Assembly (NCBI GenBank): GCA_029861535.1
Contig: JAOTZC010000005.1
Coordinates: 1 to 64,000 of the forward strand
Source: Gammaproteobacteria bacterium
GTDB lineage: Bacteria > Pseudomonadota > Gammaproteobacteria > Steroidobacterales > Woeseiaceae
DNA: 64,000 nucleotides
Reading direction: 5' to 3'
In this document: piece by piece, positions 1 through 64,000 of the stretch
How the letters are laid out: each line of letters opens with the position of its first letter
How positions within the stretch are numbered: position 1 is the first letter of the stretch
Notes under the pieces: model-generated
The model's input: only the letters and a program-made list of their open reading frames with translations
Told to the model about the DNA's origin: nothing
Database searches by the model: none
Position numbers and translations under genes: made by a program

Positions 1-3120
<3,120 letters not shown>

Positions 3121-3225
3121 GCTGTCACCCGCCTCACGTATGCTTGCCGACGGACACAAGCTTGCCAAAGACAGGCTCAAAAACTATAAGTAGCTTCACC
3201 TATCGGGCGCCGGTTCCTCCGTAGC

Positions 3226-3606
3226 ATGTATTCAGCCTTAAAACTCGTGCACGTTGCATGCGCGGTCCTGACGATTGCCGGATTTGCTTTGCGTGGCTAT
3301 TGGATGATGATGTCGTCCACACTGCTGGCGCATAGAATCACGCGTATTGCACCGCACATCATCGACAGCGTGTTTTTGCTGTCTGGCGTGGCAATGCTGG
3401 TGTTGCTGTCGCTGAACCCGCTGTCACAGAGCTGGCTGGTCGCAAAGTTTGTCGGTCTGATTGCCTACATTTTGCTCGGCATGATTGCTTTGCGTCGAGG
3501 CCGAACGCAGAGCATCAGGTTTATCGCATTCATCGGCGCGCTTCTGGCTTTTACTTTTGTAGTCGGCGTTGCTATCACGCGATCGCCGGCGAGCTGGCTA
3601 GCGTAA
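3226..3606 (+). CDS. SirB-family membrane protein
   Basis: A 126-residue inner-membrane protein with four predicted hydrophobic helices. The opening (MYSALKLVHVACAVLTIAGF), the RGYWMM stretch and the RITRIAPHIIDSVFLLSG segment match the SirB2 family. That family was named from Salmonella invasion-gene regulation, but its biochemical role is not settled. The gene is transcribed divergently from the TonB receptor and stands alone. It ends before an intergenic inverted repeat that separates it from a convergent histidine kinase gene. Confidence 0.75.
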   Translation: MYSALKLVHVACAVLTIAGFALRGYWMMMSSTLLAHRITRIAPHIIDSVFLLSGVAMLVLLSLNPLSQSWLVAKFVGLIAYILLGMIALRRGRTQSIRFIAFIGALLAFTFVVGVAITRSPASWLA

Positions 3607-3623
3607 TAAGGACCAACTCCCGT

Positions 3624-3702
3624 ACTGAGGACGCATAGCTACTCATCGTCATGGCTCGCTGCGCTGCGCTTTACTTCCGATGAGCAGCTATGCATCCTCA
3701 GT
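3624..3702. repeat. 25-bp imperfect inverted repeat between convergent genes
   Basis: Arms at 3624-3648 and 3678-3702 are reverse complements at 23 of 25 positions, around a loop of about 29 bases that itself contains GCTGCGCTGCGC. The element sits between two genes that converge on it. It could be a bidirectional transcription terminator, although there is no clear T run. It could also be a REP- or MITE-like element. The arms are visible directly; the role is inferred. Confidence 0.7.
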
Positions 3703-3742
3703 CCAGCCGTAATTAACACGCCGGATCGGGGGAACACGTCGG

Positions 3743-5293
3743 TCAATCCGCCGGTACCAATCCCGTCTCCGTCGCCGTACTTGCCGCTTCGAGCAGACGA
3801 TCCGTATCGATTGGTTTGCTCATCAACGTGCAGTTGTCGAGCAGCCGCGCCTCCTTGACAATCTTCGACGTGTCGCCACTAACAACGAAGGCGGGAATCA
3901 TTCGATCGAAGTGTTTGCGAATGGCCGCGACGGCCTCGACACCGGTCGAACCGTCAAGCAGGTGGAAATCCGAGATCAACAGCCGAGGCGCGATATCGAG
4001 ATGACGCACCAACACCTTGGCCTCTCCCGCAGTGGACGCTGTCGCCACTCTGTATCCCTCTGCCTCAAGCAACAGCTCCCAAGCATTTGCGACGTTGACA
4101 TCATCCTCGATCAATACGATAAGGCCGGACGCGCGCTGCCGGTTTTGCCGTCGGACTGATTGTTTATCGTCGTCGGTCGCAGTCCGCCCGTTAATGATGG
4201 GAATCGTCACAGTAAACTCCGAGCCTTTGCCCGGATCCGAGGACACGTCAATCTCATGGGCAAGTAGATCGGCAAGCCTGCGCACGATCGCCAGTCCGAG
4301 CCCGAAGCCCTCGTTGGTGGCACCAGCGGAGTTGCACTGCACGAATTCTCGAAAGATATCGTCGAAACGATCCGGCTCGATACCAATTCCTGTGTCGGAC
4401 ACGCGAACGCGACAGCGTCCTTCGACTTCCTCGCAGTCGAGGCGTATGCCGCCCTTCTCAGTGTAACGTACCGCGTTCGAAACCAGATTTTGAATGATTT
4501 CCGCAAGCAGATTCGGGTCGCTGCGCACAATCGAATCGCAACTATTCGCGGTAAATTTAAGACCCTTGTGTTGGGCCTGACGACCGAATTCGGCAGACAA
4601 GCGATCCATCAAGCGTTGCATCGGAAAGTCTTCGAGTTCCGGCGTTATTGCGCCGGCATCCAGGCGGCTGATATCCAAAAGTGAGTTAAGGAGATTGGTC
4701 ATCGCCGTAAGTGAACGCTCTTGGCTTTCTATCAAATCCAGCGCCCGCTCATCCGTAACCGTGCGCCGCAAGGCGCCGTTCAACAGACTCAGTGCCTGAA
4801 CAGGCTGCCGCAGGTCGTGGCTGGCCGCAGCGAGAAACGCGCTGTTGGCGTTGTTGGCGCGCTCGGCCGCCTGCCTCGCGGCATTGATTTCACGTTCCAG
4901 TCGCTTGCGTTCTGTGACGTCACGAATGACGCTTGAAACAAACGTGCCATCAGGCGTCTCGACCGGACTTAGGCTAATTTCGACCGGGAATTCGCTGCCA
5001 TCTTTGCGCACCGCTGCGAGCGTCATACTGCTGCCCATCGGCCGCACCCGAGGGTCGCGGTCGTACGCGCTGCGGTGCCGTACATGCTGTGCATGCAATC
5101 GTTCGGGCAGCAACAATTCCACGTGCCGGCCGCGCATTTCGTCACGCTTGTAGCCGAACATCTTCTCTGCCTGTGCGTTGACGATCGCGATGCGGCCATC
5201 GCCGTCTACGATCACCATAGAATCAGGAGCTAACTCAAGCAGGTTGCGGAAATAGGCATCCGACGACGTGGCTGGCAATCGGGAAACGCTCAT
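3743..5293 (-). CDS. Soluble PAS hybrid sensor histidine kinase with C-terminal receiver
   Basis: A 516-residue hybrid kinase with no membrane segment. A PAS domain occupies about residues 14-130, ending in the PAC-like IRDVTERKRLE. The dimerisation/phosphoacceptor helix has H159 in ASHDLRQPVQAL. The HATPase domain shows the N box (N273 in VSNAVRYTEKGG), the G1 box VSDTGIGI and the G2 box EGFGLGLAIVRRL. A receiver domain spans about 390-510, with the acidic pair in LIEDD and phosphoacceptor D442 in LLISDFHL. No DNA-binding output domain is present, so phosphate probably passes to a separate partner. The start overlaps the end of the upstream aldo/keto-reductase-like lipoprotein gene by 4 bases (ATGA). 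The two genes are therefore translationally coupled. The signal sensed is unknown. Confidence 0.9.
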   Translation of the reverse strand: MSVSRLPATSSDAYFRNLLELAPDSMVIVDGDGRIAIVNAQAEKMFGYKRDEMRGRHVELLLPERLHAQHVRHRSAYDRDPRVRPMGSSMTLAAVRKDGSEFPVEISLSPVETPDGTFVSSVIRDVTERKRLEREINAARQAAERANNANSAFLAAASHDLRQPVQALSLLNGALRRTVTDERALDLIESQERSLTAMTNLLNSLLDISRLDAGAITPELEDFPMQRLMDRLSAEFGRQAQHKGLKFTANSCDSIVRSDPNLLAEIIQNLVSNAVRYTEKGGIRLDCEEVEGRCRVRVSDTGIGIEPDRFDDIFREFVQCNSAGATNEGFGLGLAIVRRLADLLAHEIDVSSDPGKGSEFTVTIPIINGRTATDDDKQSVRRQNRQRASGLIVLIEDDVNVANAWELLLEAEGYRVATASTAGEAKVLVRHLDIAPRLLISDFHLLDGSTGVEAVAAIRKHFDRMIPAFVVSGDTSKIVKEARLLDNCTLMSKPIDTDRLLEAASTATETGLVPAD

Positions 5294-6183
5294 AGGTTTA
5301 AGAGATGCGTGCGCATGCGCTGTCGAGTCTTCTCATCTGGCAGACGGCCAAATCCGGCGCCTAAATTATCCACCGCATGCGTCGGATTGGATGTCTCGGT
5401 CAGAACACAGTTCACTGCGGGATGCGACAGGATGAACTTCAGTGAAAACTGTGCCCAACTGGCGCAGTCGAACTCGTCCGCCCATGCCGGTAGTTCATGG
5501 CCTCTGACGACCGAGAAATACTCGCCATTGATGAATGGCCGGTTGATAACAATCGCGATTCCTTTATCCATCGCCAAAGGCAATAACCGCTCCTCGGCCT
5601 CGGGCTCGAGCATTGAGTAATTTACCTGGATGAAGTCGATGCTCCGCGCCTCCATCAACTTCATCATTGGCGCGTAGAACTGCTTTCCCGAACGCGCGAT
5701 CCCGATGTAACGCGTAAGACCGTCATCCTTCCAGCGGCGAAGGATGTCTCCGTGTGTAGCGATGCCTTGAATCATTCGTGTTTGAATAAGATCAAGCGAT
5801 GTCGCGCCCTGTATATCTCGCAATTCCGTGATGATTTTCCGCGCCGCGACTTCGTTATCCAGATCGAAGTACATGCCCAGGAAGGTATCGTCCATAGCGT
5901 TTCGTTCGCCGACCACCCGGGCGACTGAGAATCTGGAAGATCCACCACAATCGACATAGGCGCCGCCGTGCTCCATGAGAATATCGATCAATCGACGCGT
6001 CGGATCGAGATTGTTCTCGCGGAACACAGACGAATTTCCGAGACCAATGATCGGCAGAGCCTCGTTCGTTCCGGGAATCAGTCGGGTCGGCAGGCGATTC
6101 TGCGCACCATTCAATGGCATGCATCCGGCGATGCTTGCCGCGGCGCTTAATTGTATGAATCCGCGTCGTGAAATCATATACAT
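5290..6183 (-). CDS. Tat-exported lipoprotein with aldo/keto reductase fold, catalytic tetrad apparently lost
   Basis: A 297-residue protein with a twin-arginine signal (SRRGFIQLSAAAS) followed by a lipobox ASIAGC, so probably an exported lipoprotein. The body follows the aldo/keto reductase pattern: LPIIGLGNSSVF, VDCGGSSRFSVARVVGE, FIQVNYSMLE, SLKFILSHPAVN and NPTHAVDNL near the end. Aligned by eye, the catalytic Asp is kept (VDCGG). The Tyr five residues later is Ser, the Lys of the FIATK strand is replaced (FLGMYFD), and the His of the IDLLLIHW strand is Arg (LDLIQTRM). It may therefore be a non-catalytic binding or sensory protein. The ATG at 6183 has GGAG seven bases upstream; ATG 6177 is an alternative. 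It overlaps the kinase gene downstream by 4 bases. Confidence 0.75.
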   Translation of the reverse strand: MYMISRRGFIQLSAAASIAGCMPLNGAQNRLPTRLIPGTNEALPIIGLGNSSVFRENNLDPTRRLIDILMEHGGAYVDCGGSSRFSVARVVGERNAMDDTFLGMYFDLDNEVAARKIITELRDIQGATSLDLIQTRMIQGIATHGDILRRWKDDGLTRYIGIARSGKQFYAPMMKLMEARSIDFIQVNYSMLEPEAEERLLPLAMDKGIAIVINRPFINGEYFSVVRGHELPAWADEFDCASWAQFSLKFILSHPAVNCVLTETSNPTHAVDNLGAGFGRLPDEKTRQRMRTHLLNL

Positions 6184-6289
6184 CAACTTACTCCAAGATC
6201 CACGGTCCTACCAGTAGCCGAATATTTAAACCCGCAATTCTTGGCGCTAGATAGTACTCTGCAGTCCTTCCTCACGTGACGAACCGGCT

Positions 6290-7075
6290 ATGCTCAAGCT
6301 GTATAACTTTCCGCAATCGACCTGTAGCCAGAAAGTCCGCCTGACGCTTTGGGAGAAGGGGCTGGAGTTTCTGGACCGACCGCTCGACTCGGCCAAACGC
6401 GAGCATTTGACGGACTGGTATCTCAATTTGAATCCAAACGGCGTGGTGCCGACATTGCTCCATGACGACGCAGTGATCATCGATTCCTCCGTGATCATGG
6501 AATATCTGGATGAAGTATTTCCCGCAAATTCGCTAACACCCGCCGATCCGGTCATGCGAGCACAGATGCGCAAGTGGATGCGTTACTTCGAAGAGGTGCC
6601 AACGCCGGCTGTAAGGGTGCCATCCTTCAACCAGTATCTGAGCAAACGCTTCGATAAGTTGTCCCAGGAAGAGTTTGATAATTTCGTCGACAAGCACCCG
6701 ATCCGCAAGCAGTTCTATAAGAAGATGCGAAAAGAAGCCGGATTCGACGAGCGCGAGACAAACGCGGCCCTCGATCGATTGCGGCAGACCGTCGAGCGTA
6801 TGGAAAAAGGTCTCGCAGACTCCGGCGGACCATGGTTGATGGGTGACACATTAACGCTTGCCGATTATTGCATTGCCCCAACCCTGGATCGAATGAACGA
6901 CCTCGGCCTTGGGGATACCTGGAACGATCTGCCACGTGTGTGTGAATGGATTGAGCGCGTCCAGTCACGGCCTGCGTACGCCAAGACGTTCTATAAAGGT
7001 ACCCGCCTGAGCGAAATTTATGACGGCGCCGACTACGGAACGCCCGCTAACTTCGCGACTGTCACGCGAGACTAA
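6290..7075 (+). CDS. Glutathione S-transferase family protein
   Basis: A 261-residue cytoplasmic protein. The N-terminal thioredoxin-like domain opens MLKLYNFPQSTCSQKVRLTL. It has the NPNGVVPTLLHDD segment with the cis-proline and IDSSVIMEYLDEVFP, which forms the glutathione gamma-glutamyl contact. A helical C-terminal domain contains LMGDTLTLADYCIAPTLDR, the typical N-capping/hydrophobic-staple region. It probably conjugates or exchanges glutathione on an electrophile; the substrate cannot be told. The gene stands alone on the plus strand between two minus-strand groups. It is slightly longer than a standard bacterial GST of about 200-230 residues because of extra sequence in the helical domain. 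Confidence 0.85.
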   Translation: MLKLYNFPQSTCSQKVRLTLWEKGLEFLDRPLDSAKREHLTDWYLNLNPNGVVPTLLHDDAVIIDSSVIMEYLDEVFPANSLTPADPVMRAQMRKWMRYFEEVPTPAVRVPSFNQYLSKRFDKLSQEEFDNFVDKHPIRKQFYKKMRKEAGFDERETNAALDRLRQTVERMEKGLADSGGPWLMGDTLTLADYCIAPTLDRMNDLGLGDTWNDLPRVCEWIERVQSRPAYAKTFYKGTRLSEIYDGADYGTPANFATVTRD

Positions 7076-7132
7076 GCGTCGCTACTTTGTATCATTCGAT
7101 TCAAAGTCGAGTACCGCATGTGGCTTAGCTAA

Positions 7133-9298
7133 CTACGCTGACAACGGCAATCGGCGTTGACGCTGGCCGGTCGCGTGGTATAGCGCGTTGGCGATAGCGG
7201 CAGCTGTGGGTCCCTGCGCGGCCTCGCCAATACCAAGGGACGGTTGATTGCTGCGTTCCATGAAGTCAACCGTGATCGTCGGAGTTTCATCGAAACCTAG
7301 GATCGGGTAACTCACCCAGTCCACACTTTGCTTGCGATCATTGTCGAAGCGAATCTGCTCTTTCAGCGTCCAGCTTGCCGACTGCACGATGCCGCCCTCG
7401 ATTTGGGCACCCGCGCCATCAGGATTGATGATCAATCCAGCGTCGCAAACCGCACTCGCATGCTGCAAGCTGATGTTGCCGTTTTTTACAATGACCCGCA
7501 TAACAACGCCAACCCAGGCGGAGCGGTTCTTGAAGCGTGCGAAGCCAATGCCCCAACCCTCCCCGGATCCCGCAGGCGGCCGTCGCGACCAGGCACTGAC
7601 GTCCATTAGCCTTTTGAGCACGGCGATGGCCCGCTCGTCGTCGAGATGTCTTAGGCGATACGCTATCGCATCTTCCTGACTCCGCGCTGCCAATTCATCC
7701 ATGAATGATTCGATTGCGAAAACATTGGCGTATGCGCCTAGTCCGCGCAGCGCCGATACTCGCATCGGCCTGTCGGTGACTAGGTGCTTGACCACGTCCA
7801 TGTTGTCGAATGTATACAACGGCACTGCATTCCGGTCCGCACCACCGTTCGGCTGTGGGATCGATTGCGGCGGGGGCAGTTCCGCTGGAGCTGCCCGATG
7901 CTGTGCGTAGATTAGGTTGCCCGACTGTTCGGCGTTTCTTGGTCGACTCGAGTGCGGACAACTCCACAAATCGTAGTCCCAGGCCCTTACCGTTCCCGTC
8001 TCGTCGACATCGGCACTGATCTCGATGTGCATCGCAGATCCGTACGGTTCCCAGGTCATTTCATCCCTGCGCTCCCATTGCAGGCGAACGGGCCGCCCTG
8101 GAAATTTTACCGCCAGCGCCGCAGCGTCACACGCCGCATCGTCGGCACCATTATGCCCATAACATCCGGACGCCTCGCAGTGCACACAGCGTATGTTCTC
8201 TATATCCATGCCAAGCACCTGCGCGATCGCGCCGCGCAACGGGTACATCCCCTGCGCGTGGCTCCACACGGTCAGCTTACCGTTGTCGTACAACGCAATT
8301 GCCGCCGACGGCGATATTGAGGCATGCGCTTGAAAGGGCCGCTGATAGCTTGCTTTTACGGTCGTCGTCGACCCCACATCAGATTCGGACGATCGGCTTG
8401 CGACGGGCTCTTCCCGCGACTCGGCATTCCTGAGCCACTGGTAGATCTTGTCGCTGTCTGGCAAATCCGACGGCAGTACCCACGAAATTGTCTCGCGTAA
8501 CAGATTGGCGGCGCGGCGCGCCTGACCTTCGCGTTCGGCAATGACCGCGATGAAGTTGCCGTCTCGGACGACGCTAAGTACGCCCGGGAGCTTTTCTATT
8601 TTTGCCGTATCGATCGTTTTGACGCTCGCCCGCTCTGCGGCTGGTCGCACGACACGTGCGTGAACCATGTTCGGCAAACGCAAATCTTGTAAGAAACTGG
8701 CGTCTCCGAAAACCTTTCCGGGTATGTCGATGCGTTCCAAGGACCTTCCGACGATCGAGTAGTCGCTCACCGACTTGAGCATGACTTGTTCGGTCAGATC
8801 GATTGTGATCTCCTCATCGCCGATAAGCCGCCAGTAATTCAGGTTCGTGGCGACATTGCCCGTAAGTACCTCACCATCTACGACACGCAGCGTATCGACC
8901 GGTTGATCGAGCCTTTCCGCGGCCCTGGTCAATAGTAAGCCCCTTGCCTGCGCCGCCGCGCGTCGGGTGGGCGGGCCACTCTGTTGAATCGAAATACTGC
9001 TGAACGTGTACGACTCGTCGGGTGAGCGATCCGTATCGACCGACGACAGATGGACCCGCCCGAAATCGATATCCAGTTCTTCGGCAACCATCTGCGCCAG
9101 GGCGGTACCAATGCCTTGACCAAATTCAACTTTGCCGAGCATTAACTCGACAGTGCCATTTGCGTTTATACGCAGACGGTTGCCGAGCCGCGCATATCCT
9201 GCTTTGCCCGCGGTCGTTTCCCTCGTGCAGCCCGGCAACGCAAAGCAAACAACGAGCACACCCGATGCCTGTAGAAATTCCCGGCGCGTGACCGTCAT
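7133..9298 (-). CDS. Molybdenum hydroxylase large subunit, IorB/xanthine-dehydrogenase type, Tat-exported
   Basis: A 721-residue molybdopterin-binding subunit that hydroxylates N-heterocycles or aldehydes. It starts at ATG 9298 with a Tat motif (TRREFLQASG) and a lipobox-like ALPGC. Cofactor-contact stretches include KVEFGQGIGTALAQM and, near the end, LGIGEAAQGPTAAA, whose Glu is the expected catalytic base. Length and layout match the isoquinoline 1-oxidoreductase beta subunit better than cytoplasmic xanthine dehydrogenase. The start overlaps the 2Fe-2S subunit stop by 4 bases (ATGA), so the pair is coupled. The small subunit has no signal and would be carried out by this one. The electron acceptor is probably a periplasmic cytochrome not encoded here. 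The substrate is unknown. Confidence 0.85.
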   Translation of the reverse strand: MTVTRREFLQASGVLVVCFALPGCTRETTAGKAGYARLGNRLRINANGTVELMLGKVEFGQGIGTALAQMVAEELDIDFGRVHLSSVDTDRSPDESYTFSSISIQQSGPPTRRAAAQARGLLLTRAAERLDQPVDTLRVVDGEVLTGNVATNLNYWRLIGDEEITIDLTEQVMLKSVSDYSIVGRSLERIDIPGKVFGDASFLQDLRLPNMVHARVVRPAAERASVKTIDTAKIEKLPGVLSVVRDGNFIAVIAEREGQARRAANLLRETISWVLPSDLPDSDKIYQWLRNAESREEPVASRSSESDVGSTTTVKASYQRPFQAHASISPSAAIALYDNGKLTVWSHAQGMYPLRGAIAQVLGMDIENIRCVHCEASGCYGHNGADDAACDAAALAVKFPGRPVRLQWERRDEMTWEPYGSAMHIEISADVDETGTVRAWDYDLWSCPHSSRPRNAEQSGNLIYAQHRAAPAELPPPQSIPQPNGGADRNAVPLYTFDNMDVVKHLVTDRPMRVSALRGLGAYANVFAIESFMDELAARSQEDAIAYRLRHLDDERAIAVLKRLMDVSAWSRRPPAGSGEGWGIGFARFKNRSAWVGVVMRVIVKNGNISLQHASAVCDAGLIINPDGAGAQIEGGIVQSASWTLKEQIRFDNDRKQSVDWVSYPILGFDETPTITVDFMERSNQPSLGIGEAAQGPTAAAIANALYHATGQRQRRLPLSA

Positions 9299-9768
9299 GA
9301 CTCGCTGCCCTCGAGCTGCGCGGCTGCCCTCATCACGGCCCGAATCATGCGCGCCTGCGCGCCGCAACGGCAAAGGTGCCCCGACAGCTCCTTTTTCACA
9401 TCCTCCTCGGCGGGTGACGCATTCTTCGCCAGCAACGCTGCAGCCGTAACGATGATGCCGCTCGTGCAATAACCGCACTGCAGGGCCTGTTCCTCGATGA
9501 ACGCGGACTGCAATGGATGCGGGTCCGATGCGTTGCCCAGACCTTCGAGTGTCGTCACACTCTTGCCCGCCGCCGCACTGACCGGAAGGACGCAAGATCG
9601 CACCGAACGGCCGTCTAGTAACACCGCACAAGCGCCACACTGGGCCAGACCGCAACCGAATTTCGGCCCATTCAGTTCGATATCGTTTCGCAGTACCTCG
9701 AGCAGCGCTGTCTGCGCATCAACGTCGACGCTAACGCTCTTGCCATTCAATGTGAATATGATGGCCAT
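9295..9768 (-). CDS. Molybdenum hydroxylase 2Fe-2S small subunit (IorA type)
   Basis: A 157-residue iron-sulfur subunit passing electrons from the molybdenum site. The plant-type 2Fe-2S ligands are in KFGCGLAQCGACAVLLDG with a fourth Cys in RSVRSC. The second cluster ligands are in QCGYCTSGI and HLCRCGA. The length fits the CoxS/IorA family. It has no signal peptide and overlaps the Tat-tagged large subunit gene by 4 bases, the usual arrangement for hitch-hiker export. The amidohydrolase gene lies 11 bases upstream on the same strand, so these three form an operon. Confidence 0.93.
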   Translation of the reverse strand: MAIIFTLNGKSVSVDVDAQTALLEVLRNDIELNGPKFGCGLAQCGACAVLLDGRSVRSCVLPVSAAAGKSVTTLEGLGNASDPHPLQSAFIEEQALQCGYCTSGIIVTAAALLAKNASPAEEDVKKELSGHLCRCGAQARMIRAVMRAAAQLEGSES

Positions 9769-9779
9769 ACGAAATGAAC

Positions 9780-10889
9780 TCAGACAATGCCAAGCAGCTG
9801 TGCCGCGGTCCCGCCCAGGATTGCCTCCTGCTCCGCGGCGCTCAGATCCGACACTGACATCAGATGATCAACCGAGTCTTTGTTGCTCATGTTGAACGGA
9901 AAGTCCGTGCCAATCACGATGCGGTCCGCACCGACGGTGCGAATTAAGTGGCGCAGATTCTCCGTCGAATAGACGAGTGAATCGAAATACAGCTGCTTGA
10001 GGTACGCACTGGGCAGTTTATCAACAGGTTTGCACGCATCCGGCCAGTTTTCGACACAGTGATCGGAACGACCAATGTATGACGGTAGGTAACCGCCGCC
10101 GTGTGCGGCACAAATCTTCAGGCCCGGGTACTTGTCGAGGGTCCCGTCAAAAATCAGGTGTGACAGCGCAACCGTCGTCTCCAGCGGATTGCCGATGACA
10201 TTGTCGAGCTTGCCATTGCCCTCGAGGCGCGACTGCCCAGCGGGAAAATTCCGCGGGTGGATGAAAATCACTGTACCAAGCTCTTCAGCCGCCCCCAAAA
10301 ACGGATGAAATTTCGGGTTGGATAATTCTTCGCCGTTGACTGAACCGGTGATCATAAAGCCGCGCATGTCATATTCGCTGATTGCATGTCGCATCTGCTC
10401 GACTGCGAGATCCGGATGCTGCAGCGCGACGGCACCCAGACCGACGAATCGCTCGGGATGCGCGGCGCACAGTTCGGCAATCTTGCCGTTTTGAATGCTG
10501 ATGATCTCGGCGGCCAAGTCGCGATCGGCCCAATGGTGGTATTGACCGACATGCAGGCTGACAGCCTGAACGTCAATTCCCTGCTCATCCATCTGCTGCA
10601 AACGAAAGTCGACATTGTAAATATCGAGTTTGTTCTTGAGCGGCGCCGTGTTGACCACCGGCAACAGGTAGCCGAGATCTTCGTGACTCTCCACAAGTGG
10701 CCAGACATCGTGCACATAACTGTGACAGTGAATATCCACGGTGCGCATTTGTTTGCCGTTGACAACGACGCGGCGACGGCCGCTGGCTTGCGAATTCTCG
10801 GTACAAGCCGCCAGAGCGCCCAGGCCGCAACTGACGAACGACAGACCAGCGACCGATGCAGTCGTCTGCATGAATTCTCTGCGCTTCAT
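9780..10889 (-). CDS. Tat-exported amidohydrolase (ACMSD-like, amidohydrolase_2 family)
   Basis: A 369-residue metal-dependent hydrolase or decarboxylase. The N-terminus MKRREFMQTTASVAGL is a Tat signal and is followed by a lipobox-like ALAAC. The TIM-barrel metal motifs are the HxH in VDIHCHSYVHD, a His in IFIHPRNF, a His in CAAHGGGYLPSY and an Asp in VIGTDFPFN. This is the pattern of the 2-amino-3-carboxymuconate-semialdehyde decarboxylase family. Relatives act on aromatic ring-cleavage products or carboxylated aromatics. Placement just upstream of the molybdenum hydroxylase suggests that both act on one substrate outside the cytoplasm. The reaction itself is not known. Confidence 0.82.
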   Translation of the reverse strand: MKRREFMQTTASVAGLSFVSCGLGALAACTENSQASGRRRVVVNGKQMRTVDIHCHSYVHDVWPLVESHEDLGYLLPVVNTAPLKNKLDIYNVDFRLQQMDEQGIDVQAVSLHVGQYHHWADRDLAAEIISIQNGKIAELCAAHPERFVGLGAVALQHPDLAVEQMRHAISEYDMRGFMITGSVNGEELSNPKFHPFLGAAEELGTVIFIHPRNFPAGQSRLEGNGKLDNVIGNPLETTVALSHLIFDGTLDKYPGLKICAAHGGGYLPSYIGRSDHCVENWPDACKPVDKLPSAYLKQLYFDSLVYSTENLRHLIRTVGADRIVIGTDFPFNMSNKDSVDHLMSVSDLSAAEQEAILGGTAAQLLGIV

Positions 10890-10920
10890 TATGCTGACCT
10901 CTTATAAGTGCTGTTTTGTT

Positions 10921-11853
10921 CTAATGCAGGCCGTCACTCACGTCCATATTTTCCGATTGTAAGTCCATCCCTGACGCTTTGGCCTGTTCTTCGAGCAAAA
11001 TACCGAAATCGCAGTCCGTGTGCCCGGCGTCTATTGATTGCTGCACCCTATCGCGCGTCGTCTTTGCAACTGGCATCGGCACACCAAGCCGTTCTCCCGC
11101 CGCCAGTCCCAGGTCCATGTCCTTCCGCAATAGCATTGGCGTAAACGTCGGTGCCCAGTCGAGATTGACGAATGCCGGTGTCTTGTAGCGCGTAAATACA
11201 GACCCCATCACGCTATCATTGATAAATTCGAGCAACGCGTGCCGTGGTACACCACCTTTTTCGGCTAGGACAGCGATCTCGGCGAGACTCTGAGTCACGA
11301 CGCCAAGCAAGACGTTGTGGCATATTTTCACCATCCGTGCGAGTTCGCCTTCGCCGACATACGTAACGCCTTCGCCGATAGCCTCGAGATACGGTCTCGC
11401 AATATCGAACGCGGCAGCTGGACCTGACGTGACGAGCGTCAGCCGCCCGGCCGCAACGACCTTGGCATTGCCGCTAACCGGCGACGAGAGCATTGCGGCG
11501 TCGCGTTCCGCGAGCGCCGACCGCACCTCGTTTGAGCCTTCCTCCGACACGCTAGAGCAATCAACCAGCAACTGCGGTGTCACCGATGTACTAAGGACGC
11601 CGTCTTCACCGCAAATAACTTGCTTCAGGTCGGCCGGCCCCGAGACCATCGTAAAGATGATGTCTCTTGTCGCAAGTTCCGCGGGTCGATCGACGATCGT
11701 TGCCCCGAGCTCCGCTAGCGGCTCGGCCTTGGCACGCGTACGGTTGTAAACAGCCATGTCGCAGCCCGCTTCCAGCAAGCGCTTGGCCATTGCGTAGCCC
11801 ATGCGTCCTGTCCCGATCCAAGCAATCTTGTGCCTGCCGTTTATTTGTCCCAT
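10921..11853 (-). CDS. NAD(P)-dependent 3-hydroxyisobutyrate dehydrogenase-family oxidoreductase
   Basis: A 310-residue beta-hydroxyacid dehydrogenase. The Rossmann motif IAWIGTGRMGYAMAKRL is near the start, DCSSVSEEG is the substrate loop, SSPVSGNAKV matches the family's substrate-binding motif, and the catalytic Lys is in MVKICHNVLLG. ATG 11853 is preferred because an in-frame start further upstream would run through the LacI-type operator at 11903-11918. The gene is the first of the minus-strand group that includes the amidohydrolase and the molybdenum hydroxylase, and is divergent from the TauE/SafE gene. It is probably controlled by the LacI regulator at 12714. A paralogue lies at 37442-38326. 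Confidence 0.87.
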   Translation of the reverse strand: MGQINGRHKIAWIGTGRMGYAMAKRLLEAGCDMAVYNRTRAKAEPLAELGATIVDRPAELATRDIIFTMVSGPADLKQVICGEDGVLSTSVTPQLLVDCSSVSEEGSNEVRSALAERDAAMLSSPVSGNAKVVAAGRLTLVTSGPAAAFDIARPYLEAIGEGVTYVGEGELARMVKICHNVLLGVVTQSLAEIAVLAEKGGVPRHALLEFINDSVMGSVFTRYKTPAFVNLDWAPTFTPMLLRKDMDLGLAAGERLGVPMPVAKTTRDRVQQSIDAGHTDCDFGILLEEQAKASGMDLQSENMDVSDGLH

Positions 11854-11902
11854 TGCGATTCCCGATTCCCCATTTGCCGCCTGCGGGCATTGTAGTAGGC
11901 TG

Positions 11903-11918
11903 ATGCAATCGTTTGCAT
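11903..11918. promoter_or_regulatory. LacI-type operator in divergent promoter region
   Basis: The 16-bp sequence ATGCAATCGTTTGCAT is a near-perfect palindrome around a central CG, the usual form of LacI/PurR-family operators. It lies between the divergent starts at 11853 and 11965, beside a lacI-family gene, and its first 15 bases recur exactly at 15142-15156. Confidence 0.8.
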
Positions 11919-11964
11919 AACGCATGGAATTATAGGGCGATTCGGTGTTGAAACAAGAGCTCGA

Positions 11965-12717
11965 ATGGACCTGACCTCGATCAATGGCGGGCTGCTGCTG
12001 GCCATATTGATTGCGATCTCCGTTGGTGCGCTGTTAAAGGGCATCACCGGACTGGGCCTGCCGCTGTTCGCCGTGCCTGCGCTGGCCATGCTCAGCTCCG
12101 TACAGGAGGCGGTGATTCTGATGATCATTCCGGGCATCGCCTCTAATCTGTGGGTCGTTGCCAACCGACGGCTTCATTGGGGCCAGCTAAAGAAGCACGT
12201 ACCGTTCCTGGCAGGCGGGTTTGTTGGCGGATTAGTAGGTACATTGCTACTACACGCGATCAGTGACCGTTGGCTCAAGATCCTGCTGGCAAGCTGGCTT
12301 GCCGTGTACTTGGTGCAGTTCTTTTTCGGTAATCGGCATGCCAGAATTTTTCATGGCCACGGCCGCCTGGGATATTTGGTCGGGCTAATCGCCGGCACAT
12401 CTCAGGGCACTACCGGCATTTCAGCGCAGGTCGTTGCGCCTTACTACCATGGGCGTTCACTCGAAGCCCCCGCTTACGCGCTTCTTGTCGCGTTCACATT
12501 CTTGCTATTTTCAAGCGCACAAATGACCGCTGCGCTATCTACGAATTTGCTTACGCTTGAACGCCTGCAGTTGAGCCTGATAGCGCTCGTACCGACGTTA
12601 ATCTTCACTCGCGTTGGCATCAGTCTAGCGGATACGATATCGCTTGAAGCTTTCAACAAGATTCTCCTGGTCGTGTTCTGCCTGATGGAAATAAAATTGA
12701 TCGCGGATGTACTGTGA
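11965..12717 (+). CDS. TauE/SafE (TSUP) family transporter
   Basis: A 250-residue inner-membrane protein with about eight hydrophobic segments. It carries the family's duplicated glycine-rich motifs: LLKGITGLGLPLFAVPAL in the first half and LIAGTSQGTTGISAQVVAPY in the second. TSUP proteins move small organic or sulfur-containing anions such as sulfoacetate or sulfite, usually outward. It overlaps the downstream lacI-family gene by 4 bases (GTGA), so the transporter and regulator are co-translated. A LacI-type operator sits about 50 bases upstream. The cargo is not known; it may be an organic acid handled by this cluster. Confidence 0.87.
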   Translation: MDLTSINGGLLLAILIAISVGALLKGITGLGLPLFAVPALAMLSSVQEAVILMIIPGIASNLWVVANRRLHWGQLKKHVPFLAGGFVGGLVGTLLLHAISDRWLKILLASWLAVYLVQFFFGNRHARIFHGHGRLGYLVGLIAGTSQGTTGISAQVVAPYYHGRSLEAPAYALLVAFTFLLFSSAQMTAALSTNLLTLERLQLSLIALVPTLIFTRVGISLADTISLEAFNKILLVVFCLMEIKLIADVL

Positions 12718-13745
12718 GTAAACAGAAGATCAACATAAAAGACGTTGCAGCGCGAGCCAAAGTGCATCCGTCAACCGTATCGCGCGTACTGAATCCCACT
12801 ACCCGTTCAATGGTATCCATGGATGTTGCGGATCGGGTGCAAAAGATTGCCGACCAGATGGGTTACGCTCGAAGCTCGCTCGCATCAGGACTGCGTACCG
12901 GCAAGTCATTCACCGTTGGCGTCATCATTCCCGATTTGAGTAATCCTGTTTTTCCCCCCGTCGTTCGCGGTATCGAACGCGCACTCGGTGCCGAAGGCTA
13001 CATCGCGATTCTTGCGGACTCGGATAATAGCCAGCGCAGCGAACGTGCGATATTTGACTCGCTTAAGGCACGCAGTATCGATGGATTGATTTTGGCGACA
13101 GCCCACATCGATGACCCGGTCGTCAGCGCGTGTGTGGCAGAGGATCTACCCGTCGTCCTGGTGAATCGTACCGTCGACGCCCATGACGTTACTGAGGTCA
13201 TCAACAATGACGATCTCGGCATCGAACTCGCGGTGTCTCACCTCACCGAACTGGGTCACCGTCGGATTGCTTTTCTTGGCGGCCCGATGGACACAACGAC
13301 CGGCCGCGATCGCCGCCGGACTTTCGAGCGCTTGGGCCGGGAAGGTCAGTTTTCGTTCGACCCGGATATCTGCGTCAACTGTGCCGCATTTACCGAGGCG
13401 GCCGGTCATGACGGGATGAACAGGATTTTGCGGCATGAGGGCGCATTCACGGCCGTCGTTGCAAGCAACGATTTGCTGGCAATCGGCTGCTACGACGCGC
13501 TTGCCGAATGCGGCCTGGCCTGTCCTGACGATGTCTCGGTGACAGGATTCAATGACATGCGTTTTGTCGATCGCCTGTCACCACCGCTGACATCAATACA
13601 TATTCAACACGACCAACTTGGTGTGCAGGCTGCAAACCTGTTGTTAGAAGAGATTCGCGATGATAAGGCACCGCGCAAGACCGTGCGCCTGGATCCTGAG
13701 CTCATCGTCCGCGGCTCGACCGCCGCGCCCTCTACCTCAAGCTAG
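12714..13745 (+). CDS. LacI-family transcriptional regulator
   Basis: A 343-residue repressor. The N-terminal helix-turn-helix is NIKDVAARAKVHPSTVSRVL, followed by the hinge helix SSLASGLRTG and a periplasmic-binding-protein-like effector domain (GVIIPDLSNPVFPPVVRGIE, LGHRRIAFLGG, VTGFNDM). It starts with GTG, overlapping the transporter stop. Two copies of a 15-bp palindromic operator, at 11903 and 15142, flank it in two divergent promoters. Its likely regulon is therefore the oxidoreductase/amidohydrolase/molybdenum hydroxylase operon, its own operon, the M24 gene and the MFS gene. The effector is unknown. Confidence 0.94.
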   Translation: MSKQKINIKDVAARAKVHPSTVSRVLNPTTRSMVSMDVADRVQKIADQMGYARSSLASGLRTGKSFTVGVIIPDLSNPVFPPVVRGIERALGAEGYIAILADSDNSQRSERAIFDSLKARSIDGLILATAHIDDPVVSACVAEDLPVVLVNRTVDAHDVTEVINNDDLGIELAVSHLTELGHRRIAFLGGPMDTTTGRDRRRTFERLGREGQFSFDPDICVNCAAFTEAAGHDGMNRILRHEGAFTAVVASNDLLAIGCYDALAECGLACPDDVSVTGFNDMRFVDRLSPPLTSIHIQHDQLGVQAANLLLEEIRDDKAPRKTVRLDPELIVRGSTAAPSTSS

Positions 13746-15043
13746 TATGGATTGGCGACGGGCAGCTCCTCTGCTGGGAACAGCGTAATCACGCGGCAGC
13801 CATCGTTCGTTACGACGACTTCCTCCTCAATCCTCGCCGCTGAGAATCCATCGGAGGCCGGGCAATATGTTTCGAGTGCGAACACCATGCCCTCTTTTAT
13901 CTCTTGCGGACTATCCAGTGAAACGAGGCGACTGACGATAGGACGCTCGTGCAGCGCGACGCCTAGTCCATGACAGAATTGCAGTGCGAACGCCTCCATC
14001 TCGCTCGAGAATCCAAACTCCTCCGCTTTCGGAAACACCTTGGCGATTTGATCGGTTCCTACGCCCGGTCTGACGAGTTCGATACCCGCGTCCATCCATG
14101 CACGCGCTTTTTTGTACGCGTCTCGCTGGGGTTCCGTGGCACGACCCACGTTAAAAGTGCGGTAGTAACAAGTGCGGTAGCCCATGTAAGCCTGAATAAT
14201 GTCGAAAAACGCCTGATCACCGGGGCGGATAATGCGATCGGTGAAATTGTGCGGATGTGGGCTGCAGCGTTCTCCTGCAACGGCGTTAATAGCCTCGACG
14301 TCGTCCGAGCCCAGTTCGTAGAGCATCTTGTTGGAGTCTGCGACAATTTGAGACTCTTTTACGCCCGGTCGTAACTTCTCGAAAATCATGTCGTATACGC
14401 CGTCGACCATCGACGCTGCGATATTCAGTAACATGATTTCGTCCATGCTTTTGATTTCCCGCGCATCGAGCATCGTCTGCTGGCCATCGCGAATTTCGAG
14501 TCCTGCCTTTTGCAGCTCGAACAACATCGCGGGTTCGACGAGATCAATGCCAACGGGGAGATGTGCAACACCGTTTTCCTCAAGCAACGCCTTTATCTCC
14601 TGCGCCGCGCGTGCCATCAGTCCCGACTCCGGCGATACGGTACCGCGCAGTCCAACCATGCCAGCATGACAACACGACGGCTTCAGCCATGGCGCATAGA
14701 TCCGATGGTGTGCTGCGGCAGAGCCAAAATCCCACAGGTGCGGATCGCCGTCACCGGGCAGCAACGCAAATCGGCACATCTTATCGCGCGCCCATTCGCC
14801 GATCGCCGTGCTCGTTATGTAGCGGATATTGTTGTTATCGAACGTCAGCAGCGAGCCGAGATCCGATTGCCGCAGCGCCATGCGAGAGCGGCCTAATCGA
14901 TAGTCATGGAGGCGTCTGAAGTTAATCCGCTCCTCGAAATCGACGTTCATCGACCCCGGTGAGCGCAGCGCTCGCGACCAGTTGTGGCCCGGGTCGATAT
15001 CCTCGGGGGAGACGATTTTCGGATCGTTCAACTTGGGCGTCAT
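13742..15043 (-). CDS. M24 (pita-bread fold) peptidase-family protein with Asp-to-Cys change at a metal site
   Basis: A 433-residue member of the aminopeptidase P/prolidase/creatinase family. The N-terminal creatinase-like domain includes DYRLGRSRMALRQSD and NNNIRYITS. The C-terminal pita-bread domain has D281, H358 (QFCHGLGVALHE), E391 (FALET) and E406 (ARIEEEV). The second metal Asp, expected 11 residues after D281, is Cys292 (MGYRTCYYRTF). It may therefore bind metal differently or act without a two-metal centre, as creatinase does. The stop codon overlaps the convergent lacI-family gene. It is divergent from an MFS gene across a LacI-type operator. A paralogue with the same substitution is at 30858. 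DddP (DMSP lyase) is a relative but keeps the Asp. The function is not assigned. Confidence 0.8.
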   Translation of the reverse strand: MTPKLNDPKIVSPEDIDPGHNWSRALRSPGSMNVDFEERINFRRLHDYRLGRSRMALRQSDLGSLLTFDNNNIRYITSTAIGEWARDKMCRFALLPGDGDPHLWDFGSAAAHHRIYAPWLKPSCCHAGMVGLRGTVSPESGLMARAAQEIKALLEENGVAHLPVGIDLVEPAMLFELQKAGLEIRDGQQTMLDAREIKSMDEIMLLNIAASMVDGVYDMIFEKLRPGVKESQIVADSNKMLYELGSDDVEAINAVAGERCSPHPHNFTDRIIRPGDQAFFDIIQAYMGYRTCYYRTFNVGRATEPQRDAYKKARAWMDAGIELVRPGVGTDQIAKVFPKAEEFGFSSEMEAFALQFCHGLGVALHERPIVSRLVSLDSPQEIKEGMVFALETYCPASDGFSAARIEEEVVVTNDGCRVITLFPAEELPVANPY

Positions 15044-15055
15044 TAGCGATCATCC

Positions 15056-15069
15056 TGCAAGCGTTTGTC
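15056..15069. promoter_or_regulatory. Possible secondary LacI-type half-operator
   Basis: TGCAAGCGTTTGTC resembles the TGCAATCGTTTGCA core of the two strong sites but breaks symmetry at the right end. It lies 13 bases upstream of the M24 start codon at 15043. It could help looping or local repression; it may also be chance. Confidence 0.35.
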
Positions 15070-15141
15070 AGCAGTAAAGCAAATGCGATCGGCACCGACA
15101 AGCGGCGCCGAATTGACCACCATGCACCGGTACGGCACACT

Positions 15142-15157
15142 ATGCAATCGTTTGCAC
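15142..15157. promoter_or_regulatory. LacI-type operator, second copy
   Basis: ATGCAATCGTTTGCAC shares its first 15 bases exactly with the site at 11903. It lies between the divergent M24 gene (start 15043) and MFS gene (start 15215), so one repressor could control both. Choosing a later MFS start keeps this site outside the coding region. Confidence 0.78.
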
Positions 15158-15214
15158 GATCAAGCCAAGCACTCGTCCTTGATGCCTGTTGCCGGGCCAT
15201 ACGGGAACCTCGCG

Positions 15215-16489
15215 ATGCCACCAGAATTTGCTGAAAACGACGCCAATCGGGCGCTCAGCACGCATGGCCTGTTTGTCATCCTGGCCTCGACGGCGCTCGC
15301 GTTGCTGGCCACGCCGCTCGCGTCACCGGCGATGCCCGAGATCGCCAAAGTGTTCGCCGAAAATGCGCAAAGCGAGCCATTTGCAAGCGCAATTCTGACC
15401 GCCATCAGTGTGCTGCCAGGTGACGCCAACGTCATGTTCCTGGTCAAGTTCATTCTGCTATCAATCCCTGCGCTGTTCATCATTCTCGGCGCACCGATTG
15501 TCGGCTGGCTTAGTGACAACCTCGGCAGAAAATCGTTGTTGAACTGGTCTCTGCTGGTATTCGGTATCAGTGGCACGTCCGGTTATTTCGCCGATAGCTT
15601 CTTTTTCATGTTCGTCGGCCGAGCGATCCTCGGCCTGTCGATCGCCGGTATCAAGACGGCAACGGTCGCCATGGTCGGCGACTATTATGAAGGCGCAGCA
15701 CGTAATCGCGTCATCGGCTGGCAGGGCTCGGCAATGAAATTCGGCGGCGTAATTTTCATGCTGCTGGGCGGATACCTCGCCAATTTCAGCTGGCAGACGC
15801 CGTTTCTAGGCTATTTGCTCGCGTTCGTCGTTTTACCAAGTGGATTGATTGCGCTGGCCGAAAGCCTGCCAGGGACGAGGGCCTCTCGAGCAAAGCAAAG
15901 CGACCATCTGCCGGCAATCCCGATTGGCTCAGCGACCTACGTCTTTATATCGGCCTTTCTGGCGTCCGGCCTGTTTTTTATCACGCCCGTGCAACTGCCG
16001 TTTTACCTGCGTAACGCGTTCGCAGCGACACCGTTTGAGATGGGTGCGGCGATCGCGCTCGGCAACACCGTCGGCGCACTCACGTCGCTGACCTATTACC
16101 GATTCAAGCGACGACTCAACTTTGTCGCAATATATGCGTGCATCTTTTTGTCGATGGCGCTCGGCTACTTTGTTGTCGCTGTGGCGCCGAGTTACGCCGT
16201 CGCCTTGCTCGGCATGGGTGTCGCGGGCATTGGCTTCGGCCTGTACGTGCCTAATCACAGCAGCTGGATTCTTTCGATTGTCTCGGCGAAACGGCGTGGA
16301 TTCGGCGTTGGCCTGGTTACGACCGCAATGTTTCTGGGGCAGTTTTCGGCGCCGATCCTTGTTCAACCCTTTATTGACCCCACAAATCCCAATGCCGTGT
16401 GGACATCGATGAGCATCGCGCTATTCGTGCTGTTTGTCCTCTATGCCGGACTATCACGCTTGATGCCAAAACCGATTGTGGAAGTTTGA
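15215..16489 (+). CDS. Major facilitator superfamily transporter
   Basis: A 424-residue inner-membrane transporter with about twelve hydrophobic helices. The loop between helices 2 and 3 has the MFS motif GWLSDNLGRKSLL, and a duplicated half follows with YRFKRRLNF after helix 8. ATG 15215 is chosen over in-frame starts from 15065 because those would place the LacI-type operator inside the gene. ATG 15182 is an alternative. It is probably co-transcribed with the carboxymuconolactone-decarboxylase-family gene 20 bases downstream. It is likely an importer of the cluster's substrate; the substrate is unknown. Confidence 0.88.
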   Translation: MPPEFAENDANRALSTHGLFVILASTALALLATPLASPAMPEIAKVFAENAQSEPFASAILTAISVLPGDANVMFLVKFILLSIPALFIILGAPIVGWLSDNLGRKSLLNWSLLVFGISGTSGYFADSFFFMFVGRAILGLSIAGIKTATVAMVGDYYEGAARNRVIGWQGSAMKFGGVIFMLLGGYLANFSWQTPFLGYLLAFVVLPSGLIALAESLPGTRASRAKQSDHLPAIPIGSATYVFISAFLASGLFFITPVQLPFYLRNAFAATPFEMGAAIALGNTVGALTSLTYYRFKRRLNFVAIYACIFLSMALGYFVVAVAPSYAVALLGMGVAGIGFGLYVPNHSSWILSIVSAKRRGFGVGLVTTAMFLGQFSAPILVQPFIDPTNPNAVWTSMSIALFVLFVLYAGLSRLMPKPIVEV

Positions 16490-16509
16490 GACTCACCCTG
16501 GAGAAAACT

Positions 16510-17139
16510 ATGGCGGAGCAAAGAATCAATTATGTCGCCGAAGACGTTATTAACGATCCGGAGATGATCGCGGAGCTCGAGCGCTGCGCAAAATTCGGCA
16601 CGCCGCGCCCGGAAAGTCAGGCTATACGCGCGCATCGTCCACCGATCATGAAAGCGTTTGCTACCGTGTGGAAAGATTCATTTCATGAGGGCGTCGTCGA
16701 ACACAAGCTCAAAGAGCTTTGTCGCGTGTACGTGTCGCGTTCGGTGAAATGCGAATACTGCGGCAACCAGCGCTCCGAAAAAGGGCGCAGTGAAGGTCTG
16801 GTCGAAGATGACTACATGGACCTGCTGAACTTCGAGAAATCGGACAACTATGACGCGAGGCAAAAAGCCGCTCTCGCTTACACAGAAGCGATTACGTGGG
16901 ATATACAAACCGACGATGCGCTGTGGGCGCGCCTGCATGAGCATTTCAGCGAGCCCGAAATTGTGGAACTTGGCTTCTTTATCGCGTTGACGATGGGTCA
17001 GCAACGTTGGTTACGCACGCTGAACATTCAACATCACAGCTTCATGGCCGGTACGTCGGCCTCAATGGCGCCTGGCTTTGAAGACGCGGCCTCCGTCAGC
17101 GATAGCAAACGGGACGACGGCTATTGGGCGAAGCCTTAG
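16510..17139 (+). CDS. Carboxymuconolactone decarboxylase/AhpD-family protein
   Basis: A 209-residue all-helical protein. The AhpD-like core carries a redox-type CxxC in VKCEYCGNQRSEK, inside the pattern KLKELCRVYVSRSVKCEYC. The His that usually follows the second Cys by two or three residues is absent. GGAG lies just before the ATG at 16510. Members include carboxymuconolactone decarboxylases and alkylhydroperoxidases, so the role could be ring-product decarboxylation or peroxide handling. It follows the MFS gene in one operon and its end overlaps the convergent Rid gene by 4 bases. Confidence 0.8.
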   Translation: MAEQRINYVAEDVINDPEMIAELERCAKFGTPRPESQAIRAHRPPIMKAFATVWKDSFHEGVVEHKLKELCRVYVSRSVKCEYCGNQRSEKGRSEGLVEDDYMDLLNFEKSDNYDARQKAALAYTEAITWDIQTDDALWARLHEHFSEPEIVELGFFIALTMGQQRWLRTLNIQHHSFMAGTSASMAPGFEDAASVSDSKRDDGYWAKP

Positions 17140-17624
17140 TCGGCCGGGATTCGCGCAGCGATCAGCTCCACCTCGACCAGATACTGTGGTCGCGCCAACG
17201 CGCTGACGCCAACAGCCGTGCTTGCCGGCCGGAAATCCTCGCCGAAGTATTTGTTACGCGCAGCAACGATAATCGGCAAGTGCGCCGGGTCGACATAGTA
17301 GATCGTCATTTTGACGACGTCCGTACTGTCCATGCCGGCTTCTTTGACGATGTTGTAGAGATTGCGCATCGCCAACTCGGCCTGCTCTTCGATGTTCGCG
17401 CCGATCGTCCCGTCGACATCGACACCGGTCTGACCAGCTGTATACAACCACTCCGCATTCGACGGGATGATCTTGCCGTGACTGAAACGGTTCTTGTATG
17501 GCTTCGGTAGCGACGCCGGCTCTAGCGTAATGATTCCATCTGACTCGCGTGCAGTAGCTCCGCCCGATGCAAGCGCGAACGCGACGGCGGCAAGTGCGAT
17601 ACATATTACTTCCGTGGCAGCCAC
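17136..17624 (-). CDS. Exported Rid/YjgF-family protein
   Basis: A 162-residue protein. A start at GTG 17624 gives a clean signal peptide (AATEVICIALAAVAFALASG, then GATA) with AGAGG about ten bases upstream. In-frame starts up to 17690 would run through a strong terminator hairpin and are rejected. The Rid fold is seen in AEWLYTAGQTGVDVDG, AMRNLYNIVKEAGMDSTDVVKM and YLVEVELIA. The Arg that binds the substrate carboxylate in the RidA subgroup appears to be Ser (RPASTAVGV), so it is probably not a classical imine deaminase. Periplasmic Rid proteins are uncommon. It ends against the convergent CMD-family gene. Confidence 0.8.
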   Translation of the reverse strand: MAATEVICIALAAVAFALASGGATARESDGIITLEPASLPKPYKNRFSHGKIIPSNAEWLYTAGQTGVDVDGTIGANIEEQAELAMRNLYNIVKEAGMDSTDVVKMTIYYVDPAHLPIIVAARNKYFGEDFRPASTAVGVSALARPQYLVEVELIAARIPAD

Positions 17625-17639
17625 GCAGTTCGTGCCTCT

Positions 17640-17668
17640 AAAAACAAACGGCAGCCGCGGCTGCCGTT
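17640..17668 (-). terminator. Rho-independent terminator after the TonB receptor gene
   Basis: A perfect 22-bp palindrome at 17647-17668 (AACGGCAGCC and its complement) is followed in the minus direction by TGTTTTTAG. It lies about 40 bases after the stop of the TonB receptor gene and upstream of the Rid gene start. Confidence 0.85.
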
Positions 17669-17704
17669 CATTGTTGTCGCGTTGAAGCAATGTATTAATT
17701 ACTA

Positions 17705-20095
17705 CTAAAAGTCATAGGTTGCCGTCACACCGTACTGGCGCTTGCCGCGGAACGCTGCCGCAAAGGTACTGCAGCAGGGGCTCGGAGGACCGAAGTTCGC
17801 AATATCGTAGTCTTCGCGAAGGTTCTTGCCCCAGGCGGAAATTGTCAGGTTTTCGTTTGCATTCACCCAGCTGACGCGGGCACCCCAATCGTTGATTTTC
17901 GGGCGCAAGCGTAGCGGCGGGTTCGTGAAGCGACTCGACGTCTGGTTGAAGACAGTGCTGCGGCCGCGATAATCCGCGCGCACGATGAAGCTGGAGCCGT
18001 TAGCCATCGGGAACGTGTACTCGCCGATCAGGTTATACGTCCATTTCGGAGCACCCGCTGGCCGTTGCCCGCTGATATCCAAGGTGGGGTCAGATGGATC
18101 ATTTGTGTCCCGCATTTCGGCATTCAGTGACGCGCCGTTAGCGCTGAACAGGAAATTATCGGTCACCAAGAACGTACCCTCGAGCTCGAGCCCGAGTGTC
18201 TCCACCGATCCCACGTTACTGATCAGGCCGACGAAGGCGCCACCAGCAGGAACCAGATTGATCGTTTGCACGTCATCGACTTCAAGGTAAAAGCCAGTAA
18301 TCGCATACTGGAAACGCTCACCGGCACCTTTGAAACCGAACTCCCAGTTCGTCGAGGTTTCGGGTTCAACGACAACGAGCGCTTGAGCGGAGTTCAGCGC
18401 GTCTGGCTGAAACGTGCCGCTCTTGAAGCCTTCGGAATACAAGGCATAGAAATTCAGGTTGTCGTGGACCTCATAATCAATGGATAGCTTGGAAATATAG
18501 TCGTCCCAGGAATCAGAAACAGTATTCGTAAAAAACGCCGGGTTCGATTCACTGCCGCACACTTCTGGCGGCCCAACATTGTCACAAAGCTGTGGCGAGC
18601 CATCCTCAAATGGCATGCTTACGCCCGGCAGGCCAACAAGCTGCCTGTCCACGCCCCAGCCGCGAGCGCCGGTGAGGTAATCCTTGTCATCGTTCACGAA
18701 GCGACCACCATAAGTGATGGTCGCCCGGTCACTGATGTCCCAGCTGATTTCACCAAAAATCGACCAGCTGTCCGTCTCGTTGGTGCCGCCCGTTTCCCGG
18801 GTCGTTGGAACGAATGGCCCGCCGCGCGCACCGCGTTGCTGGAACTGATTTTGTTCCATGCGCGTTTCCTCGTCCTGGAGCAGATATACGCCGGCCAACC
18901 AGCGCAGCGAATTACCACTCGCGATGTTGTCGAGCCGCAGTTCGGTGCTGATCATGTCACCGTCGTTCTTGACGGACTGCCAGCTAACATCATTGGGCGT
19001 GCCAACCAGGTCCATGAGGCTGTCGGTGTCGCCGTCCATATATCCGGTAATCGATGTCAGCGTTAAGTCGTTATTGAGGTTCCAGACGAGTTCGGCGGCG
19101 AACGTCAGGATGTCTCGATCCGTATGAAAATCCGCAGCGGGGAAACCTGCAACGACCTCTGGCGATATTTCCACGTTAAATGGATCATTACAATCATCAA
19201 AGTAGGTCGTCTGGTAAGGCGGGCTGGTTACGAACGGGATCGAGCAATCCGAGCCGTCCGGTTGCTGGTAACCGTGCCGAACCGGCGCCTCGTCCCGATC
19301 TTCGCTGTATTCGACTTTCAAATAGGCGCTAAAGTTTTCGCTCGGCTCCAGCAACAGCGAAGCTCTGACCGCGGTGTTTTCTTCACCATTGAGGCCATCG
19401 CCGGTCGAACGGGATTCCATCTCGCCATCTTCCTCGGTGTGATTAACCGCAATGCGGAACGCCATGGTATCGGTCAACGCCCGATTGAGGTGACCTTTGA
19501 ACTCGAAGCGCTCGTCGGAGCCGACCGTTCCCTGCAACGATGTCGATGCTTCCTGCGTCGGTCGATTGGTCACGAGATGGATCAAGCCTACCGACGCGTT
19601 GCGACCGAAAGCGGTACCTTGCGGCCCGCGCAGCACCTCAACACGATTGAGATCGAATATGGGCGGAGACTTCATAAAGTCCTTCGAGATGACGATGTTG
19701 TCCATCACCGTTTGAATAGACGACTCACTCGACGCATTACCCGGGGTCGGCGCAATTACGCCACGCATCGATGCCACCGGCTGCATCTTGCTGAATGACT
19801 CCCAAGTCGCGCCCGGTGTGTAATTGAATATGTTGTCAGCTTTGTCGATACGGTTGTTTTGGATAAACTCCTGCGACATGACAGCAACGGCGACGGGCGC
19901 ATCCTGCAGGGACTCTTCATAACGCCGTGATGTAACGACGATTTCCTCAAGCGTGGTCTCACGCCCCTGCGATGCACTCTGTGCCGTTGCCGACGGCGCC
20001 GGCGCGAGCAATGCAATACCAGAAACCACTGCGAATACGCCGGCATGCGCAAGCAGCCAGCGACCAAAACTGCCTAATTTCGTTTGATTCAACAT
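17705..20095 (-). CDS. TonB-dependent outer-membrane receptor
   Basis: A 796-residue receptor. ATG 20095, with GGGGGAG just upstream, opens a signal peptide ending APSATAQ. The TonB-box region ETTLEEIVVTSRR is typical of proteobacterial receptors of the Caulobacter/Sphingomonas kind. The plug follows (NIFNYTPGATWES, VEVLRGPQGTAFGRNA), and then a long barrel ending GVTATYDF with the C-terminal Phe needed for outer-membrane assembly. It stands as a single gene between an AT-rich promoter region and a strong terminator. It probably imports the substrate of one of the neighbouring oxidation modules; the ligand is not readable. Confidence 0.93.
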   Translation of the reverse strand: MLNQTKLGSFGRWLLAHAGVFAVVSGIALLAPAPSATAQSASQGRETTLEEIVVTSRRYEESLQDAPVAVAVMSQEFIQNNRIDKADNIFNYTPGATWESFSKMQPVASMRGVIAPTPGNASSESSIQTVMDNIVISKDFMKSPPIFDLNRVEVLRGPQGTAFGRNASVGLIHLVTNRPTQEASTSLQGTVGSDERFEFKGHLNRALTDTMAFRIAVNHTEEDGEMESRSTGDGLNGEENTAVRASLLLEPSENFSAYLKVEYSEDRDEAPVRHGYQQPDGSDCSIPFVTSPPYQTTYFDDCNDPFNVEISPEVVAGFPAADFHTDRDILTFAAELVWNLNNDLTLTSITGYMDGDTDSLMDLVGTPNDVSWQSVKNDGDMISTELRLDNIASGNSLRWLAGVYLLQDEETRMEQNQFQQRGARGGPFVPTTRETGGTNETDSWSIFGEISWDISDRATITYGGRFVNDDKDYLTGARGWGVDRQLVGLPGVSMPFEDGSPQLCDNVGPPEVCGSESNPAFFTNTVSDSWDDYISKLSIDYEVHDNLNFYALYSEGFKSGTFQPDALNSAQALVVVEPETSTNWEFGFKGAGERFQYAITGFYLEVDDVQTINLVPAGGAFVGLISNVGSVETLGLELEGTFLVTDNFLFSANGASLNAEMRDTNDPSDPTLDISGQRPAGAPKWTYNLIGEYTFPMANGSSFIVRADYRGRSTVFNQTSSRFTNPPLRLRPKINDWGARVSWVNANENLTISAWGKNLREDYDIANFGPPSPCCSTFAAAFRGKRQYGVTATYDF

Positions 20096-20155
20096 GACTC
20101 CCCCGAACGATTTTTGGACTATCACGAATTTGCGATATTTAGTAACGACAATATA

Positions 20156-20174
20156 GATAATCGTTAGAATTATC
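20156..20174. promoter_or_regulatory. Inverted repeat in TonB receptor promoter region
   Basis: GATAAT and ATTATC are arranged as an inverted pair around a 7-base spacer, in the AT-rich 180-base gap upstream of the receptor gene. A further TTATCG lies at about 20188. It could be an operator; the regulator is unknown. Confidence 0.35.
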
Positions 20175-20251
20175 GCAATCATTAAATTATCGTTTTTCTG
20201 GACAACGGCATCGGAGACGCTTGCGATTTCAACAGCTTAGACTCCATCCAA

Positions 20252-20268
20252 GCCTGCTTAGGGCAGGC
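20252..20268 (-). terminator. Weak hairpin after the metallo-hydrolase gene
   Basis: GCCTGC pairs with GCAGGC around a 5-base loop, ten bases after the stop codon at 20279 on the minus strand. There is no T run, so it is at best a weak or factor-assisted terminator. Confidence 0.35.
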
Positions 20269-20278
20269 GTAAGCCTCG

Positions 20279-21358
20279 TTAGGGCACGCGTATGCTCAGC
20301 AAATCTGTCCCGACATGTATTTCGCCGCTGTAGCCGCTGGACCGGGTGGCAGCTTCAAAATCAGCGGCCTGCAGTGCCCCACCGGGGACAACAAACGGCC
20401 CGTGGGATTCGGCATCGAGGGTCGGGATCATGTGCGTCAGCACCAGGTGGCGGACCTTGGCTCGCTCGGCGAGCGCACCAAGATCGGCGGCGTTGCTTTG
20501 TCGATAGTAAACAGGCGCCGGAAAGCGGCTGCCGGCGCCGGGTCCGAAGACCGGGTGAATGACCGAGTGCACCAATACGTCGACGCCTTGGGCGAGCGAT
20601 TCTACAGATTCGGCCGTTGAAGAATCACGCGGTGGTGACGGCTTACTATTACCGGCGTCGCCGCCGATGACAACGCTACCGGCAGGCGTATCGATGCGGT
20701 AGGCCAGCGAACCTGCGATGTGTGCGGTTGCGATCGCACTGACCCTGACGTCTCCGGATTGCCAGACAACGTTACCCGGTTCGTTTGGCAATGGCAGCCC
20801 TACGGATACGAAGTTGACGATGCCGGCAGGACCATCGGCATGTCGTTTGTTGTTCTCCGCATACCGCTGCGCGATTTCACCCGAATGTATGAATGCGTCC
20901 GCGGTATGTTCGACAAGATTTCTGCAACTCATCGTGCGCTGGGGTGGCGGTCGGTTGCTGCTCACGTCGGCGCTGCAAACCACGTCAAGCGCATCGCCGA
21001 AAAAATGCCAGCGCAACTGCAACAGTCCTGCGAGACCTTCCGTATGGTCCGAGTGCACGTGGGTTAGGAAAACCGCATCAAGTTGATTTACTGTGATACC
21101 GAGTTGCGAAAGTCGTTCCGTCGTGCCCCGACCCGCATCGAACTGCAGTAGCACCTGACCGCAGTCATCTTCGACTGGGCCGTATTGCACCAACGTACCG
21201 GCACCTGCAAGCCCATTGACGGCCGGCGGCCCACCTTGTGTTCCGGTTAAGGTGATTTGCAAGCAGTTGTTTTGTCTTTCTTCGGGCGAGTCGGCGCACG
21301 CTGCAAGCGGCGCGAGCGCAAAAAACAGCGCAAAGCAAACCCGTAGATCAGTAATCAA
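20279..21358 (-). CDS. Exported metallo-beta-lactamase-fold hydrolase
   Basis: About 359 residues if started at TTG 21358, which gives a lipoprotein-like leader (LRVCFALFFALAPLAACADS). The frame stays open upstream, but that part lies inside the propeller gene in another frame and is not protein-like. The metal motif is FLTHVHSDHTEG (HxHxDH), with further expected ligands in GGDAGNS and LVLTHMIP. It resembles arylsulfatase AtsA/RNase Z-type hydrolases rather than beta-lactamases. It overlaps the end of the cytochrome/propeller gene by 11 bases and is the last gene of the E1-E2-propeller run. The start codon is uncertain and the substrate unknown. Confidence 0.75.
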   Translation of the reverse strand: MITDLRVCFALFFALAPLAACADSPEERQNNCLQITLTGTQGGPPAVNGLAGAGTLVQYGPVEDDCGQVLLQFDAGRGTTERLSQLGITVNQLDAVFLTHVHSDHTEGLAGLLQLRWHFFGDALDVVCSADVSSNRPPPQRTMSCRNLVEHTADAFIHSGEIAQRYAENNKRHADGPAGIVNFVSVGLPLPNEPGNVVWQSGDVRVSAIATAHIAGSLAYRIDTPAGSVVIGGDAGNSKPSPPRDSSTAESVESLAQGVDVLVHSVIHPVFGPGAGSRFPAPVYYRQSNAADLGALAERAKVRHLVLTHMIPTLDAESHGPFVVPGGALQAADFEAATRSSGYSGEIHVGTDLLSIRVP

Positions 21359-23093
21359 TGGCAATGCCCAACGCCGGATTAATGCCACCGCGAAAACCAC
21401 CTTGATCGCGAACAACCCGCGGTGTGCGCGTGTCATCATAGTGCACCCAAACGAGACCATGCGGATCACCGTTTTGCGGCATCCCAATAACCGAAATCTG
21501 CTCGCGAGTTTCGGTGTCGTACACGTAGATGCGCCCTTCACCGTTGCTCGTCGCCCACATCTCCTTGCCGTTCGGCGATAACAGCACGTGATCGACTTCG
21601 TAACCGGAGAACAGCGTGGCAATTTGCTGCCCGGTATCGGCTGAGAGCACAGAGAGCGTGCGGCCGAAGTGGCCGGTAGTCTCGCCTTTGTTGGCAATCC
21701 AGATCTCCGTCTCATCCGCGTTGAGGCTGGCCCCGTAGGGACTGATGCCCGCGGCTGCGGCCCAGACGACCTCGCCCGACTCCAGATTAATCTTACTGAC
21801 GTTTGAAGTGCCGGCGGCCGTCACGTACATGAATTCACTGTTGGCGTCGATCACGATCCAGTCACCGCGGAACCCCGGGTACGGATACTCACGAACAACT
21901 TCCCAGCTATCCGGATCAATCTTGGCGACCCAGAATGGCTTCATCGTCGTGATCTTCCCCTTGTACAGATTTATTGCGCCGAGCATGCCGGTCGATCGGT
22001 GCGACGCGTAACCGACAGGTTCCATCAGCACGTAGATGTATTTGTCGTCGGTGTACGCGGTATAGGAGGAACCGCCGAGGTCCTCATCGCGTACGCCACC
22101 AATGATCTTGTCGCTCTCAGGATCTAACAGCATCACATCGAGACCGTCGGGATCCCGCGCAAATGTATCCAGCAGCACGTATCGGTCGCGAAAAACCATG
22201 CCGTGGTGCAATCGGCCGCCCATTGTCATCTGCCTTACCGGCTGCAATGTCAGCGCATCCACTTTGATCAATGTCGCCGGGGCGTCGAGTGCGCGAATCT
22301 GGTTAGTCGGCTCGGAGTCTGGCTTGGAGCCGACGATGTAAACATATTTTCCGTCCGGTGACATCGCCGTCGTATGCACAGCAGCACGCAAACTGACGGG
22401 CAACTCGTAGCTTGCAATGACTTTCCGCGACTCGGCATCACCGACGACAACCTGCGATGACTTGGCATTGGTCGCGCCCGGTTCCAGCACCGAAAGATTG
22501 GCGGAATTGCCAACATTCTCGTAGAAATAAGTGTGATTTTTTTTCGGTTTGAATTTCGGCTTACCGGCATCAAATGTCGCAACCACTCGTGATTCGTAAG
22601 TGCTGAAGATCGGACCTACTTTGGAGCGGCGTTGCCAGTCAGCAATGACCGAGTCCCAGGTTTGAATCTCCTCCACCGCCTTGTCGCGCTCGGTCTTCGG
22701 AAAGATCAAATCGGTTTCCATCCGGGCACGCGCCGCAACTAGCTTCGCCCTGAAGTCGGCCGTCATGTTTTCGGTAATCTCGAGGTCGGCGAACGTTCGA
22801 ATGTAAACAGACAGCGCGATCAGATCTTCGTTGTTCGCTTTGAGTTCCTGAGCCAATGCGGCCATCTGCGGATTGTTCTGCAGCTGCTCAAAAATCTGTG
22901 CCGGCGTCGGCCCGTAGGTAATGTCCGGACCGATCAGCCCCTCGCCGGTTTTGGAGTGGCACACTGTGCACGATGCCGGGGCGTGATAGAGTTCTTCGCC
23001 GCGTTTGATCATCGCGTCGATATTTACCTGCGCAAAAACTTGCGTGGCTGCAAGACCTGTTATCAAAATTGCGAGGCTTTTGTGCCTGATCAT
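21348..23093 (-). CDS. Periplasmic cytochrome c fused to a YVTN-type beta-propeller
   Basis: A 581-residue exported protein. The signal peptide (AILITGLAATQVFAQ) is followed by a single-haem cytochrome c domain with CTVCH at residues 42-46. A helical linker of about 60 residues leads into a seven- or eight-bladed propeller with repeated blade motifs (MSPDGKYVYIVGS, IDANSEFMYVTAAG, LNADETEIWIANKG, LSPNGKEMWATSNG). The haem c plus propeller order recalls cytochrome cd1 and its relatives, but no NirS d1 signature is seen. ATG 23093 is two bases after the E2 stop codon; a TTG at 23114 is a weaker alternative. Its place between E2 and a metallo-hydrolase suggests a role in periplasmic oxidation or sensing linked to the same substrate. 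This is inference. Confidence 0.8.
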   Translation of the reverse strand: MIRHKSLAILITGLAATQVFAQVNIDAMIKRGEELYHAPASCTVCHSKTGEGLIGPDITYGPTPAQIFEQLQNNPQMAALAQELKANNEDLIALSVYIRTFADLEITENMTADFRAKLVAARARMETDLIFPKTERDKAVEEIQTWDSVIADWQRRSKVGPIFSTYESRVVATFDAGKPKFKPKKNHTYFYENVGNSANLSVLEPGATNAKSSQVVVGDAESRKVIASYELPVSLRAAVHTTAMSPDGKYVYIVGSKPDSEPTNQIRALDAPATLIKVDALTLQPVRQMTMGGRLHHGMVFRDRYVLLDTFARDPDGLDVMLLDPESDKIIGGVRDEDLGGSSYTAYTDDKYIYVLMEPVGYASHRSTGMLGAINLYKGKITTMKPFWVAKIDPDSWEVVREYPYPGFRGDWIVIDANSEFMYVTAAGTSNVSKINLESGEVVWAAAAGISPYGASLNADETEIWIANKGETTGHFGRTLSVLSADTGQQIATLFSGYEVDHVLLSPNGKEMWATSNGEGRIYVYDTETREQISVIGMPQNGDPHGLVWVHYDDTRTPRVVRDQGGFRGGINPALGIAIDY

Positions 23094-23095
23094 GG

Positions 23096-24286
23096 TCAAA
23101 ACTCTTTGTCCCAATCGCTTGATTCGAGAATCGTTTTCAACTGCTGCAAGTACGCGGCCGAGTATGCACCATCAATCGCGCGATGATCGAATGAATGGGC
23201 CAACACTCCGATCGGCCGAATCTCGATCGAATCGCCCGCATCCGATTCGATGACATGGGGTCGTTTCTTGACCGCATCCATCGACAAAATCGCAACCTGC
23301 GGCTGATTGATGATCGGCGCCGTAAATAAGGTACCAAAAGGCCCAGGGTTGGATAACGTGTACGTTCCACCCCGCAGGTCATCCGGCGTGAGCTTATTTG
23401 ATCTTGCCCGCGTCGCCAGGTCATTGAATGCTATTGCCAGTTCGGACACAGACAAGCCCGCCGCGTTCTTCAGAACGGCAGCAACAAGGCCTTCGTGGTT
23501 TAGGTCGATCGCGATTGCAAGATTAATTTCCGGGTGCAACACGAGTGCGTCGTTATCGACGCTGGCGTTAATCCTCGGAAAATCTGCAATCGCCAAACAG
23601 ACCGCACGGGCGACGTATGGCATGTAGGTCAGCGAGTAAGCGTGCTTAGACTTCCATGATTCGCGTTTTGCGAGCCGCGACTGGTCAACGGCATGGAAAT
23701 CAACGTCGATTGCCTGCAATACATGCGGCGACGTAGCTTTCGAACGTACCATGTGTTCCGCGGTAACTTTTCGGACGCGATCAAAAGGAAAGCGGTTCGC
23801 GCTACTAGAACTCGCTACCGGCGAAGCTGCGCCGTCGACGTGGTCAAGCACATCCTGGCGTGTGACGCGGCCATCGCGGCCACTGCCTGGAATGCTTTTG
23901 ATATCGAGATCATGCTGCTTGAGCAATCGCCGGACCGCCGGCGATATCCTGTCGCCGCCCGATTTAGCTGGTAGACCGCCGCCCGTGGATTTCGGTGCCG
24001 CGGACCCGGCGTCGGCTTTAGCAGGGCTGTCTCGCACGGCCTCGACAACTTCGCCCTCGACGGCGATAACGGCGAGCACGGTTCCGACGTCCACTGTCTC
24101 GCCTTCCGCAATCAGAATGTCTCTGAGCACACCGGACCCGGGCGCCGTAATCTCTGTCGCGACCTTGTCGGTTTCGACATCGAGCAACATGTCACCTTTC
24201 TCGACGGTATCCCCGGCTTTCTTGTGCCAGGCAGCGATCGTGCCTTCGGACACCGTCTCGCCCAGTTGTGGCATCAATACATTCAC
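23096..24286 (-). CDS. 2-oxoacid dehydrogenase complex E2 (dihydrolipoamide acyltransferase)
   Basis: A 396-residue E2. The N-terminal lipoyl domain has the lipoylated Lys41 in VETDKVATE. A Pro/Ala-rich linker follows, then a peripheral subunit-binding domain (ISPAVRRLLKQHDLDIKSI) and the catalytic acyltransferase domain with SFDHRAIDGA near the end, including the active-site His and Asp. Only one lipoyl domain is present, as in acetoin and branched-chain complexes. It is ordered E1-alpha, E1-beta, E2 with short or overlapping junctions. No E3 gene is in the window, so a housekeeping lipoamide dehydrogenase would be shared. The acyl group is not determined. Confidence 0.93.
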   Translation of the reverse strand: MNVLMPQLGETVSEGTIAAWHKKAGDTVEKGDMLLDVETDKVATEITAPGSGVLRDILIAEGETVDVGTVLAVIAVEGEVVEAVRDSPAKADAGSAAPKSTGGGLPAKSGGDRISPAVRRLLKQHDLDIKSIPGSGRDGRVTRQDVLDHVDGAASPVASSSSANRFPFDRVRKVTAEHMVRSKATSPHVLQAIDVDFHAVDQSRLAKRESWKSKHAYSLTYMPYVARAVCLAIADFPRINASVDNDALVLHPEINLAIAIDLNHEGLVAAVLKNAAGLSVSELAIAFNDLATRARSNKLTPDDLRGGTYTLSNPGPFGTLFTAPIINQPQVAILSMDAVKKRPHVIESDAGDSIEIRPIGVLAHSFDHRAIDGAYSAAYLQQLKTILESSDWDKEF

Positions 24287-24295
24287 TCGGCCTTC

Positions 24296-25273
24296 CTAAT
24301 CAGCCAGTTGCAACACGCTGGCTACAATTCTGTCAGCGCTGGGTAGGACCGCGTCTTCGAGCGCATCGGCCGACGGAAGTGGCACGTGTGGCGTCGTCAC
24401 TCGTACGATCGGGCCTTCAAGATCCCAAAACAATTCTTCAGCAACGAGCGACGACACTTCTGCACCCCAGCCGCAAAGACGCGGATTTTCTTCAACGGTG
24501 ACAAGTCGCGCTGTTTTCGACACCGATGTGAAAATCGTCGTTGTATCGAGTGGCACGAGCGAACGAACATCGATGACCTCAGCGGCAATGCTATGTTCGT
24601 CTTGCAGTGTCTGTGCTGCTTTCATAGCGCGCGGCACCATTGCGGCGAGCGCCACAATGGTCACATCGCTGCCCTCGCGCAAGACACGGGCGTTGCCGAG
24701 CGGCACTACATGCTCACCGTCCGGCACGTCGTCCTTGGTGCCGTAAAGCGACTTTTGCTCGAAGAACAAAACCGGGTCTGGATCGCGAATCGCCGCGGCG
24801 AGCAGCCCTTTAACGTCTGCCGCGCACGACGGTGCAACGACTTTGAGTCCCGGTACCGCCATTGCCCAGTTTTCGACGCTCTGTGAATGCTGCGCGCCGA
24901 AGCGGGCGCCACCACCGTTTGCGCAACGAATCACGAGTGGAAACGAACACTGGCCGTCGGTCATAAAACGCGTCTTCGCAATCTGGTTAACGACGAGATC
25001 CCAGCAAACCGCGAAAAAGTCCGAGAACATGATCTCGGCGATCGGCCGGAGGCCAGTCATTGCCGCACCCATCGTCGCACCCACGATCGCCTGCTCCGAA
25101 ATAGGTGTGTCGCGTACTCGCATCGGACCGAACTCATCCAGCAGACCTTCAGTCGTCTTGAACACACCGCCCGCCGCAGCAATATCCTCGCCGAGAAAAA
25201 CGACCAACTCGTCGCGACGCATTTCCTGTGCGATGGCGGCGGACACGGCCTCTCTGTAGCTCAACAGCGCCAT
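24296..25273 (-). CDS. 2-oxoacid dehydrogenase E1 beta subunit
   Basis: A 325-residue transketolase-like subunit that pairs with E1-alpha to decarboxylate a 2-oxoacid on thiamine diphosphate. Diagnostic stretches are VVFLGEDIAAAGGVFKTTEGL, RVRDTPISEQAIVGATMGAA, RCANGGGARFGAQHSQSVE with the conserved His, and VIDVRSLVPLD of the C-terminal domain. The length matches acetoin/branched-chain type beta subunits. It overlaps the E1-alpha gene by 13 bases and ends nine bases before E2. Confidence 0.93.
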   Translation of the reverse strand: MALLSYREAVSAAIAQEMRRDELVVFLGEDIAAAGGVFKTTEGLLDEFGPMRVRDTPISEQAIVGATMGAAMTGLRPIAEIMFSDFFAVCWDLVVNQIAKTRFMTDGQCSFPLVIRCANGGGARFGAQHSQSVENWAMAVPGLKVVAPSCAADVKGLLAAAIRDPDPVLFFEQKSLYGTKDDVPDGEHVVPLGNARVLREGSDVTIVALAAMVPRAMKAAQTLQDEHSIAAEVIDVRSLVPLDTTTIFTSVSKTARLVTVEENPRLCGWGAEVSSLVAEELFWDLEGPIVRVTTPHVPLPSADALEDAVLPSADRIVASVLQLAD

Positions 25274-26289
25274 GCCGAGCTCCCATCTGCCCAGAGGTCG
25301 GTGTCGGCGATCTCGAGCGGGGGTGGCCCGCTGTTGCGCGCCATCTGTTCGGCTTTGTCCACTCTTGCCGCTTGCTCGGCCTCGATTTCAGCAATTGACG
25401 ATTCGTCAACCCCGTCGGCAAGCAAGCGAGCGCGGTAGATCGTGATCGGGTCACGTTCCATCCACGCCGCCACTTCTTCGTCAGGACGGTATTTGCCCGG
25501 ATCTGCGCGTGAATGACCACCGTGTCGGTATGTCTGTACTTCGATAAGACTGGGACCGCCGCCGCTACGAGCCTGCTCAAGGGCGGCAGACGCGACCGCA
25601 TAAACAAGGTCCGCGTCGTTGCCGTCGATAACGACAGGCTCCAAACCGTAAGCCGAGGCGCGATCGGCCGCGGGATTTGCGACGGCTGTCACCTGGGCGA
25701 TGGGCGTGTATTCCATGTACAGGTTATTTTCGCAAACGTACACGACCGGAAGTTCCCAGATTTTCGCGAAGTTCAATGACTCGTGAAACGCACCAATGTT
25801 GGTGGTGCCATCACCAAAGAAACACACGGCAACTTGACCCGATTTCCGGTATTGCGCAGACCAGGCCGCACCCGCGGCGACTGGCATGTGCGCGCCAATG
25901 ATCGCGTAAGAGCCCATCGCACCTTTGTCGATGTCCATCAGGTGCATCGAGCCGCCCTTGCCGCTCAACAAGCCGCATTCGCGTCCCATCAGTTCGCCCA
26001 GTATCGCGGTCATCGAAACACCGCGCACCAGTGTGTGGTTATGGCCCCGATACGTGCAAAAGGAATAGTCATCGTCACGCATCGCAGCACCGAATCCTGC
26101 CGCGACGGCTTCCTGTCCCAACGCCAGGTGCGACGTACCTTTGATCAGATTCTGCATGAAAAGATCGTAGGCCCGCTGTTCCATGACGCGGCAGGACTGC
26201 ATCAGGCGATAAAGCTCGAGGCGGGTTTCGGCATCGGGCGTCCCGGCGTTCTCTACAGCAGCCGCAAGCTGCCCTGTCGTGTCGTCCAA
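25261..26289 (-). CDS. 2-oxoacid dehydrogenase E1 alpha subunit
   Basis: A 342-residue thiamine-diphosphate subunit. The ThDP-binding motif runs from FFGDGTTNIGAFHESLNFA to VVYVCENN. The phosphorylation-loop region TYRHGGHSRADPGKYR is well kept. It is the first gene of the E1-E2-propeller-hydrolase operon. About 100 bases upstream of the start hold AT-rich ATCGAT palindromes that may be operators. The substrate may be pyruvate, acetoin or a branched-chain acid; sequence alone does not separate these. Confidence 0.93.
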   Translation of the reverse strand: MDDTTGQLAAAVENAGTPDAETRLELYRLMQSCRVMEQRAYDLFMQNLIKGTSHLALGQEAVAAGFGAAMRDDDYSFCTYRGHNHTLVRGVSMTAILGELMGRECGLLSGKGGSMHLMDIDKGAMGSYAIIGAHMPVAAGAAWSAQYRKSGQVAVCFFGDGTTNIGAFHESLNFAKIWELPVVYVCENNLYMEYTPIAQVTAVANPAADRASAYGLEPVVIDGNDADLVYAVASAALEQARSGGGPSLIEVQTYRHGGHSRADPGKYRPDEEVAAWMERDPITIYRARLLADGVDESSIAEIEAEQAARVDKAEQMARNSGPPPLEIADTDLWADGSSAWRC

Positions 26290-26346
26290 GTCTTTACCTG
26301 TTAGTTGATTCGTTATTTAATCGATAGACGCGGCATTTTACGGTGT

Positions 26347-26356
26347 TTATCGATAA
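26347..26356. promoter_or_regulatory. TTATCGATAA palindrome upstream of the E1-alpha gene
   Basis: A perfect 10-bp palindrome about 60 bases upstream of the E1-alpha start. A related sequence, TTTAATCGATAG, lies closer to the gene at about 26316. Similar AT-flanked ATCGAT sites occur at 28340. Possible operator; regulator unknown. Confidence 0.35.
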
Positions 26357-26391
26357 TACGATAGCCTTGTGGCGAATCGCGGCTGAACGGA

Positions 26392-26799
26392 CTAGGGCAC
26401 CAGCGCGATATCGCCGGGGCCGACGGCCGCCAACAGCAGCAAGCCGCCGATAATGGCCAGGTTGGCCGTCGTTATGCGACTCCGGCTGAGTTGTTGTTCT
26501 TTGGGCAGCCGCCAATAGGCATGCACCTTGAGGGTTGCCAACACCGTAAATATCGCCAGCGCGAGCGCGGCTTCCTGCGTCCTGTAACCGATGATCAGGA
26601 AAGTCGACGCCACCAAGTGCAAGACAATGGTCGCGGGCAACGTGAGCCAGATCAACGGAATACTGTCGCGTTGAAACTCGGAGACAGCCTTTTGATACCA
26701 AACGCCCTTGTGCACGCCGCTCACAAGAAAAACAACGGCGATGCTGATGCGCGCAATGAGCATCAACCAGGCAGCTTGGGTTTCGTCAATCTGCAACAC
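26392..26799 (-). CDS. DoxX-family small membrane protein
   Basis: A 135-residue membrane protein with four hydrophobic helices. LIARISIAVVFLVSGVHKG is the typical first helix of the DoxX/DoxD-like family, with the conserved SGxxK after it. Starting at GTG 26799, it overlaps the symporter gene by 14 bases, so it is co-translated with it. The function of most DoxX-like proteins is unclear; some act with thiosulfate or quinone oxidation or resist oxidative stress. A second DoxX gene, at 33236, also closes a transporter operon. Confidence 0.75.
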   Translation of the reverse strand: MLQIDETQAAWLMLIARISIAVVFLVSGVHKGVWYQKAVSEFQRDSIPLIWLTLPATIVLHLVASTFLIIGYRTQEAALALAIFTVLATLKVHAYWRLPKEQQLSRSRITTANLAIIGGLLLLAAVGPGDIALVP

Positions 26800-28309
26800 T
26801 GTTGCGCCCGGACTTGGAAACCACGACGCTAACGAGCACGCCGGCTATTGCGCCCATGGTTGCCGCGGAGTAAGGGCTCTTCGAATGAAACGCAAACCAC
26901 TCGCCGGCGACGTCGAGCGATGTGCCCGCGAGCCAGTGTCCCGATACGATTTGGGCATGTATCAGAATGAAGACAATCGCGCCGGTCCAGAAACCGGCAA
27001 GCGCCCCATTTCGTGACACGCCGTTCCAGACGGATCCGAGCACGAGCGGTCCTGCCAACGCCGCAATAAACCCGCCAACGCCGGCCCAGATCAGCAAAAC
27101 AACATTCATGTCGATGACAAACCACGCGAGTATCGCCGAGCCTAGCAGCACGAGCACCGTCACCACCCTACTGATGAGCAGCACATTTCGATCCAGTTCT
27201 GCCACAGAATGTCGGCTATGCGCCCGCGGCGCGATACTGCGCCGGTAGATGTCATTGGCAAACACCTGCGATGTAGAGATCACAAGCCCGTCCGCCGTCG
27301 ACATGACCGCGGCGAGTATTCCGACACCGAGCAGCACGGCCAGCCAGGTTGGAAAAATCTCAATAAAAAGTGCCGGCAGTGCCGTGTTGGCACCGTCGCC
27401 GAGTAACGAGTCTCCGAGAACGGCGCGAGCCGTTGCACCGCCAAGCGCTATTCCCGGCAAAACGAGCCCGAATGTGAATGCGAGAACCAGAAAACGAGTG
27501 CGGCTGCGTTCGTCTTTCAGCGCCCAGAGCTTGTTGCCGATGTGCGGCAGTAATCCGAGCGGTATATGCGCCACCACAAGCGCAAACATCGACCAAGCCG
27601 AGGCCGTGATCGGAACGTCCGGATTGAATATTTTGAGCAAGCGCCTGTCCTGGATTGACAGGTTGTCGAGCAAAGGACCCAGGCCGCCTGCACCGACGCC
27701 CAGAAGAAAAAGAACGATGATAGCGACAGCCAGTATCACCATCAGCAGCCCCTGCGCACCGTCGGTCAGAATATCTGCATGCGCGCCACCGATCGTAACG
27801 TAGACCAGCAAAACTACGGTTGTAATACCGAGTGCCACGATTTTTGGGATTCCGAGCATGATCTCGAACATCACAAGGCCGGCCACCAGCTGCCCGGCGA
27901 GGTAAAACAACAACATCAGGGAAAACACGGCGGCCGAAACGCGTAAAGCCTCGGAACTGTATCGTTCGCCGAGGTACTCAGGAATCGACCGGGCCCCCGC
28001 TTCGTTACCGCGCTTAGCTATGGTGCGCTGGCAGATCATCACACCGAGGTAAATACCGACTGGATACAGGAACGCCAACCAGATAATCGAAAGGCCATAG
28101 CTGTACGTCAAACCAGGCAAGCCAAGGAATGTCGCGCCACTAGCCGCCGTCGACGCAAATGCCAGTGCCAACAGGAAAGGGCCGTACCCCCGGCGCGCGA
28201 CCGCGAAGTCATCGGCGCCCGCCACTCGGCGACTGCCGATCACACCGAAAATGACCATGAGGCCGATGTAGCCAGTCAGAAATAGCCAAGACCAAGAGCT
28301 AAGGTCCAC
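26786..28309 (-). CDS. Sodium:solute symporter (SSS family)
   Basis: A 507-residue inner-membrane symporter with 13 or 14 hydrophobic segments. The family pattern shows at VARRGYGPFLLALAFASTAASGATFLG near helix 1-2, RSIPEYLGERY, and VMSTADGLVISTSQVFANDIYR in the core helix that carries sodium ligands. Members move proline, pantothenate, acetate, lactate or sugars with sodium. It is first in an operon with the DoxX gene and just upstream of the 2-oxoacid dehydrogenase genes, so an organic acid is a fair guess. A palindrome TTTAATCGATTAAA lies 30 bases upstream of its start. Confidence 0.92.
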   Translation of the reverse strand: MDLSSWSWLFLTGYIGLMVIFGVIGSRRVAGADDFAVARRGYGPFLLALAFASTAASGATFLGLPGLTYSYGLSIIWLAFLYPVGIYLGVMICQRTIAKRGNEAGARSIPEYLGERYSSEALRVSAAVFSLMLLFYLAGQLVAGLVMFEIMLGIPKIVALGITTVVLLVYVTIGGAHADILTDGAQGLLMVILAVAIIVLFLLGVGAGGLGPLLDNLSIQDRRLLKIFNPDVPITASAWSMFALVVAHIPLGLLPHIGNKLWALKDERSRTRFLVLAFTFGLVLPGIALGGATARAVLGDSLLGDGANTALPALFIEIFPTWLAVLLGVGILAAVMSTADGLVISTSQVFANDIYRRSIAPRAHSRHSVAELDRNVLLISRVVTVLVLLGSAILAWFVIDMNVVLLIWAGVGGFIAALAGPLVLGSVWNGVSRNGALAGFWTGAIVFILIHAQIVSGHWLAGTSLDVAGEWFAFHSKSPYSAATMGAIAGVLVSVVVSKSGRNSVAD

Positions 28310-28339
28310 GCACCCCCCCTCAATGCCGCGACCCGCCAG

Positions 28340-28353
28340 TTTAATCGATTAAA
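28340..28353. promoter_or_regulatory. TTTAATCGATTAAA palindrome in divergent promoter
   Basis: A perfect 14-bp palindrome in the 122-base gap between the divergent symporter (start 28309) and Gfo/Idh/MocA gene (start 28432). It is well placed to regulate both. The regulator is not identified; the GntR protein at 36708 is one candidate. Confidence 0.5.
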
Positions 28354-28431
28354 TGTGGAGAAGTGGGTTTTTAGCGATATACTGAGCACACTCATTAAGG
28401 CGACGAAGTCGCTGCCTCAAGAGCAATACTA

Positions 28432-29454
28432 ATGATCAATGCTGCCATCATTGGTCTTGGATGGTGGGGGAAAACACTGGTCGAAGCGGTTTCAGGTGTC
28501 AGCGACGACATTCGATTCGTTGCCGGCACGACCCGTTCCCTCTCAGACGAGGCCAAAGCCTTCGCAAGAGAACACGATATGGAGTTGCGAGAGTCCTTCG
28601 AGGACATCATCGCGGATCCGAATATCGACGCTGTTGTACTGGTCACACCGAATTCGATTCACAGTGCACAAACAATCGCCGCTGCACAGAATGGCAAACA
28701 TGTGTTTTGCGAGAAACCGTTTGCGCTGACCGAGGCCGACGCCGCTGCGGCCGTCGATGCCTGCGAAAAAGCCGGCGTCACTCTAGGCATAGGCTACAAC
28801 CGTCGTTTCCACCCGGAAATCACCAGGCTCCGCGAAATGATTGACGCCGGCGACCTCGGTACGATCCTGCATTGTGAAGCAACGATGACTTTCCCCAATG
28901 GCCTGTTTCTGAAACCCGATGCATGGCGAGCAAGCAGGGATGAAACTCCATGCGGTGGGCTGACGCCGATGGGCGTTCACGCGATCGATGGCTTCATCGA
29001 CTTGTGCGGCGAGATCGACCAGGTCTACGCGCAAAGTTTTCGCCGCGCGGTGCAAGTTGATGCCGATGACACGACATCCATTCTGTTTCGCATGACAGAT
29101 GGCATGTCCGGCTATCTCGCGACGATGACCGCCACTGGTGGTGGTTTTAATTTCCAGATCTACGGCTCGAAAGGATTTGTCAAACTTGAAGGCATGACGC
29201 ATGTTGCAGGCGCACCGTCCGAAGAGCGTCGCTTCAAGCTGTTTGGCAACTGCACTTACAAACCCATTAAGGGCCCGGCCGAAACCTGGGATGCTGCCTC
29301 ATTCGATGTTGCTCGCGCGGCGCTCGATTCATTCGCGCGAGCAGCGCGTGGTGGCGATCCATTTCTTATTCCAAACTCGGAAATTGTCCATTGTGCGGCA
29401 GTTACCGAGGCAATCGTCAAATCGGCAAGCAGCGGCCAGCCTGAAAAAGTCTAG
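28432..29454 (+). CDS. Gfo/Idh/MocA-family NAD(P)-dependent oxidoreductase
   Basis: A 340-residue enzyme. The N-terminal Rossmann domain begins AAIIGLGWWGKTLVEAV. VFCEKPFALTEADA holds the family's EKP motif with the catalytic-site Lys, and GYNRRFHPEITRLREMI opens the C-terminal domain. Relatives oxidise hydroxyl groups on sugars, inositol or bile pigments. It is followed 19 bases downstream by a SixA-like phosphatase gene on the same strand. Divergent from the symporter, it may act on the imported solute. Confidence 0.92.
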   Translation: MINAAIIGLGWWGKTLVEAVSGVSDDIRFVAGTTRSLSDEAKAFAREHDMELRESFEDIIADPNIDAVVLVTPNSIHSAQTIAAAQNGKHVFCEKPFALTEADAAAAVDACEKAGVTLGIGYNRRFHPEITRLREMIDAGDLGTILHCEATMTFPNGLFLKPDAWRASRDETPCGGLTPMGVHAIDGFIDLCGEIDQVYAQSFRRAVQVDADDTTSILFRMTDGMSGYLATMTATGGGFNFQIYGSKGFVKLEGMTHVAGAPSEERRFKLFGNCTYKPIKGPAETWDAASFDVARAALDSFARAARGGDPFLIPNSEIVHCAAVTEAIVKSASSGQPEKV

Positions 29455-29473
29455 TTTCACTGCGCCGGACCAA

Positions 29474-29971
29474 ATGAAACTCTTTATCCTTCGTCATGGG
29501 ATGACCGCGGAATCGGATGCTGACGAGCGTCGCGAGCTCAGCGAAAAAGGGATCAAGGAAGTCGAAGATGTCATGAACCTTCGACGCGATGATTTGCGAA
29601 GCGTCACGCGGATTTACTCCAGTCCGATGAGACGCGTCAAACAAACGCTGCAAATCGCTGCGAAAATCATGGCCTTTCAAGGGCCAATCATCGAGTCCCA
29701 ATACTTGATGACAGGCTCAAGACTGAACGAAATAATCAATTTTATGGGCGAGCTCGATCTCGATGCCGGCGACATCCTCGTGAGCAGTCATCAGTCGTGT
29801 ACAAGTATCCTGGTGTTGTGGTTAACCGGAGAGGACATCCTGATACCGAACGGCAGCTTGTTGGCTATCGACATTGAAAAACCAGTTCAGGGTGGTGGGA
29901 AAATACTCTGGCAGCAAAGCCGGGATAGCAGCGAGGTCAAGCGAGCCGTTGATTTTGTCGATCAATTTTAG
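29474..29971 (+). CDS. SixA-like histidine phosphatase
   Basis: A 165-residue histidine-phosphatase-superfamily protein. The catalytic RHG motif is in LFILRHGMTAESDADERRELSEKG, SSPMRRVKQT supplies the second Arg, and ILVSSHQSC holds the second catalytic His. SixA removes phosphate from phosphohistidine, for example on HPt domains or PTS proteins. The ATG at 29474 is used; the reading frame stays open upstream inside the oxidoreductase gene but is not protein-like there. Its overlap with signalling in this window (the hybrid kinase at 3743) is only suggestive. Confidence 0.82.
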   Translation: MKLFILRHGMTAESDADERRELSEKGIKEVEDVMNLRRDDLRSVTRIYSSPMRRVKQTLQIAAKIMAFQGPIIESQYLMTGSRLNEIINFMGELDLDAGDILVSSHQSCTSILVLWLTGEDILIPNGSLLAIDIEKPVQGGGKILWQQSRDSSEVKRAVDFVDQF

Positions 29972-29981
29972 CCATAGAGCC

Positions 29982-30668
29982 CTATCTTTTCTCGCCCATC
30001 ATGAAGCTCCGCCGGTCACCTTTTTCATTGGCCTGCCAAATCGTTCCGGATTCGACATCAAGGCAGCTAAGCCAGCCGCCCCCATGTGCAAAGGTATCGA
30101 TACAAATCGAATGGCCATTGCTGAGCGGATACCCCGATTGTTGCGGTGTGTGACCACAAATCATGATTTTTTCAGAGCGATGCTGCTCTGGGTTACGGTA
30201 CTTTTTCCAATAGAGCGTAGCGTCGGTTTGATCGTCTAACGCGACGTTGGCATCCGCGTTTGCATGGACAAAAAAGTGTGACGCACATTCATAGTACGAA
30301 AATAGTTTGTTTTCGAGAAAATCGAAGTGTGAATCGGGAACATCGGTAAACGATCCTGCAACATCGTCGGCGGGAGAATACGAGTTGAGCGTAGCGTCAC
30401 CCCCGTAACCCATCCAAGGCTGGAACCAACTTTTCTTGTCGCGCGCATCGAGCATCATGATTTCATGATTGCCCCTCAGCGGTACGTGATTGTGGGATTT
30501 TCCAAAATCGATCAGGAAGTCCAGGACCGCGCGGGAATCCGGTCCGCGATCAACGTAGTCACCCAATGTGACGATCGTGTCGTCGGCATGAAATACGACA
30601 AAGTCGACGAGCGTCGTTAGCGCAGTGATGCAGCCATGAATATCACCTATCGCGAGATGCCGTTTCAC
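29982..30668 (-). CDS. PPP-family metallophosphoesterase
   Basis: A 228-residue phosphatase. The three metal and phosphate motifs are AIGDIHGCITAL, TLGDYVDRGPDSRAVLDFL and LRGNHEIMMLD, followed by later His residues in ICGHTPQQSG and DTFAHGGGW. This is the bacterial PrpA/PphA or bis(5'-nucleosyl)tetraphosphatase-like group. It may dephosphorylate Ser/Thr residues or a nucleotide. It converges on the SixA-like gene and is divergent from the M24 gene. Confidence 0.9.
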   Translation of the reverse strand: MKRHLAIGDIHGCITALTTLVDFVVFHADDTIVTLGDYVDRGPDSRAVLDFLIDFGKSHNHVPLRGNHEIMMLDARDKKSWFQPWMGYGGDATLNSYSPADDVAGSFTDVPDSHFDFLENKLFSYYECASHFFVHANADANVALDDQTDATLYWKKYRNPEQHRSEKIMICGHTPQQSGYPLSNGHSICIDTFAHGGGWLSCLDVESGTIWQANEKGDRRSFMMGEKR

Positions 30669-30857
30669 AGAATTAGCACCTTATTAGGCCGGTCGGAATT
30701 GAGCGAGATGTCGCATCACGAAAGGAATCCTTACAAATATCTGCGAAATCTCACCAGATAGTTTAAAATAATCGACAATTACGTAAAAATACCATATTTA
30801 ACGATATAATCTTAGTGATAAGACCACCCGCCTGCGATCAGGACTAGGAGAAAAATA

Positions 30858-32102
30858 GTGGCGTATCGAAAAGGCACGCAAGGCATGATGCAGGTCGATT
30901 ACGAGCAACGCATGAACATGGATCGCATGCGTGAATATCGAGTCGGTCGTATTAAGCATTACATGGACGAGTTCGATATTGAATGCTTGTTGCTCTTCGA
31001 TACGGGCAACAAACGTTATTCCACGTCAACTGCGGTCTGTTCACCAGAAATCGACAACATGGGCCGCTACGCGATCATTCCACGTAATGGGCCGCCGCAC
31101 ATATTCGGCTTTGGCTCCGAAGTGGCAAGCGAAAAGCTCAACTGTCCATGGATCGCGGAGTACACGTTTCCGGCGCACGGTACGATGTTCGGTGCTCTGC
31201 CGGAAACTTGGGGTTGTTCTGCGGGCTTTCTGAAAGACCTGGACATGGTGCTCGGCAACTTCGGCCTGGACAAGAGCAAAATTCGTATCGGTGTCGATGT
31301 CATCGAATCGCAAATTCTCCTGGCTATGCAAGCGAACGGATACACAATCGCCGATGGCCAGGGCGCGATGCAATACGCACGATCGATCAAGAACGAAGAC
31401 GAAATAATGATCCTGAAACACGGTGCGGCAATTGTCGACGCAGCGTTTCATGCGATCGCGAGCGAAATCCGTCCTGGGGCAAAAGAAAACGATCTGCAGG
31501 CAGTGGCTTCGGCAGAAATGCATCGCCTCGGCGCGCAGTGGATACACAACGTACAGGTAACATCGGGCAATCGTACCAATCCGCACCCACATCTGAGCTC
31601 GGACCGTCTGCTACAGCCCGGCGACATCATCTTTATGGATATCGTATGTTTGTATAACGGCTATCACACCTGCGTCTATCGCTGCTTTACCTGCGGTCCG
31701 CCTTCCAAGAAGCAGATCGATACGCATGCGCGTTGTCTTGAGATCCAACTAGGTGGCATTGACGCGGTCAAGCCCGGTTGTTCCACGGCGGACGTCGTAA
31801 CCCGCTGGCCAGACTACCGTCAGATGGGCGCTCTGAACGAACATGAAATTTTCGGGCTACAGTACGGCCATGGTATTGGCGTAGGCCTGTGGGAATTCCC
31901 AATTATTTCGCGTGCCTACAGCATTGAGCATCCTGTTGAAATTGAGCCTGGCATGGTGTTTGCGCTTGAAACCTATGCAGGTAACGAAGACGGTTCTGAT
32001 GGCGTCCGACTCGAAGATGAAGTCGTTGTGACCGACACCGGCATCGAAATCATTACCAAGTTCCCAACCGATAGAATTATTGGCTGTGGAATGAGTTACT
32101 GA
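30858..32102 (+). CDS. M24 peptidase-family protein, paralogue with the same Asp-to-Cys change
   Basis: A 414-residue relative of the protein at 13742. It starts at GTG 30858 with AGGAG upstream. Matching landmarks are MREYRVGRIKHYMDEFD, NPHPHLSSDR, D261 in FMDIVCLYNGYHTC, Cys272 in place of the second metal Asp, H337 in QYGHGIGVGLWE, E370 (FALET) and E385 (RLEDEV). Four of the five usual metal ligands are kept. The change occurs at the same place in both paralogues, so it is a feature of this subfamily and not damage. It is followed by a clear terminator and then a tartrate/malate-type dehydrogenase. Substrate unknown; a hydrolase for an N-substituted amino acid is one possibility. Confidence 0.82.
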   Translation: MAYRKGTQGMMQVDYEQRMNMDRMREYRVGRIKHYMDEFDIECLLLFDTGNKRYSTSTAVCSPEIDNMGRYAIIPRNGPPHIFGFGSEVASEKLNCPWIAEYTFPAHGTMFGALPETWGCSAGFLKDLDMVLGNFGLDKSKIRIGVDVIESQILLAMQANGYTIADGQGAMQYARSIKNEDEIMILKHGAAIVDAAFHAIASEIRPGAKENDLQAVASAEMHRLGAQWIHNVQVTSGNRTNPHPHLSSDRLLQPGDIIFMDIVCLYNGYHTCVYRCFTCGPPSKKQIDTHARCLEIQLGGIDAVKPGCSTADVVTRWPDYRQMGALNEHEIFGLQYGHGIGVGLWEFPIISRAYSIEHPVEIEPGMVFALETYAGNEDGSDGVRLEDEVVVTDTGIEIITKFPTDRIIGCGMSY

Positions 32103-32119
32103 TTGACGCGCAATAGAAT

Positions 32120-32145
32120 AAGGGCCCTTGCGAGGGCCCTTTTTT
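32120..32145 (+). terminator. Rho-independent terminator between the M24 and dehydrogenase genes
   Basis: AAGGGCCC pairs with GGGCCCTT around a short TTGCGA loop and is followed by a run of T. It ends only about ten bases before the next start codon, so it may also act as an attenuator. The 3' arm includes GAGGG, which could serve as the next gene's ribosome site. Confidence 0.85.
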
Positions 32146-32154
32146 GTGAATCAT

Positions 32155-33213
32155 ATGGCAAGGATTAAGGTAGCAGTAATTCCCGGCGATGGCATCGGCA
32201 CTGAGATCATGCCAGAAGGCATGCGCGTGCTCGAGGCTGCGGGCAACAAACACGGCATCGATTTCGACTGGACCGAATTCGACTGGTCGTGTGAGACCTA
32301 TCTCAAGACCGGGCGGATGATGCCTGAGGATGGTATCGAGCAGCTTAGCCGCTTCGATGCCATCTATCTCGGCGCCGCCGGATTTCCGACTGTGCCTGAT
32401 CACGTTTCTCTTTGGGGGCTGTTGATCCCGATTCGTCGCGAGTTCGATCAGCACGTCAATCTTCGTCCCGTAAGACTTTTCGATGGCGTGCCGTGCCCTC
32501 TTGCTGGCCGCAAGGCTGGCGACATCGACTTTTACGTTGTTCGCGAAAACGTCGAAGGTGAGTACTCGACCATTGGTGGTATAGAAAACGAAGGCACCGA
32601 TGACGAAGTCGTGACGCAACAGAGTGTGTTTACACGCTTCGGCGTCGATCGGGTACTCAAATATGCATTCAACCTGGCACAAAGCCGCCCCGCAAAACAC
32701 CTGACATCCGCAACCAAGTCGAATGGCATCGTGCACACGATGCCTTATTGGGATTCACGGGTGGCCGAAATGGCGAAGTCTTATCCTGACATCAACGTCG
32801 ACCAGTATCACATTGATATTCTGACGGCTAACTTCGTGCGCATGCCCGATCACTTCGATGTCGTCGTTGGCAGTAACTTGTTCGGCGACATACTCTCGGA
32901 CTTGGGCCCGGCCTGCACGGGTACGATCGCCATCGCACCGTCGGCAAATCTCAATCCTGCAAAGGAATACCCATCAATGTTCGAACCGGTGCACGGTTCA
33001 GCGCCCGATATTGCCGGTCAGGGCATTGCCAATCCGATCGGCACGATCTGGGCCGGCGCTATGATGTTGCAGCACCTCGGGCATGGCAACGCGCATGACA
33101 GCATCATGGTGGCGATCGAAAATACCCTGCGCAACGGCGGGCAACTTACCGCGGACATGGGCGGCAAAGCCACTACATCCCGACTCGGCAAAGCAATCGC
33201 ACAGGCCCTATGA
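32155..33213 (+). CDS. Tartrate/D-malate dehydrogenase-type decarboxylating dehydrogenase
   Basis: A 352-residue member of the isocitrate/isopropylmalate dehydrogenase family. VAVIPGDGIGTEIMPEGMRVL is the N-terminal signature. VPDHVSLWGLLIPIRREFDQ is specific to the tartrate dehydrogenase/DmlA subgroup. YVVRENVEGEYS is the substrate loop, ILTANFVRMPDHFDVVVGSNLFGDILSD is the metal and NAD region, and EPVHGSAPDIAGQ is also present. It oxidises and decarboxylates a 2-hydroxy diacid to a 2-oxoacid. ATG 32155 is used; GTG 32146 in frame is possible and has GAGGG ten bases upstream. The TRAP operon next to it would fit dicarboxylate uptake. Confidence 0.9.
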   Translation: MARIKVAVIPGDGIGTEIMPEGMRVLEAAGNKHGIDFDWTEFDWSCETYLKTGRMMPEDGIEQLSRFDAIYLGAAGFPTVPDHVSLWGLLIPIRREFDQHVNLRPVRLFDGVPCPLAGRKAGDIDFYVVRENVEGEYSTIGGIENEGTDDEVVTQQSVFTRFGVDRVLKYAFNLAQSRPAKHLTSATKSNGIVHTMPYWDSRVAEMAKSYPDINVDQYHIDILTANFVRMPDHFDVVVGSNLFGDILSDLGPACTGTIAIAPSANLNPAKEYPSMFEPVHGSAPDIAGQGIANPIGTIWAGAMMLQHLGHGNAHDSIMVAIENTLRNGGQLTADMGGKATTSRLGKAIAQAL

Positions 33214-33235
33214 CGTCAGGCCGACCTCTTTCCGG

Positions 33236-33640
33236 TCATTTGCGAAATAAGCTTGGTAATGTGTAGGCGCCTGGTCCATGCAACGCGACGGCCGCAGTGG
33301 CAACGGCAAGGAATATCCCGTATTCCCAACCGCCGTCTGGCGGACTGGTGTAGTTCCAGCCATTTTCAAAATGCACCGCACCCGCGACGAACGCGATGCA
33401 AAACAATAGTGGCGTGACCAGCCTCGTTCCGAGCCCCAGAATTAGCATAGTACCGCCTATCAATTCTATGGCCGCCACCGGGTATGCAGACCAGCCTGGA
33501 ACACCATGACCAGCAAATACTTCGACAGCACGAGGCAATCCAAACACAAACACCTTTAGCGAACCATGTGCAATAAATACAATGCCAAGCCCAACACGAA
33601 GTATGAGCGAACCCAAATCTGATAATTTTTCTTCTGTCAC
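33236..33640 (-). CDS. DoxX-family membrane protein
   Basis: A 134-residue, four-helix membrane protein. LRVGLGIVFIAHGSLKVFVFG and AAIELIGGTMLILGLGTRL are classic DoxX motifs. It is the last gene of the TRAP transporter operon, 24 bases after the large permease stop. A second DoxX protein of this window also ends a transporter operon. The biochemical role is not established. Confidence 0.87.
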   Translation of the reverse strand: MTEEKLSDLGSLILRVGLGIVFIAHGSLKVFVFGLPRAVEVFAGHGVPGWSAYPVAAIELIGGTMLILGLGTRLVTPLLFCIAFVAGAVHFENGWNYTSPPDGGWEYGIFLAVATAAVALHGPGAYTLPSLFRK

Positions 33641-33664
33641 TTGTAGACTCTAAAAATTCTTTTG

Positions 33665-34984
33665 TTACACAAGCAAAAGGCTTAAGCCCGGATAAGCAAT
33701 AAGCAATATCAAAACAAGAAGCATAATGACCGCGAACGGAAATGCACCTGCAAAAATATCGTAAAGGCTTATGCGATCGTCCTGCAGACTCGACTTGATG
33801 ACATAGCAAGAGATGCCGAGTGGTGGCGTCAACAGTCCGATTTCGGCACCCACGATTGTGACAATGCCAAACCAGACCAGATCAATATTGTAGGGTGCCA
33901 ACACCGGCACAAATAGCGGCACCATTATCAAGATGATCGACGTTGTATCGAGCATGGTGCCAAGAATAATCAGAATAACGACGTAGATCGTCAGAATGCC
34001 GTATAGACCGATATTCGTCGAGCTGATCCACTCACCGAGTTCACTCGGCAGACCGGAGATTCCGAGCATGCGACTGTACATCGTTGCAGCAACTATCAAC
34101 ATCAGGATTGACGCGACGATGTGCCCTGCTTCGACGAGCACATCCCACAATACCGAACGATCGAGCTTGCGTTTCAAAACCGCAATGATCAAGGCCCCAA
34201 GTGCGCCAACAGCGCCCGCCTCAGTGGGCGTAAACACACCACCATAAATGCCACCAAGGACGAGTAACACGAGAATGACCAACGGTGCGGTCTTGCTGGC
34301 CAGCTGCCGTTTGGAAAAATTCTCGAGCGCAGCCGCCTCGATATCTTTCTTGTCCTGGCCACCAACGTACTTCTTGAAAAATGTCGCCATGATTACAATC
34401 GCAATGATGTAAGCGAGCGACAAAATGATTCCGGGGATAATGCCGGCTTTGAACAATGCCGCGACTGACTGCTCGGTAATAATCGCGTAGATGATCAGCA
34501 TGACGCTGGGCGGAATCAGCATGCCGAGAACGGAGCTACCGGCAACGACTCCGACCGCGAATCGCGGCGAATAACCGAAGCGCATCATCTCCGGTACTGC
34601 GACGCGCGTAAACACCGACGCCGACGCGATACTGACTCCGGTAATAGCAGCGAAAGCAGCGTTTGCTGCCACGGTCGCAACACCAAGGCCACCGCGGATT
34701 TTTCGCAGCAGCTGGTTCGCAACCTGGTAGATGTCCCGCCCCATGCCGGCATGACTGACGACAAGGCCCATGACGACGAACAGCGGGATCACGCCGAATA
34801 CGTAGTCTTCAAGACTGTTCGACGCGGCGAGCGTAACGAGGTAGACCGGCGCCTCGAGACCGCCACGCAGATACCAAACAGCGCTAAACGACACGAGTCC
34901 AAGTGCTACGGGCACGTACATGCCTGCGTATATCAATACCAGAATCGCAACAACCGACAGCAACCCGACTTCAATACCCGTCAT
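33665..34984 (-). CDS. TRAP transporter large permease (DctM family)
   Basis: A 439-residue membrane protein with about twelve hydrophobic segments. It carries signature stretches PLFVVMGLVVSHAGMGRDIY and SSVLGMLIPPSVMLIIYAI, and TPPLGISCYVIKSS near the C-terminus. It is the sodium-coupled channel component of a tripartite transporter for carboxylates or related solutes. The start overlaps the small permease stop by 4 bases. Confidence 0.95.
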   Translation of the reverse strand: MTGIEVGLLSVVAILVLIYAGMYVPVALGLVSFSAVWYLRGGLEAPVYLVTLAASNSLEDYVFGVIPLFVVMGLVVSHAGMGRDIYQVANQLLRKIRGGLGVATVAANAAFAAITGVSIASASVFTRVAVPEMMRFGYSPRFAVGVVAGSSVLGMLIPPSVMLIIYAIITEQSVAALFKAGIIPGIILSLAYIIAIVIMATFFKKYVGGQDKKDIEAAALENFSKRQLASKTAPLVILVLLVLGGIYGGVFTPTEAGAVGALGALIIAVLKRKLDRSVLWDVLVEAGHIVASILMLIVAATMYSRMLGISGLPSELGEWISSTNIGLYGILTIYVVILIILGTMLDTTSIILIMVPLFVPVLAPYNIDLVWFGIVTIVGAEIGLLTPPLGISCYVIKSSLQDDRISLYDIFAGAFPFAVIMLLVLILLIAYPGLSLLLV

Positions 34985-35517
34985 CGATCGTCACCATCGT
35001 TGTGACCGGCCAGCGCGCGTATATGTCGCCAAACCAAGCCGAGAAACACGAACACGACCGTGATCGCGCCGATCACGAGGACTAGCCGTACGGGCCAGAC
35101 GGGCACGACAAAAATACCCTTGTTACCCGAGTAGTAACCGCGCTCCCACGCATCGATGAAACGCGGAATCCCCCCCGCGATAATCGTAATAAAGAATGCC
35201 ATGCCCGCAAGATCAAAGAACGCGCCGAGAACGTGCCCGAAACGGGGGTTCTTTTCACAGATTCGGTTGTAAAGCCCTTCGGAACGCGTCAATCGGCCGC
35301 TCCGAACGGCGTCGCTGAGTTGCAAAAATACGATCGCAACAATCGACAGCTCGACGAGCTCGGTTACGCCGTCGATCGGTGCGTTGAACAAGAAACGAGA
35401 GAACACATCGAGATTGATCATCACGATAAGGCCGAAAATCAGCGCACCGCCCGCACTGTTCAGTCCTGCGACAAACGCAGAAAACGCGCGCGTAATGACG
35501 TTGCCTTCCTGCTTCAA
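34981..35517 (-). CDS. TRAP transporter small permease (DctQ family)
   Basis: A 178-residue membrane protein with four hydrophobic helices. IFGLIVMINLDVFSRFLFN and GVTELVELSIVAIVFLQL are typical DctQ sequences. It pairs with the large permease downstream (4-base overlap) and begins two bases after the binding-protein stop codon, so the three genes are translated as a set. Confidence 0.93.
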   Translation of the reverse strand: MKQEGNVITRAFSAFVAGLNSAGGALIFGLIVMINLDVFSRFLFNAPIDGVTELVELSIVAIVFLQLSDAVRSGRLTRSEGLYNRICEKNPRFGHVLGAFFDLAGMAFFITIIAGGIPRFIDAWERGYYSGNKGIFVVPVWPVRLVLVIGAITVVFVFLGLVWRHIRALAGHNDGDDR

Positions 35518-35519
35518 TG

Positions 35520-36602
35520 CTATTCCCTATCCCACTGGCGCATGATGGGTTGCTTATTCGCACGCATAATGTCCATGTAGTCACGCAAGATGTCGTTTCC
35601 CGGCAGGCCACGCTCCTCCATGTCGTCAGCCCAATCTCTGGCAATATTCGGCAGACCCATTGCCCAGACTCGGCGTTGCTCGTCGGACAAAGTCATAATT
35701 TTGCCGCCGTTCTCGATGTATAGCTGCGTGCTGCGAGCGGCACGTCGATCGGTTTCGCGTGCGAGTTCGTCACGATAGTCTTTTGCCGTTTGTATTAGGA
35801 CTGTCCTGACTTCCTCAGGAAGTCGATCCCACGTGCGCTCATTGACGACGATCGCTTTGGTCGCAACGGCACCGAGTCTGACATCGACCATGTACGGCGC
35901 CACTTCGTAAAGCCGATAGGCGATGCTGCCCTCGATCCAACCGATGACACCGTCGATGAGCCCCGTCGCCAAATTGTTGTACCAATCGCTGATGCCACTG
36001 TTGACGGGCGATGCATCGAGGCCCGTCAGTAAGCGAAGATTCAATCCGACCCCGGCGATTTTGCGGCCTTTGAAATCGTCCAGCGTATTAACCGGGTAAT
36101 TCGTCAACACCTGGTAGGTGTCGATCGAACCCGCAGTGGTCAGGAACACGAGTCTGTGGCGCTTCCATTCTTCGGCCAGAATCGGGTAGCGGTCGACGAG
36201 TTCGGACATCGTTCGGGCTACCAGGCCGATATCAGACGTGACGAGCGGCGTCGCGTAGGGCAAGTTGTGGAACGGTACTTTGTCTGGATGATACGGGGTC
36301 GTGACAATGCCAATGTCGGCGAGATCATGCTCAATAGAATCGAGTACACCGCGTGTCTTGGCAATGGTGCCACCAAACGCCTTGTTCCAGCGTATCTTGT
36401 AATTTCCACTTTCAGCCAGCCGTCGATCGACCTCGGGAATGAAGTACTCAACAAATACCAGAGTCCACAGTGCCGTCGTCGCGTAAGAATCAACGGCGAT
36501 AAGCGGGATTTCCTCAGGTTTCGTTTGTTGCGCGCTCGCTGGCAACGCCGCGACGCACATCAGAGCGGCCGCTAGTGAGACATATAAAAGACGATTCAGC
36601 AT
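35520..36602 (-). CDS. TRAP transporter substrate-binding protein (DctP family)
   Basis: A 360-residue periplasmic binding protein. ATG 36602, with GAGAA just upstream, gives a good signal peptide (LLYVSLAAALMCVAALPASAQ). An ATG at 36623 is an alternative. The mature part follows the DctP pattern: ADIGIVTTPYHPDKVPFHNLPYAT, LDDFKGRKIAGVGLNLRLL with the conserved Arg region that binds the ligand carboxylate, and ATKAIVVNERTWDRLPEEV. It is first in the TRAP-DoxX operon and divergent from a GntR regulator, which probably controls it. Confidence 0.92.
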   Translation of the reverse strand: MLNRLLYVSLAAALMCVAALPASAQQTKPEEIPLIAVDSYATTALWTLVFVEYFIPEVDRRLAESGNYKIRWNKAFGGTIAKTRGVLDSIEHDLADIGIVTTPYHPDKVPFHNLPYATPLVTSDIGLVARTMSELVDRYPILAEEWKRHRLVFLTTAGSIDTYQVLTNYPVNTLDDFKGRKIAGVGLNLRLLTGLDASPVNSGISDWYNNLATGLIDGVIGWIEGSIAYRLYEVAPYMVDVRLGAVATKAIVVNERTWDRLPEEVRTVLIQTAKDYRDELARETDRRAARSTQLYIENGGKIMTLSDEQRRVWAMGLPNIARDWADDMEERGLPGNDILRDYMDIMRANKQPIMRQWDRE

Positions 36603-36707
36603 GTTCTCGGTATTTTTTGCCATGCGAGATAGTAGCGGGGCTAGAACTGCTATACAAATAATATCGATGAAAGTAGTATAAGTCCCAGTTAATCGAAAAT
36701 ATTGCAG

Positions 36708-37424
36708 ATGGCCCGTCAAAAAGCCAAAACCGAAGTGGAATCAGCGACGAATAACGGCAACGGTCGGATTTCGACCCAGGCCTCATCGGTCTACGATCGG
36801 CTGCGCGTCGATATTTTGACGGGGCAGTTGCAACCGGGCCTGAAGCTGCGGCTCAAGGACCTGATCGAGAAATACGACACCGGTAATAGCCCATTGCGAG
36901 AGGCGCTGAACCGCTTGTCGGCCAACGGCATGGTCGTGCGCGAGGAAAATCGAGGCTTTCGCGTGCCGCCCGCGAGTAGCAATGAGCTGACAGAGCTTAC
37001 GCGCACCCGTTGCTGGCTCGAGGAAATCGCTTTACGTGAATCGATCGCCAACGGCGATAGTCAATGGGAAGAGCGCATTGTTCTTGCATTCCACTGGCTG
37101 GCGCATGCGGCACGCAGCAACAACGAATCCGACAAATACACGTCCCCCGAATGGGAAGATCATCACCGTGAATTTCATCTCGCCCTGCTTTCAGCGTGCA
37201 ACTCAAACATTTTGATGGGCTTCTGCACAGAATTGCATCAGCGCACGTTTCGCTACCGCAATCTCGCCGAAGTGGTCGAGTATCGCGATCGTCACGAACT
37301 CGAGGAACATGATGAGCTGCAAAAGGCGGTGCTGAATCGCGACGCCGACCTTGCCGTCGAGTTGCTAAAGAAACACTACACGGTGACCTCAGAAATCCTG
37401 CTCGCTAGCGGACACTTCGACTAA
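36708..37424 (+). CDS. GntR-family regulator (FadR/FCD type)
   Basis: A 238-residue repressor-type protein. The N-terminal winged helix includes SVYDRLRVDILTGQLQPGLKL and SPLREALNRLSANGMV. The C-terminal FCD domain has the acidic and His metal/ligand positions in WEDHHREFHLAL and HELEEHDELQKAVLNRD. ATG 36708 is used. It is divergent from the TRAP operon and co-transcribed with the HIBADH-like and OsmC genes. FCD regulators often sense organic acids such as lactate, malonate or gluconate, which suits a carboxylate transporter. Confidence 0.93.
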   Translation: MARQKAKTEVESATNNGNGRISTQASSVYDRLRVDILTGQLQPGLKLRLKDLIEKYDTGNSPLREALNRLSANGMVVREENRGFRVPPASSNELTELTRTRCWLEEIALRESIANGDSQWEERIVLAFHWLAHAARSNNESDKYTSPEWEDHHREFHLALLSACNSNILMGFCTELHQRTFRYRNLAEVVEYRDRHELEEHDELQKAVLNRDADLAVELLKKHYTVTSEILLASGHFD

Positions 37425-37441
37425 GACATCGGGACAACAAC

Positions 37442-38326
37442 ATGAAAGTCGGATTCATTGGCCTGGGTCGTATGGGTCAGGGTATGGCAAGCCGTATTCT
37501 CGGTGCCGGCCATGACCTTGTAGTCTCTGATCCAGTGCCCGCGCAAACCGCGGGCCTCGAAGCGGCCGGCGCCCTAGCCGTCGACTCGCCGGCGGCGGCA
37601 ACTGTCGGTCGCGATGTCGTAATCTCGATGCTTCCAAGCGACAAAGCGTTAGACATAGTGCTCAATGGCGACGGTGGCCTGATCGATAGCATGTCTGCGT
37701 CGTGCATTCACATGGCCAGCGGTACGCATGGCATCAATGCAATCAATGCGGCCGCCGACGCACACGCGAAGGCGGGGCAGTCGTTTATCGCCTGCCCGGT
37801 GCTCGGGCGACCCGACCTGGCAGCGGCAGGGCTACTTAAGCTCGTGCCGGGTGGACCGGCCAATGCCGTCGCCGTTGTCCGGCCGTTACTCGACATTCTC
37901 GGCCAGCAAACATTCGACGCGGGCGAGAGTCCAAACGCATCGACCGCCGTCAAAATCGCCAATAATTTCGTCCTGGGCTGCGCCATTGAAACAATGGGCG
38001 AGGCGCTTGCGTTGGTCGAGAAACACGGCGTCGACCCACACCTGTTTTTTACGGTCATGACAGAAGGTCTGTTTGCCGCGCCCGCGTATCAGGTCTACGG
38101 CAGGATGATCGTCGATGAGGCCTGGGACGCGATCGGTGCAACCGCGGTTATTGGCCTGAAAGATGCCGATCTCGCACTCGAAGCGGCCGACGCAGCTGAC
38201 ATGCCGTTACCAAGCACTCATATCTGGCGCGACCACCTGCAACGTGCCATCGATCGGGGCGAGGGCGACCTCGACTGGGCTGTCATGGCGCGGGAGCAGG
38301 CACGCGCCAGCGGATTGGACAAATAA
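37442..38326 (+). CDS. 3-hydroxyisobutyrate dehydrogenase-family oxidoreductase
   Basis: A 294-residue beta-hydroxyacid dehydrogenase. VGFIGLGRMGQGMASRILGAGH is the NAD(P) motif. The substrate-loop region reads CIHMASGTHGINA where many members have the DxST pattern. The catalytic Lys is in AVKIANNFVLGCAIE. It starts 17 bases after the GntR stop and ends two bases before the OsmC-family gene. It is probably induced with the TRAP transporter and may oxidise the imported hydroxyacid. It is paralogous to the gene at 10921. Confidence 0.9.
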   Translation: MKVGFIGLGRMGQGMASRILGAGHDLVVSDPVPAQTAGLEAAGALAVDSPAAATVGRDVVISMLPSDKALDIVLNGDGGLIDSMSASCIHMASGTHGINAINAAADAHAKAGQSFIACPVLGRPDLAAAGLLKLVPGGPANAVAVVRPLLDILGQQTFDAGESPNASTAVKIANNFVLGCAIETMGEALALVEKHGVDPHLFFTVMTEGLFAAPAYQVYGRMIVDEAWDAIGATAVIGLKDADLALEAADAADMPLPSTHIWRDHLQRAIDRGEGDLDWAVMAREQARASGLDK

Positions 38327-38328
38327 CA

Positions 38329-38790
38329 ATGGCCATTAAAATGAAACCCTACGTGCGCCAGGTCGTGACCGGCACGGCCGAAAGCCACAGCGTCACAGTG
38401 CTGAAGACACGCGACCTGATGGATGTATCGGATGAACCCGTGGAGCGTGGCGGCACCAACGAAGGCATGTCGCCAACGGAGTTGTTCGAAAGTTCATTGA
38501 TCGCCTGCACGAATGTGATTTCGCACAAAGTTGCAAAGAAGAACGGTGTCAACCTGATGTCGATGGAAATTACGCTCGACGCCGGCTTCAATCGTCACGG
38601 CGTCATGCTTAAAGAAGAGGTCGACCTGCCGTTTGAAGATATGAAGCTGATGATCGAAGTCACGACCGATGCGTCCGACGAGGAGATGGACATTCTCGCG
38701 AAGGAACTGGCAATGTACTGCCCGATTTCGAAGATGATTGTCGCCGCCGGCACCAAACTCGAAACCCAGTGGATTATCAACAGGCCGTAG
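38329..38790 (+). CDS. OsmC/Ohr-family protein
   Basis: A 153-residue OsmC-fold protein. GMSPTELFESSLIACTNVISH holds the first redox Cys and LAMYCPISKMI the second, the pair used for thiol-dependent peroxide reduction in this family. It is third in the GntR-HIBADH-OsmC operon, with a two-base gap. It could remove organic peroxides formed during oxidation of the substrate; the link is inferred. Confidence 0.87.
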   Translation: MAIKMKPYVRQVVTGTAESHSVTVLKTRDLMDVSDEPVERGGTNEGMSPTELFESSLIACTNVISHKVAKKNGVNLMSMEITLDAGFNRHGVMLKEEVDLPFEDMKLMIEVTTDASDEEMDILAKELAMYCPISKMIVAAGTKLETQWIINRP

Positions 38791-38799
38791 GCGCCAGCG

Positions 38800-39513
38800 T
38801 TACCAACGAAACTTGTATTCGAGCCCAGCGGCAAGGTTCTCCTCGTTGCCAATTCGAAAATCGTTCCTGCGGTACTCGGAGATTGCATAAAGTTTGTCGA
38901 AGAGTCGCACGCCAAGCTGTATTTCGGTCACGATGGGTGTGCTTGGCAGTGCACCCAAAGTATCGAGCTTAAACGTCTGGTCAACGAAACCGCTCAGGTA
39001 GAGACGTTTGGTCAAATTCATGCGAAAGAAATGCTCGATCTGCCAAGCGTCGCTATCGTCAAACTCGAAGCGCTTGACTTGAAACGTAATTCGATAGACC
39101 AGGTTGATGCGCTTAAAGAAGTCTCGCCATACTGTCGTGTCGTGAACGCGCCAGCCCAAACCTAGCTGATAAAAGTCGTTGCCGTCACCTCGTACGAGTA
39201 CGCCCTGAAAATTGAGATCGATCGGTAAACTGTCCGAGACTGCGTACCTCAGGTTTTGCTCTGATCGGGCAAACACTGCGTTTCCGTCGGTTACAACGCC
39301 CCGTACATTGACGTATCCAAAGTACGAGAAGCGACCCGGCAATGACGCATTGATCGTCGTTGTGAAATCGACGTCGTTATCGACTGCTCGCTGGTAGGGA
39401 TAAAGACTGACATCCATCCGCAACTTCGGTGGGCTACCTTCCTGCGCGTTGGCGGTCGAGACAAACAGAGCAGTCAGGATTATCGCGCTGTCAACGAGTC
39501 GTCGTCTCGCCAT
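38800..39513 (-). CDS. Predicted outer-membrane beta-barrel protein of unknown family
   Basis: A 237-residue exported protein that I do not recognise. ATG 39513 gives a signal peptide (LVDSAIILTALFVSTANA). The mature part is rich in alternating aromatic/polar strands (FSYFGYVNVRGVV, LYLSGFVDQTFKL, LAAGLEYKFRW) and ends in Trp, as outer-membrane barrels do. It overlaps the upstream small membrane protein gene by 23 bases and closes the SCO-CcdA-propeller operon. It may be a porin-like or anchoring partner for that system. Confidence 0.65.
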   Translation of the reverse strand: MARRRLVDSAIILTALFVSTANAQEGSPPKLRMDVSLYPYQRAVDNDVDFTTTINASLPGRFSYFGYVNVRGVVTDGNAVFARSEQNLRYAVSDSLPIDLNFQGVLVRGDGNDFYQLGLGWRVHDTTVWRDFFKRINLVYRITFQVKRFEFDDSDAWQIEHFFRMNLTKRLYLSGFVDQTFKLDTLGALPSTPIVTEIQLGVRLFDKLYAISEYRRNDFRIGNEENLAAGLEYKFRW

Positions 39514-39886
39514 CGGCCTGCTTGATCGCAATTGTCGAGAATACAACGGCAATAACCCACAGCAGCGGGCCGAACACGCCTGGAATGATAGGCACGTATC
39601 CCGGTACCAGCACGAACACGATGAAGCCGATATCTGCAGCACTGACCACAATCAGGTTGACCCAATAGCCTAGACGACTGTTGTTCAAGTTCTTACCAAC
39701 AGCTACAGCGATTGCAACCGTCGCAAAAAACAATAAGTCCCAGGAGAGCTGGAGTATGCGCCCCTGCAGCGGGCCGGCATCGAGAGAATGACCCATTTGC
39801 CACACCATTTGGGCCGCCTTCAGGTGCAACAAGCCCCAGAAAACGTAGGCGGTCGCCCCCAATTTCGATAACACGTTCGAATTCAT
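39491..39886 (-). CDS. Small four-helix membrane protein of unknown family
   Basis: A 131-residue hydrophobic protein with about four helices: KLGATAYVFWGLLHLKAAQMV, LSWDLLFFATVAIAVAVG, LIVVSAADIGFIVFVLVPGY and VFGPLLWVIAVVFSTIAI. I cannot assign a family. It lies between the propeller gene (18-base gap) and the outer-membrane barrel gene (overlap). It is therefore part of the five-gene operon that begins with SCO. Confidence 0.65.
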   Translation of the reverse strand: MNSNVLSKLGATAYVFWGLLHLKAAQMVWQMGHSLDAGPLQGRILQLSWDLLFFATVAIAVAVGKNLNNSRLGYWVNLIVVSAADIGFIVFVLVPGYVPIIPGVFGPLLWVIAVVFSTIAIKQADGETTTR

Positions 39887-39904
39887 ATTATTGCTACCTT
39901 TGTA

Positions 39905-41008
39905 TTAGTGACAGACGTTATTGCTCAACCCTACGGTAAAGGCGCCGCTGCCATTCTGTGTCGCCGGTACAAATTTCACCGTGTGATCTTCAAGGTCGAC
40001 AAGGGCCACTTCGGCAATGTCGGCGAAAGCGATAAAGGCTAGCTTGCCATCAGCAGCCCCAAGCGCGCCAATCGGCGTGCCTTTAAATGTGCCACTTGCG
40101 ACTACGGCTTGCGTGACGTTGTCGAAGATCGACCAATGGCGATTGCTGGAGCTCAGGAACAGGTTCATGCGATCGAAACGACCAACCGTAACCAAGTCTA
40201 CGCCATGGTCGAAGGCCGCGGTCGCAAATTCGGTAAACCCGTTTTGTTCGACACTAACAAGCCGGCCGTTTTCCTCGTCCAGCATGTACATGAATGCACC
40301 CTGTGGCGTGGTGTACGGACGTGCCGGCACACCCCCGAAGTCGAATGTCTTAAAGATGACGTTTGAATAGGCATTAAGACTGTAAACCTCGCCCGTGGTG
40401 ATGTTGGCCACATAAAGGTAACGCGCATCGAGGCTGCGACTCGGCGATGATAGCTTGGCACCAGCCTCATCAACCAAGGTCATCTCATAGATACGCTGCG
40501 TATTGATATCGAGCAAGCCCAGCGACCCCTTGGCCACGTCGCTGAAATAAATATCAACGTCGTTGGGATCGAACAGCACCTCGGCTGTAGCCGGGAAGTC
40601 TTCGAGTGCGAACTCTATGGTTTTCTTGTACGCATGAATCAACACAAAACCGCCTTCGACATTGTCCGATATACCGATTTTCGATCCAGTCGTATCCAAC
40701 ACCACATGTCGAGGCGTCATCGGCAGGTCGAGTTTGCTTATTTCGACCTGCTTGTCCAAATCGTAAAAGACTGCTTGCTGTAGCTTGACGTCCGCGTACA
40801 TCAGAATCGGCGCGAACGGTGTTGCGACAATGTGATCGGGATGAATGCTGGTCTCAATACGATGCACGACCTCGGCGTCTTTGACCGACAATACGTCAAT
40901 AATATTCTGTGTGCGGTCACCGACAAACATGAACTTAGTCGGGTCGCTGATATCGGCAGCCTGCACAGTGCAGGATACTAACAACAGGATTGACCAGATG
41001 AAGCGCAT
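39905..41008 (-). CDS. Exported beta-propeller protein (YncE-like)
   Basis: A 367-residue secreted protein. ATG 41008 opens a signal peptide (RFIWSILLLVSCTVQA). The rest is built of propeller blades: KFMFVGDRTQNIIDVLSV, ARYLYVANITTGEVYSLNAY, GAFMYMLDEENGRLVSVE and LAFIAFADIAEVALVD. There is no haem-binding motif. It ends NNVCH, where a lone Cys-His could bind metal. It starts ten bases after the CcdA/DsbD-like gene stop. An in-frame ATG at 41053 would overlap that gene and is less likely. It is probably a periplasmic scaffold or binding protein in the SCO operon; the true function is unknown. Confidence 0.72.
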   Translation of the reverse strand: MRFIWSILLLVSCTVQAADISDPTKFMFVGDRTQNIIDVLSVKDAEVVHRIETSIHPDHIVATPFAPILMYADVKLQQAVFYDLDKQVEISKLDLPMTPRHVVLDTTGSKIGISDNVEGGFVLIHAYKKTIEFALEDFPATAEVLFDPNDVDIYFSDVAKGSLGLLDINTQRIYEMTLVDEAGAKLSSPSRSLDARYLYVANITTGEVYSLNAYSNVIFKTFDFGGVPARPYTTPQGAFMYMLDEENGRLVSVEQNGFTEFATAAFDHGVDLVTVGRFDRMNLFLSSSNRHWSIFDNVTQAVVASGTFKGTPIGALGAADGKLAFIAFADIAEVALVDLEDHTVKFVPATQNGSGAFTVGLSNNVCH

Positions 41009-41018
41009 TGTCGACAAC

Positions 41019-42380
41019 TCAGCTGAGCCCGAGATACGGATAAATTGCATCACTCACGACGTGAAAATTATCGGTAATCAGTATGAGTCCGAAAACGATG
41101 ATTAATATCATGCTGAAGAAGCTTATCGCCCGCGCCTTGCTTGCAAGCAAAACGAGCACGCTCTCCATTCGTGACATGAAGTACGCCGCAAGCAGAAAAG
41201 GAATCGCCACACCCAGCGAAAACGTCGCCATGATTCCAGCCCCTATCGCAGCGCTACCGATGGCGCCAACGTAGATTATCAACGTCGCAACAATCGCACC
41301 GCCAAAGCAAGCAGTGCAGCCAAGTGCATATCCCATCGACACCAATAACGACGAAGCTGCATCACGCCTGTTCGCAGTTGACATAGCCCGGCGGTCCGGA
41401 ATCCGGCAGGCGATATTGCGCGTGCCGCGAATACCAATCCAGATTCCCATCAGGATTACAACAATTCCCGAGACAACTGTAACGGTCCGGCTGTATTCAG
41501 AAAACAATAGTTGCGCCGTGTGGCCGACGTGGCCAATCACTGCACCGGCAAGTGTATACAGCAGCGTGAAACCGATGACGAACGCGAGCGCAATCTGCAT
41601 GACCTTTCTGCGAATGTGCGGCGTCAACTGACTAGTACTTAGGCCGGCTTCGCCGGGAACGGTTGCGAATGAGCTGATAATGGAGCCAAAAATCACCACG
41701 AGCTGCAGAAGACAGGGCGTCAGCACGGATGATAATAGGCCTGCGCCGAGCGCCAGCATGGCGACCGGCGTGATATCAGCTCGCGAAGTCAATTCCTCGG
41801 GCAGCTCGTAAGGCGCGTCCCAGCGACCAATAAAAGTCAGCTTGTCCTCGCTGTCTAGATAATAGTTCGACACGAACAGTCGAACGCCGTCGTGCTGCTC
41901 TATGTCGATGATGCTGCCGTCGCGGTCTCGCTTGGGAATGCTGTACACGGTAATACGATGATGTTCGGCCAGATTCGGACCGATCGACCGCTCCGGCGCG
42001 TACACCTTGTCGCCGATGTGCAGCTCGACCTCGGGAAGGTCGAACGCGAGCTGGCCCTCATGAATGTTTTCGCTAACAAAGAAAATGAAATTCCGATCAG
42101 GGCGCAGATTGCCGACGACATTTGCACGATCGACGTATTGGAAGAATTCGTCGGTCGCAAACGTCGCAGTAAGCTCCAATTCCGGGTGATCGACGAGATA
42201 GCGGGTCAGGTATAACGACACGCGGCCACCCTTGGTCATACGTGCGCCGGCCCCCGTGTCGCTGAGCAGTTGTTTACCCTGGATGAAATACGGAAAAATC
42301 AACCATGTCGACGAGATGATCAGACTTACAAGCAGGACGATGCCCGCCTTTGAATAACTAATGCGTGCTGCGAATGCCAT
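41019..42380 (-). CDS. CcdA/DsbD-like thiol transporter with N-terminal periplasmic domain
   Basis: A 453-residue membrane protein. One N-terminal helix anchors a periplasmic domain of about 170 residues that I do not recognise. About six helices of the DsbD/CcdA kind follow. The redox Cys positions are visible in LSSVLTPCLLQLV and ALGCTACFGGAIV, the two half-repeats that shuttle electrons across the membrane. It starts 14 bases after SCO and precedes a propeller gene. It probably supplies reducing power to periplasmic partners such as SCO. The periplasmic domain has no CxxC, unlike DsbD. Confidence 0.78.
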   Translation of the reverse strand: MAFAARISYSKAGIVLLVSLIISSTWLIFPYFIQGKQLLSDTGAGARMTKGGRVSLYLTRYLVDHPELELTATFATDEFFQYVDRANVVGNLRPDRNFIFFVSENIHEGQLAFDLPEVELHIGDKVYAPERSIGPNLAEHHRITVYSIPKRDRDGSIIDIEQHDGVRLFVSNYYLDSEDKLTFIGRWDAPYELPEELTSRADITPVAMLALGAGLLSSVLTPCLLQLVVIFGSIISSFATVPGEAGLSTSQLTPHIRRKVMQIALAFVIGFTLLYTLAGAVIGHVGHTAQLLFSEYSRTVTVVSGIVVILMGIWIGIRGTRNIACRIPDRRAMSTANRRDAASSLLVSMGYALGCTACFGGAIVATLIIYVGAIGSAAIGAGIMATFSLGVAIPFLLAAYFMSRMESVLVLLASKARAISFFSMILIIVFGLILITDNFHVVSDAIYPYLGLS

Positions 42381-42394
42381 ACGCTGTTTCTTGC

Positions 42395-42934
42395 CTAGAG
42401 CATCGCGGCGGCAATCTCGCGCGAAGCCGTGCTCATCGTGAAGACGTCGATAAGTGAGCCATCGGGACCTATAAGAAAAATGCTCGGTGTATGTTGCACC
42501 GTGTAATTATCCTCGGATTTCGTGACCACAAAAGTTACGTTAAAATTCTTCGCCGCGGCCGATACCTGTTCGTAGCTGCCGCTCAGACCAACCATATTGT
42601 CGCCAAACTTGAGCGCATAATCGTCAGTGACTGACGGCGAATCGCGCTCTGTATCCACGCTAATAAATACGCCTACCGCCGCTTTCTCCGCTGCCTTAAT
42701 GGATCGCGCCATGTTCGCCGCGATCATCGGGCAAATGTGAGCGCAGTGAGTAAAGCCGAAAGCCAGCAAAACATTTTGTCCTCGAAATGCCTCGATACTG
42801 ACGCGCTCGCCATCGCGATCGAGCAGCTCAAATCCGACGGTGACGGCATCGAGTACATTGGGTTTTTTTGAATCCTGGGCCGCCACCGTGCTGAAACACA
42901 GCAACAGCAATGCAAGGGCCGACATTTTGCGCAT
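42395..42934 (-). CDS. SCO1/SenC-family copper/thiol protein
   Basis: A 179-residue periplasmic thioredoxin-fold protein. The signal peptide (SALALLLLCFSTVAAQ) is followed by the copper-binding CxxxC, C64 and C68 in THCAHICPM, and the third ligand H148 in YTVQHTPSIFLIG. SCO proteins deliver copper to cytochrome c oxidase or related cuproenzymes, or reduce their Cys ligands. It is the first gene of a five-gene operon without any oxidase gene. GAGG lies upstream of the ATG. Confidence 0.9.
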   Translation of the reverse strand: MRKMSALALLLLCFSTVAAQDSKKPNVLDAVTVGFELLDRDGERVSIEAFRGQNVLLAFGFTHCAHICPMIAANMARSIKAAEKAAVGVFISVDTERDSPSVTDDYALKFGDNMVGLSGSYEQVSAAAKNFNVTFVVTKSEDNYTVQHTPSIFLIGPDGSLIDVFTMSTASREIAAAML

Positions 42935-43042
42935 CTTTTATGGTCCTCGTGCCCGAATTTGGCCGCTGTCTAGCTTATCACGTACCGGATTAGAGCCTGT
43001 CACGTGCCGTTTTGTTTCATTGTGCGCATGAGCAAAGATGCA

Positions 43043-43987
43043 CTAATGGAGCGACTGTTCCTCGGCAGTCAGGCGGCGTTGCAAGCTCGCGAGCGAGGAA
43101 TCCGCGTAGTTGATGCAAGCTCCGGTGTCGACAAACGGATTGGCGTCGCCATTTTTTACGAGCTTGGCCTTCATGTCGAAACGGAACGGGTGATTCGACA
43201 AGAAAATATCGCACTTCAGCGCGGCAATTATTTTGGCGCTATTCTTTAGATTGTCTGCCGCTATGCGTGGTGCGGTGCTGAACATATAGCCGTCGGCCGA
43301 TATTGGGCTAAGGCTGTCCGCGTAAACAACGTTCAAGCATTCGTGGCCATCGCAGGACAGCCAGGTCCAGCTTATTCCACCCGGCGTATGCCCCGGGGTG
43401 TATAGCGCGCGAATCTCGGTATCGCCAAGCTGCAAAATCTCCTCGTCAAAAACTGCCCGGACACCCGAGCATGCTGGAAACCACGACTCTTTCGCTGCAA
43501 CGGAAAACTGCGGATCATTATCCTCGAGCATTCCAATATCAAGGGACGATTTGCCCGCATTGCTCGTCAACACTGTTGCACCGGATAGACGTTGCAAAGC
43601 GGCGATACCACCGACGTGGTCGAAGTGAACGTGAGAAACAAGGATCAGACTTACATCTTTGATGTCAAAGCCAAGTTTGCGAATACTCTCGTGAATCAAT
43701 GTGGCCGACTGTGGGAGGCCGCCGTCGATCAATACCAGCCCATCTCCGGTATCGATCAGTATCGATGAAAGTCCTGCAACGCCAACATAATAAGTATTAG
43801 CGAAAATGCGAAACGGCTCCTGCGGCTGATTCCAATCAACACAGAAATCACATTCGATCGGCGGATCGAATACTGCATCGCCGCAGCCGCCGAAAAAGCT
43901 GCCAAGCAGCAGCACAACGCCGAACGGCGCGTGTATCAACAGTCGACTGTCGTTCGGTGCTAGATCAGGCACCAAGTTCTGCAGCAT
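43043..43987 (-). CDS. Subclass B3-type metallo-beta-lactamase
   Basis: A 314-residue exported protein. The leader VVLLLGSFFGGC is lipoprotein-like. The body matches subclass B3 enzymes (L1, FEZ, BJP type) along its length: FRIFANTYYVGVAGLSSILI, VLIDGGLPQSATLI, SHVHFDHVGG (ligands H116, H118, D120, H121 in standard numbering), LYTPGHTPGGISWTW (H196), VVYADSLSPI and LSNHPFRFD (H263). It also keeps two Cys at the positions of the conserved C-terminal disulfide (ALKCDI, GACINYAD). All zinc ligands are present, so beta-lactam hydrolysis is plausible. The start is uncertain; ATG 44041 is possible. It overlaps the S-formylglutathione hydrolase gene. Whether it confers resistance is not shown. Confidence 0.83.
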   Translation of the reverse strand: MLQNLVPDLAPNDSRLLIHAPFGVVLLLGSFFGGCGDAVFDPPIECDFCVDWNQPQEPFRIFANTYYVGVAGLSSILIDTGDGLVLIDGGLPQSATLIHESIRKLGFDIKDVSLILVSHVHFDHVGGIAALQRLSGATVLTSNAGKSSLDIGMLEDNDPQFSVAAKESWFPACSGVRAVFDEEILQLGDTEIRALYTPGHTPGGISWTWLSCDGHECLNVVYADSLSPISADGYMFSTAPRIAADNLKNSAKIIAALKCDIFLSNHPFRFDMKAKLVKNGDANPFVDTGACINYADSSLASLQRRLTAEEQSLH

Positions 43988-44819
43988 GAAACCGCAGATG
44001 TTCTTCGATAAAAGTCGAGATGAAGTAATAGCCGTGGTCATAGCCTTCGTGGATACGTAGCTTCAATGGCAGGCCGCTTGATGCACACGCTGCCTGAAGC
44101 CGATCCGGCATCAGCTGCTCCCCCAGGTACGGGTCATCGCCACCTTGATCGACCAAAATCGTCGAATAATGCGACGGGTCCTGTACATTTCGCGCAACTT
44201 CACACGCATCATAATCGTGCCACTTCGACGTGTCGCTTCCGAGATAGTAAGCAAGCGCCTTTTGTCCCCACGGTGAGTACAGTGTGGTGCAGATCGGTGC
44301 GAAAGCACTCAATGATCGAAATAGGTGCGTATTTCGAAGACCAATGGTCAAAGCGCCATGCCCACCCATCGAGTGCCCGGTCAGTCCGTGTCGCTCGCGA
44401 TCGCCGGGGAAGTTATCGAATACGACATCCTGCAACTCACGGGTGACGTAGTCGTACATGTGGTAGTTCGTCGACCAAGGCTGTTCCGTTGCGTTCAGGT
44501 AGTAACCCGCGGCCAGGCCAAAATCGTAGTCGCCGTCAGGGTCATCTGGCACATTATCACCGCGCGGGCTGGTGTCAGGCGAAACGACCATCAGCCCAAG
44601 CTCGGCCGCGACTCGCTGCGCGCCGCTTTTGACCATGAAATTCTCCTCCGTGCAGGTCAGCCCGGATAAGAAAGTGACAACAGGTGTTGCGCCGTCGCGC
44701 GCCTGCGGCGGGACGAAGACCGAAAACTGCATTGCGCAGTTGTTGGCCACGGAGTCGTGCCGGTAAAAGCCGATTCTGCCGCCGAAACAATTAGTTTCAT
44801 TAAGGGTTTCTAGGTTCAT
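43965..44819 (-). CDS. fghA: S-formylglutathione hydrolase
   Basis: A 284-residue serine esterase of the glutathione-dependent formaldehyde oxidation route, hydrolysing S-formylglutathione to formate and glutathione. The oxyanion region is FLSGLTCTEENFMVKSGAQR. The nucleophile Ser lies in LTGHSMGGHGALT, the catalytic Asp is likely in ILVDQGGDDPYL, and the His is in EGYDHGYYF, all typical of FghA/esterase D. No formaldehyde dehydrogenase gene is adjacent. Its 3' end overlaps the metallo-beta-lactamase gene. Confidence 0.93.
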   Translation of the reverse strand: MNLETLNETNCFGGRIGFYRHDSVANNCAMQFSVFVPPQARDGATPVVTFLSGLTCTEENFMVKSGAQRVAAELGLMVVSPDTSPRGDNVPDDPDGDYDFGLAAGYYLNATEQPWSTNYHMYDYVTRELQDVVFDNFPGDRERHGLTGHSMGGHGALTIGLRNTHLFRSLSAFAPICTTLYSPWGQKALAYYLGSDTSKWHDYDACEVARNVQDPSHYSTILVDQGGDDPYLGEQLMPDRLQAACASSGLPLKLRIHEGYDHGYYFISTFIEEHLRFHAAELGA

Positions 44820-44862
44820 GCCGCCGGATTATGGCGAAGTCAGCGGCAAATTCATACACTTG

Positions 44863-46074
44863 CTAGTTCTTTCGAAAAACCAGCGTTGCGTTGGTGCCGC
44901 CGAATCCAAAACTGTTCGTCATCGCCGTCTTAATACCGGCGGACTCGATGGTGTCGGTCACAAGTGGCATGCCCTCGACGGCCGGATCCGGGTCTTCGAC
45001 GTTTATCGATGGCGCGACGAAATCGTTTACGAGCATCAAAATGCAGTGAATCGCCTCTTGCACGCCGGTCGCACCCAGTGAGTGTCCGCACATCGATTTC
45101 GATGAGCCAAAGTACGGCAAATCGTCGCCGAACACTTCGCGGATCGCTTCCAGCTCTTTGACGTCACCCACAGGCGTGCTTGTTCCATGCGTATTGATGT
45201 AATCGATACGGTCATCGACCGTTTCTTTGGCCAGGCGCATGCAGCGCACCGCACCTTCACCGGACGGCGCCACCATATCGGAGCCATCGGATGTGGCGCC
45301 GTAACCCACCAACTCGGCATAAATTTTTGCACCACGTGCCTTGGCGTGTTCGTAGTCCTCGACGACGACCATCCCGGAACCGGCCGCGATGACGAAGCCG
45401 TCCCGATTCGCATCATAGGGACGAGATGCTTTTTTGGGCTCGTCATTGAATTTGGTTGACAGCGCACCCATCGCGTCGAACATGCTCGTCAGGTTCCAGT
45501 GTTCTTCCTCGCCGCCGCCTGCAAATATCACGTCCTGTTTGCCAAGCTGTATTTGCTCCGCGGCCACGCCGATGCAATGCGCGCTCGTTGCGCAAGCCGA
45601 CGTGATCGAGTAATTGACGCCTTTGATTCCGAATGGCGTTGCCAGGCACGCGGAAACGGAGCTGCTCATCGTGCGCGGAACCATGTACGGGCCGATCCGG
45701 CGCACGCCACGCTCTCTGAGCGTATCTGAACTGAAGATGATGTTTTCGCTCGATGCCCCGCCGGATGACGCGATCAGGCCGGTCCGTGGATTCGAGACGT
45801 CGCTTTGCTCCAAGCCAGCGTCTTCGATCGACTGCTGCATCGCGATGAATGCGTACGCGGCGGCGTCGCCCATGAATCGTCGTACCTTGCGATCGATGTG
45901 ATCGGCGATGTCGATATTGACGCTGCCCGATACGTGACTACGCAGACCCATTTCCTTGAAAGACTCGTTTGCGACAATGCCAGAACGACCATTCTTCAAC
46001 GAGTCAAGGACGTCTTCTTGCGAATTGCCGAGACAGGAGACTGCACCGAGACCGGTGATTACTACGCGCCGCAT
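44863..46074 (-). CDS. fabB: 3-oxoacyl-ACP synthase I FabB
   Basis: A 403-residue condensing enzyme that elongates unsaturated acyl-ACP. The catalytic Cys161 is in [12 protein letters not shown]. The two His are in [11 protein letters not shown] and CGHSLGATG, giving the Cys-His-His triad, and the C-terminal [12 protein letters not shown] is standard. It starts eight bases after the fabA stop. The fabA-fabB pair for anaerobic unsaturated fatty acid synthesis is typical of Gammaproteobacteria and some Alphaproteobacteria. Confidence 0.95.
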
Positions 46075-46082
46075 GTGTGTCC

Positions 46083-46634
46083 TTAAAAATCGTCAGTTGA
46101 CGTAAACAGACCGACACGAAGATCTTCAGCCGTGTAGATCTCACGACCATCGACGGACATGGAGCCATCGGCGATCGCCAAACTCAGTTTGCGTGAAATA
46201 ACGCGCTTAATATCGATCTGGTAGCTGACGAGCTTCGCCTTGGGAAGCACCTGACCAAAAAACTTGACCTTATTGCAGCCGAGCGCGCGGCCGCGACCGG
46301 CGAAGCCGGACCATACGAGATGGAAGCCAACAAGCTGCCACATCGCGTCGAGGCCGAGACAGCCCGGCATGACAGGATCCCCTTCGAAGTGGCAGTCGAA
46401 AAACCACAGGTCAGGCTTGATATCCAGTTCGGCCTTTATTTCACCCTTGCCGTACTTACCGGTATCCGACGTGATCAGCGGGATCCGGTCGAACATCAGC
46501 ATGTTCGGCAGCGGCAAGCGTGCGTTAGACGGGCCGAATACCTTGCCGTGACCGCAATCAATCAGGCCTTGGTAGTCGTACGAGCTCTGTTGTGCCGGAG
46601 GCTCTGCGACGGCACTGCTGCTAGTGTTTGTCAT
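46083..46634 (-). CDS. fabA: 3-hydroxyacyl-ACP dehydratase/isomerase FabA
   Basis: A 183-residue dehydratase and isomerase that introduces the cis double bond in fatty acid synthesis. The catalytic His is in [23 protein letters not shown], and the second acidic residue lies at the end of this stretch. [13 protein letters not shown] and the short C-terminus match FabA. ATG 46634 has GGAGAG upstream. It forms an operon with fabB. Confidence 0.95.
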
Positions 46635-46740
46635 GCTCTCTCCGAGCGATTTCTTGGTGCCTGCACGATACAGGCGCACATCTTTCGGCTATTTTACGCC
46701 GTGGCAAGCGCCGCGGCTTTTGAATTCGCGCCAATCGCCG

Positions 46741-47805
46741 TCATGTTTTATCGTAGTCGAGGGTCACGGTCTTGCTTGTTGGCCGAGATTGACAAGCCAA
46801 CACGAAGCCCGCTTCAACCTCCCAGGGTTCGAGGCCGTAATTTGTCGCCATAACCACACTGCCGTCACGTATGTGGCAGCGACAGGTAGCGCATACGCCA
46901 CCTTTACAAGAATACGGCAGATCAATGCCATGTTCGGCGGCCGCATTGACGATATTTTCGTCGCTGTCGTTCATGTCGAACGACTTCTTGTGGCCATCCA
47001 TTATGACGGTAATCGTGGCCGCGTCAGCTGTGTCGGTCTCGAGCGTTGGCCGAGTCGTCTTTCGCGGTGCCCCGAATCGTTCGGAATGAATACACTCGGA
47101 TTGCATGCCGAGCTCGATCAAAGCGCCGGTAACGTCTTCGATCATCGAGTCCGGGCCACAGATGAACGCTTCATCGACGCCAATACCTCGGCAAAAGCAC
47201 GCCCAAAGTTCGCGAACTTTGTCTCGATCAAGCCGGCCAGCGGCGATCGCAAATTCCTGCTCTTCTTGACTGAAGACGAAATGTAGCTGCAGCCGCTCGG
47301 GATAACGGTTCTTCAATGCATACAAGTCGTCTATAAACATTGTCGTCGACTGTTTGCGATTGCCATAAAACAGACAGAATTGGCTGCCAGGTTCGTTGCT
47401 AAGAATCGACGCAATGATCGACAGGATTGGCGTAATACCACTACCTGACGCAAATCCTAGATAGGTCTTTTCGTTGCTGCTTTCCGGGCTGGCATGAAAC
47501 TGCCCGAACGGTGGCATGACCTCCAGCTGATCACCGAGCTGCAATTCATTGGCTGCAAATTCTGAGAATCGACCACCTGGCTGTACCCGAATGCCGATCT
47601 CAAGCGGCCATGCGCCGGGTTCCGAACAAATACTATAGGTTCGCCGCAATGCTTTGCCGTCTCGCAAAATTCGAATCGGCAAGTGCTGACCCGGCATGAA
47701 TTCGAATTCGGATCGCAACTCTTCCGGCACATCGAGTGCTAAACGAACCGAGTCGCGTGTCTCTTCGCGTTTATTGGCAACGGTGAGCGCGTGAAACTGC
47801 TTCAT
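46741..47805 (-). CDS. paaE: Phenylacetyl-CoA epoxidase reductase PaaE
   Basis: A 354-residue flavin reductase that passes electrons from NADPH to the PaaA di-iron site. The FAD domain has the RxYS-type motif RRTYSIC, the NAD domain has FASGSGITPILSI, and the C-terminal ferredoxin domain carries the 2Fe-2S ligands in PYSCKGGVCATCRCHIRDG with a final Cys in LACQSRP. It is the last gene of paaABCDE and starts three bases after paaD. Confidence 0.95.
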   Translation of the reverse strand: MKQFHALTVANKREETRDSVRLALDVPEELRSEFEFMPGQHLPIRILRDGKALRRTYSICSEPGAWPLEIGIRVQPGGRFSEFAANELQLGDQLEVMPPFGQFHASPESSNEKTYLGFASGSGITPILSIIASILSNEPGSQFCLFYGNRKQSTTMFIDDLYALKNRYPERLQLHFVFSQEEQEFAIAAGRLDRDKVRELWACFCRGIGVDEAFICGPDSMIEDVTGALIELGMQSECIHSERFGAPRKTTRPTLETDTADAATITVIMDGHKKSFDMNDSDENIVNAAAEHGIDLPYSCKGGVCATCRCHIRDGSVVMATNYGLEPWEVEAGFVLACQSRPTSKTVTLDYDKT

Positions 47806-47808
47806 GAA

Positions 47809-48294
47809 CTAGATGCACTTGAAGTATTCGAATGGCTCGAGACAGGCTTCACACCGATAGCTAGCTTTACACGCCGTCGAACCGAACTCGCTGACCAACG
47901 CGGTTTTTGTAGATTCACATCGCGGACAGGCTATTGGCCGTCCACTAGCAAGCAACGCGCGCTTACTAGCCGCCTTGGCAGGGGGTGCAATTCCGTACTG
48001 ACGAAGTTTTTCGCGGCCTTCGTCACTAATCCAGTCCGTAGTCCATGGCGGCGACAATGTCCGCTTTATTGCTGCATTTTCGAGTCCGTGGTCGCGCAAG
48101 GCGTCGGCCACGCTTTGCTCGATCACTTCGGTTGCCGGGCAACCGGAATAGGTCGGCGTCAGCGTAACCGTCACGCGGTCGTTAACGACGACGTCACGAA
48201 CGATACCGAGGTCGGTAATTGACAGTACCGGTATCTCTGGATCGAGGACCTCACTCAACCAGTCGAACACCTGTTCTTTTGTGACGGCGCTCAC
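47809..48294 (-). CDS. paaD: Phenylacetyl-CoA epoxidase maturation protein PaaD
   Basis: A 161-residue protein of the MIP18 (DUF59) family. The N-terminal domain shows VLDPEIPVLSITDLGIVRDV and TPTYSGCPATEVI. The C-terminal zinc-ribbon-like part has Cys pairs in ACPRCESTKT and YRCEACLEPF. It is thought to help assemble the iron centre of the epoxidase. Its start overlaps the paaC stop by one base. Confidence 0.93.
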   Translation of the reverse strand: MSAVTKEQVFDWLSEVLDPEIPVLSITDLGIVRDVVVNDRVTVTLTPTYSGCPATEVIEQSVADALRDHGLENAAIKRTLSPPWTTDWISDEGREKLRQYGIAPPAKAASKRALLASGRPIACPRCESTKTALVSEFGSTACKASYRCEACLEPFEYFKCI

Positions 48295-49067
48295 TACCAG
48301 TTCGCCCCTGGGAAAGCACGCTGCAAGTGCTGCATCTCGGCGATTAGAAAGCCAAAGTATTCACTGTGATTGCCTTGACGGCCGCCGGCGCGGCTAAAGC
48401 TAGTTTGGTCAAGATTATCGTCCGGGATCGGCAGCGTCGCCTGTTCGAGCAGCGCTTCGACGTTGTCGCGCCAGGTTTTCGCCAGTGCCCCGAGATCGGG
48501 ACCATTGCATTCTCGCTGGATCCAATCGTCTACGTCGTCGCCATCGAAAAACTCCGCTGCATAGCGCCAATAACGTTCCAGCGATTCCTTGACTCGCTGA
48601 TGACTCTCGTCTGTACCGTCACCAAGCCTGATGAGCCATTGAGAGGCATGCCGCAAGTGATAAGAAATTTCTTTTACGGCGCGTGCCGCGATTTCGGCCA
48701 AACGCGTATCGGCACAGTCGGCCAGTTGTTCGAGCTGCAATAAATAGAACGATTCGAACAAAACCTGACGGACGATTGCGTCGCCGAAATGCCCGTTCGG
48801 CTGCTCAACCATCAAAAAGTTTCTAAACTCTTGGCTATCGCGCAAATACGCGAAATCGTCCTCGCCCCTGCCCTTGCCCTCAAGTTCGCCGGCATACGAG
48901 TACAACATGCGTGCCTGACCAATGTAGTCGAGCGCGAAATTCGCGTTGGCAAGCTCTTCTTCCAACTCCGGCTCGCCGGCCACGCGTTCGATCATGCGCT
49001 GCCCAATAACCAGCGCGTTGTCGCCGAGCCTCAGAACGTACGACTGTAGTGCGTCCTCAACAGTCAC
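48294..49067 (-). CDS. paaC: Phenylacetyl-CoA epoxidase structural subunit PaaC
   Basis: A 257-residue ferritin-like helical subunit that pairs with PaaA but lacks a working di-iron site. Landmarks are LANANFALDYIGQARMLYSYAG, AYLRDSQEFRNFLMVEQPNG and SYHLRHASQWLIRLGDGTDESH. It overlaps paaB by 4 bases and abuts paaD. Confidence 0.94.
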   Translation of the reverse strand: MTVEDALQSYVLRLGDNALVIGQRMIERVAGEPELEEELANANFALDYIGQARMLYSYAGELEGKGRGEDDFAYLRDSQEFRNFLMVEQPNGHFGDAIVRQVLFESFYLLQLEQLADCADTRLAEIAARAVKEISYHLRHASQWLIRLGDGTDESHQRVKESLERYWRYAAEFFDGDDVDDWIQRECNGPDLGALAKTWRDNVEALLEQATLPIPDDNLDQTSFSRAGGRQGNHSEYFGFLIAEMQHLQRAFPGANW

Positions 49068-49351
49068 AGGTTTTCAACTCCATCCGGAATTTTGTAGAAC
49101 GTCGGATGGCGATAGATTTTATCTTCGGCCGGTGCAAAGAAAGCCGAGGTGTCTGCGGGATCGGACGCCACGATAAGGTCGGATCGCACAACCCAGAGAC
49201 TCACGCCCTCCATGCGGCGCGTATAGGTGTCACGCGCGTGATCGAGGGCCATCTGGTCGTCCGCCGCATGCACACTTCCCGCATGCCGGTGACTGAGGCC
49301 CGATCGGCTGCGGATGAACACTTCATATAGTGGCCATTCTTTTTCGTTCAT
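49064..49351 (-). CDS. paaB: Phenylacetyl-CoA epoxidase subunit PaaB
   Basis: A 95-residue subunit that bridges the PaaAC heterodimers. WPLYEVFIRSRSGLSHRHAGS and DHARDTYTRRMEGVSLWVV are characteristic. It starts 20 bases after paaA and overlaps paaC by 4 bases. Confidence 0.95.
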   Translation of the reverse strand: MNEKEWPLYEVFIRSRSGLSHRHAGSVHAADDQMALDHARDTYTRRMEGVSLWVVRSDLIVASDPADTSAFFAPAEDKIYRHPTFYKIPDGVENL

Positions 49352-49371
49352 TGGGTACCTCCGCTTGAGCG

Positions 49372-50364
49372 TCAGGCCGCGGCAGCGGTGGCGTGTTTAT
49401 CCGCGTAGGCACGCGCCGCGTCTCGCACCCAAGCGCCGTCGACCTGAGCCTGGCCGCGTTTTTCGATGCGCTGACGGTTGCATGGTCCATTGCCGGCAAG
49501 CACGTCATAGAATTCCTGCCAGTCAATGTCACCAAACTCGTAGTGGCCAGTTTTATCATTGATCGACAAGTCGTCGTCGGGCACGCGCAGACCGAGAAAT
49601 TCTGCTTGCGGGACCGTTACGTCAACAAACTTTTGCCGAAGCTCATCATTGGAGAAGCGCTTTATCTTCCATGCCATCGACTGCGCCGAGTGTTTCGAGT
49701 CGCTGTCGTTAGGACCGAACATCATCAGCGATGGCCACCACCAGCGGTTTAAAGCGTCCTGCGCCATCGCCTTCTGCTCGTCGTTGCCGCGACTGAGCTC
49801 GAACATGATGTCGAATCCCTGCCGCTGATGAAAACTCTCTTCTTTACAAATGCGCACCATTGCGCGCGCGTACGGGCCATAGGAACAGCGGCACAATGGA
49901 ATCTGATTCATAATGGCTGCACCGTCGACAAGCCAACCAATCGCGCCAATATCGGCCCACGTCAGTGTCGGGTAGTTAAAAATGCTCGAGTACTTGGCTT
50001 TGCCGGACAGCAAGTCCGCCACCATCTGATCGCGAGACACGCCGAGCGTTTCTGCCGCGCTGTATAAATACAGCCCATGTCCCGCTTCATCCTGCACCTT
50101 GGCGAGCAAAATGGCTTTGCGTTTTAGGGTTGGTGCCCGTGTGAGCCAGTTTCCTTCAGGCTGCATGCCAATAATTTCGGAATGCGCATGCTGCGAGATC
50201 TGCCGCAGCAATGTTCGTCGATAGGCCGCTGGCATCCAGTCTTTTGCCTCGATCTTGTCCTCGGCATCGACACGTTTTTGGAACGCGTCGAGCTGATCGG
50301 CGCTCTCCGACGCATCCGAGGACTGGACGACTTTCCCTTTTTGATCAAGGCCTTGTGTGTACAC
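49372..50364 (-). CDS. paaA: Phenylacetyl-CoA epoxidase catalytic subunit PaaA
   Basis: A 330-residue di-iron monooxygenase subunit that converts phenylacetyl-CoA to the ring 1,2-epoxide. The iron ligands are seen in [18 protein letters not shown] and [15 protein letters not shown] (two ExxH-type motifs). [26 protein letters not shown] is a family signature. It is first in paaABCDE. A PaaX-box-like sequence lies 68 bases upstream of the start. Confidence 0.95.
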
Positions 50365-50431
50365 GGCGTGGATTCTCTGTATGCCAAGCGTAGACCATCT
50401 AATGTGTCACGCTTTTCTTAGTAATTCAAGC

Positions 50432-50444
50432 AATTATGTATCAC
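50432..50444 (-). promoter_or_regulatory. Putative PaaX box upstream of paaA
   Basis: Read on the minus strand, GTGATACATAATT matches the sequence at 51848 at 12 of 13 positions. It overlaps the last codon of paaI and lies in the promoter region of paaABCDE. It is a likely repressor site. Confidence 0.6.
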
Positions 50445-50863
50445 TTTATCAGGGACTGATCGCGACTGGCGGATCGGCCACGAAACAAGGCCACGGTTTG
50501 GCCGTGTTGGTTGACGACCTCGACGGCGTAGATGCCACCGCGATTGCCACGGTGTTCCTCGTTAGCCGTCGCGCTTAGTTCGTCATCGAGTTTCGCGGCA
50601 CGCAGGAAATCGACGTTTGCCGATGCACCGACCGATAATCGATTGTAGGCATTGCAGGCGAACGCGAATGCAGTATCGGCAAGCGCAAATATGATTCCAC
50701 CGTGACAGACGTCAAATCCGTTCACCATGTCTTTGCGCACGCGCATCGTTGCAACAGCTTGCCCGGGAGCTGGGATATCGACTGTGATGCCGAGCATCTG
50801 CGATGCCTCGTCTGCGTCGTACATAATGCTCGCACACTGTTTCGCAATTTCGATGTCGCTCAC
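50441..50863 (-). CDS. paaI: Acyl-CoA thioesterase PaaI
   Basis: A 140-residue hotdog-fold thioesterase that removes dead-end hydroxyphenylacetyl-CoA. GFDVCHGGIIFALADTAFAFACN holds the HGG motif and the catalytic Asp helix typical of PaaI. It overlaps paaX by 4 bases (ATGA), so repressor and thioesterase are coupled, and is followed by the paaABCDE promoter. Confidence 0.92.
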   Translation of the reverse strand: MSDIEIAKQCASIMYDADEASQMLGITVDIPAPGQAVATMRVRKDMVNGFDVCHGGIIFALADTAFAFACNAYNRLSVGASANVDFLRAAKLDDELSATANEEHRGNRGGIYAVEVVNQHGQTVALFRGRSASRDQSLIK

Positions 50864-51807
50864 TTTTCAATACCGCCGCGTTGTTTGTTGTTTTGCAATC
50901 CGCCAAAGCGTTGATGATACCCGCCGCCCGGTGCTGGCAATACGCCATCTTTAGTCTCGATCGCAGCCGACAAGTGTTCGTCGGCTCGTTCGTAAATGAG
51001 ACTGTACAAATCCCGGCATAAGCGATAAGCCGCAACGCCATTCCAATCACTCGGCAGCAGTGCCGTTGGCATTTGTGGGTCGCGCAGCAATACCGTTCGG
51101 TAATCCTGAATCAGTAGCGTGCGCAGCAGAAATGCTGTTTTGGGTGCAATGAACTCGCTACTTGAAATCGCGTTTAACGCTGGCCAAAATCGTTTTACAA
51201 ATTTTTTGTACTTGGCGTCGATGTCGCTGAGATTCCAGCTTTCGTTGGCAAGCCGCCGCATCGCATCGTCGCTATCAACCGTACTACCCGTCATGATAAC
51301 GACTTTGTCGGCCACGCCCAGTCGCCTAAGTGTGTCATTCAGGTCCTCAGTATTGGGCGTCGGATGTGCCATGACGCTTGTAGAAAATGAACCAAACCCT
51401 AGCCAACCGCATTCCTTGCGCACCAAATCGCGTGTCGTGGCGTTCAAATTCGACAATAACAATAAGCTCCAGTAACCATCCCATGCCTCGGCCGGCGCAC
51501 CGTAAATTCTATGGGTTGCTGCGCGAAAGCGCTCGCGCCCGTCCGCGGTCAAGCTGTAATAAGCTCTTCGTCCGCGCTGTTCTGATTCGAGCCAGCCGTC
51601 GTTAGCAAGACGGAATACCGATGTTCTGACAAGTCGCTCGCTGACACCAAAGTCAGCCATTATCGATATTAGGCTGCCGAGCCATAGAGTACCGCCTCGT
51701 GGTGCGATGGAATCACCGAATATCGTTGTAATCAGTGAGCCAGCACGAATTGTTGGCCGGGATCGATACTCGTCGATTAAGGCTTGGCAGGCTGTTTCGA
51801 TGCTCAT
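50860..51807 (-). CDS. paaX: Phenylacetate-responsive regulator PaaX
   Basis: A 315-residue repressor that releases DNA on binding phenylacetyl-CoA. The N-terminal winged helix has SLITTIFGDSIAPRGGTLWL and SERLVRTSVFRLANDGWL. GRRAYYSLTADGRERF and the long C-terminal domain are diagnostic. ATG 51807 is used. It is divergent from paaZ across a box shared with the paaA promoter. Confidence 0.95.
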   Translation of the reverse strand: MSIETACQALIDEYRSRPTIRAGSLITTIFGDSIAPRGGTLWLGSLISIMADFGVSERLVRTSVFRLANDGWLESEQRGRRAYYSLTADGRERFRAATHRIYGAPAEAWDGYWSLLLLSNLNATTRDLVRKECGWLGFGSFSTSVMAHPTPNTEDLNDTLRRLGVADKVVIMTGSTVDSDDAMRRLANESWNLSDIDAKYKKFVKRFWPALNAISSSEFIAPKTAFLLRTLLIQDYRTVLLRDPQMPTALLPSDWNGVAAYRLCRDLYSLIYERADEHLSAAIETKDGVLPAPGGGYHQRFGGLQNNKQRGGIEK

Positions 51808-51847
51808 AAACGCGTTGGCTTGCTTTCGGCTTTGTCGACCGTACAAT

Positions 51848-51886
51848 GTGATACAGAATTATTCAATTTAAATTCTAATCTGTATC
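51848..51886. promoter_or_regulatory. Putative PaaX operator between paaX and paaZ
   Basis: GTGATACAGAATT at 51848-51860 matches the paaA-side box at 12 of 13 positions. An inverted partner, AATTCTAATCTGTATCC, begins at 51871, giving a long imperfect palindrome (ATACAG and CTGTAT arms). It is positioned to control both divergent genes. Confidence 0.6.
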
Positions 51887-51933
51887 CAAAAACGAAACCG
51901 GCGGAGCCTGAGGGCGCGCCAGGAGTCACAACA

Positions 51934-53982
51934 ATGAAGCTCGGCAATCTCGTTCTGGACCGGTGGATCGATGGCGATGGTGTAGGCAAAACACTGTCCA
52001 GTGCTGTCGACGGCAAACCAGTCGCGAACATTAGTAGCGACGGCCTCGACTTTCACAGCATGTTGCAACATGCGCGCTCGCTCGGCGGTAGAAATCTACG
52101 CGCACTGACTTTTCACGAGCGTGGCGAAATGTTGAAGGCGCTCGCGAAATACCTAATGGAGCACAAGAAAGAGTTTTACGCGCTGTCTACGCAAACCGGT
52201 GCAACGCACGCAGACAGTTGGGTCGACATCGACGGTGGCATCTCGACCTTGTTTGTGTTTTCGAGCAAAGGCCGCCGCGAGATGCCGAATGACTTTGTTT
52301 ACCTCGACGGCCCACCGGAAATACTCTCCAAAAAGGGAACATTTGTCGGCCAACATATATACACCCCGAAGCTCGGCGCAGCCGTGCACATCAACGCTTA
52401 CAACTTTCCGGTGTGGGGAATGCTCGAAAAGTTAGCGCCGACACTGTTGGCCGGGGTCCCAACGATCGTCAAGCCAGCGTCAAGTACCGCCTACTTAACA
52501 GAGCTCGTCGTAAAACGCATCGTCGAATCGGAAATATTGCCGAAAGGATCGATCCAACTTATCTGCGGTGGCGTCGGCGATCTATTCGATCACCTTAACT
52601 GTCAAGACACGATTGCCTTCACTGGTTCAAAGGCAACTGCTGAGAAATTGCAACAGCATCATCGCGTCGTCAGCGAGTCAGTTGCATTTACAGCAGAGAC
52701 AGATTCGCTGAACGCGTCGATTCTCGGCCCGGACGCCAAACCGGGGACGCCGGAATTCGACCTGTTTATCAGTGAAGTCACGCGCGAAATGACGAGCAAG
52801 GCCGGCCAGAAGTGCACGGCAATTCGCCGCATCATTGCGCCCGGCAATATTGCCGCGGATCTTGTGCGTGCATTATCAACGGCGCTTGGCGAAATCCGAA
52901 TTGGAAACCCCGCAAATCGCGATGTGGACATGGGTGCGCTCGCCAGTCAGGAGCAACGCGACGAAGTAAGAGACCGCATCGGCGATCTCGCGAAAGAAGC
53001 CGATATTGTCTATGGCGGAAGTGAAGACTTTGAGCTTGTCGATGCCGATGCCAAGAAAGGCGCGTTCTTCATGCCGACGCTGCTGCACTGCGAAAAGCCA
53101 ATGTCATCAAAAGCCGTCCATTCGGTCGAAGCATTCGGTCCGGTCAGCACCGTGTTGCCGTACGATAATCTTGATGAAGCGATTGAGCTTGCGCGGCTCG
53201 GCGAAGGCAGCCTTGCAGGGTCGATTATCACTAACGACAACGACGTCGCAAAAAAATTAATTCTCGGCACAGCCGCCTATCATGGCCGCATGCTAGTGAT
53301 TAATCGCCACTGTGCAGCGGAATCGACAGGCCATGGCTCGCCACTGCCACACTTGATTCATGGCGGGCCGGGGCGTGCCGGTGGCGGTGAAGAAATGGGT
53401 GGCATCCGTGGCGTAAAACATTACATGCAACGTACCGCCATTCAAGGCTCGCCCGAGACGCTATCCGTCATCGGCAATCGCTGGATTCGCGGTGCAAACG
53501 AACTCGATCCAGGCGTGCATCCCTTCAGAAAGACGTTTGAGCAACTCCGCATAGGCGACACGCTAAATACCGAGTCACGCGAAGTTACGCTCGATGACAT
53601 CGATCACTTCGCCGAATTCACGGGTGATACGTTTTACGCACACACCGATGAAGCTGCAGCCGCAAAGAATCCGTTCTTCGATGGTCGTGTCGCACACGGA
53701 TATTTGATCGTGTCATTTGCAGCCGGATTGTTTGTTGATCCGGATTTCGGTCCGGTGCTTGCGAACTATGGCGTCGACGATCTGCGCTTTATTCAACCGG
53801 TCAACTTCGGCGATTCATTAAGAGTGCGCCTGACCTGCAAGCAAAAGACGCTGCGCGGCGACAGTGGCTATGGTGAAGTCCGCTGGGACGCCGAGGTAAG
53901 CAATCAGAACGGCGACTGTGTCGCGCAATATGACGTGCTAACGATGGTCGCCACCGACGACCATTGGGCGTCGGTGGCTTAG
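51934..53982 (+). CDS. paaZ: Bifunctional oxepin-CoA hydrolase/semialdehyde dehydrogenase PaaZ
   Basis: A 682-residue fusion enzyme that opens oxepin-CoA and oxidises the resulting semialdehyde. The aldehyde dehydrogenase domain (about residues 1-515) has the catalytic Cys in KAGQKCTAIRR, FTGSKATAEKL and GPVSTVLPY. The C-terminal MaoC-type hydratase has DDIDHFAEFTGDTFYAHTDE and FDGRVAHGYLIVSFAAGLF. AGGAG precedes ATG 51934. It is divergent from paaX. The remaining paa genes (paaF, G, H, J, K) are not in this window. Confidence 0.95.
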   Translation: MKLGNLVLDRWIDGDGVGKTLSSAVDGKPVANISSDGLDFHSMLQHARSLGGRNLRALTFHERGEMLKALAKYLMEHKKEFYALSTQTGATHADSWVDIDGGISTLFVFSSKGRREMPNDFVYLDGPPEILSKKGTFVGQHIYTPKLGAAVHINAYNFPVWGMLEKLAPTLLAGVPTIVKPASSTAYLTELVVKRIVESEILPKGSIQLICGGVGDLFDHLNCQDTIAFTGSKATAEKLQQHHRVVSESVAFTAETDSLNASILGPDAKPGTPEFDLFISEVTREMTSKAGQKCTAIRRIIAPGNIAADLVRALSTALGEIRIGNPANRDVDMGALASQEQRDEVRDRIGDLAKEADIVYGGSEDFELVDADAKKGAFFMPTLLHCEKPMSSKAVHSVEAFGPVSTVLPYDNLDEAIELARLGEGSLAGSIITNDNDVAKKLILGTAAYHGRMLVINRHCAAESTGHGSPLPHLIHGGPGRAGGGEEMGGIRGVKHYMQRTAIQGSPETLSVIGNRWIRGANELDPGVHPFRKTFEQLRIGDTLNTESREVTLDDIDHFAEFTGDTFYAHTDEAAAAKNPFFDGRVAHGYLIVSFAAGLFVDPDFGPVLANYGVDDLRFIQPVNFGDSLRVRLTCKQKTLRGDSGYGEVRWDAEVSNQNGDCVAQYDVLTMVATDDHWASVA

Positions 53983-53998
53983 TGTCATCAGCTACGCG

Positions 53999-54406
53999 TT
54001 AGGCCAATAGGGCTTTTGACGCCAGCCAGAGTCCGTAAACGGAAACGACCACAGTAACCAAAAGGGAACCGAAGGCACCGATCAGACGGCCAGGATGGCC
54101 CATATTGTCATGCTTCAATCCGATAGCATGTGCAATCCTGGCTATAAGAAAGACGTCACCGACGATGTAAAGAAACATCGATGAGCCGCCATTAAGTTCT
54201 ATCGCACCCATGACGATCAGTACCATCGGCACATATTCGAGAAAATTCTGATGTGCACGGACTCTCTCTGCGAGTTCCATGTTTTGTGGTTCACCGTGTA
54301 GAACAGAAATACCGGTCTTGCCACGAAAACTACCCGCGCGGAAACTCAAGACTAATGCGAAAAGCGCGAAGACGCTGGCGTACATCAGTGTTATTGGTAT
54401 GGACAT
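53999..54406 (-). CDS. MAPEG-family membrane protein
   Basis: A 135-residue, four-helix membrane protein. LAERVRAHQNFLEYVPMVLIVMGAIELN contains the family's ExxxRAxxNxxE-type signature, followed by RIAHAIGLKHDN. The MAPEG family includes glutathione-dependent microsomal transferases, but bacterial members are mostly uncharacterised. It stands alone, converging on paaZ. Confidence 0.87.
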   Translation of the reverse strand: MSIPITLMYASVFALFALVLSFRAGSFRGKTGISVLHGEPQNMELAERVRAHQNFLEYVPMVLIVMGAIELNGGSSMFLYIVGDVFLIARIAHAIGLKHDNMGHPGRLIGAFGSLLVTVVVSVYGLWLASKALLA

Positions 54407-54467
54407 GGGATCCCCCTTTTCTTGTTGTGCAATGAATTATAGACTTTTCGCGGCCTGTTGCCGGCTT

Positions 54468-54932
54468 CTACAGCCGAAACGGCAGCGCGGTATCGGCCTT
54501 AATCTCCTTTAACACGATATTGGATCGCACTTGTGACACACCGGGAAGCTTAAATATGAAGTCGTCGAGAAAAAGGTTATACGCATCGATATCTTCAACG
54601 ACGACGCGTAAATGAAAATCAGCCTCTCCGCTGGTCGCAAAACATTCGAGTACTTCAGGGTGGCGCAATACTTCGCGTATGAAGTGATCGACGTTTTTTT
54701 GTTCATGGCGTGCGAGCGACACATGCACCATCGATGACAACCCGAACCCCGCCTTGCGGGTATTCGCTATCACCGCGTAACGATCGATAACGCCGGATTC
54801 CTCGAGACTTTTCACACGCCGCCAACAGGCGGAACTCGACATGCCAACGCGCTCGGCAAGCTCTTGCATCGTCAGGCGGCTGTCCTTTTGTAACTCCGCA
54901 AGAATGCGGCGATCCCTGAGCTCGAGCCTCAT
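54468..54932 (-). CDS. Lrp/AsnC-family transcriptional regulator
   Basis: A 154-residue regulator. The N-terminal helix-turn-helix is ILAELQKDSRLTMQELAERVG with SSSACWRRVKSLEESGVI, and the C-terminal RAM domain has CFATSGEADFHLRVVV, which senses amino acids. ATG 54932 follows GGAGAAT. It is divergent from the indolepyruvate oxidoreductase operon, which it very likely controls in response to an amino acid. Confidence 0.93.
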   Translation of the reverse strand: MRLELRDRRILAELQKDSRLTMQELAERVGMSSSACWRRVKSLEESGVIDRYAVIANTRKAGFGLSSMVHVSLARHEQKNVDHFIREVLRHPEVLECFATSGEADFHLRVVVEDIDAYNLFLDDFIFKLPGVSQVRSNIVLKEIKADTALPFRL

Positions 54933-54957
54933 AATTCTCCATGTGCCAAAATCGAAA

Positions 54958-54970
54958 TATTGTTTCAATA
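54958..54970. promoter_or_regulatory. Inverted repeat TATTG-N3-CAATA in Lrp/IOR intergenic region
   Basis: A perfect 5-bp inverted pair with a 3-base spacer lies 26 bases upstream of the Lrp-family start codon. A second pair, TTCGG and CCGAA with a 9-base spacer, lies at 54982-55000. Lrp-type regulators often bind such AT-rich sites and control their own gene and a divergent one. Confidence 0.35.
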
Positions 54971-55087
54971 ATAGCGCATTTTTCGGCTATTTTTACCGAA
55001 TACAGTACCTAAAATGGCAAATTTGGCATCGGTGCGCGGCGATAATCTGCGACACTGCGCGGTCCCCCAAGCCTAATCGGAGCTCTG

Positions 55088-58000
55088 ATGGCTACGCCCG
55101 CAGAAAGCCTCCCGCACTACCCACTCGACAACTACGAACTCGCGGACCGCTATCGCCGCGAATCGGGGCGCGTATTTCTAACCGGAACGCAGGCGCTGGT
55201 CCGCATCGCGTTGATGCAGAGAACCATCGATCGCGCGGCCGGTCGTAACACCGCCGGATTCGTAAGCGGTTACCGCGGCTCGCCGCTCGGCGGCGTCGAT
55301 CAGGAGCTTTGGCGGGCGAAGAGCTTTTTAGTCGAAAACAACATTGAGTTCCTGCCGGCGGTCAACGAAGACCTCGCCGCGACCGCACTGCTCGGATCAC
55401 AACAAGTTGAAACCGACCCGCACAGGACCGTCGATGGTGTGTTCGGTATCTGGTACGGCAAAGGCCCGGGCGTCGATCGTTCGGGCGACGCGCTGAAGCA
55501 CGGCAACGCTTACGGCAGCTCGCCCAATGGCGGTGTTCTGGTCGTCGCGGGTGACGACCATGGCTGTGTCTCGTCTTCGATGCCGCATCAATCAGACGTC
55601 GCTTTTCTTACTTTCGTAATGCCGCACCTAAACCCTGCCAGCGTCGCCGAATACCTCGAATTCGGGCTATACGGCATCGCATTGTCACGCTTTTCCGGAA
55701 TGTGGGTCGGCTTCAAAGCAATATCGGAGACCGTCGAGTCGGCGATGTCGCTCGAATTACCGCCGTACCCGCAATTCAATGCGCCTGATTTCACACCACC
55801 ACCGACCGGACTGCACTACCGCTGGCCCGATTTTCCAGGACCGCAAATCGAAGAACGGCTGGAAGCCAAAAAGGCCGCGACGCTGGCGTTCGCTGCGGCG
55901 AATCCAATCGATCGAAAGATCTTCAACGATCGAGATGCCCGTTTCGGCATCGTCACGACTGGGAAAGCGCACCTCGACTTGATGGAAGCATTGCGCCTGC
56001 TTGGCATCGATCGGCGCGAAGCGAAGCGCATCGGCGTGGACGTTTATAAAGTAGGTATGGTTTGGCCGCTTGAGCATGACGGTGCTCTCGATTTCGTGCA
56101 AAAAAAGCATGAAGTTCTCGTCGTCGAAGAGAAACGCGGCATTATCGAAAGCCAGTTCAAGGAATATTTTTACGACTACCCGGGCCGTAAACCGCAACGC
56201 ATGGTCGGCAAGCAGGACGAGGCCGAGAACCGACTCGTACCATGGGTCGGCGAATTGTCGCCGATCCAGCTTGCCGGCATCGTCGCACGGCGCCTTGACG
56301 GCGAATTCTCGGGTCTAAACCTGACCGCTCGCGCGGACAGTTTGCTATCCCACAGAAGTAATGTCATCGACATCAAAGGCACGGCCCGCAAACCGTATTT
56401 CTGTTCGGGCTGCCCACACAATTCGTCAACCAAAGTCCCCGAGGGCTCGAAAGCGCTAGCCGGCATCGGCTGTCATTTCATGGCGAGCTGGATGGGTCGC
56501 GACACCGACGGACTTATCCAGATGGGTGGTGAGGGCGTCAACTGGATATCGCGCTCAATTTTCAACGGCAATCGGCATATTTTTCAAAACCTGGGCGACG
56601 GCACTTTCTATCACTCCGGGTCGCTGGCGATACGGCAGGCTGTCGCTGCAGGCACAAACATTACATTTAAGATTCTCTACAACGATGCCGTCGCGATGAC
56701 CGGCGGGCAGCCGGTCGACGGACCCATTTCAGTGCATTCCATCGCACACTCCGTGCGCGCCGAGGGTATCGAACGAATCGCACTACTGTCGGACGAACCG
56801 GAACAGTTCGATCTCCGAGATTTTCCCGCCGGCACGAGCCTGTCACATCGTCGCGAAATGGATGCATTGCAACGCGAGCTGCGTGACATCGCGGGTGTAA
56901 CCATCCTGATCTATGCGCAAACCTGTGCCACGGAAATGCGGCGACGCCGCAAGCGAGGTGAGATCGAAGACCCGAAAAAATTCGTCGTGATCAATGACCT
57001 GGTCTGCGAGGGTTGCGGCGACTGCTCCGTCGAATCAAATTGTCTGTCAGTTGTCCCGAAGGAAACGCCGTTTGGCCGTAAACGGCAAATCGATCAGAAT
57101 AATTGCAACAAGGATTATTCATGCGTCAACGGGTTTTGTCCGAGCTTCGTCACTGTCGAAGGCGCCACGCGACTGGAAAAAAAGGGCACCAGTTTGGAGC
57201 CCGATCTGGATGCCCTGTCCGAGCCCACGGAACCAACTATCGATGGCTGTTATGACTTGCTCGTAACAGGTGTTGGCGGCACCGGTGTCGTTACCATTGG
57301 CGCACTGATAACGATGGCTGCACATTTAGAGGGTAAGGGAGCCAGCGTGCTCGATTTCATGGGTTTCGCGCAAAAGTTTGGTCCTGTGCTGAGTTTCATT
57401 CGGATTGCCCGTGAACCTGCCGACATAAATCAAGTTCGCATCGAGCAGGCTCGAGCCGATGCGTTAATCGGCTGCGACCTCGTCGTCAGTTCTTCACCGA
57501 ATGCGTCGAAAACCTTCAGCCGCGAACGCACGCGGGCTGCTGTTAATAGCGCCGAAATGGCAACCGCCGATTTCGTCAGGAATCGCGATGCGAACCTGCA
57601 GAGCGACGATCGCCTCGCAGCAATTCGCGACAGCGTCGACGATATGTCGTCAATCGACGCGAACCGTATTGCCAGCCACTTAGTTGGCGACACCATTTAC
57701 GCCAATGTCTTGCTGCTGGGTTACGCGTGGCAGCAGGGCCTGATACCGGTCAGCGGCGCTGCGCTTGAACGCGCGATCGAGCTCAATGGCGTCAAAGTTG
57801 AAGACAATAAACGTGCGTTTGCCTGGGGAAGGCTGGCGGCCATCGATCCTGACAAGATCGAAGCACTAATCGGCGGCGATGACGGCTCGAAAGACGGTTG
57901 GCACAACGAGTCCTTGGAAAATATGCTTGACCGGCGAGCCACGTTCCTGACTGAGTACCAGGACAGTAAGCTAGCCCAACGTTATAGAAATCTTGTCGAA

Positions 58001-58558
58001 CAGGTACAGGATGCGGAACGCAATATCCGTGACGGCCGGACGCTGACGGAAGCCGTCGCCCGCAGCTATTTCAAATTGCTCGCGTACAAGGATGAGTACG
58101 AAGTGGCTCGCCTGCACACCCAAACCGGTTTTCTCGAATCAATTCGTGAAGATTTCGGTAACGGTGCAAAAGTCCGCTTTCATCTGGCACCGCCGATATT
58201 GAATAGCAAGCGCGATGCACGCGGCCGCCCGCTGAAAAAGAGTTTCGGCGGTTGGATGATTCCAGCATTTCGACTACTGGCCAGCATGCGTAGCTTGCGC
58301 GGTACCGCCTTTGATATTTTTGGCCTGACGGCAGAGCGCCGACTGGAACGCGCGCTGCCTATCGAGTTCGAGCAGACGGTGAGCGAACTCCTGTCCGATC
58401 TCAAGGAATCGACACTATCGGATGCCCGTGAAATCGTCGAATTGTATATGGATATTCGCGGCTATGGTCCGGTCAAGGAACAGGCCGCATCCGAGGTTAA
58501 AAGTAAGGTGGCCGATCGGCTTGCATCCATGCGACGATGCGCGCATGGCGACGCCTGA
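55088..58558 (+). CDS. Fused indolepyruvate:ferredoxin oxidoreductase
   Basis: An 1156-residue fusion of the alpha and beta parts of indolepyruvate oxidoreductase, which turns aryl 2-oxoacids from aromatic amino acid transamination into acyl-CoA. The N-terminal part has the gly-rich FVSGYRGSPLGGVDQELW. The thiamine motif follows (QNLGDGTFYHSGSLA to YNDAVAMTGGQ). A Cys-rich cluster domain includes CEGCGDCSVESNC and CNKDYSCVNGFC. The gamma domain has VTGVGGTGVVTIGALI and DFMGFAQKFGPV, and a helical C-terminal domain ends the protein. This long aerobic-type fusion is widespread in Proteobacteria. It forms an operon with the metallo-hydrolase and GGT genes. Its product from phenylpyruvate, phenylacetyl-CoA, could feed the adjacent paa genes. 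Confidence 0.92.
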   Translation: MATPAESLPHYPLDNYELADRYRRESGRVFLTGTQALVRIALMQRTIDRAAGRNTAGFVSGYRGSPLGGVDQELWRAKSFLVENNIEFLPAVNEDLAATALLGSQQVETDPHRTVDGVFGIWYGKGPGVDRSGDALKHGNAYGSSPNGGVLVVAGDDHGCVSSSMPHQSDVAFLTFVMPHLNPASVAEYLEFGLYGIALSRFSGMWVGFKAISETVESAMSLELPPYPQFNAPDFTPPPTGLHYRWPDFPGPQIEERLEAKKAATLAFAAANPIDRKIFNDRDARFGIVTTGKAHLDLMEALRLLGIDRREAKRIGVDVYKVGMVWPLEHDGALDFVQKKHEVLVVEEKRGIIESQFKEYFYDYPGRKPQRMVGKQDEAENRLVPWVGELSPIQLAGIVARRLDGEFSGLNLTARADSLLSHRSNVIDIKGTARKPYFCSGCPHNSSTKVPEGSKALAGIGCHFMASWMGRDTDGLIQMGGEGVNWISRSIFNGNRHIFQNLGDGTFYHSGSLAIRQAVAAGTNITFKILYNDAVAMTGGQPVDGPISVHSIAHSVRAEGIERIALLSDEPEQFDLRDFPAGTSLSHRREMDALQRELRDIAGVTILIYAQTCATEMRRRRKRGEIEDPKKFVVINDLVCEGCGDCSVESNCLSVVPKETPFGRKRQIDQNNCNKDYSCVNGFCPSFVTVEGATRLEKKGTSLEPDLDALSEPTEPTIDGCYDLLVTGVGGTGVVTIGALITMAAHLEGKGASVLDFMGFAQKFGPVLSFIRIAREPADINQVRIEQARADALIGCDLVVSSSPNASKTFSRERTRAAVNSAEMATADFVRNRDANLQSDDRLAAIRDSVDDMSSIDANRIASHLVGDTIYANVLLLGYAWQQGLIPVSGAALERAIELNGVKVEDNKRAFAWGRLAAIDPDKIEALIGGDDGSKDGWHNESLENMLDRRATFLTEYQDSKLAQRYRNLVEQVQDAERNIRDGRTLTEAVARSYFKLLAYKDEYEVARLHTQTGFLESIREDFGNGAKVRFHLAPPILNSKRDARGRPLKKSFGGWMIPAFRLLASMRSLRGTAFDIFGLTAERRLERALPIEFEQTVSELLSDLKESTLSDAREIVELYMDIRGYGPVKEQAASEVKSKVADRLASMRRCAHGDA

Positions 58559-59588
58559 CATCGAATACGAGTTCGACGACAAACCCAGCCCCGGCGACAC
58601 CCAGGAAATCGCATCCGGTATTCAATGGTTGCGCATGCCACTTCCGTTTGCACTCGATCACATCAATCTCTGGCTATTCGAGGATAACGACGCCTGGGTC
58701 ATCGTCGATAGCGGTCTTGGCGCCGACAACAGCAAGGAAGCGTGGGAAAACGCTTTTGTAAATGCGATGGGTGGTCGCCCAGCCTCGCAAATCGTCGTAA
58801 CGCACCTGCATCCGGATCACGCGGGCTGTGCCGGCTGGCTCGCCGATCGATTCGATGTCGATCTGTGGATGACACGTGAAGAATATATGTTGTGTCGAAT
58901 CCTCGTAGCCGATACCGACCGGCCCGCGCCACACGAAGGCGTCGAGTTTTATAAAGCAGCCGGGTTCGGCGATGACGCGCTCAATAACTACCGAAAGATG
59001 TTTGGCCTGTTTGGACGATACGTTACGCCATTACCGGAATCTTACCGACGTCTCTACGATGGGCAAAAGGGCCCCGTGGGCGATCACGATTGGGAAGTCG
59101 TGGTCGGCCGCGGTCACTCGCCCGAACACGCGTGCTTTTTCAATGAGGAACTAAATTTGTTCGTGTCGGGAGATCAGGTCCTGCCGACAATCTCCGCGAA
59201 CGTCAGCGTTTATCCGACCGAGCCCGATGCCAACCCGCTAAAGGACTGGATCGACTCGCTGAGGAGCATTAGGAATCGCATTCCGGAAGACGTTTTGGTC
59301 CTGCCTGCACACGGCAAGCCGTTTCGCGGTGCGCATGCACGTATCGATCAGTTGGTCGGCGACCACCTGTCGCAGCTGGATGCACTGCTAGCCTACTGCA
59401 CGGAATCACGCCGCGTCGTCGATGTCTTTCCGGCACTTTACCGGACCAAGATTACCAAGGACAATCTGATGTTCGCGACCGGCGAAGCAGTCGCACATCT
59501 CAACTATTTGATCAATGAGGGCGCGATTACGGTGGAACAAGACATCGACGGTGTAGCCTGGTATCGCCGTAAAGACTTTGAGGGATGA
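58545..59588 (+). CDS. Metallo-beta-lactamase-fold hydrolase
   Basis: A 347-residue cytoplasmic hydrolase. The metal motif is VVTHLHPDHAGCAGWLA, with a later His in VVGRGHSPEHACFF, an Asp in LFVSGDQVLPT and a His in VLPAHGKPF. This is close to glyoxalase II/lactonase-type enzymes, and the C-terminus carries a winged-helix-like tail (AHLNYLINEGAIT). ATG 58545 overlaps the oxidoreductase gene by 14 bases. It could hydrolyse an acyl-CoA thioester made by that enzyme; this is inferred from the coupling. Confidence 0.87.
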   Translation: MATPDIEYEFDDKPSPGDTQEIASGIQWLRMPLPFALDHINLWLFEDNDAWVIVDSGLGADNSKEAWENAFVNAMGGRPASQIVVTHLHPDHAGCAGWLADRFDVDLWMTREEYMLCRILVADTDRPAPHEGVEFYKAAGFGDDALNNYRKMFGLFGRYVTPLPESYRRLYDGQKGPVGDHDWEVVVGRGHSPEHACFFNEELNLFVSGDQVLPTISANVSVYPTEPDANPLKDWIDSLRSIRNRIPEDVLVLPAHGKPFRGAHARIDQLVGDHLSQLDALLAYCTESRRVVDVFPALYRTKITKDNLMFATGEAVAHLNYLINEGAITVEQDIDGVAWYRRKDFEG

Positions 59589-61294
59589 CAGTGAAGAACC
59601 TACGTTCAACAATTATTTTCCTGATGTTAACGCTGATTGTTGCCTGCGAGCGGCCGGAGTCAGCTGACGCAACAGTTCCGGCCGCGTCGATTTCGGCCGC
59701 TGCAATCGCATTGCCAGATTCGCAGAGTGCGCAGATTACGGCCGACATCCTGAACGCGGGCGGCAATGCTGTGGACGCAGCCGTCGCCGCAGGTTTCGCG
59801 CTTGCCGTATCCGAGCCTGAGGCCGGCAATATCGGTGGCGGCGGCTTCATGTTGATTTATCTCGACGGCGTTGCGCACTTTCTCGATTATCGCGAAACGG
59901 CACCACTTGCGGCGCATCGCGATATGTTTCTCGATGAAAACGACGACGTAATCGAGGGTGCAAGTACCGTCGGCCATCTTGCGGCTGGCGTGCCCGGTTC
60001 GGTTGCCGGACTTTGGGAAGCGCACCAAAAATTCGGCTCGCTGCCGTGGCGTGATCTTGTAATGCCTTCCGTTCGCCTCGCGCGCGAGGGCTACGTAGTG
60101 CATCCAAAGCTTGCATCAATTGGCGAACGCGGCGTAAGGCAATTCGAAGGCAAGACAAACTTCGCCAAGTACTTTGGCAACATGAAGGAAGGCGAAATCT
60201 TTAAGCAACCCGATCTCGCCGACACGTTGCAGCGCATTGCCGACGGCGGTATGGCCGGCTTCTATCAAGGTGAAACAGCCGATCTGATTGTGGCGGAGAT
60301 GGGGCGCGGTAACGGATTAATCACGCACGAAGACCTCGAACGCTACCAGGCCTTCTGGCGCGAGCCGCTACGCGTCCACTGGCGAGGTTACGAGGTCCTG
60401 GCGGCTCCGCCACCGAGTTCGGGCGGTTTTGCCGTGGTTCAGTTGCTCAAGATAAAGGATCTGCTTGCACATGAATTTGAAGGCGTCGAACACAATTCGC
60501 CGCAGTACGTCCACCTGATTGCCGAAATCGAAAAGCGCGTGTTTGCTGATCGTGCCGAATACCTCGGTGACTCAGACTACGTTGACGTACCGATGGAACG
60601 ACTGCTGAGCGATGATTATCTTCGTTTGCGTGCGCAGGAAATCGACTCGGACAAAATATCTATGCTTCAAGACGTGTCTCCCGGCCCCGAATCGATGGAC
60701 ACGACGCATTATTCGATCGTCGATGCTGATGGCAATGCGGTCTCGACAACGACGACGCTTAACCTCAGTTTCGGCAGTGGCGTCGTCGTCGAAGGAGCAG
60801 GCTTCCTGCTCAACGACGAGATGGATGATTTCAGCGTGAAACCGGGTCATCCCAACGCCTTTGGCGTTATCGGCAGCACCGCCAATGAAATTCAACCAGG
60901 TAAACGCATGTTGTCATCGATGTCGCCGACAATTCTGCTCAAGAACGGCGAGGTAGATTTCGTCGTTGGCTCGCCGGGTGGCTCAACGATTTTCACGACG
61001 GTGTTTCAGATGATCGTCAATTCATATGACTATGGCATGACGCCGCTTGCAGGTGCCGGCGCGCCGCGATTCCATCACCAGTTGCTACGACCTGACCTGA
61101 TAACCTACAGCCCCAGTGTGCCGTTGCCGGAAGAGACGATTTCACAGCTTTCCGACCGCGGCTACCGTGCCGTTCCACACCCCTACGAATACGGCGATGT
61201 ACAAACCATTAAACGGGATGGCGATAGTTGGACGGCAGCGTCGGACCCGCGAAAGCGCGGCGAGGCACGCGTTATCGAATCGCCCGCACACTAA
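59585..61294 (+). CDS. ggt: Gamma-glutamyltransferase
   Basis: A 569-residue exported enzyme. The leader STIIFLMLTLIVACE looks like a lipoprotein signal. PEAGNIGGGGFMLIYLDG and LDYRETAP are in the large subunit. Self-cleavage should occur before Thr373 in SMDTTHYSIVDADGNAVS, followed by TLNLSFGSGVVV. SSMSPTILLKNG and VGSPGGSTI are also diagnostic. It hydrolyses or transfers the gamma-glutamyl group of glutathione in the periplasm. It overlaps the metallo-hydrolase gene by 4 bases and ends at a clear terminator. Confidence 0.95.
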   Translation: MTVKNLRSTIIFLMLTLIVACERPESADATVPAASISAAAIALPDSQSAQITADILNAGGNAVDAAVAAGFALAVSEPEAGNIGGGGFMLIYLDGVAHFLDYRETAPLAAHRDMFLDENDDVIEGASTVGHLAAGVPGSVAGLWEAHQKFGSLPWRDLVMPSVRLAREGYVVHPKLASIGERGVRQFEGKTNFAKYFGNMKEGEIFKQPDLADTLQRIADGGMAGFYQGETADLIVAEMGRGNGLITHEDLERYQAFWREPLRVHWRGYEVLAAPPPSSGGFAVVQLLKIKDLLAHEFEGVEHNSPQYVHLIAEIEKRVFADRAEYLGDSDYVDVPMERLLSDDYLRLRAQEIDSDKISMLQDVSPGPESMDTTHYSIVDADGNAVSTTTTLNLSFGSGVVVEGAGFLLNDEMDDFSVKPGHPNAFGVIGSTANEIQPGKRMLSSMSPTILLKNGEVDFVVGSPGGSTIFTTVFQMIVNSYDYGMTPLAGAGAPRFHHQLLRPDLITYSPSVPLPEETISQLSDRGYRAVPHPYEYGDVQTIKRDGDSWTAASDPRKRGEARVIESPAH

Positions 61295-61326
61295 AAAAAC
61301 CGGCACATTCGTGCCGGCTTTTTTCA
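61292..61326. terminator. Bidirectional rho-independent terminator
   Basis: CCGGCAC and GTGCCGG pair around an ATTC loop, flanked by A and T runs on the two sides. It can terminate the GGT operon on the plus strand and the repeat-protein gene on the minus strand. Confidence 0.9.
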
Positions 61327-61347
61327 CAACGAACTGATCTCTAGAGT

Positions 61348-61836
61348 TTAGCTGCCGTTTCTGTGACGGCGGTCAGTGCGGCGATCTATTTTGCGATCAG
61401 CACGATGACCGCGACGGTCGTTGCGCGCATCGGCGCGGTCCCCGCGGCGGTCCAGTCGACGATCTATTTGCTCGCCGCGGTGGTCTAAGCGCCGATCAAC
61501 GCGGTCGCCGCGATTGTCGAGACGACGATCTATGCGATCACCTTTACGATCGAGTTTGTTGGCGAGGCGGTCGTGACCGGCCGCTGCCGCTCGATCCGAG
61601 CGACGATCAAGGCGTTCATCGATGCGATCGCCGCGATTATCCAGGCGGTCATCGATACGATCGCCGCGATTATCGAGACGATCTTCAATGCGATCGCCCT
61701 TGTTATCGAGGCGCTCTTCGATGCGATCACCACGTCGGTCGAAACGATCTTCAATGCGATCGCCCGTGTCGGCCCACGCCGCATCAATGCACGCGATAAC
61801 ACCGATAGCGATTAGGGTTGCTCTCTTGATATCCAT
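61348..61836 (-). CDS. Secreted 11-residue-repeat protein (RGDRIDxRLDN repeats)
   Basis: A 162-residue exported protein. The signal peptide (ATLIAIGVIACIDAAWA) is followed by about ten copies of an 11-residue unit close to GDRIDDRLDNR, from about residue 25 to 147, broken once by a short AAAAGHDRLANK insert. The copies are very rich in Arg and Asp and would form a long amphipathic helix with regular opposite charges. Similar Arg/Asp repeat proteins occur in other Gammaproteobacteria, but I know of no function. A role in binding the cell envelope, metal or polyanions is possible. Confidence 0.8.
   Translation of the reverse strand: MDIKRATLIAIGVIACIDAAWADTGDRIEDRFDRRGDRIEERLDNKGDRIEDRLDNRGDRIDDRLDNRGDRIDERLDRRSDRAAAAGHDRLANKLDRKGDRIDRRLDNRGDRVDRRLDHRGEQIDRRLDRRGDRADARNDRRGHRADRKIDRRTDRRHRNGS
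61430..61780. repeat. Tandem 33-bp repeats inside the secreted repeat protein gene
   Basis: Degenerate 33-bp units, with recurring GCGATCGCC and GACGATC cores visible on the plus strand, encode the 11-residue protein repeats. They are coding repeats. They lack the spacer/repeat alternation of a CRISPR array. Confidence 0.75.
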
Positions 61837-61960
61837 ATCCAGTCTCCTTGGTATCTTTACTGAGTAACGATTTCAGTAATATCAACGTGCCGTCCTGCCT
61901 GAGGTTGACAGCAGCGTCCGCTGCCATGATGGTTATTGTCAAATTGATCGGGGGAGCCCT

Positions 61961-62599
61961 GTGACACGTTTCTTGAGATTCATCAAAACAACCGCAATCG
62001 GCGGGCTACTGGTGATTATTCCAGTCTCGATCATCCTTTTCGTGCTGGTGCAGCTGTTTTGGGGTTTATTCGATATCGCTTCGTCGATATTGTCGTCGAC
62101 TTTCGCCAAGCGTCTGGACATACGGGCGAACGAGGCCATGTTGATCTTCGCGCTCACCGCCGTAGCGCTCATTGGTCTGTGTTTTATCACTGGGCTACTG
62201 GTACGGACGCGCCTCGGAATCACGTTGGGCAACTGGTTCATGCGCAAGGTGGCACCACGCATACCGATGTATCGTGCGTTGTCGAACCTGACAAAGCGAT
62301 TCATCGGTGTCGAAGGTCACGAGTTCGCACCCGTGGAAGTGGATTTGTTTGGATCCTCCGCGCGGACGCTCGGATTCTTGGTCGAAACTCTGCCGGACGG
62401 CCGCTGTGCTGTGTTTATCCCAACAGCACCCATCGCCACGGTTGGCAATGTTTACCTGTTGCAGATGGACAGCGTGACGTTTGTCGACGCATCGGTGGCT
62501 GACGCCGCCGGCGTCATTACGCAGTGGGGTGTCGACAGCGCCGAGCTGTATGGCTCAACGAAAAGTAAGGAGGACGACGACGATTCCGAATCCAGCTAG
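61961..62599 (+). CDS. DUF502-family membrane protein
   Basis: A 212-residue protein with two hydrophobic helices (TAIGGLLVIIPVSIILFVLV and AMLIFALTAVALIGLCFITG). The following domain carries LTKRFIGVEGHEFAPVEVDLF and VFIPTAPIATVGNVYLLQ, typical of DUF502. The biochemical function is unknown. It ends in an acidic tail (KSKEDDDDSESS). It is a single gene between two unrelated minus-strand genes. Confidence 0.87.
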   Translation: MTRFLRFIKTTAIGGLLVIIPVSIILFVLVQLFWGLFDIASSILSSTFAKRLDIRANEAMLIFALTAVALIGLCFITGLLVRTRLGITLGNWFMRKVAPRIPMYRALSNLTKRFIGVEGHEFAPVEVDLFGSSARTLGFLVETLPDGRCAVFIPTAPIATVGNVYLLQMDSVTFVDASVADAAGVITQWGVDSAELYGSTKSKEDDDDSESS

Positions 62600-62633
62600 T
62601 TTGAATTCGCCGTCGGCCTTTCCTCAAATGAAG

Positions 62634-62966
62634 CTACGTCTGATCGTCAGTGCTCGCGCCCGGCGCACAATCGGCAACACTCTTCATGCCATTCGAGCAT
62701 CCCGATTCAGAATCGTAGTTCTGGCTGGTGCCAACAGTCTGACCGTTCGATGAAGTCAGGTTAAACCTGAATTTTCCAGATGCGGTTTCTTTTTTGACGA
62801 ATCGATTCGAATCTTGCGAGTTCTTTTTGACCGATTCGATACCGTTCTCGCAGCTTTTTTTCGCCTTGTAGCCTTCGCTGCCCAGAATATTCTGGCCATT
62901 GGCGGCTTTTAGACGAAAGCGGAACTCGCCGGCTTTATCTTTGTAGAGTTCAAATTTTCCGGGCAT
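62634..62966 (-). CDS. DUF1508 (YegP-like) two-domain protein
   Basis: A 110-residue protein of two tandem DUF1508 repeats: DKAGEFRFRLKAANGQNILGS with GYKAKKSCENGIESVKKN, then ASGKFRFNLTSSNGQTVGTS with ESGCSNGMKSV. This is the usual YegP layout. The function is unknown, although members are often linked to stress or biofilm. It lies 35 bases after the dodecin gene on the same strand, so the two may be co-transcribed. Confidence 0.9.
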   Translation of the reverse strand: MPGKFELYKDKAGEFRFRLKAANGQNILGSEGYKAKKSCENGIESVKKNSQDSNRFVKKETASGKFRFNLTSSNGQTVGTSQNYDSESGCSNGMKSVADCAPGASTDDQT

Positions 62967-63001
62967 TTCTATCTCCTGTCTTTGCCATGAGTGACTGGCG
63001 A

Positions 63002-63202
63002 TTATTTGACGATGAACGTGACCTTCATGGTGACACGATATTCGGTGACATCGTCACCACTGACGACGACTTTCTGTTCTTTTACCCAAGCCCCTTCGAC
63101 GCTATCAACGGACTTGGCCGTCTTTTTGATACCTTGGCGGATAGCATCCTCGAAACTCTTCGACGACGATGCCGTGATTTCAACGTGTTTTGCAACACTC
63201 AT
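63002..63202 (-). CDS. Dodecin, flavin-storage protein
   Basis: A 66-residue protein matching dodecin over its full length. VAKHVEITASSSKSFEDAIRQG and VEGAWVKEQKVVV contain the Trp that stacks on flavin and the nearby Gln. The protein forms hollow dodecamers that store or sequester riboflavin or FMN. It is probably co-transcribed with the DUF1508 gene. The 270 bases upstream hold no gene that I can see. Confidence 0.93.
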   Translation of the reverse strand: MSVAKHVEITASSSKSFEDAIRQGIKKTAKSVDSVEGAWVKEQKVVVSGDDVTEYRVTMKVTFIVK

Positions 63203-63473
63203 TATTGTTCTCCTAGCTTATTGATTCACCTGTAAAAATTAGTTAGCCTTCCTCGCGTTCGCAGCCTCTGTGGTGGATTTCGGGCGAGACCGTATCCGCG
63301 AGCCGATTTAGGCCCGCTACTGTACCGGATTTAGAGGGCTTTGCGGTCCATCCTATCGCCATCAGCTGTGACTGATCCGTCGTTGGCAAATTACGCAACA
63401 TGACGGGCCAAGTGCTAGAATCGCGGCACCAATCGTACGATACGCTGGGAAATAATCCAAAGGGGTTCGACTT

Positions 63474-64000
63474 ATGAGAGTTTTCATCTGCGCAATTGCG
63501 GCATCGATTGTCGCATTAGCGTCGGCGGGGGATGCCTACGCGGATGCTCAAGAGGGGGAACGGTACTTCACCGTGATGGGGTCCTACATCGATGACGACA
63601 AGGATCGCAATGTCGATGACGGTATCAATGGCGGTCAGTTCGGATTTGGCTGGGCGTTTAACAAATATTTGAATGTCGAGGCTCTCTATATGGCTGGCCG
63701 CGGCAATGGCTCGCCCGATGAAGCTCATACCGGCATTGGCGTCGATTTGCAGGCTGTATTCAGGCGCGACCAGCGCTTCAGCCCATACGTGTTCGGTGGC
63801 ATCGGCACCTTTAAGATTGACCCGGATGGTCAATCCGACAGTGAGGACACGATGCTGTCGGGGGGCCTCGGATTCTACCTCGACCTGTTCTCAACGAATA
63901 TGTCACTGCGCGGCGAATGGCGCAATCGCACCGATAAAGTACGGCCCACGAGTCTAACCGACAACCTTTTTAGTCTCGGCCTGCAGCTGCCGTTTGGTGA
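63474..64000 (+). CDS. Outer-membrane beta-barrel protein (cut by right edge)
   Basis: The first 175 or so residues of an exported barrel. GGGG lies just before the ATG at 63474. A signal peptide (VFICAIAASIVALASAGDAYA) is followed by alternating strands: RYFTVMGSYIDDDKDR, GGQFGFGWAFNKYLNVEALYM, FSPYVFGGIGTF, GGLGFYLDLFSTNMSLRGEWR and LFSLGLQLPFG. This is the OmpA-N/OmpW-like porin-family pattern. The 3' end, and any OmpA-type peptidoglycan-binding domain, lies outside. Confidence 0.85.
   Translation, partial: MRVFICAIAASIVALASAGDAYADAQEGERYFTVMGSYIDDDKDRNVDDGINGGQFGFGWAFNKYLNVEALYMAGRGNGSPDEAHTGIGVDLQAVFRRDQRFSPYVFGGIGTFKIDPDGQSDSEDTMLSGGLGFYLDLFSTNMSLRGEWRNRTDKVRPTSLTDNLFSLGLQLPFG

What the first reader, a model, noticed from the sequence alone, without database searches (positions are those of the whole stretch)
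38800..42934. Unassigned five-gene operon: SCO, CcdA/DsbD-like, beta-propeller, small membrane protein, outer-membrane barrel
The genes are tightly spaced (gaps of 14, 10 and 18 bases, then an overlap) and span the inner membrane, periplasm and outer membrane. SCO and the CcdA-like protein point to copper or thiol redox chemistry, but there is no oxidase, nitrous oxide reductase or cytochrome gene beside them. The CcdA-like protein has a periplasmic domain that I do not recognise, and the last two proteins fit no family known to me. This is the best candidate in the window for an undescribed envelope system, perhaps for copper handling or maturation of an unknown cuproprotein.
Basis: partly seen in the sequence, partly recalled or inferred. 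Interest (0 to 1): 0.7.

Follow-up and report, generated by a model that had tools for sequence, protein, structure and literature searches.

The report
Maturation module for copper-propeller cytochrome enzyme
Two or three neighbouring genes that travel together in scattered bacteria probably load copper into a little-known periplasmic enzyme encoded nearby, so a seemingly orphan gene set gets a likely partner and a testable job.

Summary
The five genes exist as described, but the conserved core is SCO, a CcdA-like membrane protein with a periplasmic domain (DSB) and a beta-propeller (PROP). Of 45 fetched loci with a DSB gene model, PROP is present in 37 (within 50 bases in 35) and SCO in 32. 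The small membrane protein and the barrel are accessory.

CYTP or a related propeller (CUPP) lies in 29 of the 45 fetched loci, and all 15 of 196 order genomes with close DSB carry close CYTP, which is in 18 (Fisher p 8e-20, phylogeny uncorrected). Invariant or nearly so: SCO CxxxC and His; four Cys and four His of DSB; a Cys-His at the very end of PROP (40 of 41); five propeller His of the enzyme. A profile of its first blades weakly finds thiocyanate dehydrogenase (E 2.8e-5), one invariant His falling on the residue mutated in TcDH H447Q; generic propellers score better and CUPP alone does not find TcDH.

Best reading: a copper-maturation module for a TcDH/NosZ-like propeller dehydrogenase with its own haem c, inside a catabolic island. 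Copper, substrate and chemistry are inferred.

The parts
42395..42934 (-). SCO: SCO1/SenC-type protein with signal peptide (by eye); C64xxxC68 and H148
   Evidence: Pfam PF02630 E 8.6e-34; best solved relatives human SCO1 and Blr1131; C64, C68, H148 in 31 of 31 homologues aligned
41019..42380 (-). DSB: N-terminal helix, periplasmic beta-sandwich (about 51-192), CcdA-like membrane core (206-453); invariant H107, H140, H141, C223, C325, C355xxC358, H440
39905..41008 (-). PROP: secreted (by eye) YVTN-type beta-propeller ending in SNNVCH
   Evidence: matches generic propellers only; ends in CH in 40 of 41 full-length homologues, CHS in the other
39491..39886 (-). MEM: 131 aa membrane protein, accessory; may pair with BAR
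   Evidence: no family hit; elsewhere only a 31-residue match ahead of BAR in G012
38800..39513 (-). BAR: 237 aa, outer-membrane barrel by eye (signal peptide, C-terminal aromatic); accessory
   Evidence: no family hit; homologues in G012, G013, G028 (57-66%) of 60 relatives searched
21348..23093 (-). CYTP: putative client enzyme; N-terminal cytochrome c (C42xxC45H46), propeller with H240, H296, H297, H502, H545
   Evidence: co-occurrence; starts 2 bases after the gene 23096-24286
23096..26289 (-). three genes upstream of CYTP that look like E2, E1beta and E1alpha of a 2-oxoacid/acetoin-type dehydrogenase (named by eye); relatives in the same order in L182 and L183
33665..38790 (.). neighbours of the core shared with G014, G028 and G124: TRAP transporter (33665-36719), GntR-like regulator, 3-hydroxyisobutyrate dehydrogenase-like, OsmC-like

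Best explanation
SCO, DSB and PROP form a dedicated periplasmic maturation module for CYTP, a secreted cytochrome c-propeller dehydrogenase whose propeller binds a copper site of the kind seen in thiocyanate dehydrogenase (TcDH) and NosZ. Proposed steps: DSB passes reducing equivalents across the inner membrane through its CcdA-like cysteines, keeping the SCO cysteines and the C-terminal cysteine of PROP reduced, and its His-bearing periplasmic domain may hold Cu(I); SCO carries copper; PROP docks on the apo-enzyme and hands copper over through its Cys-His tail; the finished enzyme oxidises a small periplasmic substrate and passes electrons to its own haem c. Shown here: conserved core, linkage and co-occurrence with CYTP/CUPP, invariant residues, a propeller model. 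Inferred: copper, the division of labour, a catabolic substrate (perhaps organosulfur).
For: Co-occurrence: of 196 order genomes all 15 with close DSB (E below 1e-40) have close CYTP (E below 1e-100), which is in 18 (Fisher p 7.6e-20); of 60 relatives the same five have close PROP and close CYTP; of 321 class genomes only the own one has full-length DSB or the propeller at E 1e-20. Distance matrices of DSB and enzyme correlate over 27 loci, r 0.81, 0 of 5000 permutations. Residues: H240, H296, H297 in 31 of 31, H502 30, H545 29; DSB eight residues 42 of 42; SCO three residues 31 of 31; PROP tail CH 40 of 41. Relation to copper propellers: profile A9 finds pmTcDH 8q9x at E 2.8e-5, and the first His of the invariant pair aligns on a His of 8q9x that reads Q in 8yu5, the H447Q mutant by its title. 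Precedent: genes of Cu-dependent methanethiol oxidase sit with SCO1/senC (PMC5739008, passages). Signal peptides of CYTP and CUPP look Sec-like by eye, so a metal would be inserted in the periplasm.
Confidence: 0.58

Rival explanations
1. Redox/cytochrome maturation rather than copper: SCO and DSB act as a thiol-disulfide relay that prepares the haem c site (CxxCH) of CYTP and other cytochromes; PROP is a scaffold.
For: DSB is CcdA-like; CYTP has a CxxCH cytochrome c domain; SCO-fold proteins can act as thiol reductases (recalled).
Against: DSB carries three invariant His in its periplasmic domain (42 of 42), which a pure CcdA relay would not need (inference). Of 12 CUPP proteins only 2 hold a CxxCH (L131, L133); in 8 loci the cytochrome is a separate neighbouring gene, yet the module stays with the propeller. 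Of 69 order genomes with only weaker DsbD-type hits, 2 (G080, G105) have close CYTP.
Confidence: 0.2
2. The propeller cofactor is not copper: CYTP is a cytochrome cd1-like or quinone enzyme (NirS/NirN or quinohaemoprotein type), and the module serves that cofactor.
For: Foldseek puts NirN, NirS and methylamine dehydrogenase chains near the top; weak profile hits to Cytochrom_D1 and QH_beta.
Against: TM-scores are about 0.4 with rmsd 12-20 for most of these rows, so the match is largely architecture; SCO with intact copper ligands is part of 32 of 45 loci; the His pair aligns on a TcDH His. Haem d1 genes were not searched for.
Confidence: 0.13
3. The module is a general copper-supply or oxidase-assembly set whose link to CYTP is neighbourhood inheritance inside a catabolic island.
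For: In G014, G028 and G124 a long stretch on both sides is shared with the window, so linkage there alone says little; the best solved relatives of SCO include oxidase assembly proteins.
Against: DSB and the enzyme family are also paired in Alpha-, Beta- and Deltaproteobacteria bins (L138, L124, L143), and apart from DSB, PROP, SCO and the enzyme no gene cluster is shared by more than 7 of 49 loci. Full DSB is absent from 320 of 321 class genomes sampled, most of which should make haem-copper oxidases (inference). No oxidase gene was recognised by eye among the 25 clusters printed.
Confidence: 0.09

Closest known systems
Thiocyanate dehydrogenase (TcDH; PDB 8q9x, 8yu5, 5f75)
   Different: TcDH has a Tat signal and its clusters are described with copCD or cus genes (PMC6504805, PMC5744179, passages); no SCO-DSB-PROP set was mentioned in the passages seen; sequence similarity is marginal and CUPP alone does not find it
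Methanethiol oxidase MtoX / SBP56
   Same: Copper-dependent periplasmic enzyme whose gene sits with SCO1/senC, ligands proposed to include a His pair (PMC5739008, passages); propeller fold (PMC10362175, passages)
   Different: Partner is MauG, not a CcdA-like protein or a second propeller; no SBP56 hit at E up to 0.1; hhalign probability 43%
Nitrous oxide reductase NosZ and lactonase-type L-NosZ
   Different: TIGR04246 at most 24.6 bits against cut-off 625, L-NosZ 12.3-20.5 bits against 700; no full NosZ in the own genome, a bin 76% complete
CcdA / DsbD / ScsB membrane electron carriers
   Different: No thioredoxin domain seen; invariant periplasmic His; NCBIfam DsbD 24.6 bits against 330

Membership tests
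SCO1/SenC | Pfam SCO1-SenC above gathering score, CxxxC and distal His | tested here: met
   116.8 bits, cut-off 22.8; C64, C68, H148 in 31 of 31 homologues
CcdA/DsbD membrane domain | DsbD_TM profile over cut-off and conserved membrane cysteines | tested here: met
DsbD protein (three-domain) | curated DsbD model over cut-off | tested here: not met
   NCBIfam PRK00293.1 24.6 bits against 330; matched part is the membrane domain only
NosZ (clade I/II) | curated NosZ profile over the cut-off | tested here: not met
   best 24.6 bits against 625, in the cupredoxin part of L056; one propeller-part hit of 12.7 bits (L045); no hit for the window's CYTP at E up to 0.1; hhalign probability 7% (CUPP) and 5% (CYTP)
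L-NosZ (clade III) | NF052460 over the cut-off | tested here: not met
   CYTP 15.7, its relatives 12.3-20.5 bits against 700; one (L055) without a hit
SBP56 / methanethiol oxidase | Pfam PF05694 | tested here: not met
   not among the hits at E up to 0.1 of the window's CYTP, L046, L055, L056 and L059 proteins; hhalign probability 43%
Thiocyanate dehydrogenase | full active-site set listed in PMC6504805 (K103, H135, H136, Q156, H206, E288, D314, H381, H437, H482, H528, D529, R544) | tested here: inconclusive
   profile A9 E 2.8e-5 to 8q9x over 89 positions, one invariant His on the H447 position and one on another H-SPDG motif; A3 finds no TcDH; the other residues were not aligned
TcDH/NosZ-type copper site | copper bound by the propeller histidines | not testable with these tools
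   needs metal analysis or a structure
Cytochrome c oxidase or nos assembly locus | oxidase or nos genes beside SCO | tested here: inconclusive
   none recognised by eye among the window ORFs of 200 aa or more and the 25 recurrent clusters printed; neighbours were not all scanned with profiles

The most novel reading that the evidence does not exclude
CYTP and CUPP are a new branch of copper-cluster propeller enzymes with a built-in or paired haem c, oxidising a so far unknown natural substrate, and they are assembled by a new kind of copper-insertion system: a CcdA-like protein that combines electron and copper relay through a His-bearing periplasmic domain, and a second propeller that delivers copper through a C-terminal Cys-His tail.
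Probability: 0.38. Interest if true: 0.8.

Novelty: new variant of a known kind. Interest (0 to 1): 0.6.

Why it matters
Few enzymes with copper clusters in a propeller are known (NosZ, TcDH, methanethiol oxidase; recalled), and a TcDH paper notes that copper acquisition and insertion remain to be determined (PMC5744179, passage). If right, this gives a new enzyme family with up to seven full-length paralogues in one genome (G055), its dedicated maturation set, and precise residues to test. It also ties a catabolic island of Woeseiaceae to a periplasmic oxidation.

Tried and rejected
Not supported: NosZ membership (hhalign) although His spacing looks alike (NosZ numbers recalled); SBP56 membership; five genes as one machine. 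Oxidase assembly is judged unlikely, not excluded. The CUPP profile alone found no TcDH. Control: the PROP profile shows no TcDH row in the 60 of 224 printed; 164 rows were not seen. Plasmid searches found only matches to parts of generic propellers or CcdA proteins. Rfam: no family at gathering score in the window. Promoter-like and terminator-like sites were 7 against a shuffle mean of 5.0 (sd 2.3) and 13 against 8.2 (sd 3.3) and say little on co-transcription. VIA-align rows for DSB were mainly CcdA, common beta-sandwiches and one metal transporter. Literature: searches, judged from their listings and a few passages, showed no paper on this gene set; subscription papers and preprints are not held. 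Alignment A7 had a wrongly trimmed window row and was replaced by A8.

Left out of counts: remote relatives (DSB, PROP or CYTP hits weaker than the stated E-values, among them G003, G008, G012, G013, G017) from the co-occurrence counts; L100, L119 and the second L111 model from the 41 PROP tails (two cut, one spurious at 30 bits); four loci of the 49 (L109, L112, L141, L142) have no DSB gene model, because an overlapping ORF was chosen or the match is at a contig end.

Full report
Anatomy. SCO is a member of SCO1/SenC by Pfam (116.8 bits, cut-off 22.8) and DSB carries a CcdA/DsbD membrane domain (40.7 bits, cut-off 27.1); PROP hits only generic propeller models, below their cut-offs, MEM and BAR nothing at E up to 1.

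Which genes belong together. PROP was sought in 60 relatives and DSB in 196 genomes of the order; 20 stretches were read; one scan of named species genomes with a DSB alignment gave 49 loci, 45 of them with a DSB gene model. Of the 45, PROP is in 37 (within 50 bases of DSB in 35, further off in L122 and L138) and SCO in 32; 29 have all three. The usual order is SCO-DSB-PROP or DSB-PROP-SCO. The records are named as Woeseiaceae, other Gammaproteobacteria, Rhodobacteraceae (one assembly, Alg231_30, with five loci), Pseudovibrio, an Alphaproteobacteria, a Betaproteobacteria and a Deltaproteobacteria bin, and others; the Deltaproteobacteria locus (L143) has a cut DSB beside CUPP and no PROP seen, and a Flavobacteriales locus (L144) is a short fragment. 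MEM has, outside the own genome, only a 31-residue match in 183 loci held, at the start of the BAR homologue of G012, so MEM and BAR may be a pair of their own. BAR is in 4 of 60 relatives, own genome included; all four carry a close or remote core. In G028 it follows PROP; in G012 it lies beside TRAP, GntR and dehydrogenase genes related to those of the window.

The missing partner. The gene upstream of SCO in many relatives is a protein of about 580 residues with an N-terminal cytochrome c and a propeller (CYTP); in a second group the gene upstream of DSB is a propeller (CUPP) followed by, or fused to, a cytochrome c with a cupredoxin-like domain. The window has its own CYTP at 21348-23093, 15.7 kb from the operon; in G014, G028 and G124 it is likewise about 13-18 kb from the core. 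Of the 45 DSB loci, 29 hold a CYTP or CUPP gene in the fetched flanks (in L110 9 kb off, in L122 on the other strand), 3 hold a cut copy at the contig start, 4 have it elsewhere in the genome, and 9 are unresolved. All three core genes plus the enzyme in one fetched locus: 17 of 45. In 196 order genomes close DSB (E below 1e-40) is in 15 and close CYTP (E below 1e-100) in 18, with all 15 shared (Fisher p 7.6e-20, not corrected for relatedness). Among 60 relatives the same five genomes have close PROP and close CYTP. In 321 class genomes no genome but the own one has a full DSB or the propeller at E 1e-20; six others match only the plain CcdA part. CYTP and CUPP are homologous (hhalign probability 99.75, E 3.2e-27). 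Over 27 loci the distance matrices of DSB and enzyme correlate with r 0.81, reached by 0 of 5000 permutations; shared descent could give much of this.

Residues. In the enzyme family H240, H296 and H297 (581-residue numbering) are in 31 of 31, H502 in 30 and H545 in 29; H475 is not conserved (8 of 31). Several stand just ahead of SPDG-type turns, which suggests inner-strand positions facing the channel; I had no coordinates to measure this. DSB keeps H107, H140, H141, C223, C325, C355, C358 and H440 in 42 of 42, SCO keeps C64, C68 and H148 in 31 of 31. PROP, although only 16-22% identical between the window and the remote groups, ends in Cys-His in 40 of 41 full-length members; three other models were left out as cut or spurious (L100, L119, second L111).

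Context. Relatives of the window's M24 gene at 13.7 kb (67-73%, four loci), dehydrogenase at 10.9 kb (59 and 69%, two loci) and LacI (39-44%, four loci) also lie in CUPP loci, one of them an Alphaproteobacteria bin (L138). The two M24 proteins match the DddP model far below its cut-off (101.8 and 121.1 bits against 600), so an organosulfur substrate is only a guess. In L105-L109 MoxR- and DUF58-like genes follow (named by eye).

Mechanism and limits. The evidence fits a module that loads copper into CYTP/CUPP in the periplasm: SCO as carrier where present, DSB as reductant and perhaps copper holder, PROP as docking protein with a metal-binding tail, electrons leaving through haem c. The precedent of SCO1/senC beside copper-dependent methanethiol oxidase (PMC5739008, passages) supports the logic. 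No metal, activity or transcript has been measured, and the role of PROP rests on its tail alone.

Noticed in passing
43043-44041 (-): Gene directly upstream of SCO matches the NCBIfam subclass B3 metallo-beta-lactamase model over its cut-off (284 against 240 bits); described only.
   Followed up: no
13742-15043 (-) and 30858-32102 (+): Two M24-family proteins related to, but far below the cut-off of, the DMSP lyase DddP model.
   Followed up: partly
L177:7612-8469 and just before: In G012 a MEM-like tail piece runs into the start of the BAR homologue, away from the core: MEM and BAR may be a unit of their own.
   Followed up: partly
L097 and L128 (one Woeseia contig): The same genome carries two cores about 36 kb apart, one with CUPP beside it, the other with CYTP about 13 kb away.
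   Followed up: partly
L139:12650-18153: Rhodobacteraceae Alg231_30 has three CYTP genes in tandem behind one DSB-PROP pair, and five DSB loci in all.
   Followed up: no
G055: Seven full-length CYTP places plus a fragment in one genome, suggesting several substrates.
   Followed up: no
L105-L109, downstream of PROP: MoxR-like, DUF58-like and further genes resembling the mxaR/S/L set of methanol dehydrogenase clusters (by eye).
   Followed up: no
L056, L059 C-termini; L045:9485-10126: Cytochrome c plus cupredoxin-like domain with a CxxC near the end in place of a CuA motif (motif judged by eye).
   Followed up: no
L103:7982-9511: A CYTP propeller whose cytochrome c part is called as a separate 121-residue ORF.
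   Followed up: no
46741-50364 (-): Genes that look like a phenylacetate degradation (paa) set, by eye.
   Followed up: no
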